DNA from: a bacterium
Lineage (GTDB): Bacteria; Myxococcota_A; UBA9160; UBA6930
Assembly (NCBI GenBank): GCA_024228115.1
Contig: JAAETT010000047.1
Coordinates: 1-35,005 of the forward strand
Length of the DNA: 35,005 bases
Direction of reading: 5' to 3'
Both the position numbers and the translations under genes were made by a program. Below the pieces are notes generated by a model, which was not told the DNA's origin, ran no database searches, and was given only the letters and a program-made list of their open reading frames with translations. Shown here in pieces: positions 1-35,005 of this stretch (its first letter is position 1; the number at the start of each line of letters is the position of its first letter).

Positions 1-230
1 TCCGGTCGAGCCGGGAGGGCGTTCGCCCTGGGTCAAGGACCTTTCGACCCGGAAGATCTGAATCGGAATCCGGAACGGCGGGCTGCGTCGCCCCCCGGCC
101 AAATGATCAGATTTCTACGCTTCTGAGTGAGCGTCTACAGTCCAATGCGCGGTCGGATGGATGTCTCGCTTCAACCCACCAATATCGAGTTCCCTACCGC
201 GACTATGCGGGTCCCGGGACGGGTTCTTCG
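1..230. other. Non-coding stretch upstream of the left integrase with two adjacent stem-loops
   Basis: No gene is supported here. At 16-29 there is a perfect inverted repeat (AGGGC, loop GTTC, GCCCT, extendable by one pair). It abuts a second imperfect palindrome at 30-50 (GGGTCAAGG, A, CCTT, two unpaired bases, GACCC). Neither is followed by a T-run on the plus strand. The stretch lies directly upstream of a recombinase gene, so it could hold recombinase or excisionase binding sites, or the terminator of a gene beyond the window. No clear promoter was identified. Confidence 0.35.
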
Positions 231-1637
231 ATGAGAGGAGCCGCTCGCCGTGGTAGGCTCCGGACGTTCACCGGGGAGGGTTGGGAGCTGGCGCGAGAGT
301 TTGGTCGGGTCCAGTGTCGCCGCGATGGCCGGACCGGCTGGGAGATCGATCTCGGCCGGCACGTCCGTCCTCGCTACCTCTACTCCGCGCGCGGCGTGCC
401 TCTCGAATCGAAGGCCATCGCCGACTCCGTCCTCGCCGCGATTCGAACGCAGATCGCGAAGGGAAACCACCCCCAGATCGCCGTCGATGAGTTCGCACCC
501 GCCTCGTCGGAAGCGAACAGCATCGCCTCCTACCTCGCGGACTACCTGGAGGAGCAGGAGGACCGCGCCTCACGGCTGGAGATCAGCCCCAATCACCTGC
601 GCGAGTTGAGACGATGCGCTCGCGAGGAGGGCGACTTCTCTTGGTGGGCGGAGGTGTCCATCCATGAGATCGATGCCAAGAGCCTCAGTGACTGGCGTCG
701 CTGGCTTGCCAGGGAGCGTCAACTCAGTCCGAAATCGGTGCGGAACATCCTCGGGTACTTCCGAGCATTCGTGACGTGGCTCTACCGCCTCGATCTCATC
801 GATCGCGTACCCGCGTTTCCAGTGGTCCCGGTCGCCGATCACGCGCCTACGATCCTGTCCGAGACCAGCCAGAGGGCGATCCTGGACGCGATCCCGGTCG
901 AGCGGCGCGGTGCCTTTCTGGCCGCCTGCCATGGGGCGCGGCCAGGCGAAATCCGCGCCCTCGATGTGAGCGACGTGGAGGATCGTGAGGACATCCCCGG
1001 CCTGCGGATCCGCCGCGCCGTGAAGGGCCCGAACTCGACGGCTCCGACCGGTGGGACCAAGACAGGCGAGGCGGCATGGATCCCGATCGACGGCGAGCTC
1101 TGCGAGTGGATCGAGTGGCGCCTGGAAGAGCGCCGCGAGGCACTGCGGCTCGGCGGCCCCCCGTGGGCCGCGTCCCCCGCGCTTTTCCCGAATCCCACCA
1201 GCCGGAACCGGGAGCGCCGTTGGATCGCGAACGCGCTACGCGAAGAGTGGAACCGCGCCGCCCGGGCGGTGGGCGTCAAGGTCCGCATGTACGAGGGCAC
1301 GAAGCACTCGAGCGCCAGCCGGTGGCACTCTTCCGGCATGCCGCTGGAACTGGTGCGGCGGATGCTGCGCCACCGCGATGCCCGTTCGACAGAGCGCTAC
1401 GCAAAGCTCGCGGACTCGGCGCTGGTGGAGGCCTTCGGGGCTCACCACTCCAAGCGGGGCGACCGAAATACCCGCCCGCGTGCTCAAGGTGTGCTCAAGG
1501 CCCGAAAGGGGCCTGGAAAAACTCAACGGGGACGGGCACCTATGGCGGGGCGGACGGGACTCGAACCCGCAACTTCTGGCGTGACAGGCCAGTGCTCTAA
1601 CCAATTGAACTACCGCCCCGCGGACACGAGGAGTTAG
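231..1637 (+). CDS. Tyrosine recombinase/integrase of a tRNA-Asp-integrated element
   Basis: A 468-residue site-specific recombinase expected to integrate and excise a mobile element at the neighbouring tRNA-Asp. Residues about 25-80 look like an arm-binding N-terminal domain and about 95-195 like the SAM-like core-binding domain. The catalytic domain follows: Arg237 in ARPGEIRAL, His381 in LRHRD and the nucleophile Tyr390 in ERYAKL, with family-typical spacing of nine between the last two. Where most relatives have HxxR, this protein reads EGTK (residues 355-358), so the usual His is Glu and the second catalytic Arg is Lys358. The last ~30 codons are antisense to the tRNA gene and the stop lies beyond it. 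The start at 231 has only a weak ribosome-binding site and the true start could be slightly different. Element genes would lie to the left, outside the window. Confidence 0.85.
   Translation: MRGAARRGRLRTFTGEGWELAREFGRVQCRRDGRTGWEIDLGRHVRPRYLYSARGVPLESKAIADSVLAAIRTQIAKGNHPQIAVDEFAPASSEANSIASYLADYLEEQEDRASRLEISPNHLRELRRCAREEGDFSWWAEVSIHEIDAKSLSDWRRWLARERQLSPKSVRNILGYFRAFVTWLYRLDLIDRVPAFPVVPVADHAPTILSETSQRAILDAIPVERRGAFLAACHGARPGEIRALDVSDVEDREDIPGLRIRRAVKGPNSTAPTGGTKTGEAAWIPIDGELCEWIEWRLEERREALRLGGPPWAASPALFPNPTSRNRERRWIANALREEWNRAARAVGVKVRMYEGTKHSSASRWHSSGMPLELVRRMLRHRDARSTERYAKLADSALVEAFGAHHSKRGDRNTRPRAQGVLKARKGPGKTQRGRAPMAGRTGLEPATSGVTGQCSNQLNYRPADTRS
1543..1585. other. Probable attachment site at the tRNA-Asp 3' half
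   Basis: Tyrosine recombinases of tRNA-targeting elements usually cross over in the anticodon or T-loop region, leaving the tRNA intact and a copy of its 3' end at the far end of the element. The integrase gene abuts and overlaps this tRNA, so the core site should lie here. The matching second copy would be to the left of the window and was not seen, so the exact limits are inferred. Confidence 0.45.
1543..1619 (-). tRNA. tRNA-Asp (anticodon GTC)
   Basis: The minus strand folds as a complete cloverleaf: a 7-bp acceptor stem (GGGGCGG with CCGCCCC), D-arm, anticodon stem CTGGC/GCCAG closing the loop CTGTCAC with anticodon GTC, and a T-arm with TTCGAGT. The discriminator is G, as expected for aspartate, and the CCA end is encoded at 1543-1545. 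The 3' half is overlapped by the left integrase gene, the usual arrangement for a tRNA used as an attachment site. A short hairpin lies just upstream, between it and the preceding minus-strand gene. Confidence 0.97.
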
Positions 1638-1642
1638 CTGAT

Positions 1643-1656
1643 CGCCCCTTGGGGCG
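1643..1656 (-). terminator. Small GC-rich hairpin after the phosphotransferase gene
   Basis: A perfect stem CGCCC/GGGCG closes a CTTG tetraloop (CAAG on the transcribed strand) immediately after the TAG stop of the minus-strand phosphotransferase gene and before tRNA-Asp. There is no downstream T-run on the minus strand, so it may be a weak terminator, an mRNA-end stabiliser or a processing signal. Confidence 0.35.
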
Positions 1657-2628
1657 CTAGCGATCCTGGGCTTCGGACTCCTTCTCAGCGGCCCTCAGGG
1701 CTGCGGCGCGGGCTGCGCGGCGGCGGGCCCGGCGCTCGCGTCGGATCGCGTCCTTTGGAAAGCGCCATTCGAGGGCGATCTCCCGCGTATTCGCCATGGC
1801 GCGGAGTTCGGCGACCTCGTCCGGGAGTTTCTCTGGACGCAAGCCGCTGCGCAGCTTGTGGGCCACCCGGCGCAGGGCATCCTGCAAGAGCAACCACTCC
1901 ACGTAACCGGGCTCGATCCAGCTGGCGTCGGCCTCCGCGGCGTAGCCCTCGCGGTAGGCCTCCAGGGTGTCGGAAAGATTGGCGGTCTTGAGCAACGTGG
2001 CCATGGAGAGGCCGCGGGGCGCCAGTCCGATGGCTTCTTCGTCCACGTAGCGGAGATCGTCATCCTCCTCACGCCACATGAAGTTGTCCTTGTGGACGTC
2101 ATCGAGTTCGAGCTCGAGTGGCAGGCCGTAGCGAAGCAGGCGCCGCGCTGCCTTGAACGCGACGTCTCGCACACTGCGCCCCGGGAGCTGACTGCCGCGG
2201 GCAACCCGCACGAGGTCCGCCAGGAGCCGACCTAGCGTGGCCACCTGCTCCGAGCTTCTTCGCCAGCGCGATGCCGCGAACTCCGCACGGCCGGCACGGT
2301 GCAGGCGGGCGGCCAGGCTACCGATCTCGTTGGCCCGTGCGAGTAGCTCGTGGCGGGTGAGCGGACGATGGTCCTGCAACAGGTCGAGCAGCAGCAGGCT
2401 TTTGTCGCGGGAAACGAAGGAAGGGAATAGCCACCGCAGGCCTCGAACCAGGCGCTCGATTTCCTCTGCGCGCTGGCGGCTCCCGCACTCACGGAGCTTG
2501 TACGCGCGGCCGTCCTCATCCACGGCCCGGAAGGAGGTGCCGCTATGGGCGCCCTCGCCACCGAGGCCCTCGAGCGAAACGAGCCGCAGCCCTGGTTCGA
2601 AGGGCCGCTGCCGAAGAATGGGATGCAT
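1657..2628 (-). CDS. Phosphotransferase/kinase-fold protein (aminoglycoside phosphotransferase-like)
   Basis: About 323 residues. It looks like a divergent member of the protein-kinase-like phosphotransferases (APH, choline kinase and LPS kinase group). Lys44 in AYKLRE fits the ATP-binding lysine. The segment DDVHKDNFMW (about 176-185) fits the catalytic loop with its metal-binding Asn. YVDEEAIG (about 194-201) fits the DxD/DFG-like metal site. The C-terminus is a strongly basic, Arg/Ala-rich tail. The ATG at 2628 was chosen because it has an AAGG element just upstream; an in-frame TTG at 2646 is an alternative without one. It follows the SCP2-like gene by about 40 bases on the same strand, so co-transcription is likely. 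The substrate is unknown; a lipid, sugar or LPS-core hydroxyl are all possible. Confidence 0.65.
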   Translation of the reverse strand: MHPILRQRPFEPGLRLVSLEGLGGEGAHSGTSFRAVDEDGRAYKLRECGSRQRAEEIERLVRGLRWLFPSFVSRDKSLLLLDLLQDHRPLTRHELLARANEIGSLAARLHRAGRAEFAASRWRRSSEQVATLGRLLADLVRVARGSQLPGRSVRDVAFKAARRLLRYGLPLELELDDVHKDNFMWREEDDDLRYVDEEAIGLAPRGLSMATLLKTANLSDTLEAYREGYAAEADASWIEPGYVEWLLLQDALRRVAHKLRSGLRPEKLPDEVAELRAMANTREIALEWRFPKDAIRRERRARRRAARAAALRAAEKESEAQDR

Positions 2629-2671
2629 CGACCTTGCCTTGGACAACAGAGGTTGAACGACAGCGCGAACG

Positions 2672-3343
2672 CTAGGCGCCGCTCCCGCCCCCGCCCTGCT
2701 GCTCTTCCTGTGCGACCTTCATCTGGATGGCCTGCATCTGCATCATCAAGGCCATGTCGCCCATGACCTGGATCTTGCCCGACATGAAGGCCGTCATCGG
2801 ATCGAGCTCTCCGCTTGCCATGGAAGCGGCGTCCTCCGCAGCGATCGAGAGGGTGGTGGTCGCCTCTTCCGGAATCGAGCCGGGGCCGAGATGGAACCCG
2901 ACGGCCCAGGGAGCTTCGCCGCCGACCACGATTCGAATCAACCCGGAAAGCTGCTGCATCTCCGCCAGGGCCTTGGGGCTCGGCGCGCCACCGAGCTGAT
3001 TGGTGCCGCTCTCGCTGGCCTCCTTGAGCGCATCGGGTCGAAAGAACATCGAGGCACCCTTGCCGATGGCGCCACCATGCCCTTCCCACAGGGCACCGCG
3101 CCAATCCCCGACCGTCTGAACGAACGTGAAGGCCGTCGCCTCGCGGGGTGCAGCCTGGATCGCAACCTGCCCGCTGTCCATGTGCACGATCCACTCGCCG
3201 CCGCCCTCCCCTTCGAGGAGGATTCCGAGCTTCACGTCGACCTCCTCACTTCCTGGCATCGGGCCTGCTTCCGCAAACGCATCGGGAAGCCACTGCTCGA
3301 GAAATGTGGCGGGGTCGAGGGGAGACTCGGGAAAGGCGGCCAT
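2672..3343 (-). CDS. SCP2-like sterol/lipid-binding domain protein
   Basis: A 223-residue soluble protein with the SCP2 fold signature. Alternating hydrophobic strands are followed by the closing segment DPMTAFMSGKIQVMGD (about residues 181-196), which matches the conserved end of SCP2 domains, and then a methionine/glutamine-rich helix. The extreme C-terminus is a Gly-rich tail (QQGGGGSGA). Proteins of this family bind hydrophobic ligands in a tunnel, and some act as lipid carriers. A very good ribosome-binding site (AAGGAGG, 3348-3354) supports the start at 3343. It heads a two-gene minus-strand unit with the phosphotransferase and is transcribed divergently from the first sulfotransferase gene, so 3344-3411 should carry promoters for both. 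No signal peptide is seen; the ligand is unknown. Confidence 0.8.
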   Translation of the reverse strand: MAAFPESPLDPATFLEQWLPDAFAEAGPMPGSEEVDVKLGILLEGEGGGEWIVHMDSGQVAIQAAPREATAFTFVQTVGDWRGALWEGHGGAIGKGASMFFRPDALKEASESGTNQLGGAPSPKALAEMQQLSGLIRIVVGGEAPWAVGFHLGPGSIPEEATTTLSIAAEDAASMASGELDPMTAFMSGKIQVMGDMALMMQMQAIQMKVAQEEQQGGGGSGA

Positions 3344-3411
3344 GGATCCTCCTTGGGAGCCCGCAGTGTAACGCCGGGCTGGCCTCGCGGCGTTTCGCTA
3401 TCAAGAAACCC

Positions 3412-4650
3412 ATGCTTGAGATCCTCCGGCGGGTTGCCGGCCGTCGTCACGCCCGCCTGAACGAGCGTGTTCGGGCGGGGGATGCGCTCGAGGAAGACGG
3501 GCGCTGGAGCGAAGCACGCAGCGTCTACACGAAGGCACTGGCTCGCGAGCCCGAGAACGTGAGTGCACTGCGACGGCTCGCCGGCCTGGCTCAGCTCGAG
3601 GGCCAGGCGGAGGAAGCCCTGGAGCTGTGGCAACGCCTGAACGATCTGCGGCCAGAGCGGCCGGACGCGTGCTTGCAGTTGGCGCGGCTGCACCTGCACG
3701 CGGGCCACGCTCGGGAGGCCCTTCGGTTTGCGGAGCGTGCCGCTGCCCTCGCCCCCGAGGGCAAGCCCCACGAGATCGCCCATCGCGCCCGAAACCTGCG
3801 AGATCACCTGGTGCGAGGCATCCGCCCGCTGGCGGCGCGGCACGTGGCCATCGGGGGCATGTCGTTCTGCGGATCGACATTGCTCGGTTTCCTGCTGGGA
3901 AGCCTGCCCGCGGTGACGAACGTGGGTGAATCCCACAACCTGGTGTATAGCCGGCACGGAATGCGCAGCGGTCCCGCTGGCGGCTCGGGTTCAGATCTCG
4001 GCGGCATGGCACCGTGCTCCTCGTGTGGCGCACAACCGTGCCCGTTGTGGACGCTCGCCTTCCGGCACGCTCTCGCAGAAGAACCCGTGGACTGGTACGG
4101 CAAGCTCGCAACCCAGGCCGGAACGCCCGTTCTGCTCTCATCGGACAAGAGCCACGCCAAGCTGAGCGGCCTCGACCCCTTCGGGCGCCACGACCTCATC
4201 GTACTGTTCAAGAGCCCCTCGGCCGCATGGGCTTCGGCCCGGCGGAGGCCGCGCCCGCCGAAGGAGCCAAGCCGCTACATGACGCGCTGGGAGCGGGAGT
4301 ACGCTCGGCTGCTCCACGACCTTCCGGTCGAAGGCAGGCGTGTGGTTCTGCATTTCGACGCCTTCCGCCGCGACCCGGCTGCCCACCTTCGACGCCTTGC
4401 CGAGCTCTTGGAAATTCCCATCCCGGTGGGGCACGATCTGTTGGCGATCACCCCCGATCAACATGTGGTCGGCGGCAACAAGTACACGCACGCAGGTCTC
4501 CGGGCCGAGGGCGGCGAGCTTGCGATCAGCGCGCAGGACAGGCATACCCTTCCCGCTGACGAAGCCGAAGCGATCGCAGCACGTGAGTTACGTAGTCCTG
4601 TCCTTCGAGAGCTGCGGGAAGGCCACGCGGCCGGCTTCGACGGATGTTGA
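3412..4650 (+). CDS. TPR-domain sulfotransferase-family protein (paralogue 1)
   Basis: About 412 residues. Residues about 20-120 form three TPR-like helical repeats. The C-terminal domain resembles PAPS-dependent sulfotransferases: GGMSFCGSTLLGFLLG in place of the 5'-phosphosulfate loop, SSDKSHAKL similar to the family SSK segment, and DLIVLFKSPSAAWASA as the likely 3'-phosphate site. Between the first two is a cysteine cluster, CSSCGAQPCPLW, a pattern I recognise from other bacterial sulfotransferases of this type. The ATG at 3412 was chosen because the reading frame upstream overlaps the SCP2 gene antisense and lacks domain character. It overlaps the next gene, its paralogue, by 7 bases, indicating translational coupling. 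The expected role is cytoplasmic sulfation of a glycan or glycolipid intermediate; the acceptor is unknown. Confidence 0.75.
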   Translation: MLEILRRVAGRRHARLNERVRAGDALEEDGRWSEARSVYTKALAREPENVSALRRLAGLAQLEGQAEEALELWQRLNDLRPERPDACLQLARLHLHAGHAREALRFAERAAALAPEGKPHEIAHRARNLRDHLVRGIRPLAARHVAIGGMSFCGSTLLGFLLGSLPAVTNVGESHNLVYSRHGMRSGPAGGSGSDLGGMAPCSSCGAQPCPLWTLAFRHALAEEPVDWYGKLATQAGTPVLLSSDKSHAKLSGLDPFGRHDLIVLFKSPSAAWASARRRPRPPKEPSRYMTRWEREYARLLHDLPVEGRRVVLHFDAFRRDPAAHLRRLAELLEIPIPVGHDLLAITPDQHVVGGNKYTHAGLRAEGGELAISAQDRHTLPADEAEAIAARELRSPVLRELREGHAAGFDGC

Positions 4651-5861
4651 GCCGTCTCAAGCGCCAGGCCGAAGTCTGGCGCTTGCGCCGCGCAGAGGCC
4701 GCCCATGTGGAGCTGCGCCCCGCTAGGGAGCGAGAGCGGTGGGAAGCCGTTCTCCTGCATCGCTCCGATCATCCAAAGGCCCTGCGCCGCGCAGCGGAAC
4801 TGGCGGGCCTGGCGGGCGACCCGGATCGGGCCGAAGACCTCTGGACCCGGGCACTCACCCTGCCCGCACTCGAGGCCCAGGCTCACGGTCAGTTGGCTCG
4901 TCGCGCCCTGGATCGCGGCGACCTCGCCGCCGCCCGAAGCCACGCCGACCACTTTCTTGCCAGAACCAAGCCGGAGCCTCGAGCGTTCAGTCTGCGCCGC
5001 CAGATCGAGAGCCTCCGCGCGCACCTCGACGACAACCCCACCCGGGCAGCACCCCGCCATCTCTGTGTTACAGGCGTCGCCTTCAGCGGAAGCACCCTCG
5101 TCGGCCACCTGCTCGGTGGCCTTCCCGGTGCATCGAACATCGGAGAGAGCCATTGGCTGATCCACCGGCGAATCGGGTGGCAGGGCGTGGACATCGACTT
5201 CGACGCGGACCGGGACGAGGCGCTGTCGTACTGCAACTCCTGTGGGCCTACTTGCCCAATCTGGACTTGGGAAGCGCGACGGGCACTATCCCTGGATCGC
5301 CGTGACTGGTTCCGGCGAATCGGCGAGCAGTTGGGCGCCCAGACCCTGGTCTCGACCGACAAGAACCAGCTCAAGCACTTGACCCTCGATCCCTGGCTTC
5401 GCTTCGACGCCCTGGTGCTGTTCCGCCATCCGCGACATGCGTGGAAATCAGCGGCGCGACCGGGGCGAAAGCCGCGATCCGTGGACGCCTATCTGCGCCG
5501 ATGGGACGACGAATACCGGAAGCTCGCCTTCGACTTGCCGAACCGCGGGGCGAAGGTCTTCCTCGACCTCGATGCCTTCCGGAAGGATCCAGATCGCCAT
5601 CTAGAACGCCTCCAGCGGACGTTGGCTCTCCCGAGCCGGGACTCCCAGCTGGATGCGGCCCCGGACCACTCGATCGGTGGAAACGGGCGCGTGGTCACCG
5701 CCTTCCGTGAAGACCCCGACGTCAAGATCGTCACCGAACAAGTAGAGGCGCTTCCGCCGGAAGAAGCCCGATTCATCGAAGTCTATGCGCAGCACTCCGA
5801 GGTCTACGCGTTCCTTCGGAGGCAGCATACCGAGTTCTTCGACGAACCAGGCGAAAGGTGA
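4644..5861 (+). CDS. TPR-domain sulfotransferase-family protein (paralogue 2)
   Basis: 405 residues with the same architecture as the gene before it. There is an N-terminal TPR-like helical region (about residues 30-125), then the phosphosulfate loop in GVAFSGSTLVGHLLGG. A cysteine cluster CNSCGPTCPIW comes next, followed by STDKNQLKHL and the 3'-phosphate site in ALVLFRHPRHAWKSA. The shared order of motifs and the similar tail (DHSIGGNGR against the paralogue's QHVVGGNKY) show a tandem duplication followed by divergence. The ATG overlaps the stop of the upstream gene by 7 bases, and the following sulfotransferase starts 3 bases after this stop, so the three form one operon. The substrate is unknown. 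The duplication suggests two related sulfation positions on one glycan. Confidence 0.75.
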   Translation: MLSRLKRQAEVWRLRRAEAAHVELRPARERERWEAVLLHRSDHPKALRRAAELAGLAGDPDRAEDLWTRALTLPALEAQAHGQLARRALDRGDLAAARSHADHFLARTKPEPRAFSLRRQIESLRAHLDDNPTRAAPRHLCVTGVAFSGSTLVGHLLGGLPGASNIGESHWLIHRRIGWQGVDIDFDADRDEALSYCNSCGPTCPIWTWEARRALSLDRRDWFRRIGEQLGAQTLVSTDKNQLKHLTLDPWLRFDALVLFRHPRHAWKSAARPGRKPRSVDAYLRRWDDEYRKLAFDLPNRGAKVFLDLDAFRKDPDRHLERLQRTLALPSRDSQLDAAPDHSIGGNGRVVTAFREDPDVKIVTEQVEALPPEEARFIEVYAQHSEVYAFLRRQHTEFFDEPGER

Positions 5862-5864
5862 AAC

Positions 5865-6680
5865 ATGATCATCAGCCACGAGCACCGCTACGTGTTCGTT
5901 CAGGTCCCGGACACTGCCTCCAGTGCCATCGGGAAAGAGCTATGCGCGCGCTACAAGGGTGAGGAAATCCTGCAGAAGCACAGCCACCTGGCCGAGCTGA
6001 CCGCTTCGACCCACGGAGACGATCACAACTATTTCGTCTTCGGGACCATTCGCAATCCCCTCGAAATCATGGTCGCCCGATACTTCAAATTGAAGGTGAA
6101 TCGGTACGGGATCTTCACCGACCCCGAGGCGTGGGCGGAAAACGGTGGCCACGTGACACGGGGTCAACGCGAACGGTTTCGCTTCATCCAGGAAACCGAC
6201 GCCGACTTCCCCGCCTTCTTTCGCCAATTCGTTCCACGCTTGTACACGAGCCCCTATTTCACGGGCATCTCAGACCGATTCGACAAGGTGCTCCGCCACG
6301 AAAATCTCGACCAGGACTTCCGGTTGGCGCTCTCCCGGGTAGGAATCCGCACGGAGCGTGACATCCCCAAGTACAACATCACACCTGCGAAGAAGGGGCC
6401 CTTTGCGGACTACTACACGCCCGAGATCATTGATCGTGCGGTCTCGAGCTTTGGCCCATTCATGCGCTCCTGGGGCCACGGTTTTCCACCGAGCTGGGGC
6501 AACCGCCGCCCTCCGCGGCACGCCGTCATCGAGTACGAGGTGGGGGACAAGGTCGGGCGCTTCTGCGCAGGCCGTCTCGGCTGGAACCCGGAGCGCTCCC
6601 TGCGAGCTCGCGACAACGCACGACGCTGGGTGCGGCGGACGATGCGGCGATGGCCGCCGCGCCACGTCAATCCAGTGTAG
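5865..6680 (+). CDS. Sulfotransferase family-2-like protein with altered phosphosulfate loop
   Basis: 271 residues. The N-terminus (YVFVQVPDTASSAIGKEL) aligns by eye with the phosphosulfate loop of carbohydrate sulfotransferases of the chondroitin/heparan type, normally hIPKTAGTS. Here the loop lysine is Asp16 and the final Thr is replaced. VFGTIRNPLEIMVARYF fits the 3'-phosphate-binding strand-helix, normally VRDPxxRxxSxY. The C-terminal ~60 residues are basic and Arg/Trp-rich. It is the third gene of the sulfotransferase operon, 3 bases after the preceding stop. Its last 14 bases overlap the end of the convergent glycosyltransferase gene. With the key Lys replaced it may be inactive, may bind a different donor, or may have a shifted catalytic residue. 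Confidence 0.65.
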   Translation: MIISHEHRYVFVQVPDTASSAIGKELCARYKGEEILQKHSHLAELTASTHGDDHNYFVFGTIRNPLEIMVARYFKLKVNRYGIFTDPEAWAENGGHVTRGQRERFRFIQETDADFPAFFRQFVPRLYTSPYFTGISDRFDKVLRHENLDQDFRLALSRVGIRTERDIPKYNITPAKKGPFADYYTPEIIDRAVSSFGPFMRSWGHGFPPSWGNRRPPRHAVIEYEVGDKVGRFCAGRLGWNPERSLRARDNARRWVRRTMRRWPPRHVNPV

Positions 6681-8274
6681 GTAGAAGCCCGGCGTGCCTG
6701 CCGCTCGAGGCATCGGAAGCCGGGCCTTCCTTGACGACGCGACGAACGGCCATGCCGGCGTCTGTCGCCCTAAGGTCGAGGCGTAGGCCCTTGGCAAGTG
6801 CGCCCCAAGCCCGCACGTCCTCGCGCTGCTGAGCCGCCGCGCCCCAGACGCGGCGCAAGGCACGGTAGGCGCGCATCGGCACTCCGAGTACGGGGAACTC
6901 GGCCCACGCGGCGCCCAGACGGCGCACCCGCTCTCGCAGCGGGACCGGGCCTGCAGTTGCAGCCGCTGAAGCCTCGGGCCTGGTACTGGAATCGGCCGAG
7001 ATCTGCGCTGAAGGAACCGACCCACCCGCTGTGGGCGCGGCCACCCAATGCCGTGTCGCCCATCGCGAGGCCACCAGAAGATCCGCGTCGATCGCGGGGG
7101 CCAGGGCGACCAACGCTTCGCGTGTGTAGTCGCCACCGAGCGGGACCGCACGCGAAGTCGCAGTTCGAAGTGTCTCGTAGGCGGCCTGATGCGCCTCGAG
7201 CTGGGCAACGAGGCTGAAACGACTGCGCACCAGACGGGCGCCGGCGACACCCCATGCCCGCCGGAGTCCGCCGTCCTGCGCCAGCTGCCCCAACGCTTCC
7301 GCCAATGCCTTGGGAGCCGCCTCGGGAACGAGGCGTCCGGTCTCTCCCTCGACCACCACTTCCGGTATCCCGCCGTGACGCGTCCCCACGATCGGAAGCC
7401 CCGTTGCCGCGGCCTCCACGACCACGTTTGGAATCCCCTCGACGTCCCCATCCTCAGCGCGCCGGGAGCAGTGAAGCAGGACATCTGCCCAAGCGAAATG
7501 ATCGCGCACACCCGCGGCATCGGTCGGTGCCCGAACCTCGATGCAACCCGCCACGCCGTGCTTCTCCGCCTCGCGGATCAGGCTCCCCTCGTCCCCCGCG
7601 CCGACGATCCGCAAGGTACACGACTGGCCAGCCTCCCTCAGGGTGGCCAGAGCGCGGATTGCGTCGTCATGGCCCTTCTTCTCGACGATTCGTCCCACCA
7701 TCAGGATTCGCAACGGGCCATCAGGGCCAGCTGGTGGCCGCGCCTGTTCGTGAAAGAAATCGACGTCTGCCCCGCGCCGAATCACGCGGATCCGTGCGTC
7801 CTCCACTCCTTGCTCGCTCAACTCCATCGCCAGCGTTTCCGAGACACAGATGCAGAGGTCCGAGGCTTGAAGCAGTCGAGCGTAGAGAGGCCGATGACCA
7901 GGATCGTGGAGATCCGCGCCCAGATCCCGACCGCCGAAGGTCGTCACCAGGGGCACGCCAAGGCACTGCCGCACGAGCAGGGAACGGATCCCGGACCAGC
8001 CGAAATGGGCGTGAAGCAGCCAGGGCCGCCACGCTTGATGCAGGACCTCCGCGAGAATCGCTGCTCCGGCGGGTCGAAAGAGCGCCTGGCTGCTCGCGCA
8101 GGCATAACGATGGACGGGAAAACGCTCGCGGTTCTCACGCCGGTTGCAGAGTACGGCTCCGGGAACCTTGGGCTCGAGCCCATTCAGTAGGCTGTGGAGG
8201 AACGGTTGGCTCCAGCCCAGGTACGCCGCGAACTTGGCGTGCAGCACCACGCCATCGGCGGGCGCAGGGCTCAC
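6667..8274 (-). CDS. Family-4-like glycosyltransferase with a ~160-residue C-terminal extension
   Basis: 535 residues. The first ~375 form a retaining GT-B glycosyltransferase: LLHAHFGWSG in the acceptor half, the linker region ILMVGRIVEKKGHDDAI (about 190-206), and the donor-site signature EGIPNVVVEAAATGLPIVGT (about 279-298, the family's E-x7-E). From about 375 to the end is an extension not typical of the family: an Ala/Ser/Thr-rich low-complexity stretch (about 415-440) and then a basic helical region. The GTG start at 8274 overlaps the TGA of the upstream glycosyltransferase gene (GTGA), so the two are translationally coupled. The sugar donor is not predictable from the sequence. Confidence 0.85.
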   Translation of the reverse strand: MSPAPADGVVLHAKFAAYLGWSQPFLHSLLNGLEPKVPGAVLCNRRENRERFPVHRYACASSQALFRPAGAAILAEVLHQAWRPWLLHAHFGWSGIRSLLVRQCLGVPLVTTFGGRDLGADLHDPGHRPLYARLLQASDLCICVSETLAMELSEQGVEDARIRVIRRGADVDFFHEQARPPAGPDGPLRILMVGRIVEKKGHDDAIRALATLREAGQSCTLRIVGAGDEGSLIREAEKHGVAGCIEVRAPTDAAGVRDHFAWADVLLHCSRRAEDGDVEGIPNVVVEAAATGLPIVGTRHGGIPEVVVEGETGRLVPEAAPKALAEALGQLAQDGGLRRAWGVAGARLVRSRFSLVAQLEAHQAAYETLRTATSRAVPLGGDYTREALVALAPAIDADLLVASRWATRHWVAAPTAGGSVPSAQISADSSTRPEASAAATAGPVPLRERVRRLGAAWAEFPVLGVPMRAYRALRRVWGAAAQQREDVRAWGALAKGLRLDLRATDAGMAVRRVVKEGPASDASSGRHAGLLPTLD

Positions 8275-9632
8275 GGAATCTCCTGACGCCAGCGATTAAC
8301 GAGCAAGCGCACGGGCCAACGGAGCCGCTCGCGGCGCCCGATTGCCTCGGGCGCCTCCACATAACCCTCGACTGTTGCCCGCCACGCGGCACGCCGAACG
8401 GACCGAGGGATCGTGGTATAGGCGTCGCGTGCTTCGAGAATGCGTTCAGCCAGTGCGACACCTCGCAGTTCCTGGGCGTACTCCGCCTCGACCTTTGCAC
8501 GGCCTGCGCGCCCGAACTTCTCACGGAGCGCTGGGTCAGCCAGCTCGACGATCGCCTGGGCAAGTTCCTCGGGTGCCCGCTCCGCCACGAGCCGCCCGGT
8601 CTCCCCGTCGTCCACGGCCTCGGGAATTCCACCATGGTGGGTGGCGATCACCGGCAGGCCCAACGCCATGGCTTCCAGGATGCTGTTCGGGATGCCCTCC
8701 TCCCGCCCCTCGGCATCCACCTCGCTAGGCTGCAGGATCACGTCCGAACCAGCCAGCTCGGCCCGCAAGACATCCACGGGCAACGCACCGCGAAAATGTA
8801 CGGCGGGCATGAGCGCCAGGGCCTTTGCCCGCTCTCGGAGCGTGGATTCGAGCGGGCCTGCCCCGAAGACATGCAGCTCGCTGCCCGGCACATCCTTGCG
8901 GGCGATGGCAAGAGCCTCGAAAGCCGTTCGGTGCCCCTTCACGCTCATCAGCCGCCCGCTCAGGGCGAGACGCAACGGCCCATGCCCTTCGTGCCGAGGC
9001 CTCTGCAGATGGGCAGCGAGATCGATCCCGAGGTGGTGAGTGTACGCGCGCTCAGGCGGGAACCCCGCCGCTACCAGCTTCCGCGTCAGGTGATCGGCCA
9101 CACCCAGCGCAACCGCCCCGGGCGAGGCAAACCACCGCTCGAAGCGCTCTCTGTAGCGCGGGTCGCGCACATCGAGATTCGCATCCTCGCCGTGGAAGAT
9201 CGCGAGGATCGGGGCATCGGCCAACGCGCCGAGGGGGAGCGAACGAAACGCATTCTTGCCGAGGTGGGCGACGATGGCCTGCGGGCGTCCGTAGGCGCCC
9301 CGAAGCCCCGCCAACAGCCGGCGTGGAGCGAAGGCCTTGCGCAGGGGCGCAAGCTCGATCGGGTGGACGAAAACCCCTTGGCTGGCGAGTTCGCGGCGCC
9401 GATTTGCTGTCAGAGGCGCGTCCGCATAGCCAGAACGCCGCGTACACAAGACGACGTGGGTGCCGTGGCCAGCCAGCCCCAGGACGGTCCGGTACACGCC
9501 CGGATGGCTGGCCGGGGCGAATTCTTGTGAAGTCAGGTGAACCACAACCGGCCGTTGCCTCGAACGGCCGAACGAGGCGCGGGAGCGTGTCGAATCGAGT
9601 CGGGGCTGACCGACGGGGGAAACCAGACGCAA
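8271..9632 (-). CDS. Family-4-like glycosyltransferase
   Basis: 453 residues with a full GT-B retaining glycosyltransferase pattern: a Rossmann-type N-terminal half (VVVHLTSQEFAPASHPG), LALSGRLMSVKGHRTAF at the start of the donor half, and EGIPNSILEAMALGLPVIAT as the donor-binding signature. The C-terminal tail is Arg-rich and may touch the inner membrane. It is clearly paralogous to the plus-strand gene at 10906-12228: both share AIVA-Q/H-LG, FHG-x-DA, RYRERFER-like, HHxGIDL/HHGVDL and a similar basic tail. The start is a TTG at 9632, and the precise start is uncertain because the first ~25 residues are not domain-like. It is the first gene of a two-gene minus-strand operon. Confidence 0.85.
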   Translation of the reverse strand: MRLVSPVGQPRLDSTRSRASFGRSRQRPVVVHLTSQEFAPASHPGVYRTVLGLAGHGTHVVLCTRRSGYADAPLTANRRRELASQGVFVHPIELAPLRKAFAPRRLLAGLRGAYGRPQAIVAHLGKNAFRSLPLGALADAPILAIFHGEDANLDVRDPRYRERFERWFASPGAVALGVADHLTRKLVAAGFPPERAYTHHLGIDLAAHLQRPRHEGHGPLRLALSGRLMSVKGHRTAFEALAIARKDVPGSELHVFGAGPLESTLRERAKALALMPAVHFRGALPVDVLRAELAGSDVILQPSEVDAEGREEGIPNSILEAMALGLPVIATHHGGIPEAVDDGETGRLVAERAPEELAQAIVELADPALREKFGRAGRAKVEAEYAQELRGVALAERILEARDAYTTIPRSVRRAAWRATVEGYVEAPEAIGRRERLRWPVRLLVNRWRQEIP

Positions 9633-9845
9633 TCGATCAACTCCTGGGTACGACCCGGGCGAGTCTAGTAGATCGGGTGGCGACGTCTGGCCTCGGCTAG
9701 GTTCATGCGCAGTGCATCTGATGCGGAATACATCCTGCCGAACCGCTTCTCGTTCTCACCGCCCGGCTCCCGAGTGGTGGCCCCTCACACCCCGAGGGGA
9801 CGGAGGAAGGCACCTCCCCCTGCGGACCCCAGAACCCGCGCCCCG
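9633..9845. promoter_or_regulatory. Divergent intergenic region between two glycosyltransferase operons
   Basis: About 213 bases separate the divergent glycosyltransferase starts, so promoters for both the short minus-strand unit and the long plus-strand operon should lie here. I see a short inverted repeat GCATC-T-GATGC around 9717-9727, possibly an operator, but no convincing -35/-10 pair. An in-frame ATG at 9705 would place part of this region inside the next gene. Confidence 0.35.
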
Positions 9846-10925
9846 ATGACATCACGCTTCTTGTTTCTGCGCGAGCACTTCCGCTGGATGGGTCGGCACA
9901 GCGGCTACGACCCGTTGTGCGACGAGGTCCTGCGGATGCGTCCCGGGGATCACCGCTCGGTCTTCGTGCGGCGAAGCCTTCCGCCGGGCACGAGGCCGGT
10001 CTTCAATCGTCTCCGGCGGCGGGGCCAGGGCAGCCCTTTCTACAACATCTACGGCGCACGGGCGGAGGCGGAGGCCTTCTTGCGGGCGCGGATCTCCAAG
10101 CCAGACCTCGTACACGTCACCTACGTCGAGAACCAGCTCGGCCTGCTCGCCCGCTACCGCGATCACCTTCCGGCCCGCCTGGTCGGAACAGTCCACCAGC
10201 CACCGGGTTGGTATCGCCTGCGCCACAAGAACCTGGGCCAGCTCAAAGCGCTGGACGCGCTCATCGTCATGGGCCGTGCGGAGGCGCGCTGGTTCGAAGC
10301 CCGGGTGCCCGGACGCGTGCACTTCGTACCCTACGCCGTGGATACGGATTTCTTTCGCCCCGTCGGGCCCGCGGAACTGGGCAAGCAGGCTCGCGAGCCC
10401 CGCTGCCTCTTTGCAGGACGCTGGCTACGCGACCTGCCCGCCTTGGAAGGGGTGATCGAGCAGGTGCTCGCACGGGATTCGAAGGTCGGCTTCGATCTGC
10501 TCGTCCCCCACGCTGACCGCAAGGACGATCTCTTCCTGCGCCTCTCCCGGCACGAGCAGGTGCGCTTCCACGCGGGCCTGGATGACGACGCCCTGCTCTC
10601 CCTCTACCGAAGCGCGAGCCTCCTGCTGCTTCCCATGTTCGACTGCCTCGGCAACAGCGTGCTCCTCGAATCCCTGGCCTGCGGTCTGCCCGTGGTGACG
10701 AACGACGTGGGCGCCCTGCCCGACTACACCCGAGAAGCCTTCGCGGACCTCTTGCCTCGCGGCGACGTGGCTGGCATGGCGGACGCGGTCCTCCGCCGGC
10801 TCGGCGACCCGACGGAACGGGACGCACGCGGCCAGGCCGCGCGAACCTTCGCCGAGCAGGAGCTCAGCTGGAGCGGGGCCGCCCGCGCGACCCTGGACAT
10901 CTACGATGCCGTCCTCGCCCGCTGA
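9846..10925 (+). CDS. Family-4-like glycosyltransferase
   Basis: About 359 residues. The N-terminal half has LFLREHFRWMGRHSGYD and a GTVHQPPGWYR segment typical of GT-B acceptor domains. The donor half carries CLFAGRWLRDLPAL and NSVLLESLACGLPVVTNDVG, the retaining GT-4 signature with its Glu. The ATG at 9846 was preferred over an upstream in-frame ATG at 9705 because the intervening 47 residues are Pro/Arg-rich with no domain character. It is the first gene of the long plus-strand operon, and its 3' end overlaps the next glycosyltransferase gene by 20 bases. Donor and acceptor are unknown. Confidence 0.8.
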   Translation: MTSRFLFLREHFRWMGRHSGYDPLCDEVLRMRPGDHRSVFVRRSLPPGTRPVFNRLRRRGQGSPFYNIYGARAEAEAFLRARISKPDLVHVTYVENQLGLLARYRDHLPARLVGTVHQPPGWYRLRHKNLGQLKALDALIVMGRAEARWFEARVPGRVHFVPYAVDTDFFRPVGPAELGKQAREPRCLFAGRWLRDLPALEGVIEQVLARDSKVGFDLLVPHADRKDDLFLRLSRHEQVRFHAGLDDDALLSLYRSASLLLLPMFDCLGNSVLLESLACGLPVVTNDVGALPDYTREAFADLLPRGDVAGMADAVLRRLGDPTERDARGQAARTFAEQELSWSGAARATLDIYDAVLAR

Positions 10926-12228
10926 ACGCCCCCTCCTCATCCAGACGACCTCCCACGGCTTCACACCCGAAGCGCACCCGACGGTGTTCCGGCTGGTCGG
11001 CGGACTGGCGGGCTCGTTCCGCCAGGTCGTGTTGGAACTCGACGACAACGCCTACGTCGAAAGCCGGCTCTCTTCGGAAACCCGCGCAGACCTGCGCGCC
11101 CGCGGCATCGCGGTGCACCGTGTCGATCGTGCCCGCCTGCATCACGAGGAATATGTGCGTTGGTTGCTGGCGGGAATCGTCCGGCGCTACGGGCCCCCAT
11201 TCGCGATCGTCGCCCAGCTCGGCAACAACGGCTGGCGCAGCCTGGCGCTGGCCGCCCATGCCAAGGTGCCCCTGGCGACCCTGTTCCACGGCGGGGACGC
11301 CCGGGTCGGCATGCTCGACGAACGCTTTCGCGAGCGCTTCGAACGCCTGGTGCGGCTGCCGGGCAGCCACCTCGGCGGTGTCTCCCGAAATGTGGTGCAC
11401 GATCTCGAGGCCTGGGGTGTTCCGAACGGGCAGACGTTCCTCCAGCACCACGGTGTCGACCTGGCTCCTTTCAAGCCACCGGATCGGGCTGCCCACGAGG
11501 ACGGGCTTCGCATCGTGATGGCCGGGCGTTTCGTTCCCTTCAAGGATCACGCCACCGGGCTCCGCGCCTTCGCCTCCCACCACAGTCGGCATCCGCAGAG
11601 CCGGCTCCACCTCTACGGCGACGGCCCCCTCGAGACCGCCGCCCGCGAACTCGCTGCGGAGCTCGGCGTGGGCGACGCGGTGCATTTCGAAGGTCTCGTA
11701 CCGGTACAGCACCTGATCGTCTCGTTGGGCGAGGCCGACGTCGCACTTCAGCCCAGCCGAACGGATGCGGAGGGTCACGCGGAAGGCATCCCTACAACCG
11801 TTCTCGAAGCGATGGCCATGGCGCTTCCGGTGGTGGCCACGAAACACGCGGGCATTCCGGAGGCGGTATCGGATGGAGAGACGGGGCTCCTCGCCGACGA
11901 GGGAGATGCGGAAGCGCTCGCGAGTGCCCTCGACCTGCTGGCCGCGGAGCCCGCGCGTCGCCTCGCACTCGGCCGAGCGGGACGCGCGCGGATCGAAGCG
12001 GAGTTCGAAGTGAACGCCCTCGGCCAACGCTTCGCTGAGCAGATTCATGGGTGGCGAGATGCTTACGATGCTCTTCCCGCGAGCGAGCGCGCCTCGAAGA
12101 TCGCCGACGCCACCGGGGGTTGGGAGCAGCCCATCGCCCGCCACGGGCTGCGCCGGCGCGCAATGCTTCGAGCGCGAATTGCCGTCAACCGTCTCGCCGG
12201 CGGCATCGACGACGGAACGCAACCGTGA
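10906..12228 (+). CDS. Family-4-like glycosyltransferase, paralogue of the minus-strand gene at 8271-9632
   Basis: 440 residues with a retaining GT-B layout. The N-terminal half opens LLIQTTSHGFTPEAHP. IVMAGRFVPFKDHATGL starts the donor half, and EGIPTTVLEAMAMALPVVAT with KHAGIPEAVSDGETG forms the nucleotide-sugar site. Many short matches with the glycosyltransferase on the opposite strand mark them as duplicates, probably using related donors or acceptors. It overlaps the preceding gene by 20 bases. Its TGA overlaps the GTG start of the following sulfotransferase gene, so translation is coupled through all three. Confidence 0.85.
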   Translation: MPSSPAERPLLIQTTSHGFTPEAHPTVFRLVGGLAGSFRQVVLELDDNAYVESRLSSETRADLRARGIAVHRVDRARLHHEEYVRWLLAGIVRRYGPPFAIVAQLGNNGWRSLALAAHAKVPLATLFHGGDARVGMLDERFRERFERLVRLPGSHLGGVSRNVVHDLEAWGVPNGQTFLQHHGVDLAPFKPPDRAAHEDGLRIVMAGRFVPFKDHATGLRAFASHHSRHPQSRLHLYGDGPLETAARELAAELGVGDAVHFEGLVPVQHLIVSLGEADVALQPSRTDAEGHAEGIPTTVLEAMAMALPVVATKHAGIPEAVSDGETGLLADEGDAEALASALDLLAAEPARRLALGRAGRARIEAEFEVNALGQRFAEQIHGWRDAYDALPASERASKIADATGGWEQPIARHGLRRRAMLRARIAVNRLAGGIDDGTQP

Positions 12229-12899
12229 TCGTCCACCACGAGGGCCGATGGATCTATCTCGGCATCCCGAAGACGGCGAGCACCACGCTGCATCGTTTCC
12301 TGCCCCAGCACGGCGGCGTGTCCCACGGCGTGCAGCACGAAACCAGGATCCCCGAAGCGTGGAGCGAATATCGGGTGTTCATCTCCGTGATGAACCCGTT
12401 CCGCCGCGCCACGGCGCTGTGGCGCATGTGGGGCAAGGACGTCGCCAAGGAAGCCTGGTGGACCGAGGGCTTCTCCCCCGAGCTCGTGACCGACTTCCGC
12501 GCCTTCGTGGACACGTTCTTTCTCGACCCGCCGGAGCCTGACACCCGGCCCGTCATGGAATGGTCGATGACCCGCTGGCTCGAACACGCGAATCTCCAGT
12601 CCGAACCCGAAGTCCTCTACTCCGAGCGCCTCGGGGAGGAACTGCTGCGTGTCGGCATCCTGCAGCACGCCGAGGATGTGCCGGTGCAGAACAAATCCGG
12701 GAACGAGGCCTGGCGGGAGAACTACGACGACGCGCTGGTCCGAGACGTCGGCGCCTGGGCCGCGAGAGACTTCGAGCGGTTCGGATATCCAGCCGACCTG
12801 AAGGGGGCAGTCTCGATTCAACGATCGGCAGACACCAAGCCCCGCCCGCCCTCCGGTTTTCTCGCCCGCGCCAGCCGCTGGCTGGGCGGCAGACGCTAG
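12225..12899 (+). CDS. Sulfotransferase-family protein
   Basis: About 224 residues. WIYLGIPKTASTTLHRFL (about residues 9-26) is a textbook phosphosulfate-binding loop with its Lys intact. FISVMNPFRRATALWRMW fits the 3'-phosphate-binding segment. The likely start is the GTG at 12225, which overlaps the upstream stop (GTGA), because residues from there (VIVHHEGRWIYL) match how related proteins begin. Translation from farther upstream would add about 58 Arg-rich residues encoded antisense-like within the glycosyltransferase gene, and was rejected. Within an operon of glycosyltransferases and deoxysugar enzymes, it probably sulfates the glycan being built. It is the fourth sulfotransferase-like gene of the locus. 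Confidence 0.75.
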   Translation: MIVHHEGRWIYLGIPKTASTTLHRFLPQHGGVSHGVQHETRIPEAWSEYRVFISVMNPFRRATALWRMWGKDVAKEAWWTEGFSPELVTDFRAFVDTFFLDPPEPDTRPVMEWSMTRWLEHANLQSEPEVLYSERLGEELLRVGILQHAEDVPVQNKSGNEAWRENYDDALVRDVGAWAARDFERFGYPADLKGAVSIQRSADTKPRPPSGFLARASRWLGGRR

Positions 12900-12926
12900 C
12901 CAGCAGATTTCCTACCCTGGAGTGCG

Positions 12927-13700
12927 ATGAAGGTCGTCATCCTATGTGGAGGGCTCGGGACACGGCTCCGGGAGGAGACCGAATACCGGCCGAAGCCGAT
13001 GGTGCCCATCGGAGATCGTCCGATCCTCTGGCACATCATGAAGCTCTATGCCCACTACGGGCACAAGGAGTTCGTGCTCTGCCTCGGCTACAAGGGCGAG
13101 GTGATCAAGGATTTCTTCCGCAACTACCAGTGGAATACGAGCGATCTGACCCTGCGCCTCGGCCCGACCCCGGAGATCACCTACCACAACTCCCACGACG
13201 AAGAGGACTGGACGGTCACGCTCCTGGATACCGGCCTGGAGACCCAGACCGGCGGGCGCCTGCGCCGGGCCCTCGAGTATGTCGGCGACGAAACATTCCT
13301 ATGTACCTACGGCGATGGGCTGACGGATTGTGACGTCAACGAGGTCGTCGCCTTCCACGGTCAGCATGGCGGCCTGGCAACGCTGACAGCCGTGCGTCCC
13401 GTGGGCCGCTTCGGCGAGCTAGCGCTGGACGGCCAGACCATCACCTCCTTCCACGAGAAGCCCGAGAAGGAGAGCGCCTTCGTCAGCGGAGGCTTTTTCG
13501 TGTTCGACCCGAGCGTGGGCGACTACCTGGACGCGGATGAATCGATCCTGGAACGCGAGCCCATGGAACGGATCGCCGGTGAGGGCCAGCTGAAGGCATT
13601 CCTCCACGACGGCTTCTGGCAATGCATGGATACCTACCGCGAGCAGCAACTGCTGCACCAGATGTGGACCGAAGGCCGCGCGCCCTGGAAACTCTGGTAG
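12927..13700 (+). CDS. rfbF: Glucose-1-phosphate cytidylyltransferase
   Basis: 257 residues, the usual length for this enzyme, which makes CDP-glucose from CTP and glucose-1-phosphate. The nucleotide-binding signature GGLGTRLREETEYRPKPM is at residues 8-25 and is characteristic of the cytidylyltransferases rather than of the dTDP- or UTP-using relatives. Further matches are LCLGYKGEVIKDFF and a C-terminal QCMDTYREQQLL. A GGAG element lies six bases before the ATG. The 4,6-dehydratase gene starts three bases after its stop. Together they supply CDP-4-keto-6-deoxyglucose for the methyltransferase and epimerase that follow. Confidence 0.93.
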   Translation: MKVVILCGGLGTRLREETEYRPKPMVPIGDRPILWHIMKLYAHYGHKEFVLCLGYKGEVIKDFFRNYQWNTSDLTLRLGPTPEITYHNSHDEEDWTVTLLDTGLETQTGGRLRRALEYVGDETFLCTYGDGLTDCDVNEVVAFHGQHGGLATLTAVRPVGRFGELALDGQTITSFHEKPEKESAFVSGGFFVFDPSVGDYLDADESILEREPMERIAGEGQLKAFLHDGFWQCMDTYREQQLLHQMWTEGRAPWKLW

Positions 13701-13703
13701 GAG

Positions 13704-14798
13704 ATGTTCGGCGATGTCTTCCGGGGCCGGCGCGTCCTCGTCACCGGTCACAATGGCTTCAAGGGTGCATGGCTCTCCCTGTGGCTCCACGAACTGGGGG
13801 CGCGGGTAACGGGCCTCGCCTTGCCGCCCGAACCGTCGCCCACGCTCCACGAGATCCTGCATCCGGACACGTTCGAGGATGAGTTCGTCTGCGACATCCG
13901 GGATGCGGACGCGCTGAAGGGCACGCTGGCACGTGCCGCGCCGGAGATGGTCTTCCACCTCGCCGCGCAGGCGTTGGTGCGTCGCTCCTACCGTGAGCCG
14001 CGCCTGACCTTCGAGACCAACGCCCTGGGCACCCACCACCTCCTCGAGGCGGTACACGAGCTCGGCGTGACCGGGCCCGTCATCGTCGCCACCACGGACA
14101 AATGCTACGAGAACCACGGGGAGGGCCGGCCCTTCCGGGTAGGCGACCCCCTCGGCGGACGCGATCCCTACTCGATGAGCAAGGCCGCGGCGGAGTTGGT
14201 CGTGGCCTCCTTCCGCTCGAGCTTCCTCGACGGGCCAGCCGATCCTCCGGTTGCCACCGTGCGGGCGGGCAACGTGGTCGGGGGCGGCGACTACGGCGAA
14301 GATCGCCTGCTCCCGGATGCCGTGCGCGCGCTACTTCGCGGCGACCCTGTGCCCGTGCGCAACCCGCGCGCGGTTCGCCCCTGGCAGCACGTGCTGGACT
14401 GCCTGTCCGGCTACCTGCGCCTGGCCCAGGAACTGGCAACGACGCCGCGCGATGGAAATCGGGCCGATGCGTTCAACATCGGCCCGGCTCCCGAAGGTCG
14501 GCTCACCGCCTCCGAGGTCGTCGAGGCCTTCCTTTCCTGCTGGCCCGGGCGCTGGGAGGATCGCAGCGAGCCCGGCGCACCCTACGAGGCGCCCCACCTC
14601 GAACTCGACACGGCGGCAACGACCGCGGCCCTCGGATGGACCCCCGCCTGGGACGCAACGGAGGCCGTGGCCCGCTCGGCGGATTGGTACCGTGCCCGCC
14701 ACGAAGCCAAGCGGGACGATCTGCATGAACTCTGCCTGGAGCAGATTCGCGCGTGGACCGTTGACGCCACGCCTGCAACGCGGGGCCAGGCAACATGA
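13704..14798 (+). CDS. rfbG: CDP-glucose 4,6-dehydratase
   Basis: 364 residues, normal for this member of the extended short-chain dehydrogenase family. It converts CDP-glucose into CDP-4-keto-6-deoxyglucose using a tightly bound NAD. VTGHNGFKGAWLSLWLHEL (about residues 14-32) is the Rossmann Gly motif in the form typical of the CDP-glucose dehydratases. DPYSMSKAAAEL holds the catalytic YxxxK, and RAGNVVGGGDYGEDRLLPD is a further hallmark. It directly follows the cytidylyltransferase gene, with a GGAG-type ribosome site spanning that stop. Its own TGA overlaps the ATG of the C-methyltransferase gene (ATGA). Confidence 0.93.
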   Translation: MFGDVFRGRRVLVTGHNGFKGAWLSLWLHELGARVTGLALPPEPSPTLHEILHPDTFEDEFVCDIRDADALKGTLARAAPEMVFHLAAQALVRRSYREPRLTFETNALGTHHLLEAVHELGVTGPVIVATTDKCYENHGEGRPFRVGDPLGGRDPYSMSKAAAELVVASFRSSFLDGPADPPVATVRAGNVVGGGDYGEDRLLPDAVRALLRGDPVPVRNPRAVRPWQHVLDCLSGYLRLAQELATTPRDGNRADAFNIGPAPEGRLTASEVVEAFLSCWPGRWEDRSEPGAPYEAPHLELDTAATTAALGWTPAWDATEAVARSADWYRARHEAKRDDLHELCLEQIRAWTVDATPATRGQAT

Positions 14799-16021
14799 GC
14801 GTCAGCGCTTGCCGCTCCTGCGGCGCACCGGCGGCAACGCCCTTCCTGGATCTCGGGCTGCAACCCCTCGCGAACAACCTGCTACGCGAAGAGGACCTGG
14901 AGCAGCCTGAACCCCGCGTGCCCCTTCGCGTCTTCGCCTGCCCACGCTGCTGGCTCGTGCAGATCGCTGATGAGGTTCCGCCGCACGAGCTCTTCACCCA
15001 CTACCCGTACTTCTCCTCCACGTCCGCTGCGATGGTGGCCCACGCCCGGGAGGCGGTAGACCTCCACCGGACAGCGCTGAACCTCGGCGCGGACTCCTTC
15101 GTCGTCGAGATTGCCAGCAACGACGGCTACCTGCTGCAGCACTTCGCAGAACACGGCGTTCCATGTCTGGGGATCGAGCCTGCCACGAACGTGGCGGCCG
15201 AGGCCCAGAGAAGAGGCATCGACACACGGGTCGCGTTCTTCGATGCGGAGCTCGCCGATGTCATCGTCGGCGAGCGCGGCCCGGCCGACCTCGTGCTGGC
15301 CAACAACGTCTTCGCTCACGCACCGGACACGAATGAGTTCGTCGCAGGCCTGGCCAAGCTGCTCGCGCCCAGCGGCCGGGCCGTGCTCGAGTTCCCCTAC
15401 GCCTTCGACATGATCGACCGGATCGAATTCGACACGATCTACCACGAACATGTCTTCTACTTCACCGCCACGGCGCTGGCTCCGCTCTTCGCACGCCACG
15501 GCCTGGCCATGGTGGATGTAGAGCCGTTGGAACTCCACGGCGGATCGCTCCGCCTGAGCATCGCTCACGCCGGCGAGGAACCGACTCCGCGCATCGCTTC
15601 CCTTCTGGAGGACGAGCGGGCACGAGGCGTAGCGAACATTGGCACTTACGAGCACTTCGCCGCGGAAACGCGAGAGCTCTGCGGCGCGCTCGTGAAGCTC
15701 CTGGACGAACAGGCCGCGGCAGGCCATCGCCTGGCCGCCTATGGAGCCTCGGCCAAGGGCAGCACGCTGCTGAACGCCTGTGGTATCGGCGCCGAGAGGT
15801 TGGCCTTCGTGGCCGACCTGAGCCCCCACAAGCAGGGGCTCTACACGCCGGGAACGCACCTTCCGATCCTTCCCCCGGAGGCCCTGCGCGACCAGCAGAT
15901 CGACCGCACTCTCTTGCTGACCTGGAACTTCGCCGAGGAAATCCGCGCCCAGCAAAGCGAGTGGGAGCAGGCAGGCGGCCGTTTCGTGGTGCCGCTTCCC
16001 CGTCCGCGGGTGCTGACGTGA
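14795..16021 (+). CDS. NDP-4-keto-6-deoxyhexose C-methyltransferase
   Basis: 408 residues with the three-part layout of deoxysugar C-methyltransferases (TylCIII/TcaB9 type). The N-terminal zinc site has Cys6, Cys9, Cys49 and Cys52. The central SAM-binding Rossmann domain starts with VVEIASNDGYLL (about 103-114). The C-terminal substrate-binding domain contains the YHEHVFYF segment, with the His/Glu pair used for proton abstraction next to the keto group, and GASAKGSTLLNACG. Enzymes of this group add a methyl to C-3 of a 4-keto sugar nucleotide. The substrate here is most likely the CDP-sugar from the two preceding genes. Its TGA overlaps the GTG start of the epimerase gene. Confidence 0.9.
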   Translation: MSVSACRSCGAPAATPFLDLGLQPLANNLLREEDLEQPEPRVPLRVFACPRCWLVQIADEVPPHELFTHYPYFSSTSAAMVAHAREAVDLHRTALNLGADSFVVEIASNDGYLLQHFAEHGVPCLGIEPATNVAAEAQRRGIDTRVAFFDAELADVIVGERGPADLVLANNVFAHAPDTNEFVAGLAKLLAPSGRAVLEFPYAFDMIDRIEFDTIYHEHVFYFTATALAPLFARHGLAMVDVEPLELHGGSLRLSIAHAGEEPTPRIASLLEDERARGVANIGTYEHFAAETRELCGALVKLLDEQAAAGHRLAAYGASAKGSTLLNACGIGAERLAFVADLSPHKQGLYTPGTHLPILPPEALRDQQIDRTLLLTWNFAEEIRAQQSEWEQAGGRFVVPLPRPRVLT

Positions 16022-16545
16022 TCTTTCATGACACCACCCTGCCCGGCGTGCGCCACATCGAGCTCGAACTCAACGGGGACGAGCGAGGTTGGCTCGCGCG
16101 CACCTTCTGTGAGCGGGAGTTTGCAGAGGCCGGGCTCCCCATTCGCTACGCCCAGACGAGCGTGACCCGAACGCGCCTTCGGGGAATGCTCCGCGGGCTC
16201 CACTACCAGGCCGCGCCGCATCTCGAGGACAAACTCATCCGCTGCGCTCGCGGCCGGGTCTTCGACGTGGTCCTGGATCTACGCACGGAACTCCCGAGCC
16301 ACGGACGATGGGAATCGTTCGAGCTCGATGCCGAGGTTCCCCGCATGCTCTTCCTCCCCGCCGGAACGGCCCACGGATTCCAGGCGCTCACCGACGACGT
16401 CGAGATGACCTACCAGATGACCGAGCCCTATGTTGCCGAGCTCGCCCGCGGTGTGCGGTGGGACGACCCATCCCTCGGAATCCCCTGGCCGCTCCCAGAC
16501 CCGATCATCTCACAGCGAGACCGCGACTTGCCGGGGCTCGCCTGA
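16018..16545 (+). CDS. RmlC-like sugar nucleotide 3,5-epimerase
   Basis: 175 residues, close to the normal length for dTDP-4-dehydrorhamnose 3,5-epimerase and its relatives. TRLRGMLRGLHYQ carries the catalytic His, IRCARGRVFDVVLDLR the core beta-strands, and LPAGTAHGFQAL the second conserved His. Its position directly after a CDP-sugar dehydratase and a C-methyltransferase suggests it acts on the C-methylated CDP-4-keto sugar at C-3 and/or C-5 rather than in dTDP-rhamnose synthesis; no rmlA, rmlB or rmlD is present. The GTG start at 16018 overlaps the upstream TGA. No final 4-ketoreductase is adjacent, so that step must be supplied elsewhere or the 4-keto group is aminated. Confidence 0.88.
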   Translation: MIFHDTTLPGVRHIELELNGDERGWLARTFCEREFAEAGLPIRYAQTSVTRTRLRGMLRGLHYQAAPHLEDKLIRCARGRVFDVVLDLRTELPSHGRWESFELDAEVPRMLFLPAGTAHGFQALTDDVEMTYQMTEPYVAELARGVRWDDPSLGIPWPLPDPIISQRDRDLPGLA

Positions 16546-16546
16546 C

Positions 16547-17440
16547 ATGGCGGCCCCTCGCATCACGATCGGCCTACCGACCCGGAACCGGGCGAAGAGC
16601 CTCGACCAGACCATCCGCTGCATCTGTGAGCAGAGCTTTCGGGAGCTGGAGCTGCGTGTTTCGGACAACGCCTCCACCGACGAAACGGCACAGGTGATCC
16701 GCAGTTGGACTGCCGCCGACCCACGGATCCGTGCGACTCGTCACGAAGCGAACGTGGGACCCGCGGTCAATTTCGACGGCCTCCGCGAGAACGTCGAGAG
16801 CGAGTACTTCATGTGGCTGGCGGACGACGACGAAATCGATGCCAACTACCTGGAGACCTGCATCGCCTTCCTCGACGACCACCCTGGCCACACCCTGGCG
16901 GCCGGCGTGGCGACACTCGACAACGTGGCTGGCAATCGAGAAGGCACGGTCGTACCCGGCAAGCCGATGACCCTGGAGGAGGATCTGCCTGCGGCCCGGG
17001 TACAACGCTTCTACGAAGAGGTCGGAGACAACAGCACGTTCTATGGTGTCATGCGTCGGGAGGCTCTCGACCGGGTGATCGTGCGCAACACGCTGGGAGC
17101 CGACTGGTTGCTTGTCGCGGCACTCGCAGCCCAGGGACGGGTTCGTACACTCGAGAGCACCGGCATGCGGCGGCCCCACCGCTGGGGCCCCAGCAGCTTC
17201 CAGGAGATCCTGGCCACCCTGGAGCTCCCGGAACGCTGGGCCAAATTGCCCGGCTGGATCATCGCGCGCGACACCTTTCGTGACATCGCATGGAATTCGC
17301 CCTGCTTCGATGTGATCGCTCGCACGGATCGGCTCCTACTCGCGGCACGTTGCGCGCGCGCGGTATGCCGACGCTTCCGGATCTCGCCGCGCGACGTGCT
17401 GCGTTTCTACCTGTCGAACGCCGCGGCGGGTAGGCCCTGA
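16547..17440 (+). CDS. Family-2 (GT-A) glycosyltransferase
   Basis: About 297 residues. The N-terminus ITIGLPTRNRAKSLDQTI and the block LRVSDNASTDETAQVI are the classical family-2 nucleotide-binding start. WLADDDEIDANYLE (about 90-103) provides the metal-binding DxD. The rest is an Arg-rich C-terminus without clear transmembrane helices, so a peripheral inner-membrane enzyme is likely. The ATG at 16547 follows the epimerase stop by one base. It is the last gene of the plus-strand operon and may transfer the branched deoxysugar made by the preceding four genes. The convergent operon ends only 46 bases away. Confidence 0.88.
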   Translation: MAAPRITIGLPTRNRAKSLDQTIRCICEQSFRELELRVSDNASTDETAQVIRSWTAADPRIRATRHEANVGPAVNFDGLRENVESEYFMWLADDDEIDANYLETCIAFLDDHPGHTLAAGVATLDNVAGNREGTVVPGKPMTLEEDLPAARVQRFYEEVGDNSTFYGVMRREALDRVIVRNTLGADWLLVAALAAQGRVRTLESTGMRRPHRWGPSSFQEILATLELPERWAKLPGWIIARDTFRDIAWNSPCFDVIARTDRLLLAARCARAVCRRFRISPRDVLRFYLSNAAAGRP

Positions 17441-17486
17441 GGGCAGGCTTCAGTGCTCACCGGCTCCTGGATCCCTGGGAGAAGAG

Positions 17487-18152
17487 TCAGACCTCGTCGA
17501 CGAGGAAGGCCTTGCCCCAGCCGCGGAAGTTGCCCCACTCCTGCACCGTGATGCGGTCCGAGCCCTCGAGCCACTCGCGAAAGGCCCGCTGCTGACCGTG
17601 CTTCCCTGAGCCCCGGTAGCACCAGTAGTCATCCAGCAGCAGCCAGGTCCCCGTGGTCAAGTGCGGTTCGACGAACTCGAAGACCTGCTTCGACGATGAG
17701 TAGAGATCGCAGTCCACGAGACAAACGTGACACGGCCCCTTGCCCTCGAAGAAGTCCGGCGGGGTCGCGGGCAGAGACGCCTCGTAGAAGCCCTCCACAA
17801 GGGTGAGACGATCTCGGGGAATGCCGCGGGCGACCAGACCCTCGTAGACCCGATCTCGCGTGTCGCCCTTGACCGTTCCCGCGTCCCAGAAAGGCTGGAG
17901 GTCCTTGGCAGCCTGATCCGCCTGGCTCAGCTCGGGCAGACCCTCGAACGAATCGAAACCGACGTAGTGGCTGACGAGACCGCGGAGCGATTGGTACGCC
18001 TCCCACATCGAATCGCCGTTGAAGACGCCGAACTCGAGATAGTACCCTTCCCCCGCGCCCCCGTGATACAGGTGCTCGCGGATGAAACGATAGAGGTTGA
18101 GGCGACTCAGCACGTCTCCGTGCACGGTCGGGTCGTAGTACGGGTGGCTCAT
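17487..18152 (-). CDS. TylF/macrocin O-methyltransferase-like protein
   Basis: About 221 residues. YLEFGVFNGDSMWEAYQ (about 38-54) is the SAM-binding start. VCLVDCDLYSSSKQVFEFV and LLLDDYWCYRGSGKHGQQRA carry the acidic metal-binding residues of TylF-type O-methyltransferases, which methylate sugar hydroxyls in macrolides and glycans. The ATG at 18152 lies 24 bases after the stop of the neighbouring methyltransferase gene; longer upstream reading in this frame is only the shadow of that gene. It is the last gene of the eight-gene minus-strand operon. A methylated glycan sugar is the most likely product, but the acceptor is unknown. Confidence 0.85.
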   Translation of the reverse strand: MSHPYYDPTVHGDVLSRLNLYRFIREHLYHGGAGEGYYLEFGVFNGDSMWEAYQSLRGLVSHYVGFDSFEGLPELSQADQAAKDLQPFWDAGTVKGDTRDRVYEGLVARGIPRDRLTLVEGFYEASLPATPPDFFEGKGPCHVCLVDCDLYSSSKQVFEFVEPHLTTGTWLLLDDYWCYRGSGKHGQQRAFREWLEGSDRITVQEWGNFRGWGKAFLVDEV

Positions 18153-18175
18153 GGTTCTCCGCTGCCTCGCCGGGC

Positions 18176-19072
18176 TCAGTTGTGCTCGAGGAGTACGGCC
18201 ATGGCCCGCGGGCGGAATCGCTCGCCGGGTCGCCGGTCCCCGTCCGAGATCATCTCGGCAGCCCGAAGGCCACAGTCTTCCGCAAACCGGAGGACCTGGC
18301 TCTCGGTGTTGAATTCGTAGATATGGTCCTTCTGCGCTGACTCGAGGGCGGTGCTGAAAAAGGCGACGCCGTCTTCGGCGAGGTGATGCTTGACGGTCTC
18401 GAGCAAACTCTTCGGTTCCTGCAGGTGCTCGGCGACCATGGCCGCGATCACGCCTTTGTAGGTGCCAGGCTCGCCGGCCTGGTTGAGATCCAGCACGTCC
18501 TTGACCGCGAGTTCGACTCGGTCGCCGTGCTTGCTGACCCCGCGCAATCTCTCGGCGATCCCGATCGCCGCCGGGCTGATGTCGAAGCCCGTAACGTGGG
18601 CATCGTCTCGTTCCTCGGCGGCCAGGAGGCCCATCACGCCGTGTCCGCAAGCCAGCTCGAGCACGCGAGGATCCTCGCCCAGACTCCCCAGGAATCGGTC
18701 TCGAAAGAAGCTCAAGTGGCGGACCATCGACGGCCAGTAGGGATAGATCAGGACCGCCGCCCACATGTAGGGGATCATGTACTCGGGGTCCTGGTAGACT
18801 TCCTCGGTCACCTCCGCGAGTTCGGCCTCTGTGAATACCCCGGACTTCTCGTACTTCCGCTGCCGCGTGGTGACGTCGATGCAGTACCGGGCGTAGCCCT
18901 TGGCGGCCAGCTCGAAGGCCTCGTCGCCGTAGGCATCCTGCGTCCATCGGGCCAGCGGGTCCAGCAACCAGGCACAATCCTCTTCGTGGATCGCGACGTT
19001 CTGCATCACCGCCGGTGCGAACATCTTGGCGTTCTCCTGCAGGGCCTCGAGGAAGCGCGTTCCCTCTTTCAT
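18176..19072 (-). CDS. Class I SAM-dependent methyltransferase
   Basis: About 298 residues. A helical N-terminal ~125 residues of unknown role precedes the SAM-binding domain: VLELACGHGVMGLLA as motif I, VTGFDISPAAIGIAERL as motif II, and GVIAAMVAEHLQEPKSLL in the substrate-site region. The ATG at 19072 overlaps the TGA of the LuxC-like gene (ATGA), a coupling that links this methyltransferase to the acyl-reduction genes. It could methylate the acyl unit, a sugar, or an intermediate bound to the carrier protein. Nothing in the sequence decides among these. Confidence 0.8.
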   Translation of the reverse strand: MKEGTRFLEALQENAKMFAPAVMQNVAIHEEDCAWLLDPLARWTQDAYGDEAFELAAKGYARYCIDVTTRQRKYEKSGVFTEAELAEVTEEVYQDPEYMIPYMWAAVLIYPYWPSMVRHLSFFRDRFLGSLGEDPRVLELACGHGVMGLLAAEERDDAHVTGFDISPAAIGIAERLRGVSKHGDRVELAVKDVLDLNQAGEPGTYKGVIAAMVAEHLQEPKSLLETVKHHLAEDGVAFFSTALESAQKDHIYEFNTESQVLRFAEDCGLRAAEMISDGDRRPGERFRPRAMAVLLEHN

Positions 19073-20343
19073 CTGTCCTCCTCGATGGTCTCCGCGCTGG
19101 GTGTGAACTGGACCAACCGGCACATGGGCCGCACCAGGTCTCGTCCATCCCAGGGAGTTCCGAAGTTGTGCATCCGCCCGAGTTTGACCACGCGGTCGAT
19201 GCCTCGCGTGGCCGCCACGCGGGCCACCCGGGCCTCGAGGGCAGGGGCTCCGAAGCCGGTTCCCAGGGTCTGAACGCCACCGTCCAGGCCGGCCAGGACG
19301 GCCACCAGATCCTTGACGACCTGAATCCGAAGGGTGCGGCCGCGGATGGGCTCCGCGAGTTCGGCGCCCTCTCCCACCAGCAGTGTCCAGTCCGGGGTTT
19401 TCGGGTACTCCGCCCAGTGCCCTCCTTCCGCCGTGAGCCAGGCCGCCCGACCGGCGAGGATGCGCCCGGTTTGGGCCGGGGCGATCGAGTCCCGGGGATG
19501 CAGGCGGTTCTCCTCCGCACAGGTGTCCCGCAGGAGCCCGACGAACCTGCGGAGTGCCTCGTCGTTCGCAGCGGCGTCCGCCTGCAGGTAGAGGGTGATT
19601 GGTGAGGAGCAGGCCTCCTGGTCGAACTGCCAGAGATCCCGGACCAGCCGGCGAGCCCAGACCGCGGCGCCCGCTCCGGCCCAGGTCGCGGCATCCATCA
19701 TGGCGACGGAGACCCGGGGCCCGAACACCTGCAGGTGAGCCCAGTGGGGAAAGGGTAGAGCCCGCACCGTCAGCACCGCTTCTTCACCGCCCCATATCAT
19801 TGCGGCGTCCGAGGCCTCCGCCACCGCCGCGGCGACGGCCTGGTCTTCATGAGGGAAAGTGAGAAAGAGATTGCGCGCCAGGAAGTCCTCGCCCCCCGGA
19901 CACGCGGCGGCGCACTCGAGCAGGCGCTCGGTATCGGCGACGAGTTTGTCGGGAACTCGGACGAGCCCGTGATTGCCCGCGAGCATCCCCGCCGTCAGTG
20001 AGAGGAAAGGCTGGACCCCGACGTTCCCGGCGGTCCAGTGGAAGACCGTGCCGACGGGCCGCACGAACCGGCCGTGCTTGTCGAGCTCACCGCGGAATAC
20101 CGCAGGGCCGTTCTCGCCAAACTCTCGCCGAATGACGCCGAGCAAGGTCTGCTCCCGCAGCCAGAGGCGGAGGAATGGCAAACCCAGGACGTCTCCCAGG
20201 TCGGCCTCGGCCATGGCGGCAGACCAGGCAGCGAGGAAATCGAGGGTGCCCTGAAATTCAGGGACATCCAACGCGGCGTGGGTTTGGGCCGCCCGGAGCG
20301 CCTCGAAGGCGGCGGGCTCTTCGATGGCGTGGATTCGCTTCAC
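19069..20343 (-). CDS. LuxC-like acyl-CoA/acyl-protein reductase
   Basis: About 424 residues, slightly shorter than LuxC of luminous bacteria. It has the aldehyde-dehydrogenase-like fold of fatty-acid reductases that reduce an activated acyl group to an aldehyde with NADPH. FHWTAGNVGVQPFLSL (about 101-116) is the nucleotide-binding region. QEACSSP (242-248) carries the catalytic Cys245 that forms the acyl-enzyme. The GTG at 20343 overlaps the TGA of the LuxE-like gene, which favours it over a start upstream. Direct coupling with LuxE-like, acyl ligase and carrier-protein genes argues for reduction of a carrier- or enzyme-bound short acid. No luciferase genes are present, so bioluminescence is not the function. 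Confidence 0.88.
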   Translation of the reverse strand: MKRIHAIEEPAAFEALRAAQTHAALDVPEFQGTLDFLAAWSAAMAEADLGDVLGLPFLRLWLREQTLLGVIRREFGENGPAVFRGELDKHGRFVRPVGTVFHWTAGNVGVQPFLSLTAGMLAGNHGLVRVPDKLVADTERLLECAAACPGGEDFLARNLFLTFPHEDQAVAAAVAEASDAAMIWGGEEAVLTVRALPFPHWAHLQVFGPRVSVAMMDAATWAGAGAAVWARRLVRDLWQFDQEACSSPITLYLQADAAANDEALRRFVGLLRDTCAEENRLHPRDSIAPAQTGRILAGRAAWLTAEGGHWAEYPKTPDWTLLVGEGAELAEPIRGRTLRIQVVKDLVAVLAGLDGGVQTLGTGFGAPALEARVARVAATRGIDRVVKLGRMHNFGTPWDGRDLVRPMCRLVQFTPSAETIEEDR

Positions 20344-21461
20344 GAGGTGATCGCCCGCCGGGAGGCATAGACATTGCCACAGCCGCGGACTTCGGATTCC
20401 GGCGCCCGTCCAATGAAGCGGAAGGCCGGGCCCCGCCGACCGCATTCGCAGCCATCGGGCTCTACGACGCGGCCCAAATCCTCCGTGAGCAACGCATGAC
20501 CGGGGAAGCTCGTCGGTAACGCGCTACAGACCTGGAGCAGCCCGTCCTCCCCCGGCGCGGAAGGCTCGAGGGTCAACGGATCTCGGATCAAGACCTCGGC
20601 GAACGCCGGGGCGTGCTTGTGGCCCGCGCGGCAGTCCGGGTAGATGACCCCGACGTTCTCGACCATGCCGTAGAAATCGATCACCCGGTCCGGGGTGCAC
20701 CCGAAGACCTCGGCCACACCCGAGGTCAGGGTCGCCTTGTCCACAGAACGCTCTTGCAACTTCTTCCAGCCTCCGCTGTGCAAGACGTGAACGTCCGGGA
20801 GGTCCAACCGGACTCCTGCCTTCCGCAGGGGTTCCACGAGGTGCAACCAGAGGATGTATGTGAAGCCGTAGACCAGTACCGGCCTACCTCGGTGGGCGTC
20901 GGCGAAAGCCTGGATGGTGTCGAGATCCAGCGAGAGCCCCCCGGCATCGTCAGAGGTCATGCAGTAGGTGGATTCCGAGGCGAAGGGCATGAGACCCTGA
21001 ATGGCGGCGCCCCGAGCCCCCAGCCGGGCGGCGTTCGCTCCGGCGACGTCGGCTACCAGGTAGGGGCGGCGCTCCTTGCCGATGAAGTCGGCGGTGATCG
21101 CCGCCACCCCCTTGCTCATCCGCTTGGAGGTCTCGCGATCGAGGGCGATGCTACTGGGCACCTGGCCCGTGGTCGCACTCGATTGCAGGACCCGGACGAA
21201 CCGCTCAGGTTCGACGAAGGCGAGCGGTGGGTCCTGTTTGAATGCTGCCACCGGGAGGAAGGGAAGGTCGGCGATGGTCGCGGCCTGTTCGGGCTTCCGC
21301 GGCTCGTGCGCATAGTAGTTCGCCAGGCCCGGGTGGGAAGCTGCGCCCTCACGGATCAGGTCTCGGAGGACCGGGAAGAGGTGGGCGGCCTTCTCCGCGG
21401 GCTCGGATCCATAGACAGGCCGGGCCAGAAGTTCCTTGATTCGCTCGCTCAGCTCGGGCAC
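20340..21461 (-). CDS. LuxE-like acyl-protein synthetase
   Basis: 373 residues, the normal size for LuxE. This ANL-superfamily branch activates a carboxylic acid with ATP and passes it to the reductase. LQSSATTGQVPSSIALD (about 92-108) is the adenylation P-loop. IDFYGMVENVGVIYPDC (about 261-277) is the family's adenylate-binding segment. CECGRRGPAFRFIGRAPES lies near the end, where the family has a Cys/Gly-rich loop. It overlaps the acyl ligase gene by 13 bases at its start and the LuxC-like gene by 4 bases at its end. Having a LuxE and a separate AMP ligase/ACP pair in one operon implies two activation steps or two acids. Confidence 0.88.
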   Translation of the reverse strand: MPELSERIKELLARPVYGSEPAEKAAHLFPVLRDLIREGAASHPGLANYYAHEPRKPEQAATIADLPFLPVAAFKQDPPLAFVEPERFVRVLQSSATTGQVPSSIALDRETSKRMSKGVAAITADFIGKERRPYLVADVAGANAARLGARGAAIQGLMPFASESTYCMTSDDAGGLSLDLDTIQAFADAHRGRPVLVYGFTYILWLHLVEPLRKAGVRLDLPDVHVLHSGGWKKLQERSVDKATLTSGVAEVFGCTPDRVIDFYGMVENVGVIYPDCRAGHKHAPAFAEVLIRDPLTLEPSAPGEDGLLQVCSALPTSFPGHALLTEDLGRVVEPDGCECGRRGPAFRFIGRAPESEVRGCGNVYASRRAITS

Positions 21462-22936
21462 AGGGCCGCCTCCACAGCCTTCCGGACCTCATTCCGGGCC
21501 GGTTTCCCACTGCCCGTTCGGGGGATCTCCGGAACCACATGGATTCCCGCCAGCCGCCACTCGGCCGGAAACGCACCGCGGAGTCGCTGTTCGAGCTCTA
21601 GAACATCCTCGTCGCCTTCGGGGACGATCAAGAAGCCGGCGGCCTCCCCCGTCTCCGGGTCGGCAACGCCAGCGACGGCACAGTCGCGGATACCTGGGTC
21701 CTGTCGGGCGAAGTCCTCGAGTTGGACGAGGCCAACCCGGCGCCCCCGAAACTTCAGGAAGCCGCCCTTGCGCCCGCGGATCGCGATGCCGCCGCCAGAG
21801 TCTTGCACCACGAGGTCACCGGTGTGCAGCCAACCCCCGGAGAAACGCTCTGCGGTCTTGGCGGGATTCTCCCAATAACCTGAAGTGATCGATCCGCCTC
21901 GTACGCAGAGCTCTCCGAGCTCACCCGGGCCGACATCGGCGCCGTCCTCGCCAACCACCCGCGCCTCGAGACCCGGGAGAAGCTCCCCGACGTAGCCCGC
22001 CGGGTATTCGTCATCTTCGATCCGCAGCGAGGTAATCCGAGCAGTGGCCTCCGTCTGGCCGTACATCACGTAGAACGCGGCCTGTGGAAAGGCCACGCGG
22101 TATCGCTCGACCACGTCGAAGCCCAGAGGCCCCCCGGCCTGCAGGAACCGGCGCATGGACGGAAGCGACCGGGAGAAGAGGCCAGACCGATCTTCCAGGA
22201 AGCGATACGCGGTCGGGACGCCGGCGAAGGAGGTGCAGCCATGCGTGCCGATCGCGTCGAGGACCTTGTCGGGGAACATGAACCGATCGTCCAGGACGAC
22301 CGCGCCTCCGGCCATCAGGTGGGAGTGGAAGACGCTGGCCCCGAAGCAGTAGCTCAACGGAAGAACGAGCATGGCTCGGTCTTCTGGGACCAGGCCCTGG
22401 GTCGCCACGATGCCCCGGGTGTTGGCGAGCAGGTTGTCATGACTCACCACCACGAACTCTGGTTCGCCGGTGGAGCCGGAGGTCATCATCAAAGCAGCGG
22501 GGGCCGTCGCGGGCCCAGGGGCGACGCAGACCTCGCCGTGAGGCTCCAGGGCCGCGGCCGTCGCGGGGCAACCTTCGGGGCCGAGGTCCAGATCCTTCTC
22601 CCGCGAGCACCAATACGCCGCGGGACGGGCCTTGGCGACCAGCGCTTCCCGCCGGCGCTTGAGCTCGACCCGCTCGACGGGAACCACCACGGCGCCGCGA
22701 TAGATCGTCGCCATGTAGGTGACCGCGGTATCGACGTCCAGGTCCGCCAGCAGCAGGACCCGGTCGCCAGGGGCCACGCCAGCGGCCTGCATCCGCGCGG
22801 CCCGTGCCTGTACCGCGGCGCCGAGCTCGGAACCGGTGAGGCTCTGGTTACGTCGGGCGTCGACCAGGACAACGCCGGTACCGAGGCCCTCGATGAGGGT
22901 TCCCGCGAAATTCCCGGCAGGGCCAGCAGCGCTCAC
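21449..22936 (-). CDS. AMP-dependent acyl ligase
   Basis: 495 residues of a complete ANL-family adenylating enzyme. The P-loop LMMTSGSTGEPEFVV is at about 168-182. YVMYGQTEATARITSL carries the conserved YGxTE, and GGWLHTGDLVV holds the ribose-binding Asp. The C-terminal lid includes RTGSGKPARNEV with the catalytic lysine. The GTG start at 22936 overlaps the TGA of the acyl carrier protein gene, so this ligase most likely loads an acid onto that carrier protein. Its substrate is unknown. In the Vibrio cholerae O1 rfb cluster, a ligase, carrier protein and LuxC/LuxE-like protein are grouped in the same way for the tetronate side group. Confidence 0.88.
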   Translation of the reverse strand: MSAAGPAGNFAGTLIEGLGTGVVLVDARRNQSLTGSELGAAVQARAARMQAAGVAPGDRVLLLADLDVDTAVTYMATIYRGAVVVPVERVELKRRREALVAKARPAAYWCSREKDLDLGPEGCPATAAALEPHGEVCVAPGPATAPAALMMTSGSTGEPEFVVVSHDNLLANTRGIVATQGLVPEDRAMLVLPLSYCFGASVFHSHLMAGGAVVLDDRFMFPDKVLDAIGTHGCTSFAGVPTAYRFLEDRSGLFSRSLPSMRRFLQAGGPLGFDVVERYRVAFPQAAFYVMYGQTEATARITSLRIEDDEYPAGYVGELLPGLEARVVGEDGADVGPGELGELCVRGGSITSGYWENPAKTAERFSGGWLHTGDLVVQDSGGGIAIRGRKGGFLKFRGRRVGLVQLEDFARQDPGIRDCAVAGVADPETGEAAGFLIVPEGDEDVLELEQRLRGAFPAEWRLAGIHVVPEIPRTGSGKPARNEVRKAVEAALCPS

Positions 22937-23169
22937 TTCTTGTAGGTCCCAACGATCCGCTGGATGGCCGCGACGGTCTCCATCTCCATGATGTCGTCGA
23001 CCTCGAAGCTGACGCCGAAGACTTCTTCGAGCTTGCCGACGAGTTCGACATGACCGAGGGAATCCCAGCCCTCGATATCATCCGGCTCGGCCTCGAGGGT
23101 GACCTTCTCGGGCGGGGTCTCGAAGGCGTCGGCAAAGGCCTTGCGGACCCCCTCCAGTATCTCGTCCAT
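22933..23169 (-). CDS. Acyl carrier protein
   Basis: About 78 residues, a typical carrier-protein length. GWDSLGHVELV contains Ser37, the expected attachment site for 4'-phosphopantetheine. The rest is acidic and helical, as in ACPs (MDEILEGVRKAFADAF at the start). The ATG at 23169 was chosen over an in-frame ATG at 23220 because the extra 17 residues are not part of the fold and would overlap the upstream gene. It is translationally coupled to the acyl ligase gene. It probably carries a dedicated acid for the LuxE/LuxC-like enzymes or for transfer to a sugar, rather than serving in general fatty-acid synthesis. Confidence 0.92.
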   Translation of the reverse strand: MDEILEGVRKAFADAFETPPEKVTLEAEPDDIEGWDSLGHVELVGKLEEVFGVSFEVDDIMEMETVAAIQRIVGTYKK

Positions 23170-23207
23170 ATCGCTCTCCCGTAGTTCCACAGCGTCGCGA
23201 CGACGCC

Positions 23208-23942
23208 CTATTTGATGCACCGTAGGTAGCCGTCGGGAGCCACCGTGAGCTGGATCTTGTCGACGATGGCGGCATCGATCTCGAACCGATCCGTCGTCGC
23301 CAGGAATTCGTGGACGGCTGTCTTCGGGCTGTCGCCGGGCCCCCAGGGCTTCCCCTCGCTGAGGTGCGCCGGCATGTCCTCGACCACGGTATCGCAGACC
23401 ACCATGTAGCTCCCCGGGGTAACGAATGGCGCGTAGAGTTCGAGCTCCTTCATGACATGCTCGTGGGTGTGGTTGGAATCCAGGCAGACGAGGATCCGCT
23501 CCTTGCCGACGGCCAGCTCCCTCACCTGCGCCAGGACCTCAGCCGAAACCGACGAGCCTTCGACCAAGTCGACCCGGTGGAAGAAACGGTTCTGCTCCAT
23601 CTCGGCACGGTTGTGGCCACGGATGTCGATGTCGATTCCCAGGACTCGCCCGTCCCCACCCATGAGCTCCAGGAGGGAGGCGTAGAAGAGAATCGAACCG
23701 CCCCGGGCAACCCCGGTCTCGATGATCAAGTCGGGCTGGACCTTCCAGGCGATCTCTTGCATCGCCATGACGTCCTGCGGGTATTGGATGATGGGCCGGC
23801 CCATCCATGTGAAGTTGTAGACGTATCCGAAGGGCGCGGCCTTGATTGCCCACTCCAGGATCTCCTCCCGAAGCTCAGGGTGCTCCCCGAGGGCCGCGAT
23901 GTTGCGACGGACCTCGTCACGGAAGCGCTCGTTCTCGCCCAC
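23208..23942 (-). CDS. CmcI-like/rhamnosyl O-methyltransferase family protein
   Basis: 244 residues matching the CmcI/rhamnosyl-O-methyltransferase family, whose characterised members include cephalosporin-biosynthesis CmcI and glycopeptidolipid sugar methyltransferases. WMGRPIIQYPQDVMAMQE precedes LIIETGVARGGSILFYA (about 73-89), the SAM-binding loop. LVCLDSNHTHEHVMKEL holds metal-site acidic and His residues, and KPWGPGDSPKTAVHEFL is the conserved C-terminal block. It ends 38 bases before the carrier-protein start and is in the same operon. A sugar O-methyltransferase fits the context best. Confidence 0.88.
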   Translation of the reverse strand: MGENERFRDEVRRNIAALGEHPELREEILEWAIKAAPFGYVYNFTWMGRPIIQYPQDVMAMQEIAWKVQPDLIIETGVARGGSILFYASLLELMGGDGRVLGIDIDIRGHNRAEMEQNRFFHRVDLVEGSSVSAEVLAQVRELAVGKERILVCLDSNHTHEHVMKELELYAPFVTPGSYMVVCDTVVEDMPAHLSEGKPWGPGDSPKTAVHEFLATTDRFEIDAAIVDKIQLTVAPDGYLRCIK

Positions 23943-23986
23943 GGCCCTACCTCCCTCATCGGTCGGGTTGAGAATCGGCAGGAACT

Positions 23987-24619
23987 CTACACATTTCTGT
24001 CGCTGGGCGATATCTCCAGTACGATCACCTCACGGGCCTCTGGACTCCCAGCGGGACCAGAAGGCACCGCGTAGCGCTCGATTTCTCGCATGCCGATCCG
24101 GCGATGGAGCCAGCGGGCTCCCACGTTCTCGGCCAGGACCCGGGCCCGCGCAACCGCTAGACCAAGCTCACCGAAGCAGAACCCCAGTACCGCACGCTCG
24201 ACGTGGAAGAAGAAGCTCGGTGGGCCGCCGGTGATCCCCAGGATTCCGTTATCGAGTTCGGCGGACTCGGCCGTGATTTCGCACAGGCCGTACTGCCCGA
24301 CCAGTTGCTCCGAGGCGTCGTAGACGAGGAACATGACCCGATCTGGCCTTGCCAAAACGGTCTCCAGCCAACCCCGGGTGCTGGCGACCGAGGAAACCGA
24401 CTGATCCACGAAGAATTCGCGGTAGGCATTTCGCCAGGCGCAGAGGGTATCGAGCAGGTCAGAGGCCTCTAGATCCTCGCCGGTCACAGGGCGGAGCCAT
24501 CCCAGGGATTGCCCCTCGAAATCCTGGACCGTGATGCGCGTCTCGGCAGCCACGCGAGCCGGCTCGGACTCCGTGGAGTCCGACGCGCCAGTCGTGGATT
24601 CGGCATCGGGATCGGTCAT
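23987..24619 (-). CDS. GNAT-family N-acyltransferase
   Basis: About 210 residues. After a Ser/Glu-rich leader of ~45 residues, the fold looks like a GNAT acetyltransferase. There is a WRN-containing helix (LCAWRNAYREFF), then MFLVYDASEQLVGQYGL strands. A helix follows (AVLGFCFGELGLAVARA) near the acyl-CoA pocket, then ENVGARWLHRRIGMREIER, which is typical of the GNAT end (N-x-A-x-x-hhx-x-x-G). It resembles PseH-like and ribosomal-protein acetyltransferases used on amino sugars. A GGAG motif at 24629-24633 supports the ATG at 24619. As first gene of the operon, it could transfer the acyl group made by the downstream ligase/ACP/LuxE/LuxC enzymes onto an amino sugar. Confidence 0.75.
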   Translation of the reverse strand: MTDPDAESTTGASDSTESEPARVAAETRITVQDFEGQSLGWLRPVTGEDLEASDLLDTLCAWRNAYREFFVDQSVSSVASTRGWLETVLARPDRVMFLVYDASEQLVGQYGLCEITAESAELDNGILGITGGPPSFFFHVERAVLGFCFGELGLAVARARVLAENVGARWLHRRIGMREIERYAVPSGPAGSPEAREVIVLEISPSDRNV

Positions 24620-24917
24620 GGCGTTCGGCCTCCAGTAGGAGGTGCTGGAGCCTATCAATCCGCCCTGCCAACGCTTCACTTTCCCTCGCACTCGCCTGAC
24701 ACGACGATGCCTGCACGGACGAGGCCACCCCGGGACTGCGCAGTTCCGCTACCCCCGACCGCTGGAGGGAACTGGCCGAGTCTGTAGACTGAGGCGCCGC
24801 AGTGCCGGGTTTCCGTGGAGTCGGCAACCCGAAATCTGCACCCTCCTGCATCCCGGTAGACTACGTGTGCGAAAGCGCGGCGCCCGCTTGTTCCATTTCG
24901 CGGCTCGGAGGCCTGAG
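24620..24917. promoter_or_regulatory. Divergent leader region between the acyl operon and the aminotransferase
   Basis: This is the longest gene-free stretch (298 bases). It should contain promoters for the minus-strand acyl/methyl operon and the plus-strand aminotransferase gene. Near the GNAT start, CCTCC-AGTA-GGAGG (24629-24642) can form a hairpin that includes the GNAT ribosome-binding site. The hexamer TAGACT occurs twice (24785 and 24857), but without a convincing -35 partner. An in-frame GTG at 24867 is an alternative start for the aminotransferase. Confidence 0.4.
24907..24911 (+). promoter_or_regulatory. Ribosome-binding site deciding a TTG start
   Basis: GGAGG lies six bases before the TTG at 24918. 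It fixes the start of the aminotransferase gene, where there is no nearby in-frame ATG and the protein family begins at this point. Confidence 0.7.
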
Positions 24918-26045
24918 TTGGATCTGATTCCCGTCGCCGGGCCCTGGATCACGCAGAGAGAAATCGAGGCCGTCACCGACGCAGCCACGAACGCGTGGTA
25001 CGGCGAAGCGAACACCTACAACCAACGCTTCGAGAGCGCATTCGCGAGCTACGTGGATCGCCGCTACGCCTTGAGCCTGCCGTCTTGCACCTCGGCGCTT
25101 CATCTCGCGCTGCTTGCTCACGGGATCGCTCCTGGCGACGAAGTCGTGCTTGCAGACGTGAATTGGATCGCATCGTCCGCTCCGATCCAATATGTGGGAG
25201 CCACGCCCGTCTTCGCGGACATTGAACGAGACTCATGGTGCCTTTCCGCCACGTCGCTTGAGGCGTGTGTCACGCCCAGAACGAAAGCCGTGATCGTCGT
25301 GGACCTCTACGGAAACATGCCCGACTGGGATGCGGTGCTGGCGGTCGCCGAGCGCCACGGCATCGCCGTCATCGAAGATGCAGCCGAATCCGTCGGCGCT
25401 ACCTACGGAGGGCGAATGGCTGGATCCTTCGGCTCCGTGAGCACGTTCAGCTTTCATGGCTCGAAGACGCTCACGACCGGTGAGGGCGGAATGCTGGTCA
25501 CGGACTCCAGCGAAATCCACGCCCGCTGCAGAGTGTTATGCGATCACGGACGAGACCCGGGAGACCGGTTCTTCTACAACCAGGAAGTCGCCTACAAGTA
25601 CAAGATGTCGAGCCTGCAGGCGGCGCTTGGAAACGCTCAACTCGAACGCATCGGCGAGATCATCGAACGCAAGCGAATGATCTTCTCGTGGTATCGCGAA
25701 GAGTTGGGTGCCGAGACCGGACTCACCCTCAACGCAGACCTTCCGGGTGTGGAGAGCAGCTACTGGATGATCACTGCGGTATGGCGCCCCGAACTCGGCC
25801 TCGACAAGCGCAAGGCCATCGAGCTCTTGCGCGAGCGCGGCATCGACTCGCGTCCGTTCTTCCATCCGCTGAGTTCGATTCCCGCGTATCAGGGCACCCC
25901 GCAGGCCAAGGCCGCAGCCGAGCGAAACCAGGTCGCGTATTCCGTGGCGCCGTATGGGATCAACCTGCCAAGCGCGCTGAACCTGACCCGTGAGCAGGTC
26001 ACATACGTATGTGAGCACGTACGCGCCCTCGTACGCGGAGCTTGA
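24918..26045 (+). CDS. DegT/DnrJ/EryC1/StrS-family sugar aminotransferase (1)
   Basis: About 375 residues, standard for PLP-dependent sugar-nucleotide aminotransferases that aminate a 3- or 4-keto sugar. LPSCTSALHLALLAHGI (about 54-70) is the PLP-phosphate site. VIEDAAESVGATYGGR holds the cofactor-pairing Asp. SFHGSKTLTTGEGGML carries the Schiff-base Lys. The start is the TTG at 24918 with a strong GGAGG. It is divergent from the acyl/methyl operon and followed 16 bases later by a sulfotransferase gene. A 4-amino sugar made by this enzyme could be the acceptor for the GNAT acyltransferase. Which keto sugar it uses cannot be read from the sequence. Confidence 0.9.
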   Translation: MDLIPVAGPWITQREIEAVTDAATNAWYGEANTYNQRFESAFASYVDRRYALSLPSCTSALHLALLAHGIAPGDEVVLADVNWIASSAPIQYVGATPVFADIERDSWCLSATSLEACVTPRTKAVIVVDLYGNMPDWDAVLAVAERHGIAVIEDAAESVGATYGGRMAGSFGSVSTFSFHGSKTLTTGEGGMLVTDSSEIHARCRVLCDHGRDPGDRFFYNQEVAYKYKMSSLQAALGNAQLERIGEIIERKRMIFSWYREELGAETGLTLNADLPGVESSYWMITAVWRPELGLDKRKAIELLRERGIDSRPFFHPLSSIPAYQGTPQAKAAAERNQVAYSVAPYGINLPSALNLTREQVTYVCEHVRALVRGA

Positions 26046-26061
26046 GTAGAAGAGCACGCTC

Positions 26062-26787
26062 ATGAGCCACCCCTTCGTCCTGCTCGCCACCCAACGCACC
26101 GGTTCCAGCGTCGTCTGGCGCACGCTCGACACCCATTCCTCCGTGTATGCCCGCGGCGAGATGTTCATGAAGCGGATGGAGCATCCGGAATCGTATGCCG
26201 CTGCCCTCGGCCGCCCCGGCCAGCGGCTCCTCGCCCGGCTCTCACCCGCCTGGAGCGTGCGGCGCTACCTGGACCAGTTCTACGCCGATCGGCCCGAGAC
26301 CACGGCGATCGGCTTCAAGCTGATGTACAGCCAGCTCCAGCCGGAGATCTGGCGCTGGATCGAGACGCACGAGGCCCGGGTGCTCCACCTCGTGCGGCGC
26401 AACGCCCTCAAGATCCTGATTTCGAAGGCGGCCGCCGAAGCGACAGGAATGCGACACCTGACACCCGGGGAACAGCACGAGCCGCAGCCCGTCAGCCTCG
26501 ACGTGGCCTCCCTCGGCTCGAGCCTCGACCGGATCACCTCGCGGGTAGAAGCCCACCGGGCGCGGATCGCAGCGCTGCACCACCTCGAAATCACCTACGA
26601 AGAACTTCTCGACGAACCCCAGGCCCTCTTCGATCGCTGCTTCGGTTTCCTCGGCGTCGAACCCCGGCCCGTCGAACTCGCCCTGCGCAAACTCACCCCG
26701 AACACGCTGCGCGAAGCACTCGCCAATTACGATGAGGTGGCCTCGGCACTCGAGAACACGCCACATGCTGCGCTGCTCGAGGCCTAG
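26062..26787 (+). CDS. Sulfotransferase-family protein
   Basis: 241 residues. FVLLATQRTGSSVVWRTL (about 5-22) is the phosphosulfate loop in the QRTGSS form used by many bacterial carbohydrate sulfotransferases. VLHLVRRNALKILISKA (about 111-127) is the 3'-phosphate-binding segment with Arg and Ser in the expected places. ITYEELLDEPQALFDRCFGFLG is a C-terminal block common to this group. It starts 16 bases after the aminotransferase stop, probably as one transcript. It is the fifth sulfotransferase-like gene in the locus and has intact donor-site motifs. Confidence 0.82.
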   Translation: MSHPFVLLATQRTGSSVVWRTLDTHSSVYARGEMFMKRMEHPESYAAALGRPGQRLLARLSPAWSVRRYLDQFYADRPETTAIGFKLMYSQLQPEIWRWIETHEARVLHLVRRNALKILISKAAAEATGMRHLTPGEQHEPQPVSLDVASLGSSLDRITSRVEAHRARIAALHHLEITYEELLDEPQALFDRCFGFLGVEPRPVELALRKLTPNTLREALANYDEVASALENTPHAALLEA

Positions 26788-26813
26788 CCTGAACGGTGCT
26801 GGAAAGCCCGACC

Positions 26814-26843
26814 CGCCCCTGGATCACAGACCACCCTGGGGCG
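26814..26843. terminator. Hairpin between convergent genes
   Basis: CGCCCC (26814-26819) pairs with GGGGCG (26838-26843), with a further TGG/CCA pairing inside. It sits between the convergent ends of the sulfotransferase and SGNH genes and overlaps the SGNH stop. It may end transcription in both directions. There is no T-run, so this is a weak call. Confidence 0.3.
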
Positions 26844-28056
26844 TGTTCGAAGCCGCCCCCTGATCCTCCACTTCGATCGATGCGATGCCGTCGAACATCC
26901 GTGTCGTCGCGAGGCCACTATCGTGGCTCAGGAAGATCACGTCGCTGAACTCCAGTTGGTCGAGGAAGGAAGTGAAGAATCCTTTCCATTCCCGGGGCTG
27001 GAGGTGGTTGAGGTTCACGTGCACGAGTTTCTTGAACCCCGGTGCCAGGTGTCGGGCGAGAGGCTTGCCGAACGAATCGGTGAGCAGAAGCGCACTCCGG
27101 TCGCTCAGCGGATCGGTCGAGTTCCAGGTCGAAAAGCCGCGTGCCCGCTCGTAGTATTCCCGCACCACCTCGGGATTGCGAGGATGGTAGTCGAGCCCCT
27201 GGGCGGCATAGGGAAAATCCCAGACTTCGATGCGACGAAAGAATCCCATCATGACCAGATCCGCCCGGGCCTCGATCCGCTGGGCGCCGGCGCCGAACTC
27301 CGCGCTCACGGGAACGCCCATCTTCTCGAGCAGTCCCCTGGCAAAGACATGCGTGCTCATCCCATTCCAGTGGAAATTCTCCTTGGGGAAGAAGGCCCGT
27401 TCGTTCCGACGCTGCATGAATTCGGCGAACGGATAGTGGAAGACCCGGCCGCTGGACGGCTCGATCCCAGCCTCGAGGCGCGGCCTGATCGGGCTCGCCG
27501 CGTAGGCCTCACAAGCGGCTCGGGTTCCCGCCGACACCTTCTGGGGTAGATGCTCCGGGTAGAGGCCGGGTTTCGTGACCGCCACCCCGAGGCTCACCCG
27601 ATAGCCTCGCGCCTCCAGCCAGCCGAATACCCGATCGATCTTCCCGGCCAGTTCATCGCTACGAGCGTCTTCCGTCTCCGGGGCGCACAGCGCTTCGATC
27701 CCGTCGTTGAGATACACGAAACCCTGGGTCCCCGCCCGGACGTCGTCTACCGGATCATCGCCGAAGCCGTAGAACATGACCTGTCTCAGGAGCCGGTTGG
27801 CAGCGAACGCAAAGCCAACGTGGTCATCCAGGTAGTCTCCAACGGCAGCAAAATAGTTCGGCGCTTCCAACGGGCCGCGCCAGACAGGAAAGGCCGCGAG
27901 CTCTCGCTTCTCCATGCGGGCTCGCTCCTCGCCGTCGCTGAAGGGTGCGGTGATCACGGGCATCGAGAGCACGGCCACCATCCCCATCAACCCCGCCCGT
28001 GCAGCTCTGGAGAGTCGGACTTCGCGCGGCCCTCGGCCATTCGTGGATGAACCCAT
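26824..28056 (-). CDS. AlgJ/AlgX-like SGNH-type O-acetyltransferase partner
   Basis: About 410 residues. One N-terminal hydrophobic segment (about 21-38) probably anchors it in the inner membrane, facing the periplasm. Motifs resemble the AlgJ/AlgX family that works with AlgI: GTQGFVYLND (about 109-118), ENFHWNGMSTHVFARGL (about 226-242, matching the DxHW block) and LLLTDSFGKPLARHL with the GDSx-type Asp and Ser. The family's catalytic Asp before His is Asn227 here, which may lower or change activity. The ATG at 28056 lies 11 bases after the MBOAT gene stop, with a GAGG element upstream. Together they probably acetylate a glycan at the membrane. Confidence 0.75.
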   Translation of the reverse strand: MGSSTNGRGPREVRLSRAARAGLMGMVAVLSMPVITAPFSDGEERARMEKRELAAFPVWRGPLEAPNYFAAVGDYLDDHVGFAFAANRLLRQVMFYGFGDDPVDDVRAGTQGFVYLNDGIEALCAPETEDARSDELAGKIDRVFGWLEARGYRVSLGVAVTKPGLYPEHLPQKVSAGTRAACEAYAASPIRPRLEAGIEPSSGRVFHYPFAEFMQRRNERAFFPKENFHWNGMSTHVFARGLLEKMGVPVSAEFGAGAQRIEARADLVMMGFFRRIEVWDFPYAAQGLDYHPRNPEVVREYYERARGFSTWNSTDPLSDRSALLLTDSFGKPLARHLAPGFKKLVHVNLNHLQPREWKGFFTSFLDQLEFSDVIFLSHDSGLATTRMFDGIASIEVEDQGAASNTPQGGL

Positions 28057-28067
28057 TCCAGGAAACC

Positions 28068-29447
28068 TCAGAACCTGAAGTAGATGAAGGGACTGTAGGT
28101 CCCCGCCAGGATGTAGATCGAACACAGCACGAACAGGCAACAGATCGCGGCGAACCGGGCCGGCCCGATCGCCGAGGCGGGCATCGAGGGGCCGTAGCGC
28201 TCGCGAAGCCAGCGGCCTACGGGCATGCTGAACAAGACGCCGAGGCACGCGAAAGAAAGGCTTTCGTGGCTCACGAGTTCGCTGAAATGACGCTGGCTTT
28301 CGGGCCCGAGCCCGACCATCGCCCGCAGGAACATACCGGCCTGGGCGAACGTCTCGGATCGGAACAGCACCCAACCGACCACCACGCACGTCAGGGTGTA
28401 GGCATGAGCGAGCCACCTCGGGGCGCTCCCGAGAACACGTCCCATGCCGACGCGCTCGACCACCAGCAGGAGGCCATGGAACATTCCCCAGGCCACGAAG
28501 GTCCAGGCTGCACCGTGCCAGAGCCCGCATAGCAGGAACACGATGAAGAGATGGAGGTAGGTCCGCGCCGGGCCCATCCGATTTCCACCGAGCGGTATGT
28601 AGAGGTAGTCGCGGAACCAGGTCGAGAGGGAGATATGCCATCGTCGCCAGAATTCCGTGATCGAACGCGACACGTAGGGATGGTCGAAGTTCTGGGGAAA
28701 TCGGAACCCCATGATTCGCCCGAGGCCAATCGCCATCAACGAGTAGCCCGCGAAATCAAAGTAGATCTGCAGCGTGTAGGTCAGGCTGCCGAGCCAGGCC
28801 GTCATGGCATCGACGGTCGACAGGTCCACCGCAAAGGCCGCGTCGGCGACCTTTGCCGCGTTGTCGGCGATCAAGGTCTTGCATGCGAGGCCGACGACGA
28901 AGTACGAGGCGCCCCGGCGCACATCCTTTCCGTCGATCTGTCGATCTGCGATCGCCTCGGCCACCGTTGCGTATCGCACGATCGGCCCCGCGATCAACTG
29001 CGGGAACATCGCGATGTAGAGCGCCAGATCCGAGAAGCTCCTTGCGGGCCTCGCCTCACGCCGCTGCAGATCTACGAGGTAGGTGATGGACTGGAAGATG
29101 AAGAACGAAATGCCCAGGGGTAGATGCGGGCCACCGGAACCGAAGACGTCGAGGGCCAGGACCTCATCGATCAGGAATGCAGCGTATTTGAAGTACGCCA
29201 GGATCCCGAGATTGATGGCAACGCCGAGCGGAAGAGCCCAGCGTGCGCTTCCTCCAGCGATGGCCTTCCCGATCCCGAAGTTGACGAAGGTGGTCGCCAA
29301 CAACAGCAGAACGAAGATCCCCTCACCCCACGCGTAGAAGACCAGACTGAATGCGAGAATGCAGAGGTTCTTCCACGGCAACACCAGATACAGGAGGAGG
29401 AAGAGCGGAAACAGGAAGAACAGGAACGGAATCGAGGAGAAGACCAA
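28068..29447 (-). CDS. MBOAT-family membrane O-acyltransferase (AlgI-like)
   Basis: About 459 residues with roughly 10-12 hydrophobic segments. The MBOAT/AlgI hallmarks are present: FDHPYVSRSITEFWRRWH, ISLSTWFRDYLYIPLGGNR, and LLCGLWHGAAWTFVAWG with the catalytic His. PLGISFFIFQSITYLVD and MFPQLIAGPIVRY also match AlgI. AlgI-type proteins move acetyl groups across the inner membrane for polysaccharide O-acetylation. The start is a TTG at 29447 giving MVFSSIPFLFF, the normal AlgI beginning, with GGAGG eight bases upstream. The SGNH partner gene follows within 11 bases. Confidence 0.92.
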   Translation of the reverse strand: MVFSSIPFLFFLFPLFLLLYLVLPWKNLCILAFSLVFYAWGEGIFVLLLLATTFVNFGIGKAIAGGSARWALPLGVAINLGILAYFKYAAFLIDEVLALDVFGSGGPHLPLGISFFIFQSITYLVDLQRREARPARSFSDLALYIAMFPQLIAGPIVRYATVAEAIADRQIDGKDVRRGASYFVVGLACKTLIADNAAKVADAAFAVDLSTVDAMTAWLGSLTYTLQIYFDFAGYSLMAIGLGRIMGFRFPQNFDHPYVSRSITEFWRRWHISLSTWFRDYLYIPLGGNRMGPARTYLHLFIVFLLCGLWHGAAWTFVAWGMFHGLLLVVERVGMGRVLGSAPRWLAHAYTLTCVVVGWVLFRSETFAQAGMFLRAMVGLGPESQRHFSELVSHESLSFACLGVLFSMPVGRWLRERYGPSMPASAIGPARFAAICCLFVLCSIYILAGTYSPFIYFRF

Positions 29448-29455
29448 GGCGCGAG

Positions 29456-29460
29456 CCTCC
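29456..29460 (-). promoter_or_regulatory. Ribosome-binding site deciding a TTG start
   Basis: GGAGG on the minus strand, eight bases before TTG at 29447. It supports the MBOAT start that gives the family-typical N-terminus instead of an in-frame start 45 bases upstream. Confidence 0.65.
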
Positions 29461-29552
29461 AGGGCTGGCCGCGGAGGGTACCGAGCGTGCACCTGCAGAC
29501 CACCGGCAGGCCACCCGGAAGAGCAGGCTCGAACGGGTACCGGCCTGGCCCT

Positions 29553-30479
29553 TCACTCGAATCGCGGACCGAGCCACCCTTCCGCCAGCAACCGCTCGCG
29601 CTGGTCCGCATCATGGGAGACGACGAGCCTCACGTCGCTGCTCTTGTCGAGCTCGTGCAAGACGCGGATCTCCGCCATGGTTGCGGCCCGGTCCTCGCCC
29701 AGGATGAAATCCGTGACCAGACGCGGCCGATAGATGAGCTCGCGGATCTGCCGCATATGCCAGGCCGTATCGCCGACGAAGAGCAGCTCCCGACCATCGC
29801 GCAATCCCACATAGATCATCTGATTGCCGGGAGTGTGCCCTGCAGCCTCGATCGCAACCACGCCGGGGGCGATCGGCGCATAGCGGCGCTCCGCGAGGGG
29901 CCGGCCCTGGGTGCGGACCGCATCGGGCATTCCGACGAGATCGAGCGCCTCGACATTGCCAAGCTGGGCCGCGTTGAAGCGGACCCGGCTTGCGAGCACG
30001 GAGGCATCGCCTTTGGCAACGCCATCGATGTGGTCCTGGTGCTCGTGGGTGAAGACGATCGATTCGGCTCGTCCCAGACCTGCTTGCATACGGTCGTAGG
30101 CATCGGCATGGAAGCTGGCTTCGCCGCCACTGGCCGCAGCCATCTCCTCCACCATCGCCTCACCCATCCCGGCGTCGATCGCAACGGTGCGATCCTCCCA
30201 GACCACCTGGAACGCACGATGCACCATCGGGTGGGGATCGAAGCTCTCGCCGGCGAAGACCGCGGCTCGCGGCATGGATGCCTCGGCGATCAGCTCTTCG
30301 TTCACGCGCAGCGGCTTCTGGCCGGGTAGTTCCGCCGCCACCTGCCGGACCTGGGCCAGATCGAGTTCGTAGCTCGAGGTCTCGGGGATCGCTTCGGCGC
30401 CGAGGAGCCAACTGCGTCCCAGCCAGCCGAGACCCAGGAGCACGACGCCGATGATGAAGAGGATGCGAAGAGCTTTCAT
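29553..30479 (-). CDS. Membrane-anchored metallo-beta-lactamase-fold hydrolase
   Basis: 308 residues. An N-terminal hydrophobic helix (about 5-27, LRILFIIGVVLLGLGWLG) looks like a signal anchor, placing the enzyme in the periplasm. The metal-binding motifs are complete: FTHEHQDHIDG, EAAGHTPGNQM, FVGDTAWHM and a final VVSHDADQ. The fold hydrolyses many substrates (lactones, thioesters, phosphoesters), so a function cannot be assigned. It lies upstream of and in line with the MBOAT and SGNH genes, but the 105-base gap makes co-transcription uncertain. It is divergent from the second aminotransferase gene, with a shared 60-base promoter interval. Confidence 0.85.
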   Translation of the reverse strand: MKALRILFIIGVVLLGLGWLGRSWLLGAEAIPETSSYELDLAQVRQVAAELPGQKPLRVNEELIAEASMPRAAVFAGESFDPHPMVHRAFQVVWEDRTVAIDAGMGEAMVEEMAAASGGEASFHADAYDRMQAGLGRAESIVFTHEHQDHIDGVAKGDASVLASRVRFNAAQLGNVEALDLVGMPDAVRTQGRPLAERRYAPIAPGVVAIEAAGHTPGNQMIYVGLRDGRELLFVGDTAWHMRQIRELIYRPRLVTDFILGEDRAATMAEIRVLHELDKSSDVRLVVSHDADQRERLLAEGWLGPRFE

Positions 30480-30540
30480 GGGCGGAGCCTACCCCAGCCC
30501 CCAGCTTGACAAGACGCCGGCCATGGGCGATCCGACGTTC

Positions 30541-31701
30541 ATGGCTGTCCCGCTTCTCGACCTGCGTGCCCAATACGCGGAGATCGCCACGGAGGTCGAT
30601 GAGGCCATCCGGCAGGTTGTCCAGGAACAACGCTTCGTCATGGGCGACGAGGTCTCGGCATTGGAGCAGGAGATCGCGGCCTACACCGGTGCGCGTCATG
30701 CGATCGGTTGTTCCTCCGGCTCCGACGCCTTGCTGCTCGCGCTCTGGGCCCGCGGCATCGGCCCGGGCGACGCCGTGCTCTGCCCCACCTACACCTTCTT
30801 CGCGACCGCAGGCTCGGTCTCGCGGCTGGGCGCGCGGCCCGTCTTCGTCGACATCGAGCCCGACACCTACAACCTGTGTCTGGAATCGGCCCGTCGCGTA
30901 GCGGCCGGCCGAACCGATCTGAAGGCCATCCTGCCGGTCGATCTCTACGGGCAGGCTGCGGACCTCCGGGGTACACACGAGCTGGCCGCCGAGCTGGGCA
31001 TCGCTGTCATCGAAGACGCCGCCCAGGCCATCGGCAGCCGGGATGCGGATGGGCGGCGGGTCGGCTCCGCTTCCGAGCAGGTCTGCTTCAGCTTCTTCCC
31101 CAGCAAGAACCTCGGCGCCTACGGGGACGGCGGAATGGTCACGACCCAGAGCGACGAGCTGGCCAAGCGTGCCAGGCTGCTTCGCCTTCATGGCGGCGAG
31201 CCCAAGTACTACCACGAGATGGTCGGGATGAACTCGCGGCTCGATGCCCTGCAGGCGGCCATCCTGCGCGTGAAGCTCCGCTACCTCGAGGGCTGGCACG
31301 AGCGACGCCTCCAGAACGCGAACCACTACGACGACCTCTTCCGCGCGGCCGGCGCCCTCGATTCCCGGGTTTCGCTCGACGAAGATTCCGACCTGTCGTT
31401 GCGCTTCCCCGCGCGCAACGCCGAGCCTTCCCGCCACATCTTCAACCAATACGTCGTGCGCGTGCCCGCCGATCGCCGCGATGCGCTGCGAGAGCATCTC
31501 ACCGCCCGGGAGATCGGCAGCGAGATCTACTACCCCATCCCTCTGCATCTCCAGGCGTGCTTCAAGGATCTCGGAGGCCAACCTGGCGATCTTCCGAATG
31601 CCGAGCGAGCCGCCAGGGAAACCGTCGCGCTCCCCGTCTTCCCCGAGCTCAGCAAGGCCCAGCGCGAAGCCGTCGCAGGAGCCGTGATCGAGTTCCTCTG
31701 A
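30541..31701 (+). CDS. DegT/DnrJ/EryC1/StrS-family sugar aminotransferase (2)
   Basis: About 386 residues. MAVPLLDLRAQYAEI is the classical opening of this family's sugar aminotransferases, and the ATG at 30541 was chosen for that reason. An in-frame ATG at 30523 would add six residues. IGCSSGSDALLLALWA is the PLP-phosphate site and VIEDAAQAIGSRD holds the cofactor-pairing Asp. FSFFPSKNLGAYGDGGMV carries the Schiff-base Lys, and MNSRLDALQAAIL closes the fold. The pattern is nearer the enzymes that aminate 3-keto sugar nucleotides than the first aminotransferase is, though this is an impression. Its TGA overlaps the probable CTG start of the transporter gene. Confidence 0.9.
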   Translation: MAVPLLDLRAQYAEIATEVDEAIRQVVQEQRFVMGDEVSALEQEIAAYTGARHAIGCSSGSDALLLALWARGIGPGDAVLCPTYTFFATAGSVSRLGARPVFVDIEPDTYNLCLESARRVAAGRTDLKAILPVDLYGQAADLRGTHELAAELGIAVIEDAAQAIGSRDADGRRVGSASEQVCFSFFPSKNLGAYGDGGMVTTQSDELAKRARLLRLHGGEPKYYHEMVGMNSRLDALQAAILRVKLRYLEGWHERRLQNANHYDDLFRAAGALDSRVSLDEDSDLSLRFPARNAEPSRHIFNQYVVRVPADRRDALREHLTAREIGSEIYYPIPLHLQACFKDLGGQPGDLPNAERAARETVALPVFPELSKAQREAVAGAVIEFL

Positions 31702-33083
31702 GTCGCTGGCGCGATCACGACCACACCCAGGGGAGCCTGCTGAAGGGGATCCTCACGCTCGCCCTGCCCTCCATCGTGACGTCTGTCGGCGCGATGGGTC
31801 TCTTCCAGATGGTCGATCTCTACTTCCTCGGCCAGCTGGGCCCGGAGGCATTGGCTGCGGCCGGCGCCACCAACCAGACCCTGCGCCAGATCATCTTCCT
31901 CCTGATCCTGGGTTTGATGACCGCCACCCAGATGTTCGTCGCACGCTCGGTAGGCGAAGGCAAAGTCGATCGCGCGGAGCACTTCGCGGGCCAGACCCTC
32001 CTGCTTGGCATCCTGATCTGGTTGATCGTGACATCCCTCGGATTGTTCGCGGGGCGAGCCCTGGTCAGCCTGATCGCCGTCGACCCCGAGGTCATCGAGC
32101 TCGGCACAGCCTACGTACGAATCGCCTTTCCTTTTCTGGCCACCGCGATCTTCGCCCAGCTCGGGGCTGCTGTGCTCGGGGGCGCCGGCGACACGACGAC
32201 GCCAATGATCGCCAGCTTCGTACAGACACCACTCGCCTTGCTAGGCGAGTGGTGCTTCGGTTTCGGCCACCTGGGGGCACCCGCCCTGGGAATCGTCGGC
32301 ATCGCCCTCGGAACCGGGCTCGGGGGAATCGCCGGCAGCCTCGTGCTGCTCTCCGCCCTCTTCCGCGGCCGCTCCCGCGTGCACCTACGCCTACACCACC
32401 TGCGGCCCGATCCCGGGACGATCGCGATCCTGCTGCAATCCTCCTGGCAGCCGGCCCTGCACATGCTCGCCCGCAGCACGCTCGTCGTCTTCTTCATGTT
32501 CCTGGCGGGCCGGCTGGGCGGCGAGGTGCAAGCCGCGTACACGATCGGCCTGCGCATCGAAATGGTGCCCATCATGATCGCGTTCCCGATCGCCAACGCC
32601 TGCGCAACGATGGTCGGCCAGAACCTCGGCGCGGGCTCCCTCGACCGGGCCTGGCATGCCATCCGCATCTCCTTCGCCGTCGAGCTGGCGGCCATGTGGC
32701 CCATCGCCCTGGCCATCTTCCTGCTCCGCCATACCCTCGTGAGCTTCTTCACGAAAGACCCGGAAGTCGCCAGAATTGCGGCTGAATTCCTCGTCTATTC
32801 TTCGATCGTGCTGTCCTTCTACGGCCTCTACTTCGCCTCCTTCCGGGCCCTCCAGGCCGCCGGCGACATGCGCACGCCAATGCTCATCTCGATCAGCGTT
32901 GCGGGAGGCCTGGCCATTCCCCTGGCGCTCTTCCTCACCCAGAGCGCCGGGTACGGCGCCACCGGAATGTGGATCGCCAGCCTGGCCTACGGCCTGGTGA
33001 ACGCCCTGTTGATGATCGCCTGGCTCGCCACCGGCCGCTGGGCGCGCCCCCACGCCAAGACCTCCACCACCCTCCCCTCGTGA
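31698..33083 (+). CDS. MATE-family transporter (possible glycan-intermediate exporter)
   Basis: About 461 residues with about 12 hydrophobic segments. Two similar halves show the MATE pattern: MVDLYFLGQLGPEALAAAG in the first half, AVLGGAGDTTTPM and, in the second, ALQAAGDMRTPML. MATE proteins are Na+ or H+ antiporters of the MOP superfamily, which also contains Wzx flippases and MurJ. There is no ATG, GTG or TTG near the expected start. The best fit is CTG at 31698, overlapping the upstream TGA (CTGA), giving RDHDHTQGSLLKGIL just before helix 1. An uncommon start codon is therefore inferred. The context permits a role in moving glycan intermediates, but drug or metabolite export is equally open. 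Confidence 0.85.
   Translation: MSRWRDHDHTQGSLLKGILTLALPSIVTSVGAMGLFQMVDLYFLGQLGPEALAAAGATNQTLRQIIFLLILGLMTATQMFVARSVGEGKVDRAEHFAGQTLLLGILIWLIVTSLGLFAGRALVSLIAVDPEVIELGTAYVRIAFPFLATAIFAQLGAAVLGGAGDTTTPMIASFVQTPLALLGEWCFGFGHLGAPALGIVGIALGTGLGGIAGSLVLLSALFRGRSRVHLRLHHLRPDPGTIAILLQSSWQPALHMLARSTLVVFFMFLAGRLGGEVQAAYTIGLRIEMVPIMIAFPIANACATMVGQNLGAGSLDRAWHAIRISFAVELAAMWPIALAIFLLRHTLVSFFTKDPEVARIAAEFLVYSSIVLSFYGLYFASFRALQAAGDMRTPMLISISVAGGLAIPLALFLTQSAGYGATGMWIASLAYGLVNALLMIAWLATGRWARPHAKTSTTLPS
32227..32254. repeat. Perfect 11-bp inverted repeat inside the MATE gene
   Basis: CACCACTCGCC (32227-32237) and GGCGAGTGGTG (32244-32254) are exact reverse complements around a six-base loop (TTGCTA). The stem is GC-rich and would be very stable in the mRNA, in a conserved membrane region of the gene. 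A protein-binding or pausing role is possible, but chance in GC-rich DNA cannot be excluded. Confidence 0.6.
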
Positions 33084-33114
33084 AACCACAGCCCTTCCCT
33101 ATCCTGACCGTCCC

Positions 33115-33188
33115 GGGCGCGTAGCTCAGTTGGCTAGAGCACCTGCCTTACAAGCAGGGGGTCCCCCGTTCGAGCCGGGGCGCGCCCA
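33115..33188 (+). tRNA. tRNA-Val (anticodon TAC)
   Basis: A complete cloverleaf: 7-bp acceptor stem GGGCGCG/CGCGCCC, D-arm GCTC/GAGC, anticodon stem CCTGC/GCAGG closing loop CTTACAA with anticodon TAC, and T-arm CCCCG/CGGGG around TTCGAGC. The discriminator is A, as expected for valine; CCA is not encoded. A weak TATCCT lies 10-15 bases upstream. The right-hand integrase gene ends inside this tRNA on the opposite strand. Confidence 0.97.
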
Positions 33189-34433
33189 GGAGGTGGAGCG
33201 GGGTGAACGTGCTGTTCGCGCTCGCCTTTTCGCGATGCGAACCGGGCGATGACGACTCTGTCCGGGCGCGTCCCCGAAGCCCAGGGCCGTATACGGCCGT
33301 CGGGGGCCGGATGAAAGCGCATCCGCATGCCCGCTCGAATCTGCGGCGAGGAAGTGGCCGTAGGTATCGAGCAGCACCTTCGCACTGGCCCACCCGCCCT
33401 GCTGCTGGATCCAGAGCAACGGCGTCCCGCGCGCCATGTGAAGACTCGCGAAGGTGTGCCGCAGCCCGTGCGGAGTGAACCTCCGCGCGTGCCCCGCCAC
33501 GAGCGCCACAAGCGGCCTGAAGACGCGATTGCGGAAGTTGTGGGGATCGACCAGGTCGCCACGCTCGTTTGGGAAACACAGCGCATCGCCCACCACGATC
33601 GTCGGCCGGCCCGCCTCCAACGTGTCGCGAAGGCGGGAAGAAAGCTCGACGCTTCTCTCCCTTCCGGTCTTCGTGGCTTCGAGCCGCTTGCCGCTGGAGA
33701 AGCTCCTGCAGATCCGCGCACGGCCTGCCGCGAGATCAACATCCGTCCATTGCAGTGCCAGCGCCTCACCGAGACGTGCTCCCGTGTCAGCCAGGAACAA
33801 GATGAGCGGGAACGTGTCGGGGAACCTCGTCTCTGCGGCCTCCAGTAGCGCTTCCAACTCGCGTGACGAGAGCACGTTGGGCTTGCGCGTGCCGGCGCCC
33901 CTCCGGCGCCGCCCGCGACTCCTCTTCCACACCTCGACCGGGTTCCGACCAATCTCCCCTCGCGCCTCCGCGAAGGCCAGAATGCGGCGCAACGTCGTGA
34001 TCACCATCTCTACCGAGCGCTCGCTAGGTGGGCACCCCGTCTCGAGGCAGCGGTCGTAGAATGCCTGAACCTCGGCGACCCCAATCTCGCTGAGATCTCG
34101 GTCGGCAAAATGAGGCACTAGATACCTGCGAAGGTGACGCTCATGGAGTTCACCAGTCGCGTCGGAAAGCGCGCTCTCAAGCCCCCTCGACTGCGGAAGC
34201 AGAACCTCGCTCCGGAGCCAGCGCCGGGAGTAGGCATCGAACGCCAGCGCCTCGCGCTTCTCCTGCGGAAACGCGCCCATCCCGAGGACCAGCCGGGCGT
34301 TCACCAGCTCCGCGATCTTCTGTGCCTGACGCCGGTCCTGCTGGGTCGGCCCGATGCGTTTCTTGCGGCGATTTCCGTCGTGATGGATCACGACCCACCA
34401 GGCGTTCTGGATACGGCGGACCTTCGCGCTCAC
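33126..34433 (-). CDS. Tyrosine recombinase/integrase of a tRNA-Val-integrated element
   Basis: 435 residues of a phage-type integrase. Residues about 1-60 look like an arm-binding domain and about 65-175 like the core-binding domain. The catalytic domain has Arg220 in DTGARLGEAL, Lys255 in ATKTGRER, His322 and Arg325 in PHGLRHTFAS, Trp348 in place of the third His (a tolerated variant) and nucleophile Tyr358 in DTYGH. The GTG start at 34433 has GAGGAG at 34439-34444. The final ~18 residues are encoded by the antisense strand of tRNA-Val, so the natural C-terminus may change on excision. An excisionase-like HTH gene lies 76 bases upstream in the same direction. Unrelated in detail to the left integrase, so the two elements are separate. 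Confidence 0.93.
   Translation of the reverse strand: MSAKVRRIQNAWWVVIHHDGNRRKKRIGPTQQDRRQAQKIAELVNARLVLGMGAFPQEKREALAFDAYSRRWLRSEVLLPQSRGLESALSDATGELHERHLRRYLVPHFADRDLSEIGVAEVQAFYDRCLETGCPPSERSVEMVITTLRRILAFAEARGEIGRNPVEVWKRSRGRRRRGAGTRKPNVLSSRELEALLEAAETRFPDTFPLILFLADTGARLGEALALQWTDVDLAAGRARICRSFSSGKRLEATKTGRERSVELSSRLRDTLEAGRPTIVVGDALCFPNERGDLVDPHNFRNRVFRPLVALVAGHARRFTPHGLRHTFASLHMARGTPLLWIQQQGGWASAKVLLDTYGHFLAADSSGHADALSSGPRRPYTALGFGDAPGQSRHRPVRIAKRRARTARSPRSTSWARPGSNGGPPACKAGALAN
33150..33188. other. Probable attachment site at the tRNA-Val 3' half
   Basis: The right-hand integrase gene reads into the 3' end of this tRNA, the usual junction of a tRNA-targeting element. The crossover probably lies between the anticodon loop and the 3' end. 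The duplicate copy would be beyond the right edge of the window, so limits are inferred. Confidence 0.45.
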
Positions 34434-34509
34434 GACGGCTCCTCGGAATTCGCAACGGAAGAAGCGGACTTCGGCTGCGGACGATGGGGAAGCGTAGCGT
34501 CAGATCCCG

Positions 34510-34824
34510 TCACGGCCTGCCTCCCAGTCCGCGGATCAGCTCGTCCATCAGCTTCCGGTCCTGCGCCTTCTCCTGCGCCGCTCTCTCCCGGAGCCATTCG
34601 CGCAGGGAATCCAGCGGGATGATGACCCGCGAACCCAAATGAACCCGCGGGATTTCGGGCAGGAACGAGCGGAGATGTCGCTCCGAAACACCGAGTGCCG
34701 CTGCCGCCTCGGAGACGGAAAGCGCAACCCGGCCGTCGAAACTGACGGTGCATCGAGCCTTCGGTGCCTCATCAGCGAGCTGTTGTTTCGGTGACTGTTC
34801 GAGCGGATCTCGCGGAGATTCCAT
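34510..34824 (-). CDS. Excisionase-like HTH DNA-binding protein
   Basis: About 104 residues. ALSVSEAAAALGVSERHLR is a MerR/excisionase-type helix-turn-helix and is followed by a wing (VHLGSRVIIPLDSLREWL), the pattern of small directionality factors and helix-turn-helix 17 proteins. The ATG at 34824 was chosen because GAGGGAG (34830-34836) sits at proper spacing. Longer in-frame versions add ~58 Cys/Arg-rich residues without domain character. It is just upstream of the integrase gene, so it probably regulates integration and excision of the right-hand element. Bases 34825-35005 hold its upstream region, in which I see no further gene. Confidence 0.8.
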   Translation of the reverse strand: MESPRDPLEQSPKQQLADEAPKARCTVSFDGRVALSVSEAAAALGVSERHLRSFLPEIPRVHLGSRVIIPLDSLREWLRERAAQEKAQDRKLMDELIRGLGGRP

Positions 34825-35005
34825 TCCGACTCCCTCGGCGGAAACACGCGACATCCTGGCGGTCGAGCGAGACTCGCAAACCACCCGGCGCGCGCAAGGC
34901 TCGACCGCACGATCGGGCAACATCCAACCCTCGAAGCAGCACCCGGACGGGCCGAAAACGTGATGGAGTCGATAGGCCTCGAAGAATCCAGTCTCCACAA
35001 ACTAA

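Follow-up and report, generated by a model that had tools for sequence, protein, structure and literature searches.

Why should a bacterial glycan locus hold genes of the LuxE and LuxC families when no luciferase gene (luxA or luxB) was found in the window, the whole stretch of 35,005 nucleotides analysed here? The genes in question lie on the minus strand, where those for an acyl carrier protein (ACP), an AMP-forming acid ligase, a LuxE-like synthetase, a LuxC-like reductase and a methyltransferase overlap their neighbours head to tail by 4, 13, 4 and 4 bp, respectively (Table 1). The first four had been described in an initial annotation of this DNA as coupled, overlapping genes without luciferase, and the overlaps and Pfam matches bear this out. 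The order along the strand is GNAT, CmcI-like, ACP, ligase, LuxE, LuxC, methyltransferase, TylF-like, all above the Pfam cut-off; given its 23-bp gap, the TylF-like gene is probably on the same transcript as the cassette. The operon has three methyltransferases (after LuxC, TylF-like and CmcI-like), the C-methyltransferase at 14795-16021 being on the other strand. Two or three, plus the GNAT, had been noted as additions, with the iron alcohol dehydrogenase (Fe-ADH) missing, and these points hold as well: neither an Fe-ADH nor an SDR gene was found in the window, and three Fe-ADH matches occur elsewhere in the same genome.

Table 1. The cassette and neighbouring sugar genes, in window coordinates.
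Feature	Position	Strand	Evidence and remarks
Sugar-1-phosphate nucleotidyltransferase	12927..13700	+	Pfam NTP_transferase 9e-20; also in L044, L046
CDP-glucose 4,6-dehydratase	13704..14798	+	NCBIfam TIGR02622, 406 bits vs cut-off 278
NDP-sugar C-methyltransferase	14795..16021	+	Pfam Methyltransf_13/14
RmlC-like sugar epimerase	16018..16545	+	Pfam dTDP_sugar_isom 1.4e-55
TylF-like sugar O-methyltransferase	17487..18152	-	Pfam TylF 6.6e-9; 23 bp gap to neighbour
SAM-dependent methyltransferase, 298 aa	18176..19072	-	Methyltransf_23 1.2e-16; directly after LuxC
LuxC-like acyl reductase, 424 aa	19069..20343	-	Pfam LuxC 2.1e-36; PDB 7xc6 LuxC
LuxE-like acyl-protein synthetase, 373 aa	20340..21461	-	Pfam LuxE 1e-54; PDB 7xc6 LuxE
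AMP-forming acid ligase, 495 aa	21449..22936	-	Pfam AMP-binding 5.6e-60 + C-terminal domain
Acyl carrier protein, 78 aa	22933..23169	-	Pfam PP-binding 1.3e-8; overlaps ligase 4 bp
Rhamnosyl O-methyltransferase/CmcI-like methyltransferase	23208..23942	-	Pfam RMNT_CmcI 1.6e-84; 38 bp upstream of ACP
GNAT acyltransferase, candidate N-acyltransferase	23987..24619	-	Pfam Acetyltransf_3 1.1e-7
DegT/DnrJ sugar aminotransferase (LegC/PseC-like)	24867..26045	+	Pfam DegT 8.5e-106; NCBIfam LegC, PseC matches below cut-off

The residues expected of working enzymes are in place. The ACP has its phosphopantetheine site (GWDSLGH), the adenylating-enzyme motifs SSATTG, YGMVE and LTEDLG of LuxE are intact, and Cys361 of LuxE, in a C-terminal RGCG, is conserved and matches in position the acylated cysteine of luminous LuxE. 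The catalytic cysteine motif of LuxC, FDQEAC (DQxAC), is likewise conserved, and the best PDB sequence match of both proteins is 7xc6, the LuxE/LuxC complex; in assigning roles to the two cysteines we follow what is established for luminous LuxE and LuxC. Because both the adenylation motifs and the C-terminal cysteine are conserved, LuxE is probably still able to adenylate an acid, despite the separate ligase in the operon.

Comparison loci of the RfbN and luminous types came from 395 genomes of the Aeromonas order, searched with the Pfam LuxE profile. In two of these (L158 and L159) an ACP, a 473-aa ligase, an Fe-ADH and an 825-aa LuxE-LuxC fusion reproduce the RfbKLMN architecture, and it is by this architecture that we label them RfbN-type; the search over the 395 genomes also gave three luminous operons. 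The LuxE tree places the window next to the RfbN-type fusions (SH-aLRT 94), with luminous LuxE outside the glycan-type clade. Luminous LuxC is outside in the LuxC tree also, where the RfbN-type fusions fall inside the clade but group with loci other than the window. Forcing the window together with luminous LuxE is rejected (AU p 0.034, a test limited by long branches and quick trees), and the NCBIfam luminous cut-offs are missed widely, with 53 vs 550 bits for LuxE and 40 vs 750 bits for LuxC. On the trees, the absent luciferase and these cut-offs, luminescence or the supply of fatty aldehyde was rejected as the role of the cassette, and the kinship with RfbN-type rather than luminous proteins proposed in the initial annotation is supported, more closely by the LuxE tree than by the LuxC tree. 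The window's ligase is 28% identical to those of the RfbN-type loci, as against 37-43% within its own subclade.

An alignment search with LuxE listed more than 500 relatives among its matches, in named genomes of many bacterial phyla. For the best 80 of these loci, genes were called with our own script and labelled with profiles built from the window and related proteins; 78 were analysable for gene order. LuxE has the ligase as its immediate upstream neighbour in 72 of the 78 and LuxC as its immediate downstream neighbour in 72; an ACP is no more than 4 genes away in 63, and an SDR accompanies the set in 49. The pairwise distance matrices of the four proteins (LuxE, LuxC, ligase and ACP) are correlated with one another, r being 0.69-0.87 (Mantel p ~0.002). 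Because the order is conserved and the distances of the four proteins correlate, the four-gene set is, on this comparative evidence, a real unit that appears to be jointly inherited. Separate LuxE and LuxC genes, taken at the outset to be unusual, are the rule, occurring at nearly every locus examined. Nor is the set itself undescribed: ACP, FabG, AMP synthetase, luxE and luxC have been reported in Aeromonas group II flagellin islands (PMC7874193), the same gene families in flagellin glycosylation islands of Enterobacteriaceae (PMC4875605) and a similar set in that of Dickeya (PMC7575072), the authors of these studies suggesting a liposugar or fatty acid role (PMC7874193, PMC4875605, PMC7575072).

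The expected linkage to glycan genes proved common and not universal. At least one recognised glycan gene is present at 58 of the 78 loci, and several of the others are short contigs or belong to a Clostridium group, in which the cassette adjoins genes for 4-hydroxybutyryl-CoA dehydratase.

Some irregular copies were seen along the way. The LuxE relative at L040 (G179:C12) has two in-frame TGA codons, is split over two frames and is probably a decayed copy. At one locus (L165), separate LuxE and LuxC genes occur together with a fusion of the two that is 767 aa long (7523-9827 and 16615-18918), and it seems that the fusion arose more than once. The genome of the window has a second LuxE-LuxC pair (G000 contig C586, L006:9751-12067), which follows an aminotransferase gene near a SUF operon, and a pair similar to this one occurs in the same-genus relative L041. 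That the cassette is a mere duplicate of this second pair was considered and rejected, the two being only distantly related.

The closest relatives of the window are the loci L043-L048, from Acidobacteria, Verrucomicrobiota and Magnetococcales, whose LuxE proteins are 53-58% identical to that of the window; a literature search found no published description of this subclade. A methyltransferase of one family follows directly after LuxC in 7/7 of its members, with 49-55% identity. Judged from these sequences, this position of the methyltransferase is what defines the subclade and the enzyme is a fixed partner, in keeping with its original inclusion in the set. With an AlphaFold model of the enzyme (pLDDT 79.5), the only matches were small-molecule methyltransferases of a general kind, UbiG, MitM and RebM among them. 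Several members of the subclade have an SDR gene, and a FabZ-like gene is present in L043, L044, L045 and L047, the assignment having been tested for L044 and extended to the others by sequence similarity. Among 84 loci, the sugar C-methyltransferase is found at comparable strength only in the window, L044 and L046 (Fisher p 0.0004), as is the nucleotidyltransferase, which suggests that these three have a common branched 6-deoxy sugar.

Around the cassette the locus encodes five glycosyltransferases, a nucleotidyltransferase, two DegT aminotransferases, an MBOAT protein and a MatE-type transporter, together with a CDP-glucose 4,6-dehydratase, the C-methyltransferase and an RmlC-like epimerase. 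The nucleotidyltransferase is probably a glucose-1-phosphate cytidylyltransferase, and the DegT/DnrJ aminotransferase beside the operon is a candidate source of an amino sugar. A sulfotransferase-like gene (26062-26787) and a pair consisting of the MBOAT gene and one for an adjoining 385-aa protein without a Pfam match (26824-29447) perhaps add further acyl or sulfate decoration to the glycan. The locus is bracketed by two tRNA-integrase sites facing outwards: at the left end an integrase gene (231-1637) overlaps tRNA-Asp (1543-1619), and at the right end another (33126-34433) overlaps tRNA-Val (33115-33188). The G+C content is even across the window, at 0.63-0.69, and a mobile island of foreign composition was rejected on this ground.

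Clues to the acid that the set handles come from its relatives. The cholera O1 tetronate route was reportedly proposed from sequence in 1995, and the literature searched contained neither a biochemical test of that route nor a substrate test for any member of the set. The perosamine of V. cholerae O1 carries tetronate, a dihydroxy C4 acid (PMC3441752, PMC4772473); the ligase gene wbeL (WbeL = RfbL) is predicted to be necessary for tetronate, and its loss removes the O1 antigen (PMC3441752). The flagellin of A. piscicola AH-3, a strain whose island has the ACP-FabG-ligase-luxE-luxC genes, carries an unassigned unit of 102 Da (PMC7874193). The residue that we compute for this unit from the reported 1491.5 Da is 102.05, against 102.03 for dihydroxybutanoyl (C4H6O3), an arithmetic match that other isomers could also give; no paper assigning it to dihydroxybutanoyl or to LuxE/LuxC was found in the literature searches.

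The Clostridium loci provide a non-glycan setting. In eight species (L050, L051, L053, L054, L056, L058, L064 and L065) the four genes adjoin one for 4-hydroxybutyryl-CoA dehydratase, assigned for L053 by its match to 1u8v (E 6e-247) and for the other seven by matching sequence starts. Most also have a 4-hydroxybutyrate CoA-transferase gene (3eh7, 3gk7), and a gene for a small NifU-like protein adjoins as well. Two of the eight have a SucD-like succinate semialdehyde dehydrogenase; the remaining six have no close relative of it, their best matches reaching 39-44% identity. The link may be one of neighbourhood only, because a regulator-like gene often stands between LuxC and the dehydratase gene; no paper connecting LuxE/LuxC with 4-hydroxybutyrate was found in the literature searches.

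Wherever a product is known or suggested, then, the analogies (tetronate, the 4-hydroxybutyrate genes of Clostridium and the 102-Da unit), indirect as each of them is, point to the C4 class. Because two separate acid-activating enzymes share one carrier, we infer a substrate with two carboxyls.

About evenly balanced, in our judgement, is the proposal that the operon uses its dedicated ACP to modify a small acyl group, a dicarboxylate being loaded, reduced and methylated before an amino sugar receives it, probably as the decoration of a surface sugar. The AMP ligase would load a small dicarboxylic acid, likeliest a C4 acid resembling malate or succinate, on the ACP through one carboxyl; LuxE would adenylate the other and hold the acyl group on Cys361, from which it would pass to the LuxC cysteine for reduction with NAD(P)H to the aldehyde. 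The omega-hydroxy acid would then be formed by a reductase; no gene for an aldehyde reductase is in the window, and this enzyme would be encoded elsewhere in the genome here but would be an Fe-ADH or SDR in the relatives. The enzyme encoded after LuxC would methylate the acid, and an acyltransferase, possibly the GNAT, would attach it to an amino sugar to whose synthesis the DegT enzyme would contribute. Sequence backs the presence of the enzymes, their catalytic residues, the inheritance of the genes as a group and the RfbN-type kinship, while the substrate, step order, methyl target and acceptor are the inferred portions of the model, within which the final transfer to an amino sugar is plausible. 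Somewhat more tentatively, the cassette may be a dicarboxylate reductase that works on carrier-bound substrates and is widespread, giving glycan loci and the Clostridium 4-hydroxybutyrate loci alike a natural way to omega-hydroxy C4 acids (2,4-dihydroxybutyrate or 4-hydroxybutyrate); the window's variant would methylate the product before its transfer to the sugar.

The same enzymes might be put to a different use if the ligase loaded a monocarboxylic acid on the ACP, the SDR and FabZ-like enzymes of the relatives adjusted it, and LuxE and LuxC released an aldehyde that was then transaminated or condensed with a sugar. The SDR and FabZ-like genes of the closest relatives favour such hydroxyacyl-ACP chemistry, which they suit equally with a simple dicarboxylate, but both are absent from the window. 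Split transketolase genes (N and C halves) adjoin the cassette at 9 of the 78 loci (L038, L070, L072, L086, L094, L098, L168 and others), and their products might use the aldehyde as acceptor, which would also be in keeping with a released aldehyde. However, such a scheme leaves LuxE's own adenylation site unexplained beside a separate ligase and does not fit V. cholerae tetronate, and we consider it possible but rather unlikely.

Luminous LuxE and LuxC act on myristate, and a medium or long fatty acid could be handled in the window too, a lipid-like chain being put on the glycan. A FabZ-like gene lies nearby in the relatives, and the same genes have been read as fatty acid synthesis (PMC7874193, PMC4875605). 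Yet the window's proteins fall outside the luminous branch and far under the luminous cut-offs, no chain-elongation gene (ketosynthase) occurs in the window, and C4 acids are both what V. cholerae is known to make and what the products of the neighbouring Clostridium genes act on, all of which make a fatty substrate decidedly improbable. Hardly credible is the notion that a general aldehyde-supplying LuxE/LuxC pair simply happens to sit in a glycan locus: the second pair beside the SUF operon might encourage it, but it is contradicted by a gene order conserved across phyla, by the joint inheritance of the four proteins and by the fixed methyltransferase partner of the subclade.

The earlier interpretation is partly supported, being right in outline for a set that is widespread and already described. 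New are the methyltransferase-bearing variant, the Clostridium 4-hydroxybutyrate link and the comparative case that the substrate is a C4 dicarboxylate. If the model is true, one enzyme line explains the cholera O1 tetronate route, the Aeromonas 102-Da unit and the Clostridium LuxE/LuxC set, and the window adds a methylated variant common to distant phyla. Hydroxy-C4 acids would then also have a carrier-bound route in nature, of a kind that engineers have had to design; according to a 2017 paper, 2,4-dihydroxybutyrate had until then lacked any described natural route (PMC5481828).

Set beside the luminous luxCDABE operon, the cassette has the LuxE and LuxC families and their catalytic cysteines in common, but it lacks luxA, luxB and luxD, has its own ACP and ligase, and occupies separate branches in both trees. 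It resembles the RfbKLMN(O) genes of V. cholerae O1, the proposed 3-deoxy-L-glycero-tetronate set, in combining ACP, AMP ligase, LuxE and LuxC functions within a glycan locus, and its LuxE and LuxC lie in the same clade as the RfbN-type fusions. In contrast to that system, LuxE and LuxC are separate genes in the window (4 bp overlap) and fused in L158 and L159, the Fe-ADH is absent, the operon has three methyltransferases and a GNAT, and a CDP-glucose dehydratase and C-methyltransferase take the place of a perosamine route.

The Aeromonas group II set (orf1 ACP, orf2 FabG, orf3 AMP synthetase, luxE, luxC) and those of Enterobacteriaceae and Dickeya resemble the window in having separate LuxE and LuxC in the same order, beside glycosyltransferases and sugar genes (PMC7874193, PMC4875605, PMC7575072). 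The window has four of the five genes of the Aeromonas operon, without the FabG-like SDR; unlike the flagellin islands, no pseudaminic acid or flagellin gene was found in it, and it adds the methyltransferase right after LuxC. The subclade loci L043-L048 have the same ACP-ligase-LuxE-LuxC-methyltransferase order, L044 and L046 also having the C-methyltransferase and nucleotidyltransferase in common with the window; most of these relatives have an SDR or FabZ-like gene, in place of which the window carries those for CmcI, TylF and GNAT.
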